Shown: positions 1 to 64,000 of the stretch, piece by piece
How positions within the stretch are numbered: position 1 is the first letter of the stretch
How the letters are laid out: each line of letters opens with the position of its first letter
Source of the DNA: Sabellastarte sp. h YS-2021
Lineage: Eukaryota > Annelida > Polychaeta > Sabellida > Sabellidae
DNA: 64,000 nucleotides
Direction: 5' to 3'
NCBI GenBank assembly: GCA_964017235.1
Contig: OZ024929.1
Coordinates: 164,285,609-164,349,608 of the forward strand
Made by a program: the position numbers and the translations under genes
The notes under the pieces: model-generated
Database searches by the model: none
What the model was told of the DNA's origin: nothing
The model's input: only the letters and a program-made list of their open reading frames with translations

Positions 1-1406
1 TGAAGGTCATCCCGAAGAGGTCTCGTACTCTCACAAAAAGCAAAGCCATAAGCAGCCAGTTGACCCGAGCTCTGCCTCGGACCAACTAAATGAGGATTCC
101 GATGAACCTCGGATCCCTTCTTCTAGATCCAAAAAACACTCTGACAAGAGCAAACATAAATCAAGATCTAGATACGTGTCATTTTCCTCAGAGGAGGATC
201 ACTCCCCTGTAGCCAGACACAGGTCTTCTAAGCCCTCTAGGGCTCAGCCCTCAGGCGCAGCTTCTGATCAAGACCTCCCACAACATGATCCAGACCCCCC
301 TTATTATAGGGAAGTAGCTTTGTCCGACATGCCCTCACAATACTCTGAAGAAGTAGACACCTTCAGGCGTATTCTGTCTCTCCCTGACCCCAGGGAATCT
401 ATGCCCAGGTCGTCCACTTCAGTGTTGGGTCTGGATGATGAAAAAGGCCGTCAAGAGCTCAGACCTAGAGGTCCTTCCTCTATCCTTCCACTTAGCTCAG
501 TTATCAAGGACGCCTTTGATAAATTCCAACATGACTTTAAGGCTGCCAATTTATCTGAGGGAAAATAAGTCAAGCCTCCGCCCTCAACTTCAAAGTGGTA
601 CAAGGTGGGACAGCCAACTTTTCAGGACAAAATTCAGGAGTTGAATACGGACTTTGCTAAGATCTGTATTACTCCTAGACCTTCTGGGTCCCCAGTAGCC
701 AGAGTTCCCCTGCCAGTTCTCAAGGAGCTGGAACTTCAGGCTAGACAAAATATCTCTACCCTCAACTTCACCGCTGCTTTTGCCAAAACCTCCTCCTCTT
801 GCAATGCTTCATTGGAAAAATGCCAACATAGCATCAAGTCTACGGTCAAGAAGATAAAATCTCAGATTCAGAAAGGTGCCAATCCTGAGAAAGCGGCAAA
901 GCGCGGATATGAGGAAGTAGCTGACTACTTAGAATTTTGGAACAAGACAGTACATGTTCAACACAGGGCCCTCACTTGTCTCAGCAAATCTCTAGCCCAT
1001 ATTTTGCAGAGGGAATTATACTCTATGGCTAATACCGGCTTGCTCAGGTGTGAAGCCGAGATGACTCTATTACATCCACAATTTGGAGAAACGAGACGTC
1101 AGGAACTCGTCCTTTTGGGGCCCTTCCTTGTTCGAGTCTCAATTAGTGAAGGAAGGTGAGGACTTCCTTCTCAAAAAAGGCACCTCAAAAGATTCTCAGG
1201 GTTTTGCACCCTACCAGAATAAGCCCTTTCGTGGTCCCCACAAGAAAAGAGGCTCCTACAGGAAACGCCTGTATGGGGGCAATACCTCTCAAAGCAGTAA
1301 CCAGTCCTTTCCCTCGGGAAGAGGAAAATCCAACTTCAGAGGCTCCAGGGGTCGTTTTCAACCCCACAATAGAGGAAGGGGGCGTGGAAACCCCCCTCCC
1401 CAATGA
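1..1406 (+). pseudogene. DIRS family A gag-like ORF1, broken
   Basis: The sequence matches the A2 gag at 40500-41534 and 47871-48215. It shows the same Ser/Arg-rich linker, the central conserved segment, and a C-terminal Arg/Gly-rich tail ending in NPPPQ before a TGA at 1404-1406. Breaks seen: TAA at 566-568 where A2 has TAT, and a frame change near 1085-1160, where one frame stops at 1157-1159 and the tail continues in another. ORF1 in DIRS elements is taken to be a Gag-like RNA-binding protein; here the RG-rich tail supports nucleic-acid binding. The true start lies left of the window. Confidence 0.85.
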
Positions 1407-3462
1407 CTCCTCCAAAGCCTCACTCAGTCCACCAGTAGGAGGTCGCCTCCGTTCTTTCAGGAGAGACTGGCTCACAAACAAAGGTTCTCAAAACATGTTA
1501 AACATTATCACCAATGGCTACGTTCTGCCATTCCGTTCAAAGCCAAACTTGATCAGATTTCCTCTGATTGTGTCAGAGTACAAGTCCCAACAAAAAGACC
1601 AAGCCTTGGCCACTTGTATCCAGTCTCTCTTGTCAAAGAACGCCATCGAAAGGGTGGAAAACATAAAATCTCTCGGGTTTTACAGTCGCCTGTTCCTAGT
1701 ACCTAAGCCTCACCAAAGGTGGAGGCCAGTCATAGACCTAAACAGGCTCAATACTTTTCTACACGTAGAAAAGTTCAAAATGGAAACTCCAGAGTCCATC
1801 AGGACCTCCCTGATTCCAGGGGAGTGGGTATCGTCGATAGACCTGTCGGACGCTTACCTGCACATCCCCATCCACCCAAGCTCAAGGAAATACCTAAGGT
1901 TTTGCTACAAGGCTCAGGTGTTCCAGTTCACCTCCCTCCCGTTCGGACTAGCCACAGCCCCCCAGGTCTTTACAATGATCGTAAAGGAAGTGAAACTAAT
2001 GGCCCTCTCAAGAGGACTCAGAATTCACCAATACCTGGATGACTGGCTGATCAGGTCCCAGTCTCAGGAGGAAGCCCAAGTGAACACTCAGGCAGTAGTA
2101 GAACTGACTCAGTCCTTGGGGTGGATAATAAATCAGGAAAAATCAGAACTGAAACCTAATCAGGTGTTTTCGTTCGTGGGCTACGAATACCACCTAGATT
2201 CAGCCCTTGTAAAACCCACTCAAGAGAGATGGCTCAAACTTCAGGATTTGATCCTACGACTCAAGTCAAAACGTGTTTTGACTGCAAGATGTTTGATGTC
2301 TCTAATTGGGTTGCTAGCCTCAACGGAGAAAATGGTCCCGGAGGGACGCCTTCACATGAGGCCCTTTCAGTTTCACCTCAAGGAGCACTGGAGATATCCT
2401 CAGTCGCTGGACAACCTCCTTCCCTGGACAGAAGCCATTGCAGCCCACCTAGATTGGTGGCAAAATCCCTCCAATGTGATGAAAGGTGCAGACCTTCATC
2501 CCAAAGACCACAGTATCCAACTCTTTACAGACGCCTCAAACGAAGGTTGGGGCGCTCACTTAGACCAAAATTCTACAAAGGGTCTGTGGTCGGATCGGGA
2601 AAAAAGGCTACACATAAATGTCCTAGAATTGAAGGCGGTCTCCCTGGCCCTTCGAGACTTCAAGGACCAGTGCCAGAATCAAACAGTGTTGGTTGCGACG
2701 GACAACTCAACAGTGGTAGCCTACATCAACAAACAAGGAGGAACACACTCGGCAGAGATGTGTGCTCTCCTGTGGAAGATCATGACCTGGTGCCATCACT
2801 ACCACATAACATTGAAAGCCAGGCACATTCCAGGGTGCCTGAATGTGATGGCCGACCTGCTATCCAGGTCCAACCAAGTGCAGTCAGCAGAATGGTCTCT
2901 GCACCCACAGGTCTTCAAACAGATCTGCCAGAAGTGGTTCACACCTCATGTAGACTTATTTGCCACTCACCTGAACCACAAACTCCCTCTATACGTGTCT
3001 CCTATCCCAGACCCAAAGGCCTGGGACATAGATGCTCTGAACATAAACTGGACCAACCTCACGGCCTATGCGTACCCTCCTACGGCTCTCCTTCACAAGG
3101 TGATCCAAAAGATCAGACAATGCCAGTGCCTGATCATCGTAATAGCCCCAGGCTGGCCAGGGATGCCCTGGTTTTGGGACCTAGTGCAGCTCTCAACAGA
3201 GATCCCACTGCAACTCCCAGTGTCAACAACCCTACTCAAACAGTCCCACAAGCTGGTGTTCCACAACAACCCCCAGCACCTGAACCTCCACGCCTGGTGT
3301 CTAGGAGCGGACAACTCCAAGAACAAGGCTTCTCTGTGGAGGTGGCAGAGAGAATTGCTGCCCCTCAGCGGTCATCAACAAGGACCATCTACAAGTCAAA
3401 GTGGGCCCTATTTGAAAAATGGTGCAGAGAAAATTCGGTGGATTTCTCCACTCCATCTGTGA
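1156..3462 (+). CDS. DIRS family A reverse transcriptase-RNase H-methylase-like protein
   Basis: A single open frame of 768 codons. The RT core includes RPVIDLNRLN, the motif A segment SSIDLSDAYLHIPI, FGLATAP, and the catalytic YLDD at residues 293-296. RNase H follows with FTDASNEGWGAHL (about residue 457), the ELKA glutamate, ATDNST and the HIPG...AD segment, so its acidic residues are present. The C-terminal part (DLFAT, then AYAYPP, then IAPGWPGMPWFWDL) corresponds to the DIRS methyltransferase-like (MT) domain. The frame is +1 to gag and overlaps its last ~250 nt; the listed start is only the ORF limit. It probably makes cDNA from element RNA. It overlaps the YR frame to 3462. Confidence 0.9.
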   Translation: MRTSFSKKAPQKILRVLHPTRISPFVVPTRKEAPTGNACMGAIPLKAVTSPFPREEENPTSEAPGVVFNPTIEEGGVETPLPNDSSKASLSPPVGGRLRSFRRDWLTNKGSQNMLNIITNGYVLPFRSKPNLIRFPLIVSEYKSQQKDQALATCIQSLLSKNAIERVENIKSLGFYSRLFLVPKPHQRWRPVIDLNRLNTFLHVEKFKMETPESIRTSLIPGEWVSSIDLSDAYLHIPIHPSSRKYLRFCYKAQVFQFTSLPFGLATAPQVFTMIVKEVKLMALSRGLRIHQYLDDWLIRSQSQEEAQVNTQAVVELTQSLGWIINQEKSELKPNQVFSFVGYEYHLDSALVKPTQERWLKLQDLILRLKSKRVLTARCLMSLIGLLASTEKMVPEGRLHMRPFQFHLKEHWRYPQSLDNLLPWTEAIAAHLDWWQNPSNVMKGADLHPKDHSIQLFTDASNEGWGAHLDQNSTKGLWSDREKRLHINVLELKAVSLALRDFKDQCQNQTVLVATDNSTVVAYINKQGGTHSAEMCALLWKIMTWCHHYHITLKARHIPGCLNVMADLLSRSNQVQSAEWSLHPQVFKQICQKWFTPHVDLFATHLNHKLPLYVSPIPDPKAWDIDALNINWTNLTAYAYPPTALLHKVIQKIRQCQCLIIVIAPGWPGMPWFWDLVQLSTEIPLQLPVSTTLLKQSHKLVFHNNPQHLNLHAWCLGADNSKNKASLWRWQRELLPLSGHQQGPSTSQSGPYLKNGAEKIRWISPLHL

Positions 3463-4448
3463 AACAAATCTCAGATTTCTTCATGTATCTGTACCAAGAC
3501 CTAAACAGGCGCCCCTCGACCATTGATGGTTACAGGACTGCAATCGTTGACACTTTGGGCCCAACACATTGCACACAATGCAGACCTTCATAGGTTACTC
3601 TCCAGTTTTCACAGGGATCGTCCTAAAAGTTCCAGAAATTTACCCAAGTGGAACCTTTCTGTTGTCCTTAACGAGCTCACCAAAGCACCATTTGAGCCCA
3701 TGAAAGACTCAGACCCCAAACATCTTACTCTCAAAACTGCTTTCTTGCTAGCCTTGGCCTCCGGCAAGCGCCGCAGCGAAATCCATGCCTGGGTCGCTAA
3801 CAAAGTAGCTAATTTAGGCCAATGGGAAAAGGTAGCCTTGTTCCCTTCTTCTGATTTCATAGCCAAAAACCAACTAGCAAGAGAAGGTTCTCAAAGTGTG
3901 TCACCAGTGACTATCCCTGCTTTGACTACCATTGTAGATAGACAGTTTAAAGAAGACAGGACCTGTGTCCCGTGCGGGCCCTGAGGTTTTATTTGGACCG
4001 AACTAAAGACCTGAGAGGGTCTCGTTCTCTCCTTTTCATCTCCTTTAAGAAAGGACATACCTCAGACATCAGACCCGCTACACTCTCTTCATGGTTGAAA
4101 CAAACCATCCTACTTTGTTACAAACAAGCAGATCAACAAGCCTTGGACTTGGTCCAAGTCAAAGCGCATGACATCCGGGCCTTCGCGGCCTCTAAGGCCT
4201 TTTACGGTGGGGTATCGGTGGACCAAATCATGCAAGCCTGTCACTGGAAAGCTCACAACACATTCACAAATTTTTACCTAAAAGACCTTACTTGGTCGGA
4301 CACGGACAACAATTTGTACCTGGGACCCGTAGTGGCTGCACAACAAGTCCTAGATCCTTCCCCTCAGACCAGTTGTCCTCGGAAAGAAAAAAGGGGGGGG
4401 GGCACATCTGCTACAACCAAGTCTTCAGGAGTCTCTCCCAGGATCTAG
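1407..4448 (+). pseudogene. DIRS family A tyrosine recombinase frame, broken
   Basis: The frame follows gag in the same register after its TGA, runs under the RT frame, and emerges as the YR domain from about 3300. YR landmarks are GKRRSEIHAW (arginine box, ~3760), HDIRAFAASKAF (HxxR box, ~4168) and CHWKAHNTFTNFYLKDL with the presumed tyrosine nucleophile (~4245). Breaks relative to the A2 copy: TAA at 1699-1701 where A2 has CAA, loss of 8 nt near 3560 between short GCCCAA repeats, and loss of one C near 3965. The enzyme would integrate the circular cDNA. Confidence 0.87.
4387..4402 (+). other. A6G10 polypurine tract
   Basis: Six A followed by ten G inside the 3' end of the YR frame, about 470 bp before the ICR. 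Equivalent tracts occur in A2, B2, B3 and B4. A role as a plus-strand primer is inference. Confidence 0.6.
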
Positions 4449-4869
4449 GTATTCCTTTACCTTCAAGATGTTACGGGTAAGGTCATTTTATTTTTTAATT
4501 ATCAAGTAATTTCTATTAAGGACTTATTCAGTTGTCGTTAATCTCATATTTCAGGTTAAAAATTTCATGAGATGCCCAACCACTGGGTTGGTCAGTCACA
4601 CGTGAAGGTCTACTAGGGACCCTTAGACCTCGAAGTGAGCACCGCTGCACTTCCGTCCTACTACCAAACATCTGGACAGTTTTAGCACTGTCCCGGTTTT
4701 ACTTAGGGTTTTTGGCTCGTTACAGGCCCGATCTTCGGGATCGGGGCTCTGTAAAGGGGACTCAGACTGGTATTTCTGGCACTATTCTGTATATAATAAT
4801 TCAAATCTTAGAAAAAATGACATATCTTCCAGTCTCAGCTGTAATCCCGCCACCGGGCGGTTGAATTCA

Positions 4870-4972
4870 GCATTAAGTCCCACATGGTAAGCTATTGTAG
4901 CGTAATAAAATTGAAAATTTTAATTACTTAAATGTAGCTTTTATAAGCTACAAGCTTACCATGTGGGACTTA
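4870..4972 (+). repeat. DIRS internal complementary region of A1
   Basis: The first part (to about 4909) is the reverse complement of the family A left tip seen at 39331. The second part is the reverse complement of the right tip at 5164-5224. Adjacent complements of both ends are the DIRS hallmark, used as a template to complete the ends and circularise the cDNA. Confidence 0.9.
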
Positions 4973-5241
4973 GGAGAGTCCCACCCTGCCTCCCCGCTGT
5001 TTACAGCTGAGGGGTAGGTTTAATAAAAAATTTCAAAGAGAAAGTAGGGCGATTGGTCAGAAGTTATCACGTGACGACAACTACAAGTATATCCGGTGGC
5101 TAACAAGAATGATCTTTTTTTCTAAGACGTTGGCCCCGGGTGTGGCAACCCGAGAACAGCATTAAGTCCCACATGGTAAGCTTGTAGCTTATAAAAGCTA
5201 CATTTAAGTAATTAAAATTTTCAATTTTGTTTATTTTGCAG

Positions 5242-5292
5242 AAAAATTAAATAAACTAATTGAAGAGTCAGAAAAAGAAGGCAAAGGAAAAG
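5242..5292 (+). CDS. NASP: NASP internal exon (5' most in window)
   Basis: A 51-nt exon with acceptor TTTTGCAG and donor GTAAAG, encoding a Lys/Glu-rich run with LNKLIEESEKEGKGK. It starts with two bases that finish a codon and ends with one base that joins the next exon at 6025. The assignment rests on the downstream exons. The acceptor region is only 17 bp long before DIRS sequence begins, so the branch point must lie inside the transposon end. NASP is a nuclear chaperone for histones H1 and H3-H4; this segment follows its SHNi-TPR domain. Confidence 0.8.
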
Positions 5293-6024
5293 GTAAAGTT
5301 CATGAGATACAGTTGTGTTATAATAAATTTAAAGTTTTAATTCCTGGTTATCAGTCCATGCGGTGTGGTAACCATACAAAGTAATTCAATATATCCAAAA
5401 AGGTCATAATCTATTTAGTATTTACACAGAGCAATATCCCAAGATCCGGTCAGTATTACTTTAAATTACAGCTTTCATATGTCTAAGGGTCCAAGTTGCG
5501 CCTTAGAGTTGGGGAGATTAAGCGCTATAAAAGTCCAATTAGGATTAGAATCATTCATTAAAGGTCAGAAATCACTCTTGTGATACAAAGCATTTACAAA
5601 GGTACAGTATCCTTTCGGGGTATTACGGTAGTGATTTTTTATTCCAATTTTACATCTTTTACTTCCCGGTAAGTTGCCAGTTAACGGTCTCTTATTTAAC
5701 AAAACATGAGAACCAAATAGTTTTCCATACTGTAAAACGGTAAGTCAACTTCTGTGGTTTTTAAAAAAAAAAACCCATCATCTCTGCAAATAAATGTGGA
5801 TTGTGATTTATTTTGTATGTAACATTAGTAAAGTTACTTTACATTGAAGTGTAAGCTGAAAACCGGTAGCTGAACTTTATGGTGGTTTGCAATAATTTAT
5901 TTACCTACCAACGATACTGGTACTACCACAACACCCCTAGTATTCTGTAGTGTTCAAGTATATAAATCAGATACTTAAATGAAATTTAAATATAAATAAA
6001 ATGATTTTCTATAAATATTTTTAG
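5293..6024 (+). other. NASP intron
   Basis: A 732-bp AT-rich intron with donor GTAAAG and acceptor TTTTTAG. I see no gene, array or clear mobile element in it. Confidence 0.7.
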
Positions 6025-6110
6025 AACCCCAAGAAGCCGATGACCCAGTAACTAAGGCAAGAAAAGAAATGGCAGAATTGCAAGACATATTACCAGACAT
6101 TCTAGCTAAG
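6025..6110 (+). CDS. NASP: NASP internal exon
   Basis: An 86-nt exon bounded by TTTTTAG and AAG|GTAACA. It encodes a Lys/Glu-rich helix including KEMAELQDILPDILAK, which resembles the region of vertebrate NASP just after the SHNi-TPR repeats that reads as a coiled coil leading to LLPEI. The phase joins the upstream exon (one base carried) and ends on a codon boundary for the exon at 6324. Coding pressure is clear, because all five exons splice into one frame with no stop until 24555. Confidence 0.87.
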
Positions 6111-6323
6111 GTAACATTTTATCCCTTGAAATGTTAAATTGTAATAAATAGCCACTTTTAAATAATTTAGAAAAGTGCATTCTTGTTCAACTCAAGGATT
6201 GCGGACTTGATTATAGCCATCTAAAATAATAATACTTGAATATTCCAATATAATGCTTTGCATAATTCAGGATTTTATGAAAACAGTTTTATGTTGACTT
6301 TGGAATTTCTGTACGATTTGCAG

Positions 6324-6401
6324 GTAGATGACATTCAGGAGGAAATGAAAACAGCCGACATAGCAAAACAGATGGTTAAGGATACAGTTGCAGCAGAATT
6401 A
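6324..6401 (+). CDS. NASP: NASP internal exon
   Basis: A 78-nt exon (26 codons) after TTTGCAG and before GTGAGT. It encodes VDDIQEEMKTADIAKQ, MVKDTVAAEL, continuing the charged helical region of NASP. Both splice sites fall on codon boundaries, so the exon could be skipped without shifting the frame. The following intron is about 5.1 kb and holds two hAT MITEs and a tandem array. Confidence 0.87.
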
Positions 6402-6425
6402 GTGAGTGTTTTAAACACTTTACAT

Positions 6426-6824
6426 TAGTGCTGGGACGAGTTGACTGAAACTCGAGTCGCAACTCGATGGGCGATAATTAGGGGTCACATCGATCTGCGC
6501 AAGTGAAACTCGAGTTTTCGAAAACGTCAATATTTAAAGCTGATACTTCACCAACACAACAGAAATATCCAATATTTTCAAAAATATATTGCATTTTTAC
6601 TTAATTCTGACTTAAATCAATGAAGATTTAACATAAATTATATCGCGAAAACCATTTCCAGGTGAAAGTTTTGGCTAATGTACGGTATGTAAAATATTTA
6701 CCGTATATTAAAGGCTAATAAACGAAATACTTTATCCCGAAAATTACTCGAGTTTAACTCGAGTTCAACTCGCTTCTAACAGTTGATGCTCGATCTGCTA
6801 TTTTAACTACCGATCCCACCACTA
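6426..6824. mobile_element. hAT-type MITE with 8-bp target duplication
   Basis: The ends are TAGTGCTGGGAC on the left and GATCCCACCACTA on the right, imperfect terminal inverted repeats of hAT type. The 8-bp CTTTACAT is duplicated exactly at 6418-6425 and 6825-6832. The interior has repeated ACTCGAGT motifs and no coding capacity, so the element is non-autonomous. Confidence 0.82.
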
Positions 6825-7009
6825 CTTTACATAGTAAATACCATGCCGAAATGATTAAATTCTTGGAAAAATATAACCGCGATTTTCCATAACTACACTA
6901 ATGTTAAGTAACAGATGTGTTAAATCCATTTACTGCACTGTATTAATGTTGTAATCACAGATGCATAAAATCTATTTGCAACATTGTGTTAACACAGATG
7001 TGTTAAAAG

Positions 7010-7666
7010 TAGTGCTGTCACTCTCTGGTGCAAATGAACATCGAATATCGCCAATGTGGGCTGACCGAGTACAGACATATGTCGACTTCATAAACTCACC
7101 TCAAAACGAAACTATTTAATTAAAATGTAAAATAATATATTGTTTCTCACCAGAATACATCATTTTAGGGCCATATTTGTCCTTTTATTTTGGCCGTTTA
7201 TGCATTGTCAAACGTAGGAACACTTTGAAAACCGTCAGTATATTAAAACAGTTATCTAATTCCGACTTTATAAAGTGCTGCATAATGGCATTAAAATATC
7301 ACGTACGCCTCAAATAAATAGAACTACAGTGTTTTTAAAGATTATTTGAAAGCTTTACGTCAATTAAATTGACTTACCAAGTGTGAAAAAAAAATAAAGA
7401 TGCAATTCCGAAACTACATTCGAGCAATGGTTTAATGCTTTCCTGATAGGTCATGTGACTAGATTTGTACAGACTGAGTTGTCAAAAGGCCGAAAATATA
7501 TTTTAAAATGCTGAATAATCCTTCACTTTTAAAAGATATTCTATCTTTATTATATAAATATGCTAATATCTTTGCAACCGGATTTGAGAAAAACGGATCC
7601 GATTATCGCTCATAATAGACCTAGCAAACGATAGTATCGGAAGTAGCGAGTGTCGCAACAGCACTA
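7010..7666. mobile_element. second hAT-type MITE
   Basis: The left end is TAGTGCTGTCACTC and the right end CAACAGCACTA. The flanking 8-mers GTTAAAAG (7002-7009) and GTGAAAAG (7667-7674) differ at one base, as expected for an older target duplication. The internal sequence is AT-rich without an ORF of interest. Confidence 0.72.
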
Positions 7667-7791
7667 GTGAAAAGGTATTTTATATTTACTGCTGTGAATC
7701 TTATGGTGGGGCTCTGCTCTGCCTTGATCTTCCCATGCTAGTGTTGTAGATTTGTGCGTGGGGAAAAGTAACCAGAAAATTAATGTTGCAT

Positions 7792-8210
7792 CATTATGTC
7801 CACCCCCCTGGGGGGTGGATATATTACTTTCGCTTTTTCCGCCGTCCGATGTCCGGTGTCCGATGTCATGGTTTCCGCTCATTTAAAGGAAAAGTATTAG
7901 GGCTATTGTCACCAAATTTGGTATGCAGGCTTATTGGGCAGTAACTTGCTTGGGATTGCTTTTGGCTGTTGTACCTCTTTTTTTGCTTACTGAGTAATAC
8001 TTAAGTACAGCTATTTTCAGTACCCATTGGTTTCCGTGCATTTAAGCCAAGATAATTAAAGATATTTTACTACAATTTTGAATGCAAGATTGTTATGTCC
8101 ATAGCTCGCTTGGTATTGCATTTGGGACTGATAGCTTTGTCAGTACATGAGTAATAGCCATTTAGGTACTTCATTGTGTATTTTCAGTACTACTTTTGAG
8201 TAATTTGCTA
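7792..8210. mobile_element. leader module of a tandem-array element (copy 1)
   Basis: Nearly the same ~430 bp occurs at 26728-27165, and both copies run directly into a tandem array. It opens with TGTCCACCCCCCTGG and the complement GGGGGGTGGA, a 10-bp hairpin stem. I infer the 5' part of a Helentron-like non-autonomous element. I could not find its 3' hairpin end. Confidence 0.55.
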
Positions 8211-8211
8211 A

Positions 8212-10200
8212 TATCTCAGAAACTGTAAGAGATAGAGCGATTTCAACAGAATTTTTGACCCACAGGGTAGTAGAAAAGTATTCTATACAAAATTTTTAAA
8301 AATTTCAATTTTCGCCACTTTTGCGGCCATCTTAATTTTTTGCGAAAAATGAAAGAATCTTAATATCTCGGAAACCGTAAGAGATAGAGCGATTTCGACA
8401 CAATTTTTGACTCACAGGGTAGTAGAAGAGTATTCTGTACAAAATTGAAAATTTTCGCCACTTTTGGCGGCCATCTTGAATTTTTGCGAAAAACGAAAAA
8501 AATCTTAATATCTCGGAAACCGTAAGAGATAGAGGGATTTGGACAGAATTTTTGACTCACAGGGTAGTAGAAAAGTATTCTGTACAAAATTTAAAAATTT
8601 CAATTTTCGCCACTTTTGGCGGCCATCTTGAATTTTTGCGAAAAACAAAGAAATCTTAATATCTCAGAAACGGTAAGAGATAGAGCGATTTGGACAGAAT
8701 TTTTGACCCATAGGGTAGTAGGAAAGTATTCTATACAAAATTGAAAAGTTTCAATTTTCGCCACTTTTGGCGGCCATCTTGAATTTTTGCGGAAAAACAA
8801 AAAATGTTAATATCTCAGAAACCGTAAGAGATAGAGCCATTTTGACTCGCATGGTAGTGGTAGAGTATTCTATGTGCAATTGAAAAATTTGAATTTTCGC
8901 CACTTTTGGCGGCCATCTTGAATTTTTGCGGAAAAAAAACAAAAAATGTTAATATCTTAGAAACCGTAAGAGATAGAGCGATTTCAACAGAATTTTTGAC
9001 CCGTAGGGTTGTAGCAGAGTATTCTATGTGAAATTGAAAAAAATCAATTTTCGCCACTTTTGGCGGCCATCTTGAATTTTTGCGAAAAACAAAAAATATT
9101 AATATCTCAGAAACCGTAAGAGATAGAGCGATTTGGACAGAATTTTTTACCCATAGGGTAGTAGCAAAGTATTCTATACAAAATTGAAAAATTTCAATTT
9201 TCGCCACTTTTGGCGGCCATCTTGAATTTTTGCGAAAAGCGAAAAAATCTTAATATCTCAGAAACCGTAAGAGATAGAGCGATTTGGACAGAATTTTTGA
9301 CCCATAGGGTAGTAGGAAAGTGTTCTATACAAAATTGAAAAATTTCAATTTTCGCCACTTTTGGCGGCCATCTTGAATTTTTGCGGAAAAACAAAAAATG
9401 TTAATATCTCTGAAACTGTAAGAGATAGAGCCATTTCCACAGAAATTTTGACTCGCATGGTAGTGGTAGAGTATTCTATGTGCAATTAAAAAATTTCAAT
9501 TTTCGCATCTCGGAAACCGTAAGAGATATAGTGATTTCGACAGAATTTTTGACCCACAGGGTATGGAGAGAGTATTCTATGTGAAATTGAAAAATTCTAT
9601 ACAAAATTAAAAATTTTCAATTTTTTCGCCACTTTTGGCGGCCATCTTGGATTTTTGCGGAAAACCCAAAAATGTTAATATCTCGGAAACTGTAAGAGAT
9701 AGAGCGATTTCGACTGAATTTTTAACCCATATGGTAAGTATTCTATGTGAATTTGAAAAATTTAAATTTTCGACAGTTTTGGCAGTCATCTTGGAGTTTT
9801 GCGGAAAATAAAAAAGGTTAAAATCTCGGAAACTGTAACAGATAGAGTGATTTCGACAGAATTTTTGATTCACAGGCTATTAACAGAGTATTATATGTGA
9901 ATTTCAAAAATTTCAATTTTCGCCACTTTTGTAGACCATCTTGGATTTTTATGAAAACCTAAAATGTTAATATCTCGGAAACCATCAGAGCGTTTTCGAC
10001 AGAATTTTTGACCCACAGGGTAGTAGATAAGTATTCTATGTGAAATTAAAAAATTTCAATTTTTGCAACTTTTGGCAGAAAACCCAAAATATTTGTATCT
10101 CAGAAACCGCAAGAGATAGAGCACTTTTGACAAAATTTTTGACCCACAGGTTTATAGAAATGTATAATATGTCACATTGAAAAATTTCAACTTTTATCTC
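8212..10200. repeat. ~150-bp tandem array (about 13 units)
   Basis: Units repeat every ~148-151 bp (8362, 8511, 8660, 8810 and on) and degrade toward the right end. Each contains AACCGTAAGAGATAGAGCG, a GACCCACAGGGTAGTAG block and GCGGCCATCTTGAATTTTTG. The first two blocks match the 169-bp arrays at 12160, 27165 and 61200. Minus-strand ORFs across the array are only periodic readings of the repeat. Confidence 0.92.
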
Positions 10201-10229
10201 TTTCCTTTGTCGCCCGTCTTGCAGTTTTG

Positions 10230-10650
10230 CAGAAAACGAAACTTGGTGGGTTTTTTTCCTGATGGGATTCTTTCACATGTACGGGAAAAAGCCCTTCAGG
10301 AAAGAATCCCATCACCCACAAAGCCCGTCAGCCAAAGTCATGGGGTGTAAAAAAAGCCCATCAATGTTTTAAAAAATTGCTGTTTAACACAAATTTTAAT
10401 GCTTTAAAAATTTAAGTCAGTTTAGTGTCCCAATTAAAAACACTTGAAATCATTAACTATTTTGGTCTTCTTTTGTATGATTTTGATCATTAATAATTCA
10501 GTATGTGTTGAATAGCAATTTTTTAAAAGATTGATGGCGTTTTTCCACCCCATCACTTCAGCTGATGGGCTTTTCTCCTGATGAGCTTTTTTCCTGATGG
10601 GCTTTTTGGGTCATGGGCTTTTTTCCAAATGGGCTTTTATTCGGGAATTG
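10230..10650. repeat. inverted and repeated GATGGGCTTTT motifs
   Basis: A 14-bp inverted pair (GATGGGATTCTTTC at 10261 and its complement at about 10299) is followed by several GATGGGCTTTT or GCCCATCA copies to about 10640. This looks like a degraded hairpin-type element, but I could not define its ends. Confidence 0.45.
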
Positions 10651-11532
10651 GAGGTTTGTTAAGCCTTGTAATATGTTTTCTTTTCATTTCAATACATGGG
10701 CATTTTTCCTTGTCCACAAAAATTGGGAGGCCAATTTTATACTCCCGGAGTGTAGGACATAAGCCCCCCCTATGTAGGACAAAAGCCCCCCTTCCCATAA
10801 AATAAATATAAACTTTACATCTAAATTTATTTATTTATTTAATAGTATATATTTCAACAAAAAACCCACATTATACATTTTATAGACTTTTAGGGTCAAC
10901 ATTTTGATTGATTTTATTAAAATCCAACCTAAATCAGTTGGCCCTTTCAAATCTTCTTGTTAGTATACATATACCTTTGATCTCTTAGAACCCCACCACC
11001 ATGTGTTGTTTATAATCCCTAAATATAATAGAAACAATAATCTGTTTATGCTAAAAGAAGCCATGATGTTTTTTTTTCTGAAACTCAAAGGGTTCTGTTA
11101 CAAGAAGCCACAGTTAATGCTTGGGTTTACCTGATTGCAATTAGTTTTCAAGATTGGATCTTCAAATGACTTTTGAGTCTCATGGGTGGACATTACACAT
11201 GATAATGTGTTTTCTGTATGCAATTCGCCTATTCAGTATTTTATTACTCTTTTTATAGTGCTTCCTATTTCTAGTTTTGATATATTGTTGACAAAGATTT
11301 GGCTTTGGATAGATTAGTTTTTGCTGGCAATCTTGATTCATTATGAGATGGCAATTAAAAAGTGAGACTTTGCTTGCTGTAAGGTATGTATGTTGCTCAT
11401 CTTTTTCACAATAACACGCATATGCAGAATGAAGAGTATCCCATAGATCTCTGTCCAGATGCTTCAGGTTCTTTCTACAGATCTGGAGATTTTATATTGT
11501 AAAGTTTTAAATGAATGGATTTTATTTTACAG
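10650..11532 (+). other. NASP intron remainder
   Basis: No gene recognised. About 11187-11283 shares ACATTACACATGATAATGTG and CCTATTTCTAGTTTT with 28529-28617, so at least one dispersed repeat fragment is present. Confidence 0.5.
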
Positions 11533-11634
11533 GGTACATTGGCCTCAGCATTTAGTGATGGGGGAGCCTCTTCTAGTGGAACAGATGCTCCAGCTACTGC
11601 TGCCTCAGATATATCTCATCTTGTGAGGAAAAAG
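11533..11634 (+). CDS. NASP: NASP exon with DISHLVRKKRKP junction
   Basis: A 102-nt exon (34 codons) after TTTTACAG and before GTATGC. It encodes a Gly/Ser-rich linker, then SDISHLVRKK, which continues into RKPEDEP of the last exon. The string DISHLVRKKRKPE is what identifies the gene: vertebrate NASP has a near-identical C-terminal nuclear localisation segment. Both ends are on codon boundaries. The downstream intron is 12.8 kb, almost entirely transposon and satellite sequence (DIRS B1 within a Helentron-like element). Confidence 0.93.
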
Positions 11635-12159
11635 GTATGCACAGAACAAACGAGATTAATGTAGTCCGATTGCAAAGTGTCACTCCATTTATACTCAGTA
11701 TTGTAGCATGATTTTTATACTAATATTTAAACATACTATTATGGTACAGCAGACTTGAAAATTACTACATCTTGCATGCAGACCTTAAAAGTTTGACCAT
11801 CTCAAAGAATATTGCACATATTCTAGGTTAATTGTATCCACCGGAGGCATCCGGTTGGATTTGACCTTGGGCCCCTCCTTCTAGGTCAAACGAGGATAGC
11901 CAAACTTAAAAGTGCTTATAACTTGCTTATTAAGCGTCCCTCAGAGAGGTCACATGACCAAAAATGTCTTTTTTCGATGGGGAAGCTTGTCCGGATGATA
12001 ACTTGAAAGGAATTTTATCAATTCACCTGAAACTTGGCAAATACATTCATTCTATTAAAATCTGGAAATCATTAGATTTTGGCATTGATTGGTCAAGAAA
12101 TGGCCGAGTAATTAATGATTAATTAATCATTATGAATTTTCCAAATAAGGAAAACACAA

Positions 12160-13090
12160 AAATGCTTATATCTCGAAAACCGTGCTAGATAGAGCGATTT
12201 CGACGAAATTTTTGACCCGCAGGGTATCTCTGCGGAGTAGTTTTCCCAATTTTCAAAAAAATTTTGTTTCGCCCAAAATGGCGGCCATTTTGAATTTTCG
12301 AAATTTTCGCAAAAATTGCAAAACACAAAAATGCTTATATCTCAAAAACCGTGCTAGATAGAGCAATTTCGACAAAATTTTTGATCCGCAGGATATCTCT
12401 GCGGAGTACTTTTCCCAATTTTCAAAAAAATTTTATCTCGCCAAAAATGGTGGCCATTTTGAATTTTCGAAATTTTCGCAAAAATGCTTATATCTCGAAA
12501 ACCGTTCTAGATAGAGCGATTTCGACGATATTTTTGACCCCCAGGGTATGTCTGCAGAGTAGTTATCCCAATTTTAAAAAAAAATTTTGTCTCGCCAAAA
12601 ATGGCGGCCATTTTGAATTTTCGAATTTTTCGCAAAAATTGCAAAACATAAAAATTGTTATATCTCGAAAACCCTGCTAGATAGAGCGATTTCGACAAAA
12701 TTTTTGACCCACAGGGTGTATCTGGAGAGTAGCCATGCCAATTTTCAAAAAAAATTTGTCTCGCCAAAAATGGCGGCCATTTTGAATTTTCGAATTTTTC
12801 GCAAAAATTGCAAAACATAAAAATGCTTATATCTCAAAAACCCTGCTAGATAGAGCGATTTCGACGAAATTTTGGACCCACAGGGTATCTCTCCAGAGTA
12901 GCCATGCCAATTTTCAAAAAAAATTTATCTTGCCAAAAATGGCGGCCATTTTGAATTTTCGAATTTTTGCGCAAAAATTGCAAAACACAAAAATGCTAAT
13001 ATTTCGAAAACCGTGCTACATAGAGCGATTTCGACGAAATTTTTGATCTTCAGGGTATCTCTGCAGAGCAGCTATCCCAAAGAGCTTTCA
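12160..13090. repeat. 169-bp tandem array (about 5.5 units)
   Basis: Unit starts near 12179, 12348, 12501, 12671, 12840 and 13010; one unit lacks ~16 bp. The core is AACCGTGCTAGATAGAGCG, then GACCCACAGGGTATCTC, then AAAATGGCGGCCATTTTG. It is the same family as 22120-22480, 27165-28400 and 61200-62370. Confidence 0.92.
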
Positions 13091-15398
13091 CTGGGTGAAG
13101 TTTCAGACCCATAGCTAATTGCTCACCTACTCAAAAAGAGTAAATGCGAATTACCTCTAAAAGTATTGCAGATGGCCAATTTTTCTCAAATAACTCATTC
13201 ACCTACTGTTGGAAGAGCTTTCACATGGTGAAGTTTCAGACCCATAGCCAATTACTCACCTACTCAAAATGAGTAAATGCGAATTATCTCTAAAAGTATT
13301 GCAGATAGCCAATTTTTCTCAAATAACTCATTCACCTACTTTTGGGAGAGCTTTCACATGGTGAAGTTTCAGACCCATAGCTAATTATTTACCTACTCAA
13401 AATGAGTAAATGCTAATTATCTGTAAAAGTATTGCGGATACCCAATTTTTATCAAATAACTCATTCATCTACTTGTGGGAGAGCTTTCACATGGTGAAGT
13501 TTCAGACCTATAGCTAATTACTCACCTACTCAAAATGAGTAAATGCGAATTATCTCTAAAAGTATTGCAGATAGCCAATTTTTCTCAAATAACTCATTCG
13601 TTGCTTGCCGTTGGTCGGCAGTTTACAGTACAGAACCCTAGCGAACTATATGTACTGGTTTCCTCTGCCCTTCCAACTACCCGTCGTGATATGACCTGTA
13701 CAGTGTTGAAAGCGACGTAAAACCACAAATAAACAAATCAAATAACTCATTCACCTACTTTTGGGAGAGCTTTCACTTGGTGAAGTTTCAGACCCATAGC
13801 TAATTACTCACCTACTCAAAATGAGTAAATGCGAATTATCTCTAAAAGTATTGCAGATAGCCAATTTTTCTCAAATAACTCATTCACCTACTTTTGGGAG
13901 AGCTTTCACTTGGTGAAGTTTCAGACCCATAGCTAATTACTCACCTACGCAAAATGAGTAAATGCGAATTATCTCTAAAAGTATTGCAGATAGCCAATTT
14001 TTCTCAAATAACTCATTCACCTACTTTTGGGAGAGCTTTCACTCTGTGAAGTTTCAGACCCATAGCTAATTACTCGCCTACTCAAAATGAGTAAATGCGA
14101 ATTATATCTAAAAGTATTGCAGATAGCCAATTTTTCTCAAATTAATCATTCACCTACTTTTGGGAGAGCTTTCACTTGGTGAAGTTTCAGACCCATAGCT
14201 AATTACTCGTCTACTCAAAATGAGTAAATGCGAATTATCTCTAAAAGTATTGCAGATAGCCAATTTTTCTCAAATAACTCATTCACCTACTTTTGGGAGA
14301 GCTTTCACTTGGTGAAGTTTCAGACCCATAGCTAATTACTCCCCTACTCAAAATGAGTAAATGCGAATTATCTCTAAAAGTATTGCAGATAGCCAATTTT
14401 TCTCAAATAACTCATTCACCTACTTTTGGGAAAGCTTTCACTCTGTGAAGTTTCAGACCCATAGCTAATTACTCACCTACTCAAAATGAGTAAATGCGAA
14501 TTATATCTAAAAGTATTGCAGAAAGCCAATTTTTCTCAAATAACTCATTCACCTACTTTTGGGAGAGCTTTCACTCTGTGAAGTTTCAGACCCATAGCTA
14601 ATTACTCACCTACTCAAAATGAGTAAATGCGAATTATCTCTAAAAGTATTGCAGATAGCCAATTTTTCTCAAATAACTCATTCACCTACTTTTGGGAGAG
14701 CTTTCACTCTGTGAAGTTTCAGACCCATAGCTAATTACTCACCTACTCAAAATGAGTAAATGCGAATTATCTCTAAAAGTATTGCAGATAGCCAATTTTT
14801 CTCAAATTAATCATTCACCTACTTTTGGGAGAGCTTTCACTTGCTGAAGTTTCAGACCCATAGCTAATTACTCGTCTACTCAAAATGAGTAAATGCGAAT
14901 TATCTCTAAAAGTATTGCAGATAGCCAATTTTTCTCAAATTAATCATTCACCTACTTTTGGGAGAGCTTTCACTTGCTGAAGTTTCAGACCCATAGCTAA
15001 TTACTCGTCTACTCAAAATGAGTAAATGCGAATTATCTCTAAAAGTATTGCAGATAGCCAATTTTTCTCAAATTAATCATTCACCTACTTTTGGGAGAGC
15101 TTTCACTTGGTGAAGTTTCAGACCCATAGCTAATTACTCGTCTACTCAAAATGAGTAAATGCGAATTATCTCTAAAAGTATTGCAGATAGCCAATTTTTC
15201 TCAAATAACTCATTCACCTACTTTTGGGAGAGCTTTCACTTGGTGAAGTTTCAGACCCATAGCTAATTACTCACCTACTCAAAATGAGTAAATGCGAATT
15301 ATATCTAAAAGTATTGCAGATAGCCAATTTTTCTCAAATAACTCATTCACCTACTTTTGGGAGAGCTTTCACTCTGTGAAGTTTCAGACCCATAGCTA
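13080..15398. repeat. 133-bp tandem array, left part (about 16 units)
   Basis: GGGAGAGCTTTCAC recurs every 133 bp (13763, 13896, 14029, 14162, 14295). Units are highly similar and carry ACCTACTCAAAATGAGTAAA, a short palindrome-like block. The array is split by a SINE at 13600 and by DIRS B1 at 15399; it resumes at 21744. Confidence 0.95.
13600..13737 (+). mobile_element. SINE-like insertion with 15-bp target duplication
   Basis: 138 bp of non-satellite sequence lie between two copies of TCAAATAACTCATTC (13585-13599 and 13738-13752). The 3' end reads AAAGCGACGTAAAACC then ACAAATAAACAAA, like the tails of molluscan SINEs as I know them. I see no clear A/B box, so it is probably 5'-truncated. 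Confidence 0.7.
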
Positions 15399-15568
15399 TT
15401 TTATTGCGTTAATACATCGTATCCAATGGACAATAGCTTATCCGGTCGGCGCAGACCGGCCCGCCAAACGTCAGAAAAAGACGTCCTGTGTCTTCACTAG
15501 CAGGTCGGTCCGTAGCACCAGTGCACTCGCCAGATGGCGTGTCGTACTTCCTTCCTGTCTAGACAGAG

Positions 15569-15600
15569 TGACGTCATAGCATCTTTTTTGTTTGGCGCGA
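15569..15600 (+). promoter_or_regulatory. CRE and E2F-like sites at the B1 left end
   Basis: TGACGTCA (15569-15576) matches the full CRE palindrome. TTTGGCGCGA (15591-15600) matches the E2F consensus TTTSSCGC. A further E2F-like CCCGCCAAA lies at 15460-15468 within the terminal repeat. The same layout occurs in B3 (41704, 41726) and the lone left end at 26630. They lie 110-150 bp before the gag ATG. Confidence 0.5.
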
Positions 15601-15715
15601 ACCAGTGCACAGTGGAAAATTTTATCTCCGCCAGAAATTGTGTTTTTTGAAGTTTATTGCTTGGAAATCGTCTTGAATCTTAGTATTCTTAAGTTACATC
15701 TCTGTTTTATGAACT

Positions 15716-17854
15716 ATGTCTTCTCCTGGCCAGAAGAGAGGGAGTTGTGGCCATGCAATGGCTATTTTCGACGGACATGCCTTCTGCGCACGTTGTAGGG
15801 AAAAGGGGAAAGGTGAGGAACCGTGTATTGCTAACAAAGACACTGCAGACTGTACTCTCTGTAATTCATTCACCCCTGAGCAACGTGCCCAGATCTCTAC
15901 TCCATCGTATAAAATCAAGAAAGAGAAAAGGGAGGCAAAACGTTTGGATAATACCCAACCCACGGACGAACTTGTAGACCCTTCCAGTGTCTCCGTCATT
16001 GGGGTTGTTAGTGGGCCTAGTGCTGATAAATCGCCTGCACCACCTGATAAGAAACTCAAAAAGGAAAAGCCCCCTGCTAAAACCAAGAATTCATCTTCAA
16101 CTCTCTCTTCTGCCACGGAAGAAAAGTTTTCAGCCCTTGAGGACAAATGGGCGGATCGTTTCAATAGGCTAGAAGCCTTACTCTTAGCCAGATCCATAGA
16201 ACCTACCTTCTCTTCAGATGTCAGGGTCGCTCCAGATCACCCTCCACCAGGAAATGTTTCACGTGACTCTGAACCCTTTTTTCATCCAACTGAAAAGTCT
16301 CTGGACATCTCACAGCGCACTGGCCCAGACTCTAGTGCTGCCTTGCAGCCGTCGGCCGGTAAGCTACCCTCAGAACATGCTTCACAAGGTTCTTCAACTG
16401 TTAAGCGCACTGGCCCAGACATTATTGCTTCACAGCAAAAGTCGGCCGGTAAGCTGAAATCTAAGACTAACACTGCTACACAAGGACGCACTGGTCCAGA
16501 CACCGCTTCTCAGAAGCATAAGTCGACCGGCAAGCCTAGCTCAGACTCTCACCGACCTTCAACTCTTCCTGTTGAGACATCCGACCACCCTCCCTCCGAC
16601 CGACCTGTGAGTTCAACCGGCTCATTTTCACCGACCCCTCAGGCGGGCAGAAAAGACAGTATTTCTAGTTTGGACTCGGATACCCAGAGTCAGCTGTCTG
16701 ACACTCCTCCGGTGGAACTTTTTGTAGAGGAGGGAGATTTGTCTGACGACCAGGAATTTGATCAAGAACTTCCGACGTCAGAAGAGCAAACCTACCGGGA
16801 AACTATGAGAGGCATACGTTCCTTCATGGGGTGGTCTCATATTCCTGATATGGACAGCTCAAACCCTTCAGACGACAACCCCTTCGCGGATCCCAAGGCT
16901 CCGGCACCCAGCAAGATTTCAGTACAAATGCCTACAGAGGACTGGCTCTGCCGAAAATTAGCTAAACTCAACCTCAACATGACTGAGGGATACCCCTCCA
17001 GAACCACTGAAGCCGGTAGTCTTCCCATGGACCATTTCCTCCGGCCTCCAAAACCACAGACTAAATGGTATGGTCTTTACTCTGACCAGCAGTTAGATCC
17101 AGCCACAGTCATCAGTTGGCATACAGGCCCGGCTAAGTTGAATAACAGTTTTGGGAGAATAGCCAGGAAAGCCGCCTTAGCAGCTACACCCCCAGCTTCG
17201 CGTAGAATCTCTCAAGATACACTCAGACGCTGGGAGAGGACGGCCAGAGAGGCCTCAGTAGTGTGTAATCAAACGGCCAGCTTCAATCGCTGTTTGTTTA
17301 AAGTGCAAGGGGACATGCAAGCACAGTTGAAAGTTATATGTTCAGACAATAAAGGCAAAGTTTCCAAGAAACTATCCGACGCCTCTGAAGAATTACAATT
17401 CCTTATGGAATTCAATTCTAGCATCACACAGGCCACAGCCAAGGCAATGGAGCACTTGACAGACTTTGTTTTCATTACCATGGGGAACCTTGCCTTGGCC
17501 CGTCGGGATTCATATCTCAGCCATCTAAAGAACGGAGTGAAACCAGACACGTTTGCCGCCCTTAGGACCGGCCCACTCCATATAGCCACCTTGTTTACAG
17601 AAACAGTTGTTAAAAAGGCTGAGGAAGAGATTGCCCTGTATGATAGTAAGAGTCACCCGACTGCCACCACTTCGCATACTAGGCAACGTTTCCACCCATA
17701 TGAACGCCCGGATAAGAAACAGGAGAGTCGGTCGGAGGGAAAACAGGACAGACCCGCCTGGAAGAATATCAACAGGCGACCCTTCAAGCGAGGCAGGGGA
17801 AAAGCCTCTAACTTCTCTTCCCGACCTTCCCGCGGTCACCAACACTATAAATGA
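15716..17854 (+). CDS. DIRS family B Gag-like protein (B1)
   Basis: 712 residues, starting at the first ATG after the terminal repeat (MSSPGQKRGSCGH, shared with B2-B4). Residues ~10-75 hold a conserved Cys/His pattern: GSCGHxMAxFD, HxxCxRCRxKGxG, then CxLC, and a TPSYK-like segment. A long Ser/Pro/Thr-rich linker has three RTGPD...GK repeats (about 200-270). The conserved core begins at YRETMRGIRSFMGW and DWLCRKLAKLNL, and a basic Gly/Arg-rich tail ends in HYK. The family role is RNA binding and particle formation; the zinc-binding reading of the N-terminus is inference. The TGA is followed by CAATTA. Confidence 0.9.
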   Translation: MSSPGQKRGSCGHAMAIFDGHAFCARCREKGKGEEPCIANKDTADCTLCNSFTPEQRAQISTPSYKIKKEKREAKRLDNTQPTDELVDPSSVSVIGVVSGPSADKSPAPPDKKLKKEKPPAKTKNSSSTLSSATEEKFSALEDKWADRFNRLEALLLARSIEPTFSSDVRVAPDHPPPGNVSRDSEPFFHPTEKSLDISQRTGPDSSAALQPSAGKLPSEHASQGSSTVKRTGPDIIASQQKSAGKLKSKTNTATQGRTGPDTASQKHKSTGKPSSDSHRPSTLPVETSDHPPSDRPVSSTGSFSPTPQAGRKDSISSLDSDTQSQLSDTPPVELFVEEGDLSDDQEFDQELPTSEEQTYRETMRGIRSFMGWSHIPDMDSSNPSDDNPFADPKAPAPSKISVQMPTEDWLCRKLAKLNLNMTEGYPSRTTEAGSLPMDHFLRPPKPQTKWYGLYSDQQLDPATVISWHTGPAKLNNSFGRIARKAALAATPPASRRISQDTLRRWERTAREASVVCNQTASFNRCLFKVQGDMQAQLKVICSDNKGKVSKKLSDASEELQFLMEFNSSITQATAKAMEHLTDFVFITMGNLALARRDSYLSHLKNGVKPDTFAALRTGPLHIATLFTETVVKKAEEEIALYDSKSHPTATTSHTRQRFHPYERPDKKQESRSEGKQDRPAWKNINRRPFKRGRGKASNFSSRPSRGHQHYK

Positions 17855-20162
17855 CAATTATTATGTACACAAGGATACAAGCCAGTTGATGACCGGGACT
17901 TTCCACACAGACAATACATTGAACAATTTATTGACTTTAAATGTAAAGCCTCCTGTTGTCAAATTTGTACCTTCTGCACCCGGGCTTCCACAAAGGAAAG
18001 GGATAAGTCCCGGGGTGCCAGAATGTCAAGTAAAAAGGTGTCAATTAAAATCTGTGAAAAGTGTTTCTTGTGTCACTCCATTGTCTTATGCCAATTCTGT
18101 TCCAAATGTACCAAATGCTGCCCTCACTCTGCCTGTAGGGGCCAGACTGCAAAATTTTTGGCAGACTTGGCTGGACCGGGGTGCCGGTCCCAAAGTAGTT
18201 CAAATCCTGCGAGAGGGCTACACCCTCCCTTTCCGGATCCGACCAAACCTCACAAGAATTCCCACAGTCGTAAGCTGCTATGCCAATCCTCTCAGGAACA
18301 GCTACCTTTTAGAGGCATTGCATCAGCTTATCGACAAAAATCCTGTAGAACAGGTTTCCCATCAGACCTCGCTGGGGTTTTACAACCGACTCTTTTTAGT
18401 CCCCAAACCCAACAACAAATGGAGACCTATATTGGACCTCAGCCATCTGAACCAATTCCTCAAAGTAGAGAAATTCAAGATGGAAACACCGGAAACCATC
18501 AGAACCTCCCTCTTACAAGGGGAATGGGTAACGTCGGTGGACTTCAAGGATGCTTATTTCCACATACCGATACAGAAACAGTCCCGGAAATACCTCAGAT
18601 TTCAGGTCCAGGACCAAACCTACCAGTTCAAAGCTCTTCCCTTTGGTCTATCCACAGCACCCATGGAATTCACTGTAATCACAAAGGAAGTCAAGCTAAT
18701 GGCCATGCACAAGGGTATAAGAATCCACCAGTACCTAGACAACTGGTTAGTAAGAGCCAAATCCCCCCAGGCCTGTCTCCAGCATACTCAGATGCTGGTA
18801 AAAATATGCCAGGATCTAGGCTGGTTAGTGAATTTGGAAAAATCAGAGCTGGAACCCAAACAAGTCTTCAACTTTGTAGGCTACCAGTTCGACCTCAAGT
18901 CCGGTTGGGTCCGACCGACACCGGACCGGTGGCAAAGCCTCCAGGGAAAGATACAACAACTTTTATTGCTGCCGGCCTGTCCGGCCCGGCAATTCATGTC
19001 CTTGATAGGTCTGTTAACAGCCACAGAGAAGCAAGTTCACTTAGGCCGATTACACATGAGACCCATTCAGTGGCATCTCAAAAACAACTGGAGGGTACCG
19101 GAATCCTTAGAAAAGGTCATCCCTCTACCCAGGTCCCTGCACCCACATTTATGCTGGTGGCTGGAAGAAAGCAATGTCCTCCAAGGACAACCGTTAAACC
19201 CTATGAGGCACGCTCTGCAAATATTTACAGACGCCTCAAAAGAAGGGTGGGGCGCTCACTTAAACGAGTTCATAGCAAGAGGGTCCTGGTCGGTACCAGA
19301 AAGCAAGCTGCACATAAACTACCTAGAACTCAAAGCGGTTCTCCTAGCCCTCAAAGAGTTCCAAAGTCTCTGTGTGGGCAAAATAGTCCTAGTGGCAACC
19401 GACAATACTACGGTAGTCGCTTACATAAACAAAGAAGGAGGCATGAGGTCAGGCCCACTCTGTGCCCTCCTGTGGAGAATCTTAACCTGGTGTTCCCACA
19501 GACAGGTGACCCTAAAGGCCCGGCATATCCCGGGCCACCTCAATGTGATAGCCGACAAGCTATCCAGACTGGGTCAGACCATCCAAACCGAATGGTCCCT
19601 CCTTCCAGCAGTTTTTCAACAACTATGCACACAATGGCACCGGCCTCAGATAGACCTATTTGCCACGAGGTTCAACCGCAAGTTACCTCAGTTTGTCTCT
19701 CCAGTACCGGACACCCTGGCTGTAGCAGTGGATGCACTCACTCTGCCGTGGGACGATCTGGATGCATACGCCTTCCCACCGACCGCCATATTGAGCAAAG
19801 TGGTGAAGCTGCTGAACTCCCCGTGCAAAAGACTCATTCTGATTGCGCCGGGATGGCCCAACATGCCCTGGTTTTGGGACCTAGTGGCCATGTCCAGTCG
19901 GGCCCCTCTCAGTCTGCCCAACCTGCCCAATCTGCTAACACAGCCCTTCAATCAGATTCCTCACAGAAATCTGACAAATCTAAATCTCCATGCTTGGCTC
20001 CTAGAGCCGCAAAAATCAAAGAACAAGGTTTCTCTGAGGCAGTGGCAGCAAGAATTGAGGCTCCTCAAAGGAAATCAACCAGATCAGTCTATGAGGCAAA
20101 GTGGACCCTTTTTACAAAGTGGTGCTACACTAATCAGGTGGACTTCAGGTCACCACCTGTAA
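17607..20162 (+). CDS. RT-RNase H-MT frame of B1, RT active site altered
   Basis: The frame is +1 to gag and overlaps its last ~250 nt; the listed start is the ORF limit, not a proven initiator. The RT core runs from RPILDLSHLN through SVDFKDAYFHIPI and FGLSTAP to YLDN at residues 376-379, where every other copy has YLDD. Loss of the second aspartate of YxDD should abolish polymerisation. RNase H (FTDASKEGWGAHL, ELKA, ATDNTT, HIPGHLNVIAD) keeps its acidic residues. The methylase-like tail has DLFAT, AYAFPP and IAPGWPNMPWFWDL. It overlaps the YR frame along most of its length. Confidence 0.9.
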   Translation: MLKRLRKRLPCMIVRVTRLPPLRILGNVSTHMNARIRNRRVGRRENRTDPPGRISTGDPSSEAGEKPLTSLPDLPAVTNTINDNYYVHKDTSQLMTGTFHTDNTLNNLLTLNVKPPVVKFVPSAPGLPQRKGISPGVPECQVKRCQLKSVKSVSCVTPLSYANSVPNVPNAALTLPVGARLQNFWQTWLDRGAGPKVVQILREGYTLPFRIRPNLTRIPTVVSCYANPLRNSYLLEALHQLIDKNPVEQVSHQTSLGFYNRLFLVPKPNNKWRPILDLSHLNQFLKVEKFKMETPETIRTSLLQGEWVTSVDFKDAYFHIPIQKQSRKYLRFQVQDQTYQFKALPFGLSTAPMEFTVITKEVKLMAMHKGIRIHQYLDNWLVRAKSPQACLQHTQMLVKICQDLGWLVNLEKSELEPKQVFNFVGYQFDLKSGWVRPTPDRWQSLQGKIQQLLLLPACPARQFMSLIGLLTATEKQVHLGRLHMRPIQWHLKNNWRVPESLEKVIPLPRSLHPHLCWWLEESNVLQGQPLNPMRHALQIFTDASKEGWGAHLNEFIARGSWSVPESKLHINYLELKAVLLALKEFQSLCVGKIVLVATDNTTVVAYINKEGGMRSGPLCALLWRILTWCSHRQVTLKARHIPGHLNVIADKLSRLGQTIQTEWSLLPAVFQQLCTQWHRPQIDLFATRFNRKLPQFVSPVPDTLAVAVDALTLPWDDLDAYAFPPTAILSKVVKLLNSPCKRLILIAPGWPNMPWFWDLVAMSSRAPLSLPNLPNLLTQPFNQIPHRNLTNLNLHAWLLEPQKSKNKVSLRQWQQELRLLKGNQPDQSMRQSGPFLQSGATLIRWTSGHHL
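17848..17863 (+). promoter_or_regulatory. predicted UGA readthrough site (B1)
   Basis: The gag stop TGA (17852-17854) is followed by CAATTA, which fits the CARYYA context of tobamovirus-type readthrough. The frame then stays open to 21070. ATAAATGACAAT around the stop is conserved in all four family B copies. Confidence 0.6.
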
Positions 20163-21070
20163 AGTCGGTGGCTGACTTCCTGATGTACCTCTTTGAGGAA
20201 AAGAAGTTGCAGCCCAGCACCATTGATGGATACAGGTCTGCCATTGCTGATAAACTAGGTGATACAACCCTAAATATCAGCAAAGATCATAATCTCACTC
20301 GTCTCTTGGAAAGTTTCCACAGAGACAGACCCAAAGGGCGGAGGGGAATACCTTCCTGGAATCTTTCCCTGGTACTACACCAGCTGACAAAGCCCCCTTT
20401 CGAACCTTTTAGGGAAGCATCTCTGAAGCATCTGACCTTCAAAACTGTCTTCCTTTTGGCCCTCGGCTCTGGCAAAAGGAGTGAGATCCATGCATGGCAG
20501 CATAAAAACATCAGACACCAGTCGGACTGGTCTAAGGTGTCTCTGTTTCCATCTCCCAGCTTTCTCTCCAAGAATCAGCTGGCCAAGGAGGGTCCGGAGA
20601 GTGTAGCCCCAGTGGTCATACCAGCCCTGGCTCCTACTCTGGATAGATCCCTCAAGTCTGATAGGTCTCTTTGTCCAGTCAGAGCCTTACGCTACTATTT
20701 GGACAGGACTTCAGACCTTAGGCAGGACAAACAATTAGTTTTTGTCTCCTTCAAGAAAGGCTTCGACAAAGACATCTCGCCTGCCACTATCTCCTCATGG
20801 ATCAAGCAAACTGTGATCCTATGCTATGAGCTCTCTGATCATCAAGCCCACACTCTCCATCAAGTTAAAGCTCATGATGTAAGGGCTTTCGCTGCTTCTA
20901 AGGCCTTCCAGTCGGGAGTCTCCTTAGAGCAGATCTTATCAGCCTGCCACTGGAAATCTCATACCTTCACCCAATTCTATCTGAAGGACGTGGCTTGGGC
21001 TGACTCAGAGCTCTACCATCTCGGACCGGTTGTGGCTGCTCAGCAGATCCACCAACAGGCTGGTACCTAG
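17855..21070 (+). CDS. B1 tyrosine recombinase, predicted Gag readthrough product
   Basis: 1,071 codons in the gag frame, immediately after its TGA and open to the stop at 21068-21070. The first ATG (18023) is not shared by other copies. The N-terminal ~95 residues hold a Cys cluster: CKASCCQICTFC, then CEKCFLCHS and CQFCSKCTKCC. The middle ~600 codons lie under the RT frame and look disordered (Ser/Pro/Gln-rich). The YR domain begins near IKEQGFSEAVAARIEAPQR (~20010), with the HDVRAFAASKAF box and CHWKSHTFTQFYLKD. Compared with B2-B4, one arginine codon is missing in GKRSEIHAW and one Asn codon in the CHW box. DIRS YR integrates circular cDNA without target duplication. Confidence 0.85.
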   Translation, partial: QLLCTQGYKPVDDRDFPHRQYIEQFIDFKCKASCCQICTFCTRASTKERDKSRGARMSSKKVSIKICEKCFLCHSIVLCQFCSKCTKCCPHSACRGQTAKFLADLAGPGCRSQSSSNPARGLHPPFPDPTKPHKNSHSRKLLCQSSQEQLPFRGIASAYRQKSCRTGFPSDLAGVLQPTLFSPQTQQQMETYIGPQPSEPIPQSREIQDGNTGNHQNLPLTRGMGNVGGLQGCLFPHTDTETVPEIPQISGPGPNLPVQSSSLWSIHSTHGIHCNHKGSQANGHAQGYKNPPVPRQLVSKSQIPPGLSPAYSDAGKNMPGSRLVSEFGKIRAGTQTSLQLCRLPVRPQVRLGPTDTGPVAKPPGKDTTTFIAAGLSGPAIHVLDRSVNSHREASSLRPITHETHSVASQKQLEGTGILRKGHPSTQVPAPTFMLVAGRKQCPPRTTVKPYEARSANIYRRLKRRVGRSLKRVHSKRVLVGTRKQAAHKLPRTQSGSPSPQRVPKSLCGQNSPSGNRQYYGSRLHKQRRRHEVRPTLCPPVENLNLVFPQTGDPKGPAYPGPPQCDSRQAIQTGSDHPNRMVPPSSSFSTTMHTMAPASDRPICHEVQPQVTSVCLSSTGHPGCSSGCTHSAVGRSGCIRLPTDRHIEQSGEAAELPVQKTHSDCAGMAQHALVLGPSGHVQSGPSQSAQPAQSANTALQSDSSQKSDKSKSPCLAPRAAKIKEQGFSEAVAARIEAPQRKSTRSVYEAKWTLFTKWCYTNQVDFRSPPVKSVADFLMYLFEEKKLQPSTIDGYRSAIADKLGDTTLNISKDHNLTRLLESFHRDRPKGRRGIPSWNLSLVLHQLTKPPFEPFREASLKHLTFKTVFLLALGSGKRSEIHAWQHKNIRHQSDWSKVSLFPSPSFLSKNQLAKEGPESVAPVVIPALAPTLDRSLKSDRSLCPVRALRYYLDRTSDLRQDKQLVFVSFKKGFDKDISPATISSWIKQTVILCYELSDHQAHTLHQVKAHDVRAFAASKAFQSGVSLEQILSACHWKSHTFTQFYLKDVAWADSELYHLGPVVAAQQIHQQAGT

Positions 21071-21078
21071 AGGAGATC

Positions 21079-21114
21079 TGTACATATGTAAATGCTTGTA
21101 CATATTTGTATATA
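21079..21114 (+). promoter_or_regulatory. three Pumilio-type UGUANAUA motifs (B1)
   Basis: TGTACATA at 21079 and 21097 and TGTATATA at 21107, 9-44 bp after the YR stop. The B3 equivalent has seven. Pumilio binding is inference from the motif. Confidence 0.4.
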
Positions 21115-21413
21115 CTACACATAATTAAGGAGCAACAAAAAAAAAAAAAAAAAAAATCTCACGTACTTCCTCCGGGGAGACTTAATTTTATGGGACTGAA
21201 CTCATCCCTCTCTTCCCCCTACCTCAGAGCAGGTCAACAAGGTCGACTCTGACGGTTCCAACCGGGTTAACCGGATGATGATATTCGACCATAGCCTTAG
21301 GGGTTTTTAAACTTCAAGGTTTACCCAGGCTTTAAGAAGGAATTTCCACGAGTTCACACACAAGTCCCTAGTAACCTACCCGCCGACCAAGCGGTAGTCA
21401 TTCAGCTATTGTC

Positions 21414-21500
21414 CATTGGATAGGATGTATTAACGCAATAAAATTGCAAATTTAATAAGTAAATTAAATTTTTATAAGTTAATACCCTATCCAATGGACA
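21414..21500 (+). repeat. DIRS internal complementary region of B1
   Basis: The complement of the left tip (ending CGCAATAAAA) is joined directly to the complement of the right tip (starting TTGCAAATTT). This matches the circle-junction template of DIRS elements. Confidence 0.93.
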
Positions 21501-21743
21501 CGCGAGACCCTCCCACCAACCCCGCTATCAGCTTACTAGGGGTCTAATAAGTTTAGACAACAAAAAAGATGCTATGACGTCACTCTGTCTAGACAGGAAG
21601 GAAGTACGGACCGACCTGCTAGTGGAGACACAGGACGTCTTTTTCTGACGTTTGGTGGGCCGGTCTGCGCCGACCGGATAAGCTATTGTCCATTGGATAG
21701 GGTATTAACTTATAAAAATTTAATTTACTTATTAAATTTGCAA

Positions 21744-22110
21744 TTTATTCACCTACTCAAAATGAGTAAATGCTAATTATCTGTAAAAGTATTGGGGATA
21801 CCCAATTTTTATCAAATACTCATTCATCTACTTGTGGGAGAGCTTTCACATGGTGAAGTTTCAGACCCATAGCTAATTACTCACCTACTCAAAATGAGTA
21901 AATGCGAATTATCTCTAAAAGTATTGCAGATAGCCAATTTTTCTCAAATAACTCATTCACCTACTTTTGGGAGAGCTTTCACTTGGTGAAGTTTCAGACC
22001 CATAGATAATTATTCACCTACTCAAAATGAGTAAATGTGAATTATCTCTTAATAGTAGTGCAGATAGCCAATTTTTCTCAAATAACTCATTCACCTACTT
22101 TTGGAAGACC
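21744..22110. repeat. 133-bp tandem array, right part
   Basis: About 2.7 further units of the array that ends at 15398, so B1 lies within one array. The last unit is diverged before the array switches type near 22115. Confidence 0.92.
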
Positions 22111-22119
22111 TTTCACACA

Positions 22120-22480
22120 CGAAAATGAAAAATTGTGAATATCTCGGAAAAGCTATTTCTTCTGCTTTAATGCTCGGCGGGAGATACACACCACGGCAGT
22201 GGTCTTGACAAAAAATTTTGTCTCCCCAAAAATGGTGGCCATTTTGAATTTTCAAAGTTTTTGCAAAACACAAAAATGCTTATATCTTAGAAAACCGTGC
22301 TATATGGAGCGAACTCAACAAAATTTTGGACCTGCTGGGTATCTCTGCAGAGTAGCCATGCCAATTTTCAAAATATTTTTGTCTCGCCAAATATAGCGGA
22401 CATTTTTAATTTTTTTATTTTTTTGCAAAACACAAAAATGCTTATATCTTGAAAACCGTGCTAGATAGAGCAGACTGCGC
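22120..22480. repeat. 169-bp family array, degenerate (about 2 units)
   Basis: It carries AAAATGGTGGCCATTTTG and AAACCGTGCTAGATAGAGC blocks like 12160-13090, with more substitutions. Confidence 0.8.
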
Positions 22481-22639
22481 TGACTTTGGTTGCCACAACA
22501 GTATAAGGCTAGAAACGAAGCATTTTCTTAATACTTTAGCACTCACCTTTATATCCTTTTTGGGATGCTTTGTTTTTGCTATGCAAAAACATTATCTTTT
22601 TTTTTTTGCGAGCGATCCTCTAGTTATTTTTCGAAGATG

Positions 22640-23040
22640 TTTTGGATGGTAAACCGACCTATAGGAAATCATGGGCTGGGAATCTTCTGGTGTGCTCGGA
22701 TTTGACCTTGGGGCCCCTCCTTCAAGGTCGAACGAGGATAGCCAAACTTACAAGTGCTTATAACTTGCTTATTATTGGTCCTAGAGGTTTGGGATGGCAA
22801 AGCAACTTATAGGAAATCATGGGCTGGGAATCTTTTGATGTGGTCAGATTTGACCTTGGACCCCTCCTTCAAGGTCATACGAGGATAGCCAAACTTAAAA
22901 GTGCTTATAACTTGCTTATTATTGGTCCTAGAGGTTTGCAGTGTGAAACCAACTTGCAGGATATTTTCAGCTGGGAATCTTCTGATGTCAGATTTGACGT
23001 TTGGCCACTCCTTCAAGGTCAAACGATGATTCACTGGCTT
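22640..23040. repeat. 147-bp family array (about 2.7 units)
   Basis: Each unit reads TTGACCTTGG...CCTTCAAGGTC, GATAGCCAAACTTA and TTATTGGTCCTAGAGGTTTG. The same family is at 25060-25500, 37890-38720 and 59500-59935. ACCTTGAAGG-type inverted halves (GACCTTGG/AAGGTC) recur in each unit. Confidence 0.88.
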
Positions 23041-23067
23041 TGGTGAGTTTCTCGTGGATACAGAATT

Positions 23068-23095
23068 GCATCGGTTCTCCGATGCGTAGGTCTAG
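23068..23095 (+). other. Helitron-type 3' hairpin and CTAG end
   Basis: GCATCGG-TTCT-CCGATGC forms a 7-bp stem with a 4-nt loop. GTAGGT and CTAG follow, and then T. A second copy is at 25534-25561. Confidence 0.55.
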
Positions 23096-23199
23096 TTGTG
23101 CTAGTAAAATTAAGATTTCTGTTGAGGCATGCTTGGGTAGTTCCATTTAATTGAAAAAGAAATCGCAGAATTGTTACAAAGACAAGTAGCAGGGGAAAA

Positions 23200-23780
23200 A
23201 ATCTTTAGGCTGTTTCTCAGAACTTGTAGGGGCTAGGAAGCTGATATTTGGTAGGGACATTGGTTTGAGGGTACAGGTGTGCAACAGCATGGTGTGACCA
23301 TTAGACCTTGCTGCAGTGGCCTTGACATTAAAATCTCTCCGGGCTGTATCTCGGAAACTATAAGGTGTAGGATGTTGAGACTTGGTAGAGGCATTTGTTA
23401 AGGGGTGTAGGTGTGCACCATTTTGTTTTACCTTGACCGTTAAAATTTTATTTGGGCTATCTCCAGAAAATGTAAGGTGTAGAAAGTATATACTTGGTGT
23501 TGTCATCAAGAATGTAGGTCTGTAATCTCATGATCTGACCTTGATTTGATCTTCATATAGTGACCTTTACCTATAAATTATTGTCTGGCTATATGTTGGA
23601 AACTGTAAGATGTAGGAAGTTAATACTTAGTTGGGCCATTGATTGCAGAGTGTAAGAGTGGCAAAGCTAAGGACCTGTCTCAATATAACCCTGACTGACA
23701 GGGTGTAAAACTTTGATTTTGGAGAGTGTAGGTGTACAGACATTGGAAGATCTCAATGTGACCTTTGATCTTGGCCCTTC
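23200..23780. repeat. degenerate ~125-bp tandem repeat in NASP intron
   Basis: At least four units share GGAAACTRTAAGRTGTAGGA, TTGGTAGGGACATT and a GTGTAGGTGTGCA block (near 23230, 23350, 23470, 23600). It is diverged and unlike the other arrays. The rest of the intron to 24449 shows no gene. Confidence 0.65.
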
Positions 23781-24449
23781 TAGAAGGTTTTCGACTTCCA
23801 TATTTGACACATCTTCCTCCTATTATTATAAAGATATTACCTGATCTTTCACTTAATAGTGCAATCTCTATTGACCGCTGTATTTCAATTTAGAACTTTT
23901 GCAGATTAGTAACTTTTAATTTTCAAAGTAATACTGTCATCTTGCTGTTGATAGTCTTGTTTTATTACTCTGTCTTTACAGAAATTTTGTCTTAAGCATT
24001 ATTTTGCCTGTACCTTTACATAACGTACACTGTTCTTAAAGTTTGCTGATATTTGTACTCTTGCCTCTTTTACATCTGATGGTTTCCCAACACTATTAGC
24101 CCCGGCTGTGGGGTACAGGCATCGCTGATACTATTTTAAAATTTTATAATATCCCAGCTGAAACATACATTAACAAATTAATATAACTTTATCCAAATCA
24201 TAAAAATAGAACATACCTACATAACAGGTAAAATTTACTTCCTTGATTGGGTTAATAAGGATGGAATGTTGTCCTAATTGTACAGTGTATTTAATTTTAT
24301 AAAACTTGAGCACTTTAACCAAACTCGCACCCACATATTTTAGCTAGAACTTTGCCATGTTATTCGCCAATAATAGCTTTGCATGCTTTAGATTCTTTAA
24401 AGTATCTGATGGTACTTTAAAGTTGTAATTTGCTCTGATTCTTTATCAG

Positions 24450-24557
24450 AGAAAACCAGAGGATGAACCTGCAAAAGAAGAAACAGACTCAAAGAAGACA
24501 AAAACTGAAGAGGGTTCAGGGGATACTGCTACAGTGAATGGAGAAGAAAAGGCATAA
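24450..24557 (+). CDS. NASP: NASP terminal coding exon
   Basis: Acceptor TTTATCAG, then RKPEDEPAKEE, KKTKTEEGSG and VNGEEKA before TAA at 24555-24557. It completes the basic nuclear localisation segment KKRKPE begun in the exon at 11533. An acidic/lysine-rich tail with GSGD and VNG motifs follows, as in vertebrate NASP but shorter. Together the five exons give about 141 codons. The histone-binding SHNi-TPR repeats lie upstream, outside the window. Confidence 0.92.
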   Translation, partial: RKPEDEPAKEETDSKKTKTEEGSGDTATVNGEEKA

Positions 24558-24697
24558 GCCTTGCGGTTACATCTCAATAGTGCTGAAGTATATAGAAGTG
24601 TGTATAAATGACATAATCAAATTACTTATTGCAGGCTAACGTTTCAAGACAATATGTAACTCAGAAGGTAAATATTCACTGCAGTATTGTATTTTTA

Positions 24698-25561
24698 TTG
24701 TATCCACCGGATACTTTGGTTTAGCGTTCACTATGCCGCTGCCGTGTATAGAGATTTTCGGCGTTGACGCTCTCGGAGGAAAACTACACCACCTAGGTTG
24801 TCCAAATTTGCAGGATATCTTCATTGGGGGGTAAGCTTCATTGGGACAAAAATTAAGCCTCATTGTGAAAAACAAGATGTCCACCGAGGGCATTTCTTTG
24901 AAAATTATATACATTTTTCTACTGGCTGTTTCTAATAGGTAGCAGGTTGAATCTCTTCATAGGTGATATGTATAACCGATATACATGTCCTACAACCTTG
25001 CAGACATTTGACCTTGAAGCTCTTAATTCAAGGTCATCCACAGAGTGCCGAAGTAAACCACATAGCGGACTTGAAAAGTGCCCATGTCTCCCTTATTATT
25101 GGTCCTAGAGGTTTGGAGTGTGAAACCAACCTATAGGAAATCATGTGCTGCGAATCTTCTGATGTCAGATTTAACCTATAGGAAATCATAAGCTGGGAAT
25201 CTTCTGGTGTTGTCAGATTTGACCTTGGGGCCCCACCTGCAAGGTCAAACGAGGATAGCCAAACTTAAAAGTGCTGATAACTCGCTTATTATTGGTCCTA
25301 GAGGTTTGGGATGGTAAACCAACCTATAGGAAATCATGGGCGGGGAATCTTTTGGTGTGGTCAGATTTGACCGGAGGCCCTTCCTTCAAGGTCAAACAAG
25401 GATGTGGAACCAAATTATCAGATATCATGGCCTGGGAACCTTCTGGTATGGTTAGATTTGACCTTTGGCCCCTCCAAGGTCAAACGATGGTTCACTTGCT
25501 TTGGTGAGTTGTCTTTCCAGTGGATACAAATTTGCATCGGTTCTCCGATGCATAGGTTTAG
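24698..25561 (+). mobile_element. short Helentron-like element in NASP 3' UTR
   Basis: It starts with TTGTATCCAC (24698-24707). It ends with the inverted GTGGATACAA (25520-25529), the hairpin GCATCGGTTCTCCGATGC (25534-25551) and ATAGGTTTAG. The body includes two to three 147-bp units (from 25060). It shares both ends with 11832-23095. Confidence 0.6.
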
Positions 25562-26415
25562 TTATGTATGCATTAAATCACAGGCTGTCACCCTCTGTGT
25601 GGGTTCAATCCCCATTAGGGACAATGCTGAAGACCTGGCCCAATTTGACCCTGGCAGATAAACAGAATGTAAATCCCAAACTTTGACCTTTATTGTATCT
25701 AAGAGTATGCTAACAATAACTGAAATTAGTTTTGTCAGTTTTCAAATGTACAGTGGGTTTCATTTTGTGCATTGAGTACTGTTACAAAGGAAAACTTTAT
25801 TTTTGAGAACTCTTTTTCACGTTTTGAAACACTAGCTAATTCGAAGTCACTTTCGAGTATTCATGCAGTTTCGAGGACATGGGCAATATTAAAATTGTAT
25901 TAACAAAAGACTTTGTTGAGTCATAAATATTTGGTTAACTTAAACTCAACACTGCAGTTTAGCAGTTTTGGAAAAAAAATCTTTCTCCAGTGTCTTTATA
26001 TAAAACTGTTGTTTTTTCAGGTTAAGCAGTAATTCCAGTGTTTCAAGTGGAGTGTAATTCCTGAGGTGCAGCGTGATCAGTGTCAATGATGCGACCAAAG
26101 CCCAAGATAGTTTTTGTTTCAGTATTTTTTTAATAAACAATATTACCCATATTGTCGGGCACCATCTTCTCAAGAAAAGCTATTGTGGGACACTTTCCTG
26201 GAGGTTGTAAAGGGATCAAGTTGTATATTATTACTTGTTACATAGGCGTCACAATTGGAACTTTTATTTAAAATGTAAAATGGTATGGTGATTCTTCACA
26301 CTTTTAGAATTAATGTTATTTAATATCGGAAACTCCCTTATTTTTCCAATCAGTGCATTTATATGTACATATAAAATGTATATATTTATTACGCAATTTG
26401 TAATTGTCTCTTTCA

Positions 26416-26421
26416 AATAAA
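26416..26421 (+). terminator. AATAAA poly(A) signal, probable NASP 3' end
   Basis: AATAAA followed by T/GT-rich sequence. An alternative AATAAA lies at 26132. A DIRS left end starts only 40 bp further on. Confidence 0.5.
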
Positions 26422-26461
26422 TGGACTTATTACAAGCTCTTTATTTATTTATAACTATGCC

Positions 26462-26727
26462 TTTTATTGCGTTAATACATCCTATTCAATGGACAATTGC
26501 TATTCCAGTCGGTGCAGACAGGTCCGCCAAACGTCAGAAAAAGACGTCCTGTGTTTCCACCGGCTGGGCTGGTCCAGTACTGTGCACTCACCAGGTGGCG
26601 TGTCGTACTTCCTTCCTGTCTAGACAGCGTGACGTCATAGCATCTTTTTCGTTTGGCGCATGTATTGTGTACAGAGTTTTTTAAGTGAAACCTTTTTGTG
26701 GAATTTAATCTTCAACCTTCAGAGTTT
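26462..26727 (+). mobile_element. lone DIRS family B left end
   Basis: It begins TTTTATTGCGTTAATAC and carries the terminal repeat, CRE (TGACGTCA at 26630-26637) and E2F-like TTTGGCGCA (26652). It stops before any gag ATG, where a tandem-array leader begins. It is a truncated insertion. Confidence 0.88.
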
Positions 26728-27165
26728 TATTATGTCCACCCCCCTGGGGGGTGGATATATTATTTTTGCTTTTTTCGCCGTCCGATGTCCCTTGTCCGAT
26801 GTCCGGCGTCCGATGTCCGGCGTCACGCATGGTTTCCGCTCATTTAAAGGAAAAGTATTAGAGCTATTGTCACCAAATTTGGTATGCAGGCTTATTGGGT
26901 CAGTAGCTTGCTTGGGATTGCTTTTGGCTGTTGTACCTCTTTTGCTTACTGAGTAATACTTAAGTACAGCTATTTTCAGTACCCATTGGTTTCCGTGCAT
27001 TTAAGCCAAAATAATTAAAGATATTTTACTACAATTTTGAATACAAGATTGTTATGTCCATAGCTCGCTTGGTATTGCATTTGGGACTGATAGCTTTGTC
27101 AGTACATGAGTAATAGCCATTTAGGTACTTCATTGTGTATTTTCAGTACTACTTTTGAGTAATTT
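26728..27165. mobile_element. leader module of a tandem-array element (copy 2)
   Basis: Near-identical to 7792-8210, including the opening hairpin of CCACCCCCC and its complement. It runs into a 169-bp array rather than the 150-bp type, so leaders and arrays appear exchangeable. Confidence 0.6.
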
Positions 27166-28400
27166 GCTTCTATCTCCTTAACCGTGCGAGATAGAGCGAT
27201 TTCGGCAAAATTTTCGACCCACAGGGTATCTGAGGAGTGTACTCTTTGCAATTTTCAAAAAATTTTCCCCTCCCCAAAAATGGCGGCCATTTTGAATTTT
27301 CGAATTTTTGCCAAAAATGGCAAAACACTAATTTGCTTCTATCTTCTTAACCGTGCGAGATAGAGCGATTTCGGCAAAATTTTCGACCCACAGGGTATCT
27401 GAGGAGTGTACTCTGCAATTTTCAAACAATTTTCCCCTCCCCAAAAATGGTGGCCATTTTGAATTTTCGAATTTTTGCCAAAAATGGCAAAACACAAATT
27501 TCCTTCTATCTCCTTAACCGTGTGAGATAGAGCGATTTCGTCGAAATTTTCAACCCACGGGGTATCTAAGGAGTGTACTCTTTGCAATTTTCAAAAAATT
27601 TTCCCCTCCCCAAAAATGGCGGCCATTTTGAATTTTGGAATTTTTGCCAAAAATGGCAAAACACAAATTTGCTTCTATCTCCTTAACCGTGCGAGTTAGA
27701 GCGATTTCGTCGAAATTTTCGACCCACAGGGTATCTAAGGAATGTAATATTTGCAATTTTCAAAAAATTTTCCCCTCCCCAAAAATGGCGGCCATTTTAA
27801 ATTTTCGAATTTTTGCCAAAAATGGCAAAACACAAATTTGCTTCTATCTCCTTAACCGTGCGAGATAGAGCGATTTCGTCAAAATTTTCGACCCACAGGG
27901 TATCTGATAAGTGTACTCTTTGCAATTTTCAAAAAATTTTCCCCTCCCCAAAAATGGCGGCCATTTTGAATTTTCGAATTTTTGCCAAAAATGGCAAAAC
28001 ACTAATTTGCTTCTATCTCCTTAACCGTGCGAGATAGAGCGATTTCGTCAAAATTTTTCAACCCACAGGGTATCTAAGGAATGTAATCTTTGCAATTTTC
28101 AAAAAATTTTCCCCTCCCCAAAAATGGCAGCCATTTTGAATTTTCGAATTTTTGCCCAAAATGGAAAAACACAAACTGGCCTTAACCGTGCAAAATAGTT
28201 ATTTTGTTGAAATTTTCGACCCATAGGGTATCTAAGAAATGTACTCTTGGCAATTTTCAAAAAAATTTCCTTTTCCCAAAAATGGCGGCCATTTTGAATT
28301 TTCAAATTTTTGCCAAAAATAGAAAAACAGGAATTTGCTTCTATCTTCTTAACCGTGCAAGATAGAGTGATTTCGTCAAAATTTTCGACCCAACCAATGC
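27165..28400. repeat. 169-bp tandem array (about 7 units)
   Basis: ACCGTGCGAGATAGAGCG recurs at 27181, 27350, 27517, 27686, 27855 and 28024. Each unit also has CGACCCACAGGGTATCT and AAAAATGGCGGCCATTTTG. Confidence 0.95.
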
Positions 28401-28622
28401 AAAAAGGCATGAAGCTGAAATAATTTACATCTACACTACACAATATTTAAGCATCATTGATATATTTTACAAATGAAACAGGGTCTTGTAAGACTACTGT
28501 ACAATTTGGGCAAAAGGTTCATGGGTTGACATTACACATGATAATGTGTGTTCTTCTATGCTATCCTGTTTCTATTCGCATCTACTGTCAACAGGGCGGC
28601 CTATTTCTAGTTTTTATTATTA
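28400..28622. other. spacer between arrays
   Basis: No gene. 28529-28617 resembles 11187-11283 (ACATTACACATGATAATGTG). Confidence 0.5.
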
Positions 28623-28999
28623 TGTCAGCTGACTTGTCAGTCAGCTGACATTATGTCGTCACTCTGCGGCGTGGGCGTACGCGTCCGCGTGAACAACTTC
28701 TCCTCCAAAACTACAAGGCCTAGAGACGTACTGTTTTTTTTAAAAGATACCTTATCTATCGAGGATGAAAAATTGTTCAAGGCATGCAAATCTGTCTGTT
28801 CGTCTGTTTGCTAGAGACATTACAAGGGGGGTACCCCCACCAAAAGTGTGAAAATTTCAACACTTAATCACAATTTTCTCAGTGACTATTGCAGGGATTT
28901 CTCTCATATCTTGCATATATGTACTAGGCCACAGGTAGATTCTCTTGTGTGAGTATGAGACCTGGATCTGTCTTACTTTTTTTTTAATAAATATTTTTA

Positions 29000-31787
29000 A
29001 TAATTTTTAATGCATTAAAATTCATGAAATCATGCACAAAATCATTTATAACTTGAAAAGTGTTGCATTTAGAGCATTTTGTTAAAATATGTTATTCAGC
29101 TACTTTTTGCATAGCTACAATATGGTGAGTAAGTTGGGTGCTTGTCTCAATAGCTAAGTGAGTAATAGCTACTTTTGGGCTTTTCAGTAACTTCCATCAT
29201 GAGTAAAATCACTTGTAACTTAAAAACTATTGCATTTAGAGAATTTCGTATAAATATGTTATTCAGCTACTTTTGGGTCAGCTATAACATAGTAAAATTT
29301 CAGACCTGTAGCTCATGGCATAGCTGAGTAATAGCTACTTTTAGGTTATCACTGTTGAGTAAATCGCTTATAACTTGAAAACTATTGCATTTAGAGAATT
29401 TCGTATAAATATGTTATTCAGCTACTTTTGGGTCAGCTATAACATAGTAAAATTTCACACCTGTAGCTCATGGCATAGCTGAGTAATAGCTACTTTTAGG
29501 TTATCACTGTTGAGTAAATCGCTTATAACTTGGAAACTATTGCATTTAGAGTATTTTGTTTCAGTATGTTATTCACCTATTTTGGGATCAGCTATAACAT
29601 AGTGAAGTTTCAGATCTGTGGCTCATTGCATAGCTGAGTAATAGCTACTTTGAAGTTCTCACTATTGAGTAAATCACTTGTAACTTAAAACCTATTGCAT
29701 TTAGAGAATTTCGTATAAATATGTTATTCAGCTACTTTTGGGCCAGCTATAACATAGTGAAATTTCAGATCTGTAGGTCATGGCATAGCTGAGTAATAGC
29801 TACTTTAAAGTTCTCACTGTTGAGTAAATCAGTTGTAATTAGAAAACTATTGCATTTAGAGTATTTCGTATAAATATGTTATTCAGCTACTTTTGGGTCA
29901 GCTATAACATAGTAAAATTTCAGACCTGTAGCTCATTGCATAGCTGAGTAATAACTACTTTGAGGTTCTCACTATTGAGTAAATCAGTTGTAATTGCAAA
30001 ACTATTGCATTTAGAGAATTTCGTATAAATATGTTATTCAGCTACTTTTGGGCCAGCTATAACATAGTGAAATTTCAGATCTGTAGGTCATGGCACAGCT
30101 GAGTAATAGCTACTTTGAAGTTCTCACTATTGAGTAAATCAGTTGTAATTGGAAAACTATTGCATTTACAGAATTTCGTATAAATATGTTATTCAGCTAC
30201 TTTTGGGTCAGCTATAACATAGTAAAATTTCAGACCTGTAGCTCATGGCATAGCTGAGTAATAGCTACTTTTAGGTCATCACTATTGAGTAAATCGGTTG
30301 TAACTTGAAAACTATTGCATTTACAGTATTTTGCTTAAATATGTTGTTCACCTACTTTTGGGTCAGCTATAACATAGTAAAATTTCAGACCTGTAGCTCA
30401 TTGCATAGCTGAGTAATAACTACTTTGAGGTTCTCACTATTGAGTAAATCAGTTGTAATTGCAAAACTATTGCATTTAGAGAATTTAGTATAAATATGTT
30501 ATTCAGCTACTTTTGGGTCAGCTATAACATAGTAAAATTTCAGACCTGTAGCTCATGGCATAGCTGAGTAATAGCTACTTTTAGGTCATCACTATTGAGT
30601 AAATCAGTTGTAACTTGAAAACTATTGCATGTACAGTATTTTGCTTAAATATGTTGTTCACCTACTTTTGGGTCAGCTATAACATAGTAAAATTTCAGAC
30701 CTGTAGCTCATGGCATAGCTGAGTAATAGCTACTTTGAGGTTATCACTGTTGAGTAAATCGCTTATAACTTGGAAATTATTGCATTTAGAGTATTTTGTT
30801 TCAATATGTTATTCACCTATTTTGGGGTCAGCTATAACGTAGTGAAGTTCCAGACCTGTGACTCATTGCATAGCTGAGTAATAGCTACTTTGAAGTTCTC
30901 AATGTTGAGCAAATCACTTATAATTTGAAAACTATTGCATTTAGAGAATTTAGTATAAATATGTTATTCAGCTACTTTTGGGTCAGCTATAACATAGTAA
31001 AATTTCACACCTGTAGCTCATGGCATAGCTGAGTAATAGCTACTTTTAGGTTATCACTGTTGAGTAAATCACTTATAACTTGGAAACTATTGCATTTAGA
31101 GTATTTTGTTGCAATATGTTATTCACCTATTTTGGGGTCAGCTATAACATAGTGAAGTTCCAGACCTGTGGCTCATTGCATAGCTGAGTAATAGCTACTT
31201 TGAAGTTCTCACTGTTGAGTAAATCAGTTGTAATTGGAAAACTATTGCCTTTACAGAAATTTGTGCAAATATGTTATTCAGCTACTTTTGGGTCAGCTAT
31301 AACATAGTGAAATTACAGACCTGTAGCTCATGGCACAACTGAGCAATAGCTATTCTCAGGCACTGACTGTTGAGTAAATTGGCTATAACTTGAAAAATAT
31401 TGCATTTGGAGTATTTTGTTAAAATATATTGTTCACCTACTTTTGGGTTAGCTATAACATAGTGAAATTACAGACCTATAGCTCATGGCATAGCGGAGCA
31501 ATAGCTATTTTCAGGTTCTCACTATTGAGTAAATCAGTTGTAACTTGAAAACTATTGCATTTACAGTATTTTGCTTAAATATGTTGTTCACCTACTTTTA
31601 GGTCAGCTATAACAGAGCAAAAATTCAGACATGTAGCTCATTGCATAGCTGAGTAATAGTTACTTTGAGGTTCTCACTCTTGAGTAAATCAGTAGTAACT
31701 TGAAAACTATTACATTTAGAGTATTTTGTTAAATATGTTATTCACAGACGTTTTGGTCAGCTATAACATAGTGAAATTGCAGACCTC
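29000..31787. repeat. 155-bp tandem array (about 18 units)
   Basis: ATTCAGCTACTTTTGGGTCAG recurs every 155 bp (29261, 29416, 29571, 29726, 29881). Units contain AACTATTGCATTTAGAG and CATAGCTGAGTAATAGCTAC. The array resumes beyond B2 at 37787. Confidence 0.95.
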
Positions 31788-31901
31788 GTTTGGCGCGATA
31801 TTCAAAGTTTGAATTTTTGGAAACTCTTTTTATTTTGAGTATTTCTTAAGTTATACAGTGTGTTTTGTGTTACGATTTGTCAGTTAGTTGGATAAACTAC
31901 C

Positions 31902-33845
31902 ATGGCATCTCCAGGACAAAGGAAAGGAGCCTGCGGGCATATCATGGCTAATTTTGACCCTCATTCTCGTTGTGCCAGATGCAGAGATAAAGGGTTGGGC
32001 CAAGACCCGTGTGTTTTAAAGTTGCAGTGTGAGTTTTGTGACACTTTAACCCCTGAACAATTGCTCCAGCTTTCAACCCCTACGTACAAACTGCGGAAGG
32101 AGAAATCTAAAACCAAAGAAGCCCTTGTGGATCCGTCCACTGTCACTATCGTGTCGCAGGTGGAATCTCAGGAAGTTGCTTCAACTTCTCCACCCCATGT
32201 TGCTGAGCAAGATCTCTCTTTACCTCCACCTATGTTCCGCCAAGAGTTAAAAGACTTGGACGAAAAGTGGTCAGTACGTATGGCCCGTCTGGAAGCACTC
32301 ATTACTTTGGGGCAGCGTCCTTCACCTCAACCTTCCTTCTCACCGGTCAAGGCACCGGTACCGCATCAAGCTCCCGCGGGAGCTCTTTCTCAGGCACCTT
32401 TTCTCTTATCATCTGTCCCTTCCGGCCAAGCCGCCCCGGCTTTTGGCCCGGATAGGATAAAACCTAGTGCCACTGTCACTACCAGCTCAATAACTAGGAC
32501 GTCTCCTCTAGAAGGCCTTTACTCTGAACAGGACCCGGAACCGGTATTCTCTCAACAGAGTTCTTCCGGCCCGGTGGCCTCTGCTTTGCCTCAACCTCCT
32601 CCGCAATCCAGCTTGTTCAAGTCAGCCCCGGAGCACTTTGAGGAAGGTGAGGTATCTGACCAAGAAGACGTCACTGACCATCCTGATCAAGAATCTCCAG
32701 ACTTGGATAAGACATTGAGCGAAGATCAAAATTACAGAGAGACTGTTAGGGGAGTACGTGCTTTCATGGGCTGGTCACATATCCCAGATCTTGAGTATAC
32801 TCCAAGTTCCAAGTCAGACAATCCCTGGATTGGCCACCGGGCACAACCTGTAGGCAAGGTCTCTATCGACTTACCACCAGAGGACTGGCTTTGTAAGAAA
32901 CTTGAAAATTTAAATCTCGTCCTCATAGAAGGTTACCCGTCCAAGTCTACGGAACCGGGTGGACTTCATGTTGATCAGTATCTCCGCCCCCCCAAGTCTC
33001 AGGCAAGGTGGTACGGGATTCATCCCGCTGAAAATAAAGACATCACTAGGCCGGGAAAATATGTAACTACTTGGCCCAATGACGCGGCGAAGTTGAACAG
33101 TTCCTTTGCCCGAATTGGTAAACCTGCTCTTGCTTCATCCCAACCCACCTCCCGCCCTATTGCTCAGGATACGCTCCGGAAGTGGGAGAAAGCAGCAAAA
33201 GAGACCAGTTATATTTGTAACCAGTCCGCTGGTTTCAATAGGTGCATCACCAAGATACAGGACTCGTTTCAAGAACAGTTACAAATTCTTCAGACAGAGT
33301 TGGGAAAAGGAAAATCTTCCACAAAAGCTCAAGGTGCACTTGATGAATTACATTTCCTGTCTGCATTCAACCAAAATGTGAGTTTTGCGGTTGGCAAATC
33401 CCTCCAACACCTCTCAGATTTCACTTTTATACAAATGGCTAATTTAACTCTGGTCAGGAGGGATTCTTATCTTGAGCACCTAAAAGCTGGCGTCAAGCCA
33501 GATACCTTTTCCTCTCTCAGGAACTGTCCTCTACAAACCAGGGCTTTGTTTCCGGACGACATTATCCGGAGGGCGGAAGATGAAATAGCAGCATTTGAGT
33601 CACATAAGCGTACCAACCAGCCCGGTCCGGGCCGTGGTGGGTTCGCCGGCACTCAGAAAAAGCAACACCGTTACCAGCCATATTCAACATGGAAACAGGA
33701 GGATTCTGGAAACTCCGGGGCTCCCGGCAAAGAGATGCCTGCATGGAAAACATTTGGCAATCGCGGGAGAGCCCGTGGCAGAGGCAGGGGTGGTCAACCC
33801 GGTCGCGGTTCGCGCCCTGCCAGAGATGCTAAGGCGTATAAATGA
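31902..33845 (+). CDS. DIRS family B Gag-like protein (B2), intact
   Basis: 647 residues from an ATG in a strong ACCATGG context. The N-terminal Cys/His segment has ACGHIMANFD, HSRCARCRDKG, DPC, CEFC and TPTYKLRKEK. The linker is Pro/Ser-rich. The conserved core starts at YRETVRGVRAFMGWSHIPD and DWLCKKLENLNL, with NQSAGFNRC and RRDSYLEHLKAGVKPDT later. The basic tail (RGRARGRGRGGQPGRG) ends in AYK. It has no frameshift or stop, unlike B3 and B4. TGA CAATCA follows. Confidence 0.92.
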   Translation: MASPGQRKGACGHIMANFDPHSRCARCRDKGLGQDPCVLKLQCEFCDTLTPEQLLQLSTPTYKLRKEKSKTKEALVDPSTVTIVSQVESQEVASTSPPHVAEQDLSLPPPMFRQELKDLDEKWSVRMARLEALITLGQRPSPQPSFSPVKAPVPHQAPAGALSQAPFLLSSVPSGQAAPAFGPDRIKPSATVTTSSITRTSPLEGLYSEQDPEPVFSQQSSSGPVASALPQPPPQSSLFKSAPEHFEEGEVSDQEDVTDHPDQESPDLDKTLSEDQNYRETVRGVRAFMGWSHIPDLEYTPSSKSDNPWIGHRAQPVGKVSIDLPPEDWLCKKLENLNLVLIEGYPSKSTEPGGLHVDQYLRPPKSQARWYGIHPAENKDITRPGKYVTTWPNDAAKLNSSFARIGKPALASSQPTSRPIAQDTLRKWEKAAKETSYICNQSAGFNRCITKIQDSFQEQLQILQTELGKGKSSTKAQGALDELHFLSAFNQNVSFAVGKSLQHLSDFTFIQMANLTLVRRDSYLEHLKAGVKPDTFSSLRNCPLQTRALFPDDIIRRAEDEIAAFESHKRTNQPGPGRGGFAGTQKKQHRYQPYSTWKQEDSGNSGAPGKEMPAWKTFGNRGRARGRGRGGQPGRGSRPARDAKAYK

Positions 33846-36162
33846 CAATCACTGCAAAGTTCCTCCGGAAGTAACATCCTGTCCGGAGTTTGGTGTTGTA
33901 AATGTAACAAAGACAAGTCTTCCTGTTCTTGTGAAAGACTCTGTAAATTGTCACAATGTTGTTCATCATGTACTTTCTGTAAAAAACATCAGGCAGCCGC
34001 AAAAGAAAGGCATAAGTCCAATCTTAAACTCACAAAATACAATAAAGTATGTGAAAAGTGCTTCTTTTGTAAATCACTGTGTCTTTGCCCCAAGTGTGTC
34101 AAATGTCCTCAGTGTTGCAAATGTCCAATCAGTAGGGGGACGCCTACAAAATTTTTGGAAAATATGGACTCTCAAGGGTGCAAACCCGAAGGTAGTATCC
34201 ATTTTGAAAAAGGGCTATGTGCTTCCCTTCAAGGTCAGACCTCCCTTAATAAGGGAACCCCTGATAGTAAGCGGCTATGCAAACCCCACCAGAGACTCCC
34301 ACTTACAAGAAGCAGTGCAAGCTCTGATCAAGAAAAAGGCAGTAGAGAGGGTCAGGGTTCGAACCTCACTAGCCTTTTTCAACAGATTGTTCATTGTCCC
34401 AAAGCCGAACCAAAAGTGGCGGCCAATCTTGGATCTCAGTACTCTAAATCAGTTTTTATGCGTAAAAACATTCAAAATGGAGACTCCAGAGACAATCCGG
34501 ACCTCTCTACAACAAGGCGAGTGGGTGTCATCAATAGATTTCAGCGACGCCTACTTCCACATTCCAATCCACTTCACATCCCGAAAATTCCTCAGGTTCC
34601 ACTTCCAGAACCAGTCGTACCAGTTTCGGGCTCTTCCCTTTGGCCTCTCAACAGCTCCCATGGAGTTCACTGCTGTGGTCAAAGAGGTCAAGTTAATGGC
34701 TCAGTCACGGGGTATAAGAATCCACCAGTACCTAGACGACTGGTTGATTCGAGCCCCTACCAAAGAATCTTGCCACCAGGGAACCCAGTCCCTCCTAGCC
34801 CTTTGCCAGGAGTTGGGCTGGATGGTAAACATGCAAAAATCAGAACTGGAACCCCAACAAGTCTTCGACTTTGTAGGCTACCAGTACGACCTGCTCAACG
34901 GACTGGTCAGACCGACTCAAAACCGTTGGGAAGCCCTTCAACAAAAAATAACAGGGCTATTGCAGAGGAGATCTTGCCAAGTGAGAACTTTCATGTCTCT
35001 TATAGGCCTTCTCACTGCGACAGAAAAACAGGTGACCCTAGGCAGACTGCACATGAGACCTATTCAGTGGCACCTCAAGAAACACTGGAGAGTCCCGGAA
35101 TCTCTGGAAAAAGAGATCCCAATTCCGCGGTCTCTCCATCAGCACCTGCAGTGGTGGACCCAGGAGTCAAAGGTCCTAAAGGGTCAACCCTTACACCCCC
35201 TACAACACGCAATACAAATCTTTACAGACGCCTCAAAAGAAGGCTGGGGTGCTCACTTAGGCGACTTCACAGCAAGCGGGACTTGGTCAGTGCCCGAAAG
35301 CAAATTACACATAAACTTCTTAGAGCTAAAAGCCGTGTTGTTAGCACTAAAAAGATTCCAACACTTAGTGCAAGGAAAGGTCGTCCTGATTGCCACAGAC
35401 AACACCACAGTTGTGGCATACATCAACAAGGAGGGAGGTATGAGGTCAGGTTCACTTTGTGCCCTTCTCTGGCGGCTCCTATGTTGGTGCAATCTCAGAC
35501 AAACAGTACTGAAGGCCAGACATATTCCGGGCCGTCTGAATGTAATTGCAGACAAGTTGTCTCGCCAGGGACAGGTCATTCAGACAGAGTGGTCCCTCCA
35601 TCAGGAGATCTTCGACACCCTTTGTCGAACTTGGCATTATCCCCAAGTGGACATGTTTGCAACAAGGTACAACTGCAAACTAGTCCGGTTTGTGTCCCCA
35701 ATTCCAGACCCGAAGGCCTGGTCAGTGGACGCTCTGACGCTGTCCTGGGAAAACCTGGACATGTACCTCTTTCCCCCAGTGTCTCTGATGGGGAAGGTGG
35801 TCAGCAAGCTGTCAGACCATTGGTATCACAGAGCAATCCTGATTGCTCCGGGATGGCCAAACATGCCTTGGTTTTGGGACCTAGTGGAGCTGTCGGCCAT
35901 GGTTCCTCTTTGTCTTCCACACCATCCAGATCTAGTGACCCAACCTTTCAACAAGGCACGTCACAGGGATCTGACAAGCTTAAATCTCCATGCCTGGCTC
36001 CTAGAGCCCAGACCATCAAGGAGCAAGGGTTTTCTAGCCCAGTGGCGGCAAGAATTGAGGCGCCTCAAAGACGTTCAACCAGAGCAGTCTACGAGGCAAA
36101 GTGGGCCCTTTTTGTTAGATGGTGCGAAACAAGTCAGGTGGACTTCAGGAACCCATCTATAA
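33595..36162 (+). CDS. RT-RNase H-MT frame of B2, intact
   Basis: 855 codons in the +1 frame relative to gag; the first ~84 overlap gag. No ATG occurs between the gag stop and the RT core, so a fused Gag-RT by frameshift fits better than a separate start. RT: RPILDLSTLN, SSIDFSDAYFHIPI, FGLSTAP and YLDD at residues ~379-382. RNase H: FTDASKEGWGAHL, ELKA, ATDNTT, HIPGRLNVIAD. The methylase-like end: DMFAT, LFPP, IAPGWPNMPWFWDL. All key acidic residues visible in the motifs are kept. Confidence 0.92.
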   Translation: MSHISVPTSPVRAVVGSPALRKSNTVTSHIQHGNRRILETPGLPAKRCLHGKHLAIAGEPVAEAGVVNPVAVRALPEMLRRINDNHCKVPPEVTSCPEFGVVNVTKTSLPVLVKDSVNCHNVVHHVLSVKNIRQPQKKGISPILNSQNTIKYVKSASFVNHCVFAPSVSNVLSVANVQSVGGRLQNFWKIWTLKGANPKVVSILKKGYVLPFKVRPPLIREPLIVSGYANPTRDSHLQEAVQALIKKKAVERVRVRTSLAFFNRLFIVPKPNQKWRPILDLSTLNQFLCVKTFKMETPETIRTSLQQGEWVSSIDFSDAYFHIPIHFTSRKFLRFHFQNQSYQFRALPFGLSTAPMEFTAVVKEVKLMAQSRGIRIHQYLDDWLIRAPTKESCHQGTQSLLALCQELGWMVNMQKSELEPQQVFDFVGYQYDLLNGLVRPTQNRWEALQQKITGLLQRRSCQVRTFMSLIGLLTATEKQVTLGRLHMRPIQWHLKKHWRVPESLEKEIPIPRSLHQHLQWWTQESKVLKGQPLHPLQHAIQIFTDASKEGWGAHLGDFTASGTWSVPESKLHINFLELKAVLLALKRFQHLVQGKVVLIATDNTTVVAYINKEGGMRSGSLCALLWRLLCWCNLRQTVLKARHIPGRLNVIADKLSRQGQVIQTEWSLHQEIFDTLCRTWHYPQVDMFATRYNCKLVRFVSPIPDPKAWSVDALTLSWENLDMYLFPPVSLMGKVVSKLSDHWYHRAILIAPGWPNMPWFWDLVELSAMVPLCLPHHPDLVTQPFNKARHRDLTSLNLHAWLLEPRPSRSKGFLAQWRQELRRLKDVQPEQSTRQSGPFLLDGAKQVRWTSGTHL
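33839..33854 (+). promoter_or_regulatory. predicted UGA readthrough site (B2)
   Basis: TGA (33843-33845) plus CAATCA, which fits CARYYA. Surrounding ATAAATGACAATCACTG is identical in B3. Confidence 0.6.
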
Positions 36163-37064
36163 AACAAATAGCAGATTTCCTCCTGCATCTTTTCCAGGAG
36201 AAGAATCTCCAGCCCAGCACTATTGATGGTTACAGGTCAGCCATTTCAGACAAACTGGGAAATGCCTCGGTTAATGTTGGCAAGGATGACAATTTGACTA
36301 GACTGTTAGACAGTTTTCACAGAGATAGACCCAAAGGGCGCCGGGGGGTTCCTGCTTGGAACCTCTCCCTGGTTTTACACCAGCTTACAAAGGCGCCTTT
36401 TGAACCACTCAGAAAGGCTTCTCTGAAACACCTTACTTTCAAAACGGTTTTTCTCCTAGCCCTGGCTTCAGGAAAACGTAGGAGTGAGATTCACGCTTGG
36501 TTAAACAAAAATATCAGACACCAAGCTGACTGGTCCAAAGTTTCCCTCTACCCTTCACCAAGCTTCTTGGCGAAAAATCACTTGGCAAAAGAGGGACCAG
36601 AGTGCGTGGCCCCGGTGGTCATCCCGGCTTTAGCCCCCACTCTGGATAAGTCGTTACAAGAAGACAGATCCCTTTGCCCCGTTCGGGCTCTTCGCTATTA
36701 CCTGGACAAAACCCAGGACCTAAGAACGGGAAAGGAGTTAGTTTTTGTTTCATTCAAACAAGGTTTTAACAAGGACATCTCTCCTGCCACTATCTCATCC
36801 TGGATCAAACAAACAGTAGTTTTGTGTTATGATCTTTCTGACCAAGATACCTTGACCCTACATCAGGTTAAGGCCCATGATGTTAGGGCATTTGCGGCCT
36901 CCAAGGCTTTTCAAGGTGGCATATCTCTGGACCAGATTCTAGCAGCATGCCACTGGAAATCCCACAACACCTTTACACAGTTTTACCTTAAGGATGTTGC
37001 CTGGGCAGATAAGGAGCTTTTTCACTTGGGTCCTGTGGTGGCTGCCCAGCAGATCCACCACTAG
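33846..37064 (+). CDS. B2 tyrosine recombinase, predicted Gag readthrough product
   Basis: 1,072 codons in the gag frame directly after its TGA, without an ATG before the Cys cluster. The cluster reads WCCKCNKDKSSCSC, CSSCTFC, AKER, CEKCFFCKS, CPKCVKCPQCC. A long low-complexity segment under the RT frame follows. The YR domain starts near IKEQGFSSPVAARIEAPQR (~36020). Catalytic landmarks are GKRRSEIHAW, HDVRAFAASKAF and CHWKSHNTFTQFYLKD. This is the most complete YR in the window. It would act in the nucleus on circular cDNA. Confidence 0.88.
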   Translation, partial: QSLQSSSGSNILSGVWCCKCNKDKSSCSCERLCKLSQCCSSCTFCKKHQAAAKERHKSNLKLTKYNKVCEKCFFCKSLCLCPKCVKCPQCCKCPISRGTPTKFLENMDSQGCKPEGSIHFEKGLCASLQGQTSLNKGTPDSKRLCKPHQRLPLTRSSASSDQEKGSREGQGSNLTSLFQQIVHCPKAEPKVAANLGSQYSKSVFMRKNIQNGDSRDNPDLSTTRRVGVINRFQRRLLPHSNPLHIPKIPQVPLPEPVVPVSGSSLWPLNSSHGVHCCGQRGQVNGSVTGYKNPPVPRRLVDSSPYQRILPPGNPVPPSPLPGVGLDGKHAKIRTGTPTSLRLCRLPVRPAQRTGQTDSKPLGSPSTKNNRAIAEEILPSENFHVSYRPSHCDRKTGDPRQTAHETYSVAPQETLESPGISGKRDPNSAVSPSAPAVVDPGVKGPKGSTLTPPTTRNTNLYRRLKRRLGCSLRRLHSKRDLVSARKQITHKLLRAKSRVVSTKKIPTLSARKGRPDCHRQHHSCGIHQQGGRYEVRFTLCPSLAAPMLVQSQTNSTEGQTYSGPSECNCRQVVSPGTGHSDRVVPPSGDLRHPLSNLALSPSGHVCNKVQLQTSPVCVPNSRPEGLVSGRSDAVLGKPGHVPLSPSVSDGEGGQQAVRPLVSQSNPDCSGMAKHALVLGPSGAVGHGSSLSSTPSRSSDPTFQQGTSQGSDKLKSPCLAPRAQTIKEQGFSSPVAARIEAPQRRSTRAVYEAKWALFVRWCETSQVDFRNPSIKQIADFLLHLFQEKNLQPSTIDGYRSAISDKLGNASVNVGKDDNLTRLLDSFHRDRPKGRRGVPAWNLSLVLHQLTKAPFEPLRKASLKHLTFKTVFLLALASGKRRSEIHAWLNKNIRHQADWSKVSLYPSPSFLAKNHLAKEGPECVAPVVIPALAPTLDKSLQEDRSLCPVRALRYYLDKTQDLRTGKELVFVSFKQGFNKDISPATISSWIKQTVVLCYDLSDQDTLTLHQVKAHDVRAFAASKAFQGGISLDQILAACHWKSHNTFTQFYLKDVAWADKELFHLGPVVAAQQIHH

Positions 37065-37271
37065 TCCCCTAAGCTTCTTTGTATATAATTTTATATAGTG
37101 TACATACTAGTTAGTTTTAGGTATAGGCTCACCTTTAGCCTCGACCTTGGCTTCTCAAAGTCTTTTACTTCAGAATAATCCTCTGGGTATAGGACTTTCC
37201 CCACTCTTCCAGGTTAACCGTGGAATTTCATTGCCTTGAACTCTTACTCTCTTCCTCCCCTCAGAGCAGTC

Positions 37272-37291
37272 AAAAAAGGGGGGGGGGGGGG
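37272..37291 (+). other. A6G14 polypurine tract (B2)
   Basis: Six A then fourteen G, ~130 bp before the ICR and ~210 bp after the YR stop. Confidence 0.6.
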
Positions 37292-37420
37292 CAGGTGGGT
37301 CTAGTTACCCTCGAGACTAACATGTCTCCTCAAAAGGGCTAGAACCTCACACCTAAGCACAATATAAGAGTTCTCTCTAATCCTCAGAAGGCTGCCCTCC
37401 TTCCACTGGGTAGTTATTCT

Positions 37421-37519
37421 AGCTATCGTCTGGTAGGTAAGATGTATTAACGCAATGAAATTGCAAATTTTAATTAGTAAATTAAATTTTTATTAGTTAA
37501 TACCTTACCTACCAGACGG
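37421..37519 (+). repeat. DIRS internal complementary region of B2
   Basis: Its second half complements the right tip (TTGCAAATTTTAATTAG). Its first half complements a left tip that is no longer present in this copy. Confidence 0.9.
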
Positions 37520-37889
37520 GAAATTCCCACCCAACCTTCCCCGCTTTCAGCCTTACAATTCAACCTTAGGGACAAAAAAGATGCTATGACGTCACGTCCC
37601 TCTGGCGAGTGAAGCAGGAACTAGGCCACCTGGCGAGTGGAGTGTAGTGTACCGGTCCTGCCGGGGGTGAAACCCAGGACGTCTTTTCTTTCGTTTGGCG
37701 GGACCGGCTGGCGCCGGGCTATAGCTATCGTCTGGTAGGTAAGGTATTAACTAATAAAAATTTAATTTACTAATTAAAATTTGCAAATTCACAGACGTTT
37801 TGGTCAGCTATAACATAGTGAAATTGCAGACCTCTATGTCATGGCATAGCTGAGCAATAGCTTCTTTCAGGTTCTCACTGTTGAGTAAA

Positions 37890-38720
37890 TCATTGTATCC
37901 AACCTGCAGGAAATCATGGGCTGGGAATCTGTTAATAAGGTCCGATTTGACCTTGGAACCCTCCTTCAAGGTCAAATGAGGATAGCCAAACATAAAAGTG
38001 CTTATAACTCGCTTATTATTGGTCCTAGAGGTTTGGAATGAAAACCAACCTATAGAAAATCATGAGCTGGGAATTTTTTGGTGTGGTCGGATTTCACCTT
38101 GGACCCCTCCTTCAAGGTCAAATGAGGATAGCCAAACTTAAAAGTGCTTATAACTCGCTTATTATTGGTCCTAGAGGTTTGGAATGGAAAACCAACCTAT
38201 AGAAAATCATGGGCTGGGAATCTTTTGGTGTGGTCAGATTTCACCTTAGACCCCTCCTTCCAGGTCAAACGAAGATAGCCAAACTTAAAGTGCTTATAAC
38301 TCGCGTATTATTGGTCTTGGAGGTTTGGGATGGTAAACCAACATATAGGAAATCATGGGCTGGGATTCTTTTGGTGTGGTCAGATTTGACCTGGGACCCC
38401 TCCTTCAAGGTCAATTGAGGATAGCCAAAATTACAATTGCTTAGAACTCGCTTATTATTGGTCCTACAGGTTTGGGATGGTAAACAAGCTACAGGAAATC
38501 GTGGGCTGGGAATTTTTTTGTGTGGTCGGATTTGACCTTGGACCCCTCCGTCAAGGTCAAACAAGGATAGCCAAACTTAAAAAGTGCCTATGACTCACTT
38601 ATTATTGGTCCGAGAGGTTTGGGATGGTAAACCATCCTAAATTCTTTGGCTGGGAATCTTTTGCTATGGTCAGATTTGACCTTTGGACCCCTTCTTCATG
38701 GTCGAACGAGGATATTGCAT
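37890..38720. repeat. 147-bp tandem array (about 5.5 units)
   Basis: GGTCCTAGAGGTTTGG-type blocks at 38021, 38167, 38313, 38460 and 38607. The transition from the 155-bp type occurs at CATTGTATCCAACCTGCAGG (~37890). Confidence 0.93.
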
Positions 38721-38967
38721 TTATAGTATTTCTTTAAATATTTTTAACCTACTTTTTACACTTAAACAATTACCTTGTTACTTTATTTCATAATATCATT
38801 TGCAGGGCACAACTTTTTTGTCCTTTTCTTCTGTCAGCTTCGGAATATCTTTCGAACATACTGTTCAGTTACCATTTACTGTATTTCTGTACAGCCCTTT
38901 CCCTGATAATTATGCTTTCCTCTCATTATCACCATCACAAATCAAAAACATTCAGTCAGCTGACACA

Positions 38968-38985
38968 GTGCCCGTTCACGGGCAC
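38968..38985 (+). other. 3' hairpin of second-type Helentron-like element
   Basis: GTGCCCG-TTCA-CGGGCAC, a 7-bp stem with a 4-nt loop, just after GTCAGCTGACACA. The copy at 60190-60207 has one mismatch. Confidence 0.6.
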
Positions 38986-39049
38986 TCTCCTCTTGTTATT
39001 GTATGCAAGGTTGTTTATAGACCTTTTTGACATTGAATTCACATCAGAT

Positions 39050-39330
39050 CATTATGTCTTCCAGCCAGAAGCATGGAAGTTGCGGACACATCATGGCTAG
39101 CTTTGACAGCCATAATACCCAAAGACATGCTGTTTTTTTAAAAGATACCTCAACTATCGAGGATGAAAAATTGTTCAGGTCATGCAGACCTGTTTGTTCG
39201 TCTGTTCCCCAGAGTCATTACAAGTCAGGTACCCCCACCCAAAGTGTGAAAATTTCAACCCTTTATCACAAGTTTCTCATTCACTATTGCAGCGATTTTT
39301 CTCATATCTTGCATATATGTACTAGGCCTA
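39050..39330 (+). other. gag N-terminal relic fused to an array-element leader fragment
   Basis: From ATG at 39056, SSQKHGSCGHIMASFDSH resembles the start of family B Gag for ~20 residues. The sequence then switches near 39118 to the ~210-bp leader also at 28728-28924 and 50975-51175. DIRS A2 is inserted in that leader at 39331. This is a chimeric scrap, not a gene. Confidence 0.65.
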
Positions 39331-41703
39331 TTTTATTACGCTACAATAGCTTACCATGTGGGACTTAATGCTGTTCTCGGGTTGCCACACCCGGGGCCAA
39401 CGTCTTAGAAAAAAAGATCGTTCTTGTTAGCCACCGGATGTACTGGTAGTTGTCGTCACGTGATAACTTCTGACCAATGGCCCTACTTTCTCGTTGGCCA
39501 TGATTGACTGGTAGCAGTTTGTAAATATACAGACATTTTCATTTATTTCTCAGTATTCACGTATTGTTGGAGGCTAATATTTGGATATTTCTTTAAATTT
39601 ATGTCATAGATTATCCTGTAAAATTTTTAATTTCACAACTTAAGTATTTTCCTTACAATCCGCGTGTTGAGTTTTCTCGGTTCAGGCAATCTTAATTGTA
39701 CGTCTTTTTATTGCGTTAAAATGTCCCTTCATCAAGCAAACAAAGACAAACCGAGAGCTCAGAAATGCCGCCATTTTTGCTTCAGTTTTGATACTCATAA
39801 TTACTGCCCTACCTGTAGGGAGGCTGGCAAGGGAGATGACCCCTGTGTCACTTTTGAAGCGCCCTGCCATATTTGTACGTCTCTCTCTGATGAACAATTA
39901 CAAAAGATTCAAAACAGGAAGCGGTACTTAAAAAAGCAAAAAGCGGAAACTAGTTCCAAAGATGAACTAGATCTCTTGGGTGAAGGCGATGGGGACTCTT
40001 TTAATGGTTCTAATGCAGACCTTGAGAGTGCTGCCGATAACCTCTTTACCTCACCCCCCCCCGTCCTCAACCTCTCGCCTTCAGTTCTTTATCACTAAAG
40101 ACCCCAGCCAAGGCTGTTCCTCCCACCCCAGGTACTGTTTTACAAAATAAAATTCAAAGAAATCTAGAGAAATCCCTGGGTGATTCCTTAAATATACATA
40201 TCCAGCAGCAAATGGGTTCCTTCCAGGCATCCATGTTAGAAGCATTTCAGTCACTCCGAGAGGAGTTAGCAGTTAAAAAATCTGCCGAGGTTGATCCCTC
40301 GCATCATGCTTCAAAAGCTGTTCCATCCAGCAACTCTGCTGCTCATCTGGACCTACCCCCTCCGAGGTCAAGTACTAATGCACAGTCTGAGGCTATGGAT
40401 GTGGACATTGGTCCAGCACTCCCTCCTCGTCTAGTATTAAATCAAACTTCCTCGGATCAGTACGTTGCCCCTTCTGAAGCAATACCGAAGGATTCCTCGT
40501 ACTCACATAAAAAACAAAGCCACAGACAAACAGTAACACCGAGCTCTGCCTTGGATCATCTGGATGAGGATTCCGACGAATCTCGGATCCATTCTAGACC
40601 TAAGAAACACTCTGACAAGAGCAAGCATAAATCTAGGTCCAGATATGTGTCATCTTCAGAGGAAGATCACTCCCCTGTGGCTAGACACAGGTCTTCTAAG
40701 CCCTCTAGGGCTCAGCCCTCAGGCGCAGCTTCTGATCAAGACCTCCCACAACATGATCCAGACCCCCCTTATTATAGGGAAGTAGCCCTGTCTGACATTC
40801 CCTCCCAATACTCTGAAGAGGTAGACACCTTCAGGCGCATTCTTTCTCTCCCTGACGCCAGGGACTCTATGCCTAGGTCTTCAACTTCAGTGTTGGGTCT
40901 GGATGACGAAAAAGGCCGTCAAGAGCTCAGACCTAGAGGTCCTTCCTCTATCTTACCACTTAGCTCAGTTATCAAGGACGCCTTTGATAAATTTCAACAT
41001 GATTTCAAAGCTGCCAATTTATCTGAGGGAAAATATGTCAAGCCTCCTCCATCCACTTCTAAGTGGTATAAGGTTGGACAGCCCACTTTTCAAGACAAAA
41101 TCCAGGAGTTGAATACGGACTTTGCCAAGATCTGTATTACTCCTAGACCTCCTGGGGCACCAGTAGCCAAAGTCCCTATGCCAGTCCTTAAGGAGCTGGA
41201 ACATCAGGCTAGACAAAATATCTCAACCCTCAATTTCACCGCTGCCTTTGCCAAAACCTCTTCTTCTTGCAATGCTTCCTTGGAGAAGTGTCAACATAGC
41301 ATCAAGTCAACTGTCAAGAAGATTAAATCTCAGATCCAGAAAGGTGCCAATCCTGAGAAAGCAGCAAAGCGCGGATATGAGGAAGTTGCTGAGTACTTAG
41401 ATTTTTGGAACAAGACTGTTCTTGTTCAACATAGAGCTCTTACCTGTCTCAGCAAATCGCTAACCCATATTCTCCAGAGGGAATTATATTCCATGGCCAA
41501 TACCGGCTTGCTTAGGCGCGAAGCCGAAATGACTTTTTTATTGCGTTAATACATCCTATCCAATGGACAATTGCTTTACCGGTCGGCGCGACCGGTCCCG
41601 CCAAACGCCAGAAAAAGACGTCCTGTATATACTACCGGCAGGACCGGTCACAGAGTGTGCATTCGCCAGGTGGCGCATCGTACTTCATTTCCTGTTTACC
41701 TCT

Positions 41704-41737
41704 TGACGTCATAGCATCTTTTTCGTTTGGCGCGAAA
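41704..41737 (+). promoter_or_regulatory. CRE and E2F-like sites at the B3 left end
   Basis: TGACGTCA at 41704-41711 and TTTGGCGCGAAA at 41726-41737. Inverted E2F-like CCCGCCAAA at 41597-41605 lies in the terminal repeat. They lie ~115-150 bp before the gag ATG at 41850. Confidence 0.5.
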
Positions 41738-41849
41738 GAGTGTGCAGAAGATTTTCTTCAGAGATACGTTTTTGAAATTTTACAACGAACTCTTCCAAGT
41801 TTCTTGTTTTTTATTAGTACGGAGTAATTCTACAACGTTACTGATCATT

Positions 41850-43873
41850 ATGTCGTCTCCTGGACAGAAACGAGGTTCTTGCGGGCACGTTATGGCCCTT
41901 TTCGACAACCATAAGAAATGCGCGCGTTGTCGTGACAAGGGGGTGGGAGACGACCCGTGTGTGAAGAAGTTGCCTTGTAGTATCTGTAAGGCGTTTACGC
42001 CTGCTCAGATCCACCAGTTAGCAACCCCCACCTATAAGGAACGGAAAGAACGCTCTAGCCAGAAGAAATCTGAAGAATTGACAAGTACGTCTCCCAAGCT
42101 TGTTGATCCGTCTGAGGTTTCACTGCTGGGTCCAGTCAACTCAGGGACGCAGTCTCCTGTTGATTCTACACCCAAGCAGAAGAAGAAGCGTTCTGATGGC
42201 TCCCCAAGGTCTAGTAAACGGAAGCACAGCAGTAAGCCCACTTCAGATGACCTCAAGTCCCTTGATGACAAGTGGAGTGAGAGATTTTCCCGTCTGGAAG
42301 CAATGCTGGTTAACCAGTCATTTGCTGTCCCTGTGAGACCGGTGAATTCTGCTTCTGTGGTGCCCAGAGAACACCCCTTCTTTGATCCGGGTGCCTCTAC
42401 AAGTGTTATGTTTTCTGAGGGCACTAGTGACGTTGCTACGCAGTTGACGGCTACCCAACCTCCGCTGGGGGTTCCCGGTACACAAGCTGTGAAGGAAGTT
42501 ACTAAGAGTGCTACCCACCCTGTTCAGGGCCCCGGTACCTCTGAGACTGTTGCCACCCAACCTTTACTGGTTCCCGGTGCAGGGACTGCCACCCAGCCTC
42601 CACAGGCTCCGGTGCGGATCCTGAGGTTCTGCCTTCCGGTTATGAAACTACGCTGTCTAACCAGTCGCCTCCCATTGGCCAGAATTCTGAGGTTGCTAGG
42701 GAATCTGACAGTGAGGCTGAGGTGGATGCGGAACCGGTTTCACCGGCTAGTGTTCACTACCAGGGTGATGTACCGGAATCAAACACTGACCAGGATCTTT
42801 CTGAGGATGCTAATTACCGGGAAACATTGAGAGGGGTGAGGAGTTTCATGGGCTGGCATCAAATCCCGGATTATGACACCTCAGCTGCATCCATGGATGA
42901 CAATCCCTTTGCCGGTTCTAGAGTGAAGACTACCGGTAAAGTGTCAGTAAAATTGCCGGTGGATGAATGGCTTTGTAAGAAGCTGGAGAAACTAAATGTG
43001 ACTATTGCTGAAGGTTATCCTTCTAGGAATACTGAAACCAGTGGACTGCTGCGTGATCAATTTGTCAAGACACCCCGTACTTCCAAGTGGTACGACATGC
43101 AAGCTGTTAAGAAGGATGCGTCTAACCAGGCTGTTGGTGACTGGTCTCCGGAACCGGCAAAGCTTAACAGTATGTTTTCTAGAGTTGCAAGGCGCAGTTT
43201 ACCTTCTGCCCCAGCTTCCAGGACCTTCAGCCAGGACACCCTTAGAAGGTGGGAGAGGTCATTCAGAGAACAATCAGTGATGTGTAATCACGCTGCTGGC
43301 CTCTCTAGATGCCTCACCAAAGTACAGGACTCCATGGTCACCCAGTTAAAGTCCCTGAGGTTCGATTCCTCAAAGGGCAAAAGTGCTGAGAAACAACAAC
43401 AAGCTGTTGAAGAACTGGAATATCTGGTTACGTTTAACCGGTCAATTTCACAGGCTATGCAGCGTACCATGCAGGATTTATCAGAGGGAGTCTTTATCAG
43501 CATGGCTAATCTCACCCTGGCACGTCGGGACAGTTATTTAGAGTTCATAAGGGGTGGCATTAAACCGGACACCTTGTCTGCCTTACGTACGTCTCCAGTT
43601 CACCAACTATCACTCTTCCCGGACAGCTTACTGGTCAAAGCTGAAGAGGAAATCTTACGTAGTGAAGAGAGGCGTTCTGCTGGTACCACACCAAGGAAAC
43701 CTGGACGTTTTCATCCATACGTCTCCTCCAACCGAACCCCTCACCAGCCGGACCGGAAGCCCACTACTCCGGCATGGAAGCAGATTAGAGACCGGCAAAC
43801 TGCTCAGAAAGGGGGTGGTAAAGCCTCAAACTTCAGCCAGAAGCCGGCCAGAGGTTTTAAAAAGCATAAATGA
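41850..43873 (+). pseudogene. DIRS family B Gag (B3), one frameshift
   Basis: MSSPGQKRGSCGHVMALFD at 41850 opens the same Cys/His domain as B1 and B2 (HKKCARCRDKG, DPC, CSIC, TPTYKERKE). The frame shifts near 42590-42605, equivalent to one lost base. The rest (TGSGADPEV to the basic tail KASNFSQKPARG) is open to TGA at 43871-43873. The linker has repeats around TQPPLGVPG and THPVQGPG. The core YRETLRGVRSFMGW is present. Otherwise comparable to the intact B2 copy. Confidence 0.9.
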
Positions 43874-46202
43874 CAATCACTGTTTTGCAAATGTGGTCGG
43901 ATTGCTGAACTCTGTAAATGTATCCGACAAGATGGAGGGCTTGAACCCACCAACTCCAGTGACAAACAAGAGCGAGACTGTGTTTCCACATGTAAACTCT
44001 TTTGTTGCAAGTGTTCCTTTTGTCAGCGGGTCACCGCAAAAGAAAGGTGTAAACCCCGCTTATTGTCAATCTATCAGAGAAATAAACCATGTGAAAGATG
44101 TTTCCTGTGTAGATCACTTGAGTTTTGTAAATATTGTCACAAATGTCCAAACTGTTGTCACAAATCTTCCTGTAGGGGCAAGACTTCAGCAGTTTTGGAA
44201 AAAGTGGGAAACTCTGGGTGCGAGTCCAAAAGTTATCAGAATACTGAGAGAGGGCTACACCCTTCCCTTCCGGTTCAGACCCAACCTAACCAGGTCACCA
44301 ATGGTCATCAGCAAATATGTAAACCCCCAAAGACAGGCCTTCCTTTTGGAGGCACTGACTCAGCTAACAAACAAGAATGCAGTAGAACCGGTAACAAATC
44401 AGACCTCCCTAGGGTTTTACAACCGGCTATTTTTGGTTCCCAAACCCAACAACCGGTGGAGACCTATCTTGGACCTGAGCACTTTGAACACCTTTTTAAA
44501 CACAGAGTCGTTCAAGATGGAGACCCCAGAGACAATAAGAACCTCCCTACAGGCAGGGGAGTGGGTCACATCCATAGACTTCAAAGACGCTTACTTCCAC
44601 ATTCCAATTCACAGCCAGTCAAGGAAGTACATGCGTTTTCACATTCAGGGGCACTCCTACCAGTTCAAGGCCCTGCCCTTTGGTCTTTCCACAGCACCCA
44701 TGGAGTTCACAGTGGTGGCCAAAGAGGTCAAGCTCATGGCCTTACGACAGGGTATAAGAATCCACCAGTACCTAGACGACTGGCTGGTGAGGGCCTCTAC
44801 CCTCCACACCTGTCTCCAGCATACTCAAACCCTGGTCACTCTTTGTCAGGAACTAGGGTGGCTGGTGAACAAGGAAAAGTCAGAACTGACACCCAAACAG
44901 GTCTTCAATTTCGTAGGTTACCAGTTCGACCTGAAAGAGGGCAAGGTCAGACCAACAGAAGACCGTTGGCAGGCCTTGACAGACAAAATCAGATCAATGA
45001 TGTCGGATCCGGTTTGCCCGGTCCGGAAATTCATGTCCCTCATAGGTCTCCTCACAGCAACAGAAAAACAAGTCCACTTAGGGCGACTCCACATGAGACC
45101 CATACAGTGGCACTTGAAAAACAATTGGAGGGTCCCAGAGTCACTGGAAAAGGTGATACCGGTCCCCAAGTCCCTCCACCCTCATCTAAGGTGGTGGCTG
45201 GAGGAAGGCAATGTGCTACTAGGTCAACCATTACACCCTCTAAAACATGCTCTGCAGATCTTTACAGACGCATCAAGCGAAGGGTGGGGCGCTCACTTGG
45301 ACGACCATACTGCAAGGGGAACCTGGTCCCTTCCAGAAAGCAAGTTGCACATAAACCACTTAGAGCTAAAAGCAGTTTTTCTAGCTCTAAAGGAGTTTCG
45401 AACCCTGGTCTGCAACAAGACTGTGTTGATAGCTACAGACAACACAACAGTGGTTGCCTATATCAACAAAGAAGGGGGGATGAAGTCGGGGTCACTGTGT
45501 GCCCTACTGTGGAGAATCCTGTCCTGGTGCACCAGACAACAGGTAACCCTCAGGGCACGTCACATCCCCGGCCGGCTGAACGTGATAGCAGACAAGCTAT
45601 CCAGACTTGGCCAGACCATTCAAACAGAGTGGTCACTTCATCCAGCAGTATTCCAAGCTGTATGCGCAAGGTGGCACCAGCCAAAAGTGGACCTGTTTGC
45701 CACCAGGTTCAACAACAAACTACCTCAGTTTGTGTCACCGGTGCCAGACCCCCAGGCTTGGGCAGTGGATGCACTCAGTCTCTCCTGGGAGTACCTGGAC
45801 CCATACGCCTTCCCACCGGCAGCCATCTTGGGCAAAGTGGTGGAGAAGCTCCAGGACTACCCCTGCAACAGAATAATCCTGATTGCCCCAGGGTGGCCCA
45901 ACATGCCCTGGTTTTGGGACCTGGTAGCAATGTCAAGCCAGATCCCACTCTGTCTGCCCAGCATACCAAACCTTGTGTCTCAGCCATTCAACCAGGTCCT
46001 GCACAGGAACCTGTCGAATCTGAACCTACATGCCTGGCTCCTAGAGCCTCAGCAATCAAGGAGCAAGGCTTCTCTGAGGCAGTGGCAGCACGAATTGAGG
46101 CTCCTCAAAGAAGATCAACCAGATCTGTCTATGAGGCAAAGTGGACCATTTTTACAAAGTGGTGCCTCAGTAATCAGGTGGACTTCAGGGCACCACCTCT
46201 GA
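43554..46202 (+). CDS. RT-RNase H-MT frame of B3, intact
   Basis: 882 codons in the +1 frame relative to the 3' part of gag, overlapping it by 320 nt. RT: RPILDLSTLN, TSIDFKDAYFHIPI, FGLSTAP and YLDD at ~406-409. RNase H: FTDASSEGWGAHL, ELKA, ATDNTT, HIPGRLNVIAD. The methylase-like end: DLFAT, PYAFPP, IAPGWPNMPWFWDL. The catalytic motifs are complete. The listed start is the ORF limit; expression probably depends on frameshifting from gag. Confidence 0.92.
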   Translation: MALNRTPCLPYVRLQFTNYHSSRTAYWSKLKRKSYVVKRGVLLVPHQGNLDVFIHTSPPTEPLTSRTGSPLLRHGSRLETGKLLRKGVVKPQTSARSRPEVLKSINDNHCFANVVGLLNSVNVSDKMEGLNPPTPVTNKSETVFPHVNSFVASVPFVSGSPQKKGVNPAYCQSIREINHVKDVSCVDHLSFVNIVTNVQTVVTNLPVGARLQQFWKKWETLGASPKVIRILREGYTLPFRFRPNLTRSPMVISKYVNPQRQAFLLEALTQLTNKNAVEPVTNQTSLGFYNRLFLVPKPNNRWRPILDLSTLNTFLNTESFKMETPETIRTSLQAGEWVTSIDFKDAYFHIPIHSQSRKYMRFHIQGHSYQFKALPFGLSTAPMEFTVVAKEVKLMALRQGIRIHQYLDDWLVRASTLHTCLQHTQTLVTLCQELGWLVNKEKSELTPKQVFNFVGYQFDLKEGKVRPTEDRWQALTDKIRSMMSDPVCPVRKFMSLIGLLTATEKQVHLGRLHMRPIQWHLKNNWRVPESLEKVIPVPKSLHPHLRWWLEEGNVLLGQPLHPLKHALQIFTDASSEGWGAHLDDHTARGTWSLPESKLHINHLELKAVFLALKEFRTLVCNKTVLIATDNTTVVAYINKEGGMKSGSLCALLWRILSWCTRQQVTLRARHIPGRLNVIADKLSRLGQTIQTEWSLHPAVFQAVCARWHQPKVDLFATRFNNKLPQFVSPVPDPQAWAVDALSLSWEYLDPYAFPPAAILGKVVEKLQDYPCNRIILIAPGWPNMPWFWDLVAMSSQIPLCLPSIPNLVSQPFNQVLHRNLSNLNLHAWLLEPQQSRSKASLRQWQHELRLLKEDQPDLSMRQSGPFLQSGASVIRWTSGHHL
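43867..43882 (+). promoter_or_regulatory. predicted UGA readthrough site (B3)
   Basis: TGA (43871-43873) plus CAATCA, with the conserved ATAAATGACAATCACTG context. Confidence 0.6.
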
Positions 46203-47116
46203 AGGCCATTGCTGACTTCCTCCTGCACTTGTTTCAGGACAAGAAGTTACAACCAGGCACTATTGATGGCTACAGATCAGCCATTGCTGACAAACTGGGC
46301 AATTCCACCATTAATGTCAGCAAAGATGAGAATCTCACTCGTCTCCTGGATAGTTTCCATAGAGACAGACCTAAGGGCAGGAGGGGCATCCCCTCCTGGA
46401 ACCTTTCACTGGTTTTACATCAGCTCACAAAGGCTCCTTTTGAACCCCTGAAAGAGTCCTCCTTGAAACATTTAACTTTCAAGACTGTTTTCCTGCTGGC
46501 TTTGGGTTCAGGTAAACGCAGGAGTGAGATCCATGCTTGGTTACATAAGAACATCAGACACCAGTCAGACTGGTCTAAGGTGTCTTTGTACCCCTCACCC
46601 AGCTTCCTATCCAAGAATCAGCTGGCTAAGGAAGGTCCAGATAGTGTGGCACCAGTGGTCATCCCAGCCCTGGCACCATCTCTGGATAGGTCACTCAAGG
46701 GTGACAGGTCCCTATGTCCAGTTAGAGCCCTGCGTTACTACTTGGACAGGACTGCAGACCTCAGGCAGAATAAGGAGTTAGTCTTTGTCTCCTTCAAGAA
46801 GGGTTTTGATAAAGACATCTCGCCTGCCACCATCTCCTCATGGATCAAACAGACTGTGGTTCTGTGCTATGAGCTCTCTGACCAGGAGGCCCTCACCTTA
46901 CATCAGGTTAAAGCCCATGATGTTAGGGCCTTTGCTGCTTCTAAGGCTTTCCAATCAGGGATCTCCTTAGATCAGATCTTGTCAGCCTGCCACTGGAAAT
47001 CTCACAACACCTTCACCCAATTCTATTTGAAGGATGTTGCCTGGGCTGACTCAGAGCTTTTCCATCTGGGACCTGTAGTGGCTGCCCAGCAGGTGCACCA
47101 CCAGGCCCAGAAGTGA
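43874..47116 (+). CDS. B3 tyrosine recombinase, predicted Gag readthrough product
   Basis: 1,080 codons with no stop after the gag TGA, in the gag frame, and no ATG before the Cys cluster. The cluster: FCKCGRIAELCKC, CCKCSFC, AKERCK, CERCFLCRS, CKYCHKCPNCC. The YR domain begins at AIKEQGFSEAVAARIEAPQR (~46050). GKRRSEIHAW, HDVRAFAASKAF and CHWKSHNTFTQFYLKD are all present, so the enzyme looks complete. The 2.1-kb part under RT is open only because both frames are free of stops, a strong sign that both are used. Confidence 0.88.
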   Translation, partial: QSLFCKCGRIAELCKCIRQDGGLEPTNSSDKQERDCVSTCKLFCCKCSFCQRVTAKERCKPRLLSIYQRNKPCERCFLCRSLEFCKYCHKCPNCCHKSSCRGKTSAVLEKVGNSGCESKSYQNTERGLHPSLPVQTQPNQVTNGHQQICKPPKTGLPFGGTDSANKQECSRTGNKSDLPRVLQPAIFGSQTQQPVETYLGPEHFEHLFKHRVVQDGDPRDNKNLPTGRGVGHIHRLQRRLLPHSNSQPVKEVHAFSHSGALLPVQGPALWSFHSTHGVHSGGQRGQAHGLTTGYKNPPVPRRLAGEGLYPPHLSPAYSNPGHSLSGTRVAGEQGKVRTDTQTGLQFRRLPVRPERGQGQTNRRPLAGLDRQNQINDVGSGLPGPEIHVPHRSPHSNRKTSPLRATPHETHTVALEKQLEGPRVTGKGDTGPQVPPPSSKVVAGGRQCATRSTITPSKTCSADLYRRIKRRVGRSLGRPYCKGNLVPSRKQVAHKPLRAKSSFSSSKGVSNPGLQQDCVDSYRQHNSGCLYQQRRGDEVGVTVCPTVENPVLVHQTTGNPQGTSHPRPAERDSRQAIQTWPDHSNRVVTSSSSIPSCMRKVAPAKSGPVCHQVQQQTTSVCVTGARPPGLGSGCTQSLLGVPGPIRLPTGSHLGQSGGEAPGLPLQQNNPDCPRVAQHALVLGPGSNVKPDPTLSAQHTKPCVSAIQPGPAQEPVESEPTCLAPRASAIKEQGFSEAVAARIEAPQRRSTRSVYEAKWTIFTKWCLSNQVDFRAPPLKAIADFLLHLFQDKKLQPGTIDGYRSAIADKLGNSTINVSKDENLTRLLDSFHRDRPKGRRGIPSWNLSLVLHQLTKAPFEPLKESSLKHLTFKTVFLLALGSGKRRSEIHAWLHKNIRHQSDWSKVSLYPSPSFLSKNQLAKEGPDSVAPVVIPALAPSLDRSLKGDRSLCPVRALRYYLDRTADLRQNKELVFVSFKKGFDKDISPATISSWIKQTVVLCYELSDQEALTLHQVKAHDVRAFAASKAFQSGISLDQILSACHWKSHNTFTQFYLKDVAWADSELFHLGPVVAAQQVHHQAQK

Positions 47117-47124
47117 GGAGATGT

Positions 47125-47198
47125 TGTATATATGTAAATATGTACATATTGTAAATATGCTAGATATGTACATAATGTAAATATGTTGAATGTACATA
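47125..47198 (+). promoter_or_regulatory. seven Pumilio-type UGUANAUA motifs (B3)
   Basis: TGTATATA at 47125; TGTAAATA at 47133, 47150 and 47176; TGTACATA at 47141, 47167 and 47191. All lie within 85 bp after the YR stop. An internal A-run follows at ~47205. Confidence 0.45.
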
Positions 47199-47325
47199 TA
47201 TGTTCAAAAAAAAAAAAAAAAAAAAAACTGTGACTTGCTTCCTTTGGGAAGTTTATTTCTTCTGGGACTGAACTCAGCCCCTCTCTCTCTCTATCTTTCC
47301 AACTCAGACCAACTCTGAAGGAAAG

Positions 47326-47341
47326 AAAAAAGGGGGGGGGG
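47326..47341 (+). other. A6G10 polypurine tract (B3)
   Basis: Six A then ten G, ~160 bp before the ICR. Confidence 0.6.
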
Positions 47342-47498
47342 CAACGTCGGTAGGCTCCCGGTTAACCGGTGAGTTAGTGACCGACCCTGACCCTTCAGGG
47401 TTCTCTGACCCTAGGTCAAATGGGCCTGTTAAAAATTGTTGTTATGAGTTCACATAAGTCCCTAGCTGCTTACCCGCCTACCAAGCGGTAGTTATTCA

Positions 47499-47594
47499 GC
47501 AATTGTCCATTGGATAGGATGTATTAACGCAATAAAATTGCAAATTTAATAAGTAAATTAAATTTTTATAAGTTAATACCCTATCCAATGGACA
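47499..47594 (+). repeat. DIRS internal complementary region of B3
   Basis: Complement of the left tip joined to the complement of the right tip at AATAAAA|TTGCAAATTT. Both tips are present in this copy and match. Confidence 0.94.
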
Positions 47595-47964
47595 GGCAAG
47601 GCCCACCCAACCGGCCCCGCTATCAGCTTACTAGGGGTCTTACTAGGATTAGACACGAAAAAGATGCTATGACGTCAAGAGGTAAACAGGAAATGAAGTA
47701 CGATGCGCCACCTGGCGAATGCACACTCTGTGACCGGTCCTGCCGGTAGTATATACAGGACGTCTTTTTCTGGCGTTTGGCGGGACCGGTCGCGCCGACC
47801 GGTAAAGCAATTGTCCATTGGATAGGGTATTAACTTATAAAAATTTAATTTACTTATTAAATTTGCAATATTGCATCCCCAGTTAGGGGAAACGAGACGT
47901 CAAGAACTGAGGAACTCGTCCTTCTGGGACTCCTCCTTGTTCGAGTCTCAACTTGTAAAGGAAG

Positions 47965-48969
47965 GTGAGGACTTCCTTCTCAAAAAAGGCACCTCAAAGG
48001 ATTCTCAGGGTTTTGCACCCTACCAGAATAAGCCCTTTCGTGGCCCCCACAAGAAAAGAGGCTCCTACAGGAAACGCCCCTATGGGGGCAATACCTCTCA
48101 AAGCAGTAACCAATCCTTTCCCTCGGGAAGAGGAAAATCCAACTTCAGAGGCTCCAGGGGTCGTTTTCGACCCCACAATAGAGGAAGGGGGCGTGGAAAC
48201 CCCCCTTTGCAATGACTCCTCCATAGCCTCATTCAGTCCACCAGTAGGAAGTCGCCTCCGTTCTTTCAAGAGAGACTGGCAAACAAACAAATGTTCTCAA
48301 AACGTGTTAAACATTATCACCAATGGCTGCGTTCTGCCATTCCGTTCAAAGCCAAACTTGATCAGATTCCCTCTGATTCTATCAGAGTACAAGGCCCAAC
48401 AAAAAGACCAAGCCTTGGCCACTTGTATCCAGTCTCTCTTGTCAAAGAACGCCATCGAAAGGGTGGAAAACGTAAAATCTCTCGGGTTTTACAGTCGCCT
48501 GTTCCTAGTACCCAAGCCTCACCAAAGGTGGAGGCCAGTCATAGACTTAAGCAGGCTCAACACTTTTCTCCATGTAGAAAAGTTCGAAATGGAAACCCCA
48601 GAGTCCATCCGGACTTCCCTGGTCCCAGGGGAGTGGGTATCGTCGATAGACCTGTCGGACGCATACCTTCACATCCCCATCCATCCCAACTCAAGGAAGT
48701 ACCTAAGGTTTTGCTACAAGGCCCAGGTGTTCCAGTTCACCTCCCTACCTTTCGGACTGGCCACAGCCCCCCAGGTCTTTACAATGATTGTAAAGGAAGT
48801 CTGGTGTCTAGGAGCGGACAACTCCAAGAACAAGGCTTCTCTGTGGAGGTGGCAGAGAGAATTGCTGCCCCTCAGCGGTCATCAACAAGGACCATCTACC
48901 AGTCAAAGTGGGCCCTATTTGAAAAATGGTGCAGAGAAAATTCGGTGGATTTCTCCACTCCATCTGTGA
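47965..48969 (+). pseudogene. RT frame of A2 with 434-codon internal deletion
   Basis: The frame keeps the RT fingers and motif A (RPVIDLSRLN, SSIDLSDAYLHIPI, FGLATAP). It jumps after FTMIVKEV (48800) directly to the last ~55 residues of the frame (WCLGADNSKNKASLW). YxDD, RNase H and the methylase-like domain are gone. The lost length is a multiple of three, so both overlapping frames stay in register. The product cannot be an active polymerase. Confidence 0.93.
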
Positions 48970-50015
48970 AACAAATCTCATATTTTTTCATGTACCTGTA
49001 CCAAGACCTAAACAGGCGCCCCTCGACCATTGATGGTTACAGGACTGCTATCGTTGACACTTTGGGCCCAATGGCCCAACACATTGCGCACAATGCAGAC
49101 CTTCATAGGTTACTCTCCAGTTTTCACAGGGATCGTCCTAAAAGTTCCAGAAATTTACCCAAGTGGAACCTTTCTGTTGTCCTTAACGAGCTCACCAAAG
49201 CACCATTTGAGCCCATGAAAGACACAGACCTCAAACATCTTACTCTCAAAACTGCTTTCTTGCTAGCCTTGGCCTCCGGCAAGCGCCGCAGCGAAATCCA
49301 TGCCTGGGTTGCTAACAAAGTAGCTAATTTAGGGAAAGCCTTGTTCCCTTCTTCTGATTTCATAGCCAAAAACCAACTAGCAAGAGAAGGTTCTCAAAGT
49401 GTGTCACCAGTGACTATTCCTGCTTTGACTACCATTGTAGATAGACAGTTTAAGGAAGACATGACCCTGTGTCCCGTACGGGCCCTGAGGTTCTATTTGG
49501 ACCGAACTAAAGACCTGAGAGGGTCTCGTTCTCTCCTTTTCATCTCCTTTAAGAAAGGACATACCTCAGACATCAGACCCGCTACACTCTCCTCATGGTT
49601 GAAACAAACCATTCTACTTTGTTATAAACAAGCAGATCAACAAGCCTTGGACTTGGTCCAAGTCAAAGCGCATGACATCCGGGCCTTTGCGGCCTCTAAG
49701 GCCTTTTACGGTGGTGTATCGGTGGACCAAATCATGCAAGCCTGTCACTGGAAAGCTCACAACACATTCACAAATTTTTACCTAAAAGACCTTACTTGGT
49801 CGGACACCGACAACAATATGTATCTGGGACCCGTAGTGGCGGCACAACAAGTCCTAGATCCTTCCCCTCAGACCAGTTGTCCTCGGAAAGAAAAAAGGGG
49901 GGGGGGGGCACATCCGCTACAACCAAGTCTTCAGGAGTCTCTCCCAGGATCTAGGTATTCCTTTACCTTCAAGATGTTACGGGTAAGGTCATTTTATTTT
50001 TCAATTATCAGGTAA
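48216..50015 (+). CDS. A2 tyrosine recombinase, compacted by the deletion
   Basis: 599 codons in the gag frame after its TGA (48213-48215, followed by CTCCTC). Because the RT/RNase H deletion is in frame, the N-terminal linker joins almost directly to the YR domain (SRSGQLQEQGFSVEVAERI, ~48810). GKRRSEIHAW, HDIRAFAASKAF and CHWKAHNTFTNFYLKDL are present. Relative to A1, a few codons are missing after VANLG (~49335). The C-terminus includes the purine tract, read as KEKRGGG. It is the only open family A YR in the window. Confidence 0.85.
   Translation, partial: LLHSLIQSTSRKSPPFFQERLANKQMFSKRVKHYHQWLRSAIPFKAKLDQIPSDSIRVQGPTKRPSLGHLYPVSLVKERHRKGGKRKISRVLQSPVPSTQASPKVEASHRLKQAQHFSPCRKVRNGNPRVHPDFPGPRGVGIVDRPVGRIPSHPHPSQLKEVPKVLLQGPGVPVHLPTFRTGHSPPGLYNDCKGSLVSRSGQLQEQGFSVEVAERIAAPQRSSTRTIYQSKWALFEKWCRENSVDFSTPSVKQISYFFMYLYQDLNRRPSTIDGYRTAIVDTLGPMAQHIAHNADLHRLLSSFHRDRPKSSRNLPKWNLSVVLNELTKAPFEPMKDTDLKHLTLKTAFLLALASGKRRSEIHAWVANKVANLGKALFPSSDFIAKNQLAREGSQSVSPVTIPALTTIVDRQFKEDMTLCPVRALRFYLDRTKDLRGSRSLLFISFKKGHTSDIRPATLSSWLKQTILLCYKQADQQALDLVQVKAHDIRAFAASKAFYGGVSVDQIMQACHWKAHNTFTNFYLKDLTWSDTDNNMYLGPVVAAQQVLDPSPQTSCPRKEKRGGGAHPLQPSLQESLPGSRYSFTFKMLRVRSFYFSIIR
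49891..49908 (+). other. A6G12 polypurine tract (A2)
   Basis: Six A then twelve G inside the YR 3' coding end, as in A1. Confidence 0.6.
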
Positions 50016-50377
50016 TTTCTATTAAGGACTTAGTCAGTTGTCGTTAATCTCATATTTCAGGTTAAAAATTTTATGAGATGCCCGACCACGGGGTTGGTCA
50101 CTCACACGTGAAGGTCTAATAGGGACCCTTAGAACTCGAAGTGAGCACTGCTGCACTTCCGTCCTACTACCAAACATGTGGACAGTTTTCGCACTGTCCC
50201 TTTTTTACTCAGGTTTTTGGCTCATTACAGGCCCGGTCTTCGGGATCGGGGCTCTGTAAAAGGGACTCAGACTGGCATTTCTGGCACTATTCTGTATATA
50301 TATTAATTCAAATCTTAGAAAAAAATTACATATCTTCCAATCTCAGCTGTGATCCCGCCACCGGGCGGTTGAATTCA

Positions 50378-50480
50378 GCATTAAGTCCCACATGGTAAGC
50401 TATTGTAGCGTAATAAAATTGTAAATTTTAATTACTTAAATGTAGCTTTTATAAGCTACAAGCTTACCATGTGGGACTTA
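50378..50480 (+). repeat. DIRS internal complementary region of A2
   Basis: It complements the left tip at 39331 and the right tip ending at 50729. The right-tip half differs from A1 (TTGTAAATTT against TTGAAAATTT), and the A2 right tip differs in the same way. Confidence 0.92.
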
Positions 50481-51249
50481 CAAGAGTCCCACCCTGCCTC
50501 CCCGCTGTTTACAGCTGAGGGGTAGGTTTAATAAAATTTCAACGAGAAAGTAGGGCGATTGGTCAGAAGTTATCACGTGACAACAACTACCAGTATATCC
50601 GGTGGCTAACAAGAACGATCTTTTTTTCTAAGACGTTGGCCCCGGGTGTGGCAACCCGAGAACAGCATTAAGTCCCACATGGTAAGCTTGTAGCTTATAA
50701 AAGCTACATTTAAGTAATTAAAATTTACAGATTTGTTTTTTTTTTTTTTAATTTCAAAATAATTTTTACTGCAATAAAATTCATGAAATCATGCACTAAA
50801 ACACTTATAACTTGAAAAGTATTGCAGTTAGAGCATTTTGTTAAAATATGTTATTCAACTACTTTTTATGTCAGCTGACTTGTCAGTCAGCCGACATTAT
50901 GTCGTCACTCTGCGGCGTGGGCATACCCGTCCGCGTGAACATCTTCTCCAAAACTACAAGGCCTAGAGACATGCTGTTTTTTTTAAAAGATACCTTATCT
51001 ATCGAGGATGAAAAATTGTTCAAGGCATGCAAATCTGTCTGTTCGTCTGTTTGCTAGAGACATTATAAGGGAGGTACCCCCACCAAATGTGTGAAAATTT
51101 CAACACTTTATCACAATTTTCTCAGTGACTATTGCAGGGATTTCTCTCATATCTTGCATATATGTACTAGGCCAGAGGTAGATTCTCTTGTGTGAGACCT
51201 GGATCTGTCTTTTTTTTTTTTTTTAATAAATATTTTTAATAATTTTTAA

Positions 51250-51841
51250 TGCATTAAAATTCATGAAATCATGCACTAAATCACTTATAACTTGAAAAGT
51301 GTGGCATTTAGAGCATTTTGTTAAAATATGTTATTCAGCTACTTTTTTCATAGCTACATGATGAGTAACTTGGATGTCTGTCTCAATAGCTAAGTGAGTA
51401 ATAGCTACTTTTGGGCTTTTCAGTAACTTCCGTCATGAGTAGAATCACTTGTAACTTAAAAACTATTGCATTTAGAGAATTTCGTATAAATATGTTATTC
51501 AGCTACTTTTGGGTCAGCTATAACCTAGTAAAATTTCAGACCTGTAGCTCATGGCATAGCTGAGTAATAGCTACTTTTAGGTTATCAATGTTGAGTAAAT
51601 CACTTATAACTTGAAAACTGTTGCATTTAGAATATTTTGTTTCAATATGTTATTCACCTATTTTGGGGTCAGCTATATCATAGTGAAGTTCCACACCTGT
51701 GGCTCATTGCATAGCTGAGTAATAGCTACTTTGAAGTTCTCACTGTTGAGTAAATCCGTTGCAATTGGAAAACTATTGCATTTACAGAAATTTGTGTAAA
51801 TATGTTATTCAGCTACTTTTGGGTCAGCTATAACATAGTGA
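51250..51841. repeat. 155-bp tandem array, left part (about 3.5 units)
   Basis: Same family as 29000-31787. It is cut by B4 at ATAGTGA|AATTACAG and resumes at 58777. Confidence 0.93.
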
Positions 51842-52154
51842 TTTTATTGCGTTAATATATCTTACCTAGTGGACAGATGCATTTGTCCGGCGCACAGCCG
51901 GTCCCGCCAAACGTTAGAGAAAAACGCCTCGAGCTGGGCTCTGGCCTGGACCGGTAGTGTCCTGTTTACTCGCCAGGTGGCTGTATAGCCTCCCTGCCGG
52001 TGCACTGCGTGTGCGCGAGCATGCGTACTTCCTCCTTTTGTTTGGCGCGAAGACGAGAGGTCGTCTGTTTTTTGGAGAAACTTTTATTTTATTTTATATC
52101 TGTTACAGGATATATTTTGATAAATTCTTTGTGTAGAAGTGTTGTTTAATAACT

Positions 52155-54332
52155 ATGGATTCACCAGGACAAAGGCGGGGATCGTGCGGCCATAAGATGG
52201 CTGGATTCGATATGCATGAGAAGTGTGCTCGTTGTCGAGACAAAGGTCTGGGTAAAGATCCCTGCATTGTGGGAGGTCCGATATGCAAGATTTGTGACAA
52301 TTTTACAGCAATTCAGCGTGAGATGCTGGCCACTCCACAGTAGCAAATTCGCAAGGACAAGAAAGCAGGTTTGCTAGTGTCACCACGAGATGTAACTGTG
52401 CTGTCTCCAGTTAATTCTTCTCAACAGCCAGCTAGTACTGCGCATGCTCAGCAGACGATTTCTGAAGATGACAGTGCGCATGCGCAGGACCTCCCTGGGG
52501 GTAGCGATAATGTGAGTTCTTCAGATTTTGTTTCCAAAAAAGATTTTGACAAATTAAGTGACCAGCTAGACGAGAAATTCTCTCGTTTTGAAGCACTCTT
52601 ATCAAGAGGCAATATATTTGCTACCCCCAAAATACCGGTTCAGGTTTCAAACCCACCGGTTTCTGATCAGCCATTCATAGATCCTGCCTCTGCCCGAACC
52701 ACCGGTCCGGTGCGGTTTCCGGCAGTACAGGCTAGTACTGGATCAGATGGCAAGAAAGATTCAAAGAAGAAGCACAAGTCTTCTCATCATAAATCTTCCA
52801 AAGCAAAACCGGTTCCGGTTGAGGAAAATACCGGTCCGGTACAGAAAAAGCCCTCTGACACTGCACTTCAACAATCTAAACCGGTACCGGTTGGGGAGAT
52901 GACCGGTCCGGTCAGGGCATACCAAACTGACACCTTTGTACCCAAGGAACCGGTTCCGGTTGTGGATGGACCTTTTACCGGTCCGGAACCGGCTGCACCG
53001 GCTGGGGAGCCGTTTATGAGAAACCTTGCTTCTGCTGGTGGCTCAGATGATATGTCCAATGTTGAACACCCCTTAACAGATGTCTTGCCTGTGGCTTCAG
53101 ATGAACCACTCTTTGGGGATCATACATCAACAGATGTTGTGGATAGGGATCATACATCACCAGATGTTTTGGATAGCGAGGATGGTGAACTTTCTGAATC
53201 AGACACTGATAAACCAGAAAAGAATGAAGAAATGAGTTACAGGGAAACAGTTCGTTCCATCAGGGCCTTTATGGGCTAGAACTTTATCCCAGACTTTGAG
53301 TTTGAGTACAGTGACCCGGATAAGTCCAACAATCCGTGGCGTGGAAAAAATCCGAAAACAAGTTCTAAGGTGTCAGTAGCCATGCCAGCAGATGATTGGC
53401 TCTGTCAGAAGCTGGAGAGGATTAATCTGACTGTAGCTGAGGGTTACGCTTCCCGAAGTCAAGAAGCAGGTGGTTTGCGTACTGACCAATTCATACGCAC
53501 CCCTAAACCACAGGATAAATGGTATCCCATGCATAAGTTAAAGACAGATGGTCCCCAGCGACCAGGTAGAAAGCTGTTCAACTGGCATGGTTCTGAGGCG
53601 AAACTAAATGCTCAATTCTCAAGAATTGTCAAACCAGCTGCATATCTTGCAACAGGTCCCGTGTCTCGTCCCATATCGCAAGAAGTACTACACAGATGGG
53701 AAAGGTGCGCCCGAGAGGGTACTTACACAGTGAACCATGCAGCTGGTTTCAGCAGATGCACTAGCGAGATTCAAGATCAGATGGCACATCACATAACTTT
53801 CCTACAGACTCATCTCAGTAAGAGCAAGTCAGCCAAGGAGGTGTCTGAAGCACTTAAGGAGTTAAGGGATTTATGTGCTTTCCACCAGAATGTATCCGTC
53901 TCTCTTGGGACAGCTCTACAGCACCTGGCTGATAGCCTTTTTGTGCAGCTGGGGAACTTCATTCTGATGCGTCGGGACTCTTATTTAGATCATGTTCGTC
54001 CCGGTATGAAGATGGACACTTGGAATGAACTGAGGAATGCTGCTCTTTTTGGATATGGGTTATTTCCCGACGCGGCCTTGAATGTCGCGGAACAAGATAT
54101 CAACAAGTTTGAGACACAACATGTGTCGGTCCAGTCTCGAGTTGGTCCCCAGCACCAACAGAAGACCAAGTATCGCTATAAACCGTATGAGAAGAAGGAG
54201 GCTAAGACCATGGTTCAGCCGTCATCTGCTCCTCAACAACCTTGGCGACAGTTTGGGTCACGAGGTCGTGGGCGTGGTTCTACTAACCACCGTTTTTCCA
54301 AGTATGCCCGGGGTGGCAAAAATTATAAATGA
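52155..54332 (+). pseudogene. DIRS family B Gag (B4), two nonsense codons
   Basis: MDSPGQRRGSCGHKMAGFD opens the shared Cys/His domain. TAG at 52341-52343 interrupts the TPTYK-like segment, and TAG at 53277-53279 replaces the Trp codon of FMGW. The frame is otherwise continuous to TGA at 54330-54332 with a basic tail (RGRGRGSTNHRFSKYARGG). The linker (52636-53002) is packed with CCGG tetramers encoding Thr-Gly-Pro and Pro-Val-Pro repeats. Confidence 0.9.
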
Positions 54333-54341
54333 CAATCATTG
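54326..54341 (+). promoter_or_regulatory. predicted UGA readthrough site (B4)
   Basis: TGA (54330-54332) plus CAATCA; the context ATAAATGACAATCATTG differs from B2/B3 at one base. Confidence 0.58.
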
Positions 54342-57300
54342 TACAAACCCACGCAACCAAATAATTCCAAAACTAGTGGGTCAAAACATCAGCTCTCAAA
54401 ACATTTCAAAGACTGTATACTCAAGAACTGCTGTAATTCCTGTTCCTATTGTTGTCGGTCCCGGGCAGCCGCAAAAGAAAGGCCTAAGTCCCGATCTTTG
54501 TCAGACAGAAATAAAACATGTCAAAAGTGCTTCTTTTGTCTCTCCTTGTCGTTCTGTCCCTCATGTACCAAATGTCCACAGTGTTGCAGAAAATCCTCCT
54601 GTAGGATGCAGGTTACACAGGTTTTGGGAAACGTGGCTCAGCCTGGGTTCAAATCCTCGGGTAGTCTCCATCTTGAAGGACGGTTACAACCTCCCTTTCA
54701 AGATGAGGCCCCCATTGACCAGGTGTCCTCTGATAATCAGCGGATACGCCAACCCTCGCAGAAACAAGTTTTTGAAGGAGGCGTTGCAGTCCCTGATTAC
54801 AAAACAGGCCGTAGAAAAAGTAGTGGTTCGGGCTTCTCTGGCCTTTTACAACCGGCTGTTCATAGTTCCCAAACCAAACAACAAATGGCGTCCAATCTTG
54901 GATTTGAGCAAACTCAATCTTTTCCTCCACTCGGAAACCTTCAAAATGGAAACTCCGGAGACCATCCGGCTATCCCTTCAAAAAGGCGAATGGGTCACAT
55001 CGCTGGATTTCAGCGATGCCTATTTCCACATTCCCATCAACCCAAGGTCGAGGAAGTATCTCCAGTTTCACCTGCACGGTCAAACCTTCCAGTTCAGGGC
55101 TCTGCCGTTCGGCCTAGCGACGGCTCCTTTGGAATTCACAAAGGTGGTGAAGGAGGTGAAATTGATGGCCCAGTCCAGGGGTATAAGGATCCACCAGTAC
55201 CTAGACGACTGGTTGCTTCGAGCGCCCTGTCGGGAGGCTTGTGTGAACCAAACGCGGACCCTGATGGCTCTGTGTCAGCAGTTGGGATGGTTAGTCAATC
55301 TGCAAAAGTCAGAACTTGTTCCCCAACAGGAGTTCAACTTTGTCGGTTATCATTTCGACCTCTCCAAGGGTCTAGTAAAGCCGACTCAGGAGAGGTGGCA
55401 AACCCTAACTCAAAAAATAAAGATGCTAATGAACAGAGGCCATTGTTCGGTCCGAGAGTTCATGTCTCTCATAGGTTTGTTGACAGCCACAGAGAAACAG
55501 GTGGTTTCGGGGCGCCTTCACATGAGACCGATTCAGTGGCACTTGAAGAATCACTGGCACGTGCCAGAGGTACTAGAGAAGGAGATTCCTCTTCCCAGAT
55601 CTCTATACCCTCATCTGCAGTGGTGGCTGGACGAAAGCAATGTGCTCAGTGGCCAACCTCTTCATCCTTTGCAACATGCTCTGCAGTTGTTTACCGAAGC
55701 CTCAAACGAAGGTTGGGGCGCGCACTTAGGAGACCACACAGCAAAAGGAGTTTGGTCGGACTCAGAAAGCCAGTTGCACATAAACTTTCTCGAGCTAAAG
55801 GCGGTCCTTCTGGCCCTCAAGAAGTTCGAGCAACAGTGTTGGGGCCAGATCATTTTGATAGCCACGGACAACACAACGGTTGTCTCATACATCAACAAGG
55901 AGGGGGGTATGAGATCAGGCTCACTTTGTGCCCTCCTCTGGAGACTGCTTTCCTGGTGCAATCGCAGACAGATAGTTCTAAGGGCCAGGCACATTCCGGG
56001 AAGGCTGAATGTGATAGCAGACAAATTGTCCAGGAGCACTCGGGTTATTCAGACAGAATGGTCCCTCCTGCAGGAAGTCTTCGACCACTTATGTGCCAGG
56101 TGGCACACTCCTCGAGTGGATCTCTTTGCAACAAGGTACAATCACAAACTACCCAAGTTTGTGTCCCCAATACCCGATCCACAGGCATGGAGAGTAGATG
56201 CTCTCAGCCTGAATTGGGAGAATATGGAAAAGGAGTTTGGTCGGACTCAGAAAGCCAGTTGCACATAAACTTTCTCGAGCTAAAGGCGGTCCTTCTGGCC
56301 CTCAAGAAGTTCGAGCAACAGTGTTGGGGCCAGATCATTTTGATAGCCACGGACAACACAACGGTTGTCTCATACATCAACAAGGAGGGGGGTATGAGAT
56401 CAGGCTCACTTTGTGCCCTCCTCTGGAGACTGCTTTCCTGGTGCAATCGCAGACAGATAGTTCTAAGGGCCAGGCACATTCCGGGAAGGCTGAATGTGAT
56501 AGCAGACAAATTGTCCAGGAGCACTCGGGTTATTCAGACAGAATGGTCCCTCCTGCAGGAAGTCTTCGACCACTTATGTGCCAGGTGGCACACTCCTCGA
56601 GTGGATCTCTTTGCAACAAGGTACAATCACAAACTACCCAAGTTTGTGTCCCCAATACCCGATCCACAGGCATGGAGAGTAGATGCTCTCAGCCTGAATT
56701 GGGAGAATATGGATGCCTACGCGTTCCCTCCTGTGTCTCTTTTGGGCAAGGTGGTGTCCAAGATCCTAGATCAGGGAGTTCACAGGTTGGTTCTGATTGC
56801 TCCAGGGTGGCCCAACATGCCTTGGTTCTGGGATCTAGTCAGCATGTCTGTTCAGATTCCTCTCTCCCTTCCAAACGTGGAGAACCTGCTGACCCAACCG
56901 TTCAATCAGTGTCCCCACAGAGATCTCCTAGGGCTCAACCTCCACGCCTGGCTCCTAGAGCCTCTAGCATACAGGCACAAGGATTCTCTGATGAAGTGGC
57001 AACGAGAATTGAGGCTCCTCAAAGACAATCAACCAAAGCCATCTATGAATCGAAGTGGTCCATATTTGTCAAATGGTGCGAGTCACACAAGGTGGACTTC
57101 GGGTCACCTTTAAATCAGGTAGCGGAATTTCTCCTGTTCCTTTTCAAGGAGAAAAATCTTCAACCTAGCACCATAGATGGATATAGAACTGCTATAGCCG
57201 ACAAAATTGGTTGTGACAAGGTTAATTTTGGTAAAGACGAAAACCTTACCCGCTTGCTAGACAGTTTCCATAGAGATAAACCCAAGGGTCTTCGAGGAGT

Positions 57301-58015
57301 CCCTAGCTGGAATCTGTCTCTGGTCTTGCATCAATTAACCCAGTCCCCCTTTGAACCCCTTCGAAAGGCGTCTCTGAAACATCTTACCTTCAAAACGGTG
57401 TTTCTCCTGGCTTTGGGCTCGGGCAAAAGAAGGAGTGAGATTCATGCCTGGGTACACAGGAACATTAGACATCAGGAAGATTGGGCTAATGTTTCTTTAT
57501 TCCCTTCTCCTTGTTTCTTGTCCAAGAATCAGTTGGCTAAAGAAGGGCCTTCTTCAGTAGCTCCTGTAATTATTCCGGCCTTGGCCCCTACGTTGGATAA
57601 GTCTCTCAAGGAGGATAGAACCTTATGTCCAGTTCGGGCTTTGCGTTATTACCTGGACAAGACCAAAGACCTCCGTTCCGGCAAACAGTTGGTCTTTGTG
57701 TCTTTCAAGAAGAACTTCAATAAGGACATCGCTCCTGCTACGATTTCTTCTTGGATTAAACAAACCATCTTGTTGTGCTATCAATTGTCCAATGAGGATG
57801 CACAACAATTGCATCAGGTCAGAGCCCATGATGTGCGGGCCTTTGCAGCTTCTAAGGCTTTTCAAGGAGGTGTGTCCTTGGACCAGATCCTCTCAGCCTG
57901 CCACTGGAAGTCGCACAATACCTTCACCCAATTTTATTTGAAGGATGTAGCATGGGCTGATGCTGACCTGTACCATTTAGGACCAGTGGTCGCAGCCCAG
58001 CACATACGCGAGTAA
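54333..58015 (+). pseudogene. B4 tyrosine recombinase frame, split by 485-bp duplication
   Basis: It is open in the gag frame from the TGA to the duplication. The Cys cluster: CILKNCCNSCSYCC, AKER, CQKCFFCLS, CPSCTKCPQCC. After 56228 the same reading continues in a different frame to 58015 and includes the full YR domain: IQAQGFSDEVATRIEAPQRQ, GKRRSEIHAW, HDVRAFAASKAF, CHWKSHNTFTQFYLKD. Each half is intact, so the duplication is the only visible break in this frame. Confidence 0.88.
55743..56712 (+). repeat. 485-bp direct tandem duplication inside B4
   Basis: 55743-56227 and 56228-56712 appear identical over the lines compared, both starting AAAAGGAGTTTGGTCGG and ending GGGAGAATATGG. It covers the RNase H core and the start of the methylase-like domain. 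The junction shows only short homology. Confidence 0.93.
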
Positions 58016-58266
58016 CTGGTATCCTTGAAAGGATAACTTGTATATAGTGTAAAGCGTTTAGAAGGAGTAGTGGGTTGTTTTTAGTTGGCTCCTTCTTTTT
58101 TAGTTATCTTGTTTTGAAACCCCAGCGCGCAGTGCTCAACCGGAAGGGCTGGTGTGGGGTATGAGTTATTTCTAGTTTATCCTGTTCTGCTTCCTCCGGA
58201 ATCCTTGGGACTGAACTCTTACCTCCTCTCTCCTATAGTCCTAGCCCAGGTGGCTCGGTAGACGGC

Positions 58267-58285
58267 AAAAAAGAGGGGGGGGGGG
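58267..58285 (+). other. A6GAG11 polypurine tract (B4)
   Basis: Same place as in B2 and B3, with one A interrupting the G-run; ~115 bp before the ICR. Confidence 0.55.
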
Positions 58286-58400
58286 AACCAACTATGGTGT
58301 AGGGTATGGGAAGGATCCCTAACCCTTGGGCCGGAGGCCCAGAGTTCTGACAAGAGTCCCTGTTGAGTTTAGCTGCCCTCCATCCAATGGGTAGTTATTC

Positions 58401-58499
58401 TGCATCTGTCCACTAGGTAAGATATATTAACGCAATAAAATGGAAAATTTAATAAGTAAATTAAATTTTTATAAGTTAATATCTTACCTAGTGGACAGA
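58401..58499 (+). repeat. DIRS internal complementary region of B4
   Basis: Left-tip complement joined to right-tip complement at CAATAAAA|TGGAAAATTT. The right tip in this copy (TTTTCCA) differs from B1/B3 (TTTGCAA), and the ICR differs in step. Confidence 0.93.
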
Positions 58500-58776
58500 G
58501 GGATTCCCACCCTGCCTTCCCCGCAACAAACATTCCCAGGGGACTCAAACAGGGTGCAAACAAAAGGAGGAAGTACGCATGCGCGCACAGTGCACCGGCA
58601 GGGAGGCTATACAGCCACCTGGCGAGTAAACAGGACACTACCGGTCCGGGCCAGAGCCCAGCTCGAGGCGTTTTTCTCTAACGTTTGGCGGGACCGGCTG
58701 TGCGCCGGACAAATGCATCTGTCCACTAGGTAAGATATTAACTTATAAAAATTTAATTTACTTATTAAATTTTCCA

Positions 58777-59310
58777 AATTACAGACCTGTAGCTCATGGC
58801 ACAACTGAGCAATAGCTATTTTCAGGTACTGCCTGTTGAGTAAATCAGTTGTAACTTGAAAAATATTGCATTTGGAGTATTTTGTTAAAATATGTTGTTC
58901 ACCTACTTTTGGGTCAGCTATAACATAGTGAAATTACAGACCTATAACTCATGGCATAGCTGAGCAATAGCTATTTTCAGGTTCTCACTATTGAGTAAAT
59001 CAGTTGTAACTTGAAAACTATTGCATTTACAGTATTTTGCTTAAATATGTTGTGTACCTACTTTTGGGTCAGCTATAACATAGTAAAAAGTCAGACATGT
59101 AGCTCATTGCATAGCTGAGTAATAGCTACTTTGAGGTTATCACTATTGACTAAATCAGTTGTAACTTGAAAACTATTGCATTTAGAGTATTTTGTTTAAA
59201 TATGTTATTCACGTAATTTTTGGTCAGCTATAACATAGTGAAATTGCAGACCTGTATGTCATGGCATAGCTGAGCAATAGCTACTTTCAGGTTCTCACTG
59301 TTGAGTAAAT
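58777..59310. repeat. 155-bp tandem array, right part (about 3.5 units)
   Basis: Continuation of 51250-51841 beyond B4. It ends at a CATTGTGTCCACTGG junction. Confidence 0.92.
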
Positions 59311-59499
59311 CATTGTGTCCACTGGATAGCCGCAGTGTGTAGAGAGATTTCACCATTACTGCTCTAACGAAAAAAAAATATTATAGCTAGCCTTCTCAAG
59401 TTTGCAGGATATATTAATAACCATAAAATGTTGCCTGGGAATATTTTTGGCCTCATTTTGAAAAACAAGATGGCCGCCACAGGTGTTTCTTTGTCAGTC

Positions 59500-59935
59500 A
59501 TGAAAAGTGCTTATATCTCTCTTATTATTGGTCCTAGAGGTTTGGGATGGTAAACCAACCTGTAGGAAATCATGGGCTATGAATCTTTTGGTGTGGTCAG
59601 ATTTGACCTTTGACCCCTCCTTCAAGGTCAAACAAGGATAGCAAAACTTAAAAGTGCCTATAACTCGCTTATTAATGGTCCTAGAAGTTTGGGATGGGAA
59701 AACAACATATAGGAAATCATGGGCTGGGATTCTTTTGGTGTGGTCAGATTTGACCTTTGGACCCCTCCTTCTAGGTCAAATGAGGACAGCCAAACTTAAA
59801 AGTGCTTATAACTCGCTTATTATTGGTCCTAGAGGTTTGGGATGGTAAACCAACCTATAGGAAATCATGGGCTGCGAATGTTTTTGTGTGGTTGGATTTG
59901 ACCTTGGACCCCTTCTTCAAGGTGGAACGAGGATA
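59500..59935. repeat. 147-bp tandem array (about 3 units)
   Basis: TTATTGGTCCTAGAGGTTTGG units like 37890-38720. It is followed by a ~280-bp tail matching 38700-38995, then at 60218-60483 by diverged 155-bp-type sequence with no gene. Confidence 0.9.
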
Positions 59936-60482
59936 TTGCATTTGCAGTATTTCTTTAAATATGTTTTAACCTACTTTTTACACTTAAACAGTTAGCTTGT
60001 TACTTTCCTTCATAATACCATTTGCAGGGCACAACTGTTTTGTCCTTTTCTCGTGTCAGCTTCGGAATTTCTTTCAAACATTCCGTTCAATTACCATTTA
60101 CTGTACTTCTGTACAGCACTTACCCTGATAATTATGCTTTCCTCTCATTATCACCTTCACAAATCAAAAACACTCAGTCAGCTGACACAGTGCCCGTTCA
60201 CGAGCACTCTCCTCTTGTTTCATAGCTACAACATGGTGAGTAACTTGAGTGTCTATCCTAATAGCTAAGTGAGTAATAGCTACTTTCTGATTTTTCAGTA
60301 CCTCCCATAATGAGTAAAATCACCTATAACTTGAAAACTATTGCATATACAGAATTTTGTATATATGTTATTCAGCTACAGCATAGTAAAATTTCAGACC
60401 TGTAGCTCAGTGCATAGCTGAGTAATAGCTACTTTGAGGTTATCACGGTTGAGTAAATCAGTTCTAACTTGAAAACTATTGC

Positions 60483-60850
60483 TTTTATTGCGCTACAATA
60501 GCTTACTATGTGGGACTAGATGCTGTTCTCGGATGGCCACAGGGCATCATGGCCAACGTCTAAGAAAAATAGACATTTATAGTTGGCCGTAGCCTCAAGT
60601 TGTCATCACATGATAACCTCTGACCTTTCATCCTACTTTCTCGTTTGCCACATCGAATTGCTAGCGTCTGGATTTTACAGACTTTTTTCATTTATATCTC
60701 GGTACATACTTATTGCTGGATGTTTATTTTTGGTTATTTCTTGTATTATATAGCATAGATTATTCTGTGAAAATTCCTTTTTGACAGGATAAGTATTTTC
60801 TTTTATTTTGCGTGTTTTGAGTTTTCCTCGGTTCAGGCTTTTTAGTACGC
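60483..60850 (+). mobile_element. lone DIRS family A left end, diverged
   Basis: TTTTATTGCGCTACAATAGC and the following ~370 bp match the A2 left end (39331-39700), including GCGTGTT and TTCCTCGGTTCAGGC. It stops before any gag ATG. Confidence 0.82.
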
Positions 60851-60959
60851 TTGTTTGCATATGGGAGGAATTCTCGCGGAAAGGTCCGCCAGCTCCGCAA
60901 GTTTGCCTACCTATGGCATCTTTACTAGTGGATGGAATTTCTTCAAACTTGGCACATAT

Positions 60960-61200
60960 ATTTAGTAGCCCTGGGAAAATTTTCTGAATTTGGTGCCATG
61001 ACATTTCAACCAATCAGAGAAGTCACATGACCAAAAACAGGATTTTGCTTGTCCGGATGATAACTTAAAAAGTGTTTAAAATATTCGCCTGAAATTTGAT
61101 ATATGGATGCACGGTATAAAGATCTGCAAATGATTAGATTTTGGTACACTTCCATTAAAAAATGGCTAATTAAGCATTAAAATTTTTATTAACGAGGAAA
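60960..61200. repeat. leader preceding a 169-bp array
   Basis: AGTCACATGACCAAAAA, TTGTCCGGATGATAACTT and ATTAGATTTTGG blocks match 11950-12090, which also precedes a 169-bp array. This is a second leader type shared by two arrays. Confidence 0.65.
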
Positions 61201-62370
61201 ATACTAATCCCTTAATAACATCTAAACCGTGCGAGATAGAGCGATTTCGACGAAATTTTTGACCCACAGGGTATGTCTGCTAAGTACTCTGCTCAATTCC
61301 AAAAAAATTTCCTCTCTCCAAAAATGGCAAAAATTTAAAGGTCTGCACTCTGATTTGTGGGAACACAATGCACTCTTGTAGTATTCATCACAAATAATTA
61401 TTTCGGCGAAACTTTTGGTCCACAGGGTATATATGCAAGATACTCTGCTCAGTTCTCACAAATTTTTCCTCTTTCCAAAAATGGCGGCCATTTTGAATTT
61501 TTGACAAAACTGGTAAAACATAAATTGCTTGTATCTCCAAAACCGTGCGAGATAGAGTGATTTCGGTGAAATTTTGGCCCACAGGGTATGTTTGCAAGAT
61601 CCTCTGCTAAATTCTCAAAAATTTTTCCTCTTTCCAAAAATGGCGGCCATTTTGAATTTTCAAATTTTTGACAAAAATGGTAAAACTTAAAATTTTTTGT
61701 ATCTCCTAAACCGTGTGAGATAGAGCGATTTCGCCGAAATTTTTGGCCCACAGAGTATATATGCAAGATACTCTGCTCAATTCTCAAAAAATTTTCCTCT
61801 TTCCAAAAATGAAGGCCATTTTGAATTTTCACATCTTGGATAAAAATGGTAAAACTTAAAATTGCTTGTATCTCCTAAACCGTGTGAGATAGTGATTTTG
61901 GCGAAATTTTTTGACCCACAGGGTATGTATGCAAGATACTGTGCTCAATTCTCAAAAATTTTTCCTCTTTCCAAAAATGGCAGCCATTTTCAATTTTCGA
62001 ATTTTTGACAATGGTAAAACTTAAAATTGCATGTATCTCCTAAACCGTGCGAGATAGATCGATTTCAGTGAAATTTTTGTCCCACAGGGTATATGTGCAA
62101 GATGCTTTGCCCATTTTTCAAAAAAAAAAATTCCTCTTTCCAAAAATGGCAGCCATTTTGAATTTTCGAATTTTTGACAAAAATGGTAAAACTTTTCGGC
62201 GAAATTTTTGGCCCAAAGGGTATATATGCAAGATACTCAGCTCAATTCTCACAAATTTTTCCTCTTTCCAAAAATGGCGGTCATTTTGAATTTTTGACAA
62301 AAATGGTAAAACTTTAAATTGCTTGTATCTCCTAAACCATTTTAAATTTTCCAATTTTTTTTTCGATATA
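61200..62370. repeat. ~168-bp tandem array (about 7 units)
   Basis: AACCGTGCGAGATAGAGTG-type blocks near 61226, 61542, 61710, 61879 and 62044, with GGCCCACAGGGTATAT and AAAATGGCGGCCATTTTG. Same family as 12160 and 27165. Confidence 0.93.
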
Positions 62371-62376
62371 ATTTTA

Positions 62377-64000
62377 GAGGCTCCTACAGGAAACGCCCTT
62401 ATGGGGGCAATTCCTCAAAAGCAGTAACCAATCGTTTTCCTCAGGAAGGGGGTAACCGAACTTCAGAGGCTCCAAGGGTCGTTTGCGACCCCACAATAGG
62501 GGACAAGGGCGTGGAAACCCCTCCCCCCAATGACTCCTTCAAAGCCTCCCTCAGTGCACCAGTAGGAGGTCGCCTCCGTTCTTTTCAGAGGAGACTGGCA
62601 AACAAACAAATGTTCATCAAACGTGTTAAACATTATCACCAATGGCTACGTACTGCCATTCCTCTCAAAACTTGGTCAGATTTCCTCTGATTCTATCGGA
62701 ATACAAGGCCCGTCAAAAAGACCAAGCTCTGGCCGATTGTATCCAGTCTCTTCTGTTAAAGAACTCAATAGAAAGGGTGAAAAATGTAAAATCTCGGGTT
62801 TTACAGTCGCCTGTTCCTAGTACCCAAGCCTCACCAAAGGTGGAGGCCGGTCATAGACCTAAGCAGGCTCAACACTTTTCTACACGTAGAAAAGTTCAAA
62901 ATGGAAACCCCAGAATCCATCAGGACCTCCCTGATTCCAGGGGAATGGGTATCGTCGATAGATCTGTCAGACGCTTACCTGCACATCCCCATCTATCCAA
63001 ACTGAAGGAAATACCTAAGGTTTTGCTACAAGTCTCGGGTGTTCCAGTTCACCTCCCTCCCATTCGGACTAGCCACAGCCCCCCAGGTCTTTACAATGAT
63101 TCTAAAGGAAGTGAAGCCAGTGGCCCTCTCCAGAGGACTCAGACTTCACCAATACCTGGACGACTGGCTGATCAGGTCCCAGTCTCAGGAGGAAGCCCAA
63201 GTGAACACTCGGGGGGGGGGGGGGGGGGTGTGTGTGTGTTTTCGTTCATTGGCTACGAATACCAGCTCGATTCAGCCCTTGTGAAACCCACTGAAGAGAG
63301 ATGGCTGAAACTTCAAGATTTGATCCTATGACTCGAGTCAAAACGTGTTTTGACTGCAAGATGTTTGATGTCGCTAATTGGGTTGCTTGCCTCAACGGAG
63401 AAAATGGTCCCAGCGGGATGCCTTCACATGAGGCCCTTTCAGTTTCACCTCAAGGAGCACTGGAGATATCCTCAGTCACTGGACACCCTCCTTCCTTGGA
63501 CAGAAGCCATTACAGCACACCTAGACTGGTGGCAAAATCCCTCAAACGTGATCGAGAGGTGCAGACCTTCAGCCCAAAAACCACAGTATCCAACCCTTTA
63601 CCGACGCCTCAAACGAAGGTTGGGGCGCTCACTTAGATCAAAGTTCTACAAAGGATCTGTGGTCAGACCGGGAAAAAAGGCTACACATAAACGTCCTAGA
63701 ATTGAAGGCGGTCTCCCTGGCCCTTCGAAACTTCAAGGACCAGTGCCAGAACCAAACAGTGCTAGTTGCAACGGACAACTCAACAGTGGTAGCCTACATA
63801 AACAAACAAGGAGGAACTCACTCAGCAGAGATGTGTGCTGTCCTGTGGAAGATCACATAACATTAAAAGCCACACAAATTCCAGGGTGCCAGAATGTGAT
63901 GGCTGACCTTCTGTCCAGGTCAAACCAAGTGCAGTCAACAGAATGGTCACTGCATCCGCAGGTGTTCAAACAGATCTGCCAAAAGTGGTTCACACCTCAT
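62377..64000 (+). mobile_element. DIRS family A element A3, 5'-truncated, runs off window
   Basis: It starts mid-gag tail at AGGCTCCTACAGGAAACG (A1 equivalent ~1249), directly after the 168-bp array, with no left terminal repeat. It follows A1 through gag end, RT and RNase H to the window edge. Confidence 0.9.
62377..64000 (+). pseudogene. RT and overlapping YR frames of A3, heavily broken
   Basis: Recognisable segments: ETPESIRTSLIPGEW, SLPFGLATAPQVFT, LHQYLDDWLIRSQ, then RNase H nucleotides near 63590-63890. Breaks include small deletions around 62660-62810 and a G18(TG)5 tract at 63211-63238 replacing ~75 nt of RT. Others are a TGA at about 63328-63330 in the RT frame and a short deletion near 63850. 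No full frame survives. Confidence 0.85.

Follow-up and report, generated by a model that had tools for sequence, protein, structure and literature searches.

The window, a 64,000-nt stretch of the genome of the annelid Sabellastarte sp., contains four family B copies (B1–B4) of a DIRS1-like retrotransposon in which gag ends in UGA and the gag frame then stays open for hundreds of codons towards a tyrosine recombinase (YR). How could ribosomes reach the recombinase with a stop codon in their way? The initial annotation proposed that UGA-CARYYA acts as a readthrough signal joining Gag to YR. Our analysis supports that proposal on purely evolutionary grounds, and tobacco mosaic virus (TMV)-type readthrough yielding Gag-Cys-YR is the best explanation, one that we consider highly probable.

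In the proposed mechanism, gag would end in a leaky UGA, at which the majority of ribosomes would terminate and release Gag. A minority would decode UGA as an amino acid, owing to the AAA-UGA-CARYYA context, would pass a Cys-rich stretch and ~600–700 codons that overlap the reverse transcriptase (RT), and would then translate the recombinase, the product being Gag-Cys-YR. The readthrough would belong to type I, the tobamovirus-like class, without need for RNA structure. We infer the occurrence of readthrough and its rate, and YR would act either as a Gag fusion or after cleavage from Gag.

Layout of the family B elements

The features of the four copies are as follows.

15716..17854, + strand: B1 gag ORF, 712 aa from ATG, stop UGA; frame open from 15713
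17849..17860, + strand: B1 candidate recoding site AAA-TGA-CAATTA, from the sequence; TGA at 17852
17855..18163, + strand: B1 gag-frame stretch rich in Cys, immediately after UGA, from the alignment; without Pfam family
17855..21070, + strand: B1 gag-frame extension, 1,071 codons, YR at its end, from sub-cut-off Pfam integrase matches and motifs
17586..20162, + strand: B1 ORF for RT-RNase H, in the +1 frame of gag and uninterrupted at UGA, from the ORF and Pfam
31902..33845, + strand: B2 gag ORF, from the ORF list
33840..33851, + strand: B2 candidate recoding site AAA-TGA-CAATCA, from the sequence; TGA at 33843
33846..37064, + strand: B2 gag-frame extension from Cys-rich stretch to YR, 1,072 codons, from the frame, sub-cut-off Pfam matches and motifs
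33589..36162, + strand: B2 RT ORF, +1 frame; aligns with B1 RT
42848..43873, + strand: B3 gag 3′ part, gag frame broken further upstream, from the ORF list
43868..43879, + strand: B3 candidate recoding site AAA-TGA-CAATCA, from the sequence; TGA at 43871
43874..47116, + strand: B3 gag-frame extension to YR, 1,080 codons, from the frame and sub-cut-off Pfam matches
43551..46202, + strand: B3 RT ORF, +1 frame; aligns with B1 RT
41555..41726, + strand: B3 left inverted terminal repeat, paired with 47655–47826, 100% over 172 nt
47655..47826, + strand: B3 right inverted terminal repeat, paired with the left repeat
47498..47594, + strand: B3 internal complementary region, where the left-end complement (47498–47537) meets the right-end complement (47537–47594)
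53382..54332, + strand: B4 gag 3′ part, from the ORF list
54327..54338, + strand: B4 candidate recoding site AAA-TGA-CAATCA, from the sequence; TGA at 54330
54333..57113, + strand: B4 gag-frame extension, 926 codons, YR not reached in frame, from the frame and Pfam
54082..56268, + strand: B4 RT ORF, +1 frame, ending just past the duplication junction, from the frame and alignment
55743..56712, + strand: B4 exact tandem duplication, 485 nt

The RT frame is the +1 frame of gag in all four copies and is open from 251–323 nt upstream of UGA. The B1 RT ORF, the sole RT ORF scanned, matches Pfam RVT_1 (8e-22) and RVT_3, both above cut-off, and the RT ORFs of the other B copies align with it. A Pfam scan of the B1 gag ORF gave no match, and Pfam likewise gave no methyltransferase match behind RNase H in B1, where a conserved stretch is located. 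The YR end of the gag-frame extension shows integrase matches below the curated Pfam cut-off in B1–B3 and none in B4. In addition, the YR end of B1–B3 contains the motifs GK(R)RSEIH, HDVR and HWKSH(N)TFTQFYL, whose R, HxxR and HW...Y we take to be the catalytic motifs of a tyrosine recombinase. The initial annotation had given the open gag frame past UGA as 1,071, 1,072 and 1,080 codons in B1, B2 and B3, exactly as found here; it gave no figure for B4, where the frame is open for 926 codons and YR lies out of frame because of the 485-nt duplication (485 mod 3 = 2).

The ends of the elements bear out the DIRS label, together with RT-RNase H and the YR motifs. Specifically, B4 carries inverted terminal repeats of 158 nt at 97% and internal complementary regions (58401–58441 and 58441–58499) that meet at 58441, as those of B3 meet at the single point 47537. 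We liken these meeting end complements of B3 and B4 to the circular junction of DIRS1-like elements described in the covered portion of PMC3266345. In the short stretches compared, B1 shows exact inverted matches of only 50, 20 and 19 nt, and B2 shows no inverted end matches.

Sampling of copies across the genome

The 1.79-Gb genome that contains the window was sampled with a back-translated RT motif, because copies should not be selected by their stop motif; this anchor gave 14,657 matches, with 0 in the reversed control. One hundred of the 14,657 matches were listed, all of them in the initial 11.3 Mb of contig C1, and a residue of the RT motif separates them into 73 B-type (Thr) and 27 A-type (Ser) copies. 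The B sample (n = 77, one genome) comprises all 73 listed copies and the four window copies, while the A sample (n = 14) comprises 12 of the 27 listed copies and two window copies. Motif-selected loci L001–L008 enter none of the counts.

The gag stop was sought by taking, in each copy, the closest match to the expected 18-mer, at most 5 mismatches being allowed, and was located in 63 of the 77 B copies, which form 36 single-linkage clusters at 85% identity; strongly diverged sites would sit among the 14 unread copies, because the finder needs likeness to the 18-mer. Nine unread copies (L060, L070, L071, L079, L080, L084, L087, L090, L093) have an upstream part closed in all frames and are rearranged, without a coding upstream part. 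The other five (L036, L061, L063, L095, L105) are truncated, shifted or ambiguous, and L095, where no gag stop is recognisable, may have none. Many copies are decayed. Among the 63 read copies, the stretch from stop to RT motif has a median pairwise identity of 61%.

Frame tests were performed on 49 B copies, 28 of the 77 being excluded (14 unread and 14 that carry an indel somewhere from the stop to the RT motif). For the tests of the Cys-rich stretch and of +1 stops, 25 representatives were drawn from copies with an open gag frame. Because these had been preselected as open, the gag-frame stop and dN/dS tests were redone without the openness filter; the +1 stop test rests on the filtered set of 25.

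A nearly invariant block surrounds the gag stop

In the window, the four family B gag stops are UGA followed by CAATTA (B1) or CAATCA (B2–B4), as the initial annotation had read them. The sequence ATAAATGACAAT occurs four times in the window, always at a gag stop, and 0.03 times on average in shuffled sequence. Across the whole genome there are 7,625 occurrences of the 14-mer ATAAATGACAATYA, versus 136 for the reversed control, and the exact UGA site ATAAATGACAATYAYTG occurs 5,320 times, versus 4. With identical flanks, the counts (reversed control in brackets) fall to 66 (5) for UAA, 35 (0) for UGG, 11 (2) for CGA and 5 (0) for UAG. The UAA count is close to that of the sense change UGG, a pattern that matches decay of UGA sites and not a thriving alternative stop. 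UAG is nearly absent at B sites, although UAG and UGA are equally leaky before CARYYA in the assay in the covered portion of PMC4132726; this weighs against readthrough.

In the RT-anchored sample of 77 copies, UGA is the gag stop in all 63 readable B-type copies, AAA precedes it in 63/63, and CARYYA follows it in 60/63 (CAATCA 27, CAATTA 27, CAGTTA 4, CAGTCA 1, CAGCCA 1), so that the R and Y positions vary within what the consensus permits. The three exceptions are AAATAA, found twice in the same cluster, and CATTCA. Position by position (n = 63), −3 to +2 are constant in all copies, followed by C at +3 in 61, A at +4 in 63, R at +5 in 62, Y at +6 in 63, Y at +7 in 61 and A at +8 in 63, while from −4 upstream and from +9 downstream the bases vary, to unequal degree. 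AAATGA is present in one representative from each of the 36 clusters, whose upstream hexamers differ, and the codon before AAA is TAT, TTT, CAT, TAC, CGT or others. The surroundings of the stop, described initially as invariant, are so in the four window copies; across the larger set of copies, near-constancy is confined to AAA-UGA-CARYYA. The constant block matches the readthrough consensus together with the AAA codon, and is kept even at positions that are free in either frame. This confinement of near-invariance to a block known to drive readthrough supports readthrough from Gag into YR.

The same block encodes a similar peptide (Ile-Asn-Asp-Asn-His/Tyr-Cys) in the +1 frame of B1–B4, which is open across UGA. 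It might be kept for RT-frame coding, the open gag frame being a chance by-product of how RT uses its codons, a reading that we consider highly improbable, as wobble positions of the +1 frame are near-fixed (T of UGA in 63, C after it in 61 and T of UYA in 62 of 63), the +1 frame shows no constraint before RT proper (dN/dS 0.99), and the gag-frame stop counts given below already contradict such an accident.

The invariance of UGA, in 63/63 readable copies, is also what a selenocysteine codon would show. To our knowledge CARYYA is not part of the selenocysteine system. No SECIS was found, no Rfam model matched the window at gathering score, and at E ≤ 2 positions 15500–22500 gave two miRNA models and nothing else, both scoring far short of their cut-offs, leaving selenocysteine with a negligible probability.

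RNA structure after UGA does not rise above background in any of the five copies folded, with z-scores of −0.96, −0.73, −0.39 and 0.27 for B1–B4 and 0.29 for A. A missing structure behind UGA is expected for the CARYYA type.

Constraint on the gag frame begins directly past UGA

The first 89–116 gag-frame codons past UGA in the 25 representatives form a Cys-rich stretch, with a pattern around CKxxCCxxCxFCxRAxxKERxKS ... IKICExCFLCHSIVxCxxCxKCxxCCxKSxCRG. Aligning the four window copies with 24 database ORFs hand-picked among 120 matches listed of 1,161 shows twelve invariant cysteines; some genome copies, e.g. L107, deviate from the pattern. The stretch, which matches no Pfam family and whose predicted fold is unreliable (mean pLDDT 48), is probably metal-binding. 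The database ORFs begin at scattered codons before, within or behind it, and no relatives were confirmed in viral contigs.

Codon constraint was measured on 88 pairs at 75–97% identity, drawn from 42 copies without a stop filter; the pairs share copies and are not independent. Within the Cys-rich stretch, dN/dS is 0.52 in the gag frame, with pN<pS in 88/88 pairs, compared with 0.99 (45/88) in the +1 frame and 0.85 (60/88) in the +2 frame; among the closest 25 pairs only, the gag frame gives 22/25. Downstream of the Cys-rich stretch the RT frame takes over, with a dN/dS of 0.14. In the final 330 nt leading up to the RT motif, the 49 in-frame copies contain 5 gag-frame stops, versus an expectation of 256 (minimum 214) from synonymous shuffling of RT codons, and the RT overlaps of B1, B2 and B3 contain 0 each, versus ~22 expected each. 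This depletion argues that the gag frame is kept open for a protein made from it. Both the constraint that begins directly past UGA and the depletion of stops through the RT overlap support the Gag-YR readthrough product.

Ten B-type loci were followed as far as their 3′ end. Five of them have YR in the UGA frame (L043, L045, L051, L052 and L056, with 0, 3, 0, 1 and 1 intervening stops), four have it shifted by indels (L039, L044, L055, L058), and in one (L057) it was not found.

No start site common to the copies precedes the recombinase

A YR made without readthrough would need its own start. A Met before the first Cys cluster could be scored in 36 of the 44 copies whose gag frame is open; it is absent in 27, and in the remaining nine the ATG is at codon +3 in six and elsewhere in three. 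Gag-frame AUGs past UGA share no position common to copies, and in B3 the first lies at 45662, after 596 codons.

Codon +3 deserves attention, as ribosomes might terminate at UGA and then reinitiate six bases further on, at a CUG, UUG or AUG. CTG, TTG or ATG occupies this codon in 47 of the 63 copies and in 27 of the 36 cluster representatives. The other nine clusters, including that of B1, have CCT, CAG, TTA, CTT, CTC or ATT instead, yet all nine keep UGA-CARYYA, and seven of them contain an in-frame copy whose gag frame is open to the RT motif. NTG is less well kept than CARYYA, and the TGT that follows encodes Cys in the +1 frame, which could account for the T and G. We regard reinitiation as very unlikely.

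Alternatively, a spliced or internally promoted subgenomic RNA might supply the YR start, with TATAAA before UGA as a possible TATA box. TATAAA is the commonest pre-UGA hexamer (20/36 representatives), and in the covered portion of PMC2194720 the gag-UGA-pol junction of Tca2 from Candida had a minor promoter, while its UGA flanks failed to drive readthrough in yeast. In the B elements, however, AAA is constant and TAT is variable, and no AG acceptor common to copies lies in the interval from UGA to the first Cys cluster, the strongest AG columns (23, 21 and 21 of 25) falling behind that cluster. The lack of a common AUG and a constraint that starts directly past UGA weigh further against such an RNA, which we judge very unlikely. 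The initial annotation had singled out a YR start supplied in this way as evidence against itself; we found no AUG or splice acceptor common to copies that could replace readthrough.

A second open frame from the same codon

The RT frame is also open from UGA. Across the 25 openness-filtered representatives, the Cys-rich stretch contains 2 stops in the +1 frame (23/25 have none), versus 28 expected (minimum 16) from synonymous shuffling of the gag-frame codons, and the third frame has 251 over the same stretch. This depletion suggests a translation of RT that begins close to UGA or upstream of it, and a +1 shift at or near UGA would be one simple reading for its synthesis. Upstream of UGA we found no selection for an open +1 frame, the stops in 13 copies matching gag-synonymous shuffles; within 200 nt of UGA the expectation is 2.3 stops, too few to discriminate. 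RT entry via a +1 shift near the CRG/PVG boundary was set aside, as +1 stops are depleted already soon after UGA (small per-bin numbers).

Starts in the +1 frame are frequent and scattered. A +1 AUG occurs somewhere before +270 in 36 of the 49 in-frame copies (for example at −17 in B2 and +61 in B3), at no position common to copies, and for copies that have one an ordinary RT start could serve. Eighteen copies are bounded upstream by a +1 stop within the sequence covered, and three of these (L076, L107 and L110, bounded at −89, −86 and −83) have no +1 AUG before +270, the first lying at +517 in L107 and +469 in L110.

A three-way switch may operate at UGA, as both downstream frames are kept stop-free from UGA, neither has a common AUG, and the invariance of AAA equals that of UGA. 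Termination would give Gag, readthrough would give Gag-Cys-YR, and a +1 shift at AAA-UGA-C would give Gag-RT-RNase H. We put this forward tentatively and consider it doubtful. If true, a single stop would set the ratio of structural, integration and replication proteins across a retrotransposon lineage. The B elements resemble the antizyme type of stop-dependent +1 frameshift in that their downstream +1 ORF is kept open from the stop. They differ in their P-site codon, which is AAA in 63/63, and we know of no animal +1-shift case with AAA before UGA. In the covered portion of PMC9841425, the antizyme P-site codon is that of UCC-UGA, and weak stops can feed in-frame readthrough and +1 shifting alike.

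Sister family A shares the UGA and the frame

1404..1406, + strand: gag stop of family A (window copy), a UGA with CTCCTC behind it, in the YR frame, without CARYYA

Family A stops were found by searching AATGACTC, and the gag end is CAA-UGA-CTCCTN in 12 of the 14 copies, 7 of these 12 being in frame with RT. The family is without the Cys-rich stretch, and its RT motif lies ~370 nt from UGA, versus mostly 600–680 nt in B. UGA is in the YR frame in the window copy, L040, L048 and L053, and the frames of L041, L047 and L054 are broken or indel-shifted. The seven in-frame copies contain 6 gag-frame stops up to the RT motif, four of them in one copy, versus 45 expected (minimum 28). The shared gag/YR frame thus extends more widely than CARYYA. 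Related elements with other stop contexts had been named at the outset as a possible objection to readthrough; by the letter family A is such a case, but it also fits a gag-YR fusion.

Discussion

Tobamovirus-type readthrough into YR would place a known signal in an element class for which we found no recoding described in the open-access literature. The ORFs of DIRS elements are described without a recoding step in the covered portions of PMC3266345, PMC5633606, PMC6681497 and PMC5941688, the first three of which describe the YR/RT overlap. Those of PMC8226300, PMC1224870, PMC1965478 and PMC3587641 mention DIRS or YR elements with no recoding step for them, and the word DIRS is absent from the portion covered of the frameshifting review PMC5009743. 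We found neither readthrough nor frameshifting described for DIRS elements in the open-access portions covered, to which our claim of novelty is limited, in keeping with the initial remark that readthrough is not part of the usual account of DIRS expression. How recombinase and RT are made from one overlapping RNA is unexplained in the literature found, as far as its covered portions go.

The Cys-rich stretch of no known family, the second open frame from the same codon, and the UGA and frame shared by family A go beyond the initial annotation. If readthrough is true, YR would be a Gag fusion, which would put the integration enzyme into the Gag particle, much as retroviral gag-pol fusions do, and the 5,320 exact ATAAATGACAATYAYTG sites of this one genome would be a large natural family of CARYYA readthrough sites for termination studies. 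It would also be a warning that gene finders mis-start these proteins, given the scattered start codons of the database ORFs.

The covered portion of PMC3266345 gives DIRS1-like elements gag, YR and RT-RH ORFs with a partial YR/RT overlap, inverted terminal repeats and internal complementary regions. Its description is of three ORFs with no recoding step, whereas in the B elements YR is continuous with gag via one UGA. A related arrangement is that of Tca2, in which UGA likewise stands between gag and the downstream enzymes. It differs from the B elements in a suspected 3′ pseudoknot and in flanks inactive in yeast readthrough (PMC2194720, portion covered).

UGA-CARYYA gave ~15% readthrough in a mammalian reporter, in which all six bases mattered and UGA and UAG were similar, both far above UAA (PMC4132726, portion covered). 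The B elements resemble tobamoviruses in the immediate 3′ CARYYA hexanucleotide. In tobacco mosaic virus, the codon read through is UAG, upstream of the polymerase. The B elements differ in that the host of the signal is a cellular retrotransposon, the stop is UGA and the product fed would be a tyrosine recombinase.

The gammaretroviral gag-pol readthrough strategy is named in the covered portion of PMC1224870. The B elements are alike in the proposed readthrough of a gag stop, which would give a low-level Gag-enzyme fusion. Gammaretroviruses use UAG with a pseudoknot, and their readthrough makes RT. The B elements differ in using UGA-CARYYA without structure above background, with YR in frame behind the stop and RT in the +1 frame.

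A Cys-rich stretch behind the gag stop codon

In family B of the DIRS1-like elements, the gag-frame segment directly behind the UGA is rich in cysteine.

17855-18163: Cys-rich stretch of B1; homologous stretches in L009-L113, genome copies

Alignment of 28 sequences (the four window copies and 24 picked database ORFs) shows that 12 cysteines of the stretch are invariant. No Pfam family was found for it, and it is absent from those copies of the sister family A that were read. The stretch is perhaps a new metal-binding domain.

Repeats and rearranged copies

Tandem arrays flank several family B copies.

13081-15398: 133-bp unit, one side of B1
21745-22117: 133-bp unit, other side of B1
29200-31786: 155-bp unit, before B2
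51277-51839: 155-bp unit, one side of B4
58776-59316: 155-bp unit, other side of B4

The arrays seem linked to the elements, since B1 and B4 each have one kind of unit on both flanks, that of B4 also being found before B2. Four further arrays have units within 143-169 bp, and a GATAGAGCGATTTCG-like segment is common to most of their listed units.

8209-10078
12151-13080
27161-28392
61400-62194

B4 itself contains an exact tandem duplication, which is 100% identical and so either recent or an assembly artefact.

55743-56712: 485-nt duplication

Nine genome copies (L060, L070, L071, L079, L080, L084, L087, L090 and L093) retain the RT motif, with the upstream part rearranged and no frame open, and are perhaps non-autonomous derivatives. 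Repeats of 149 nt, present in two orientations with 97-98% identity (pairs I3 and I4), are perhaps termini of family A copies.

5034-5182
39348-39496
50540-50688
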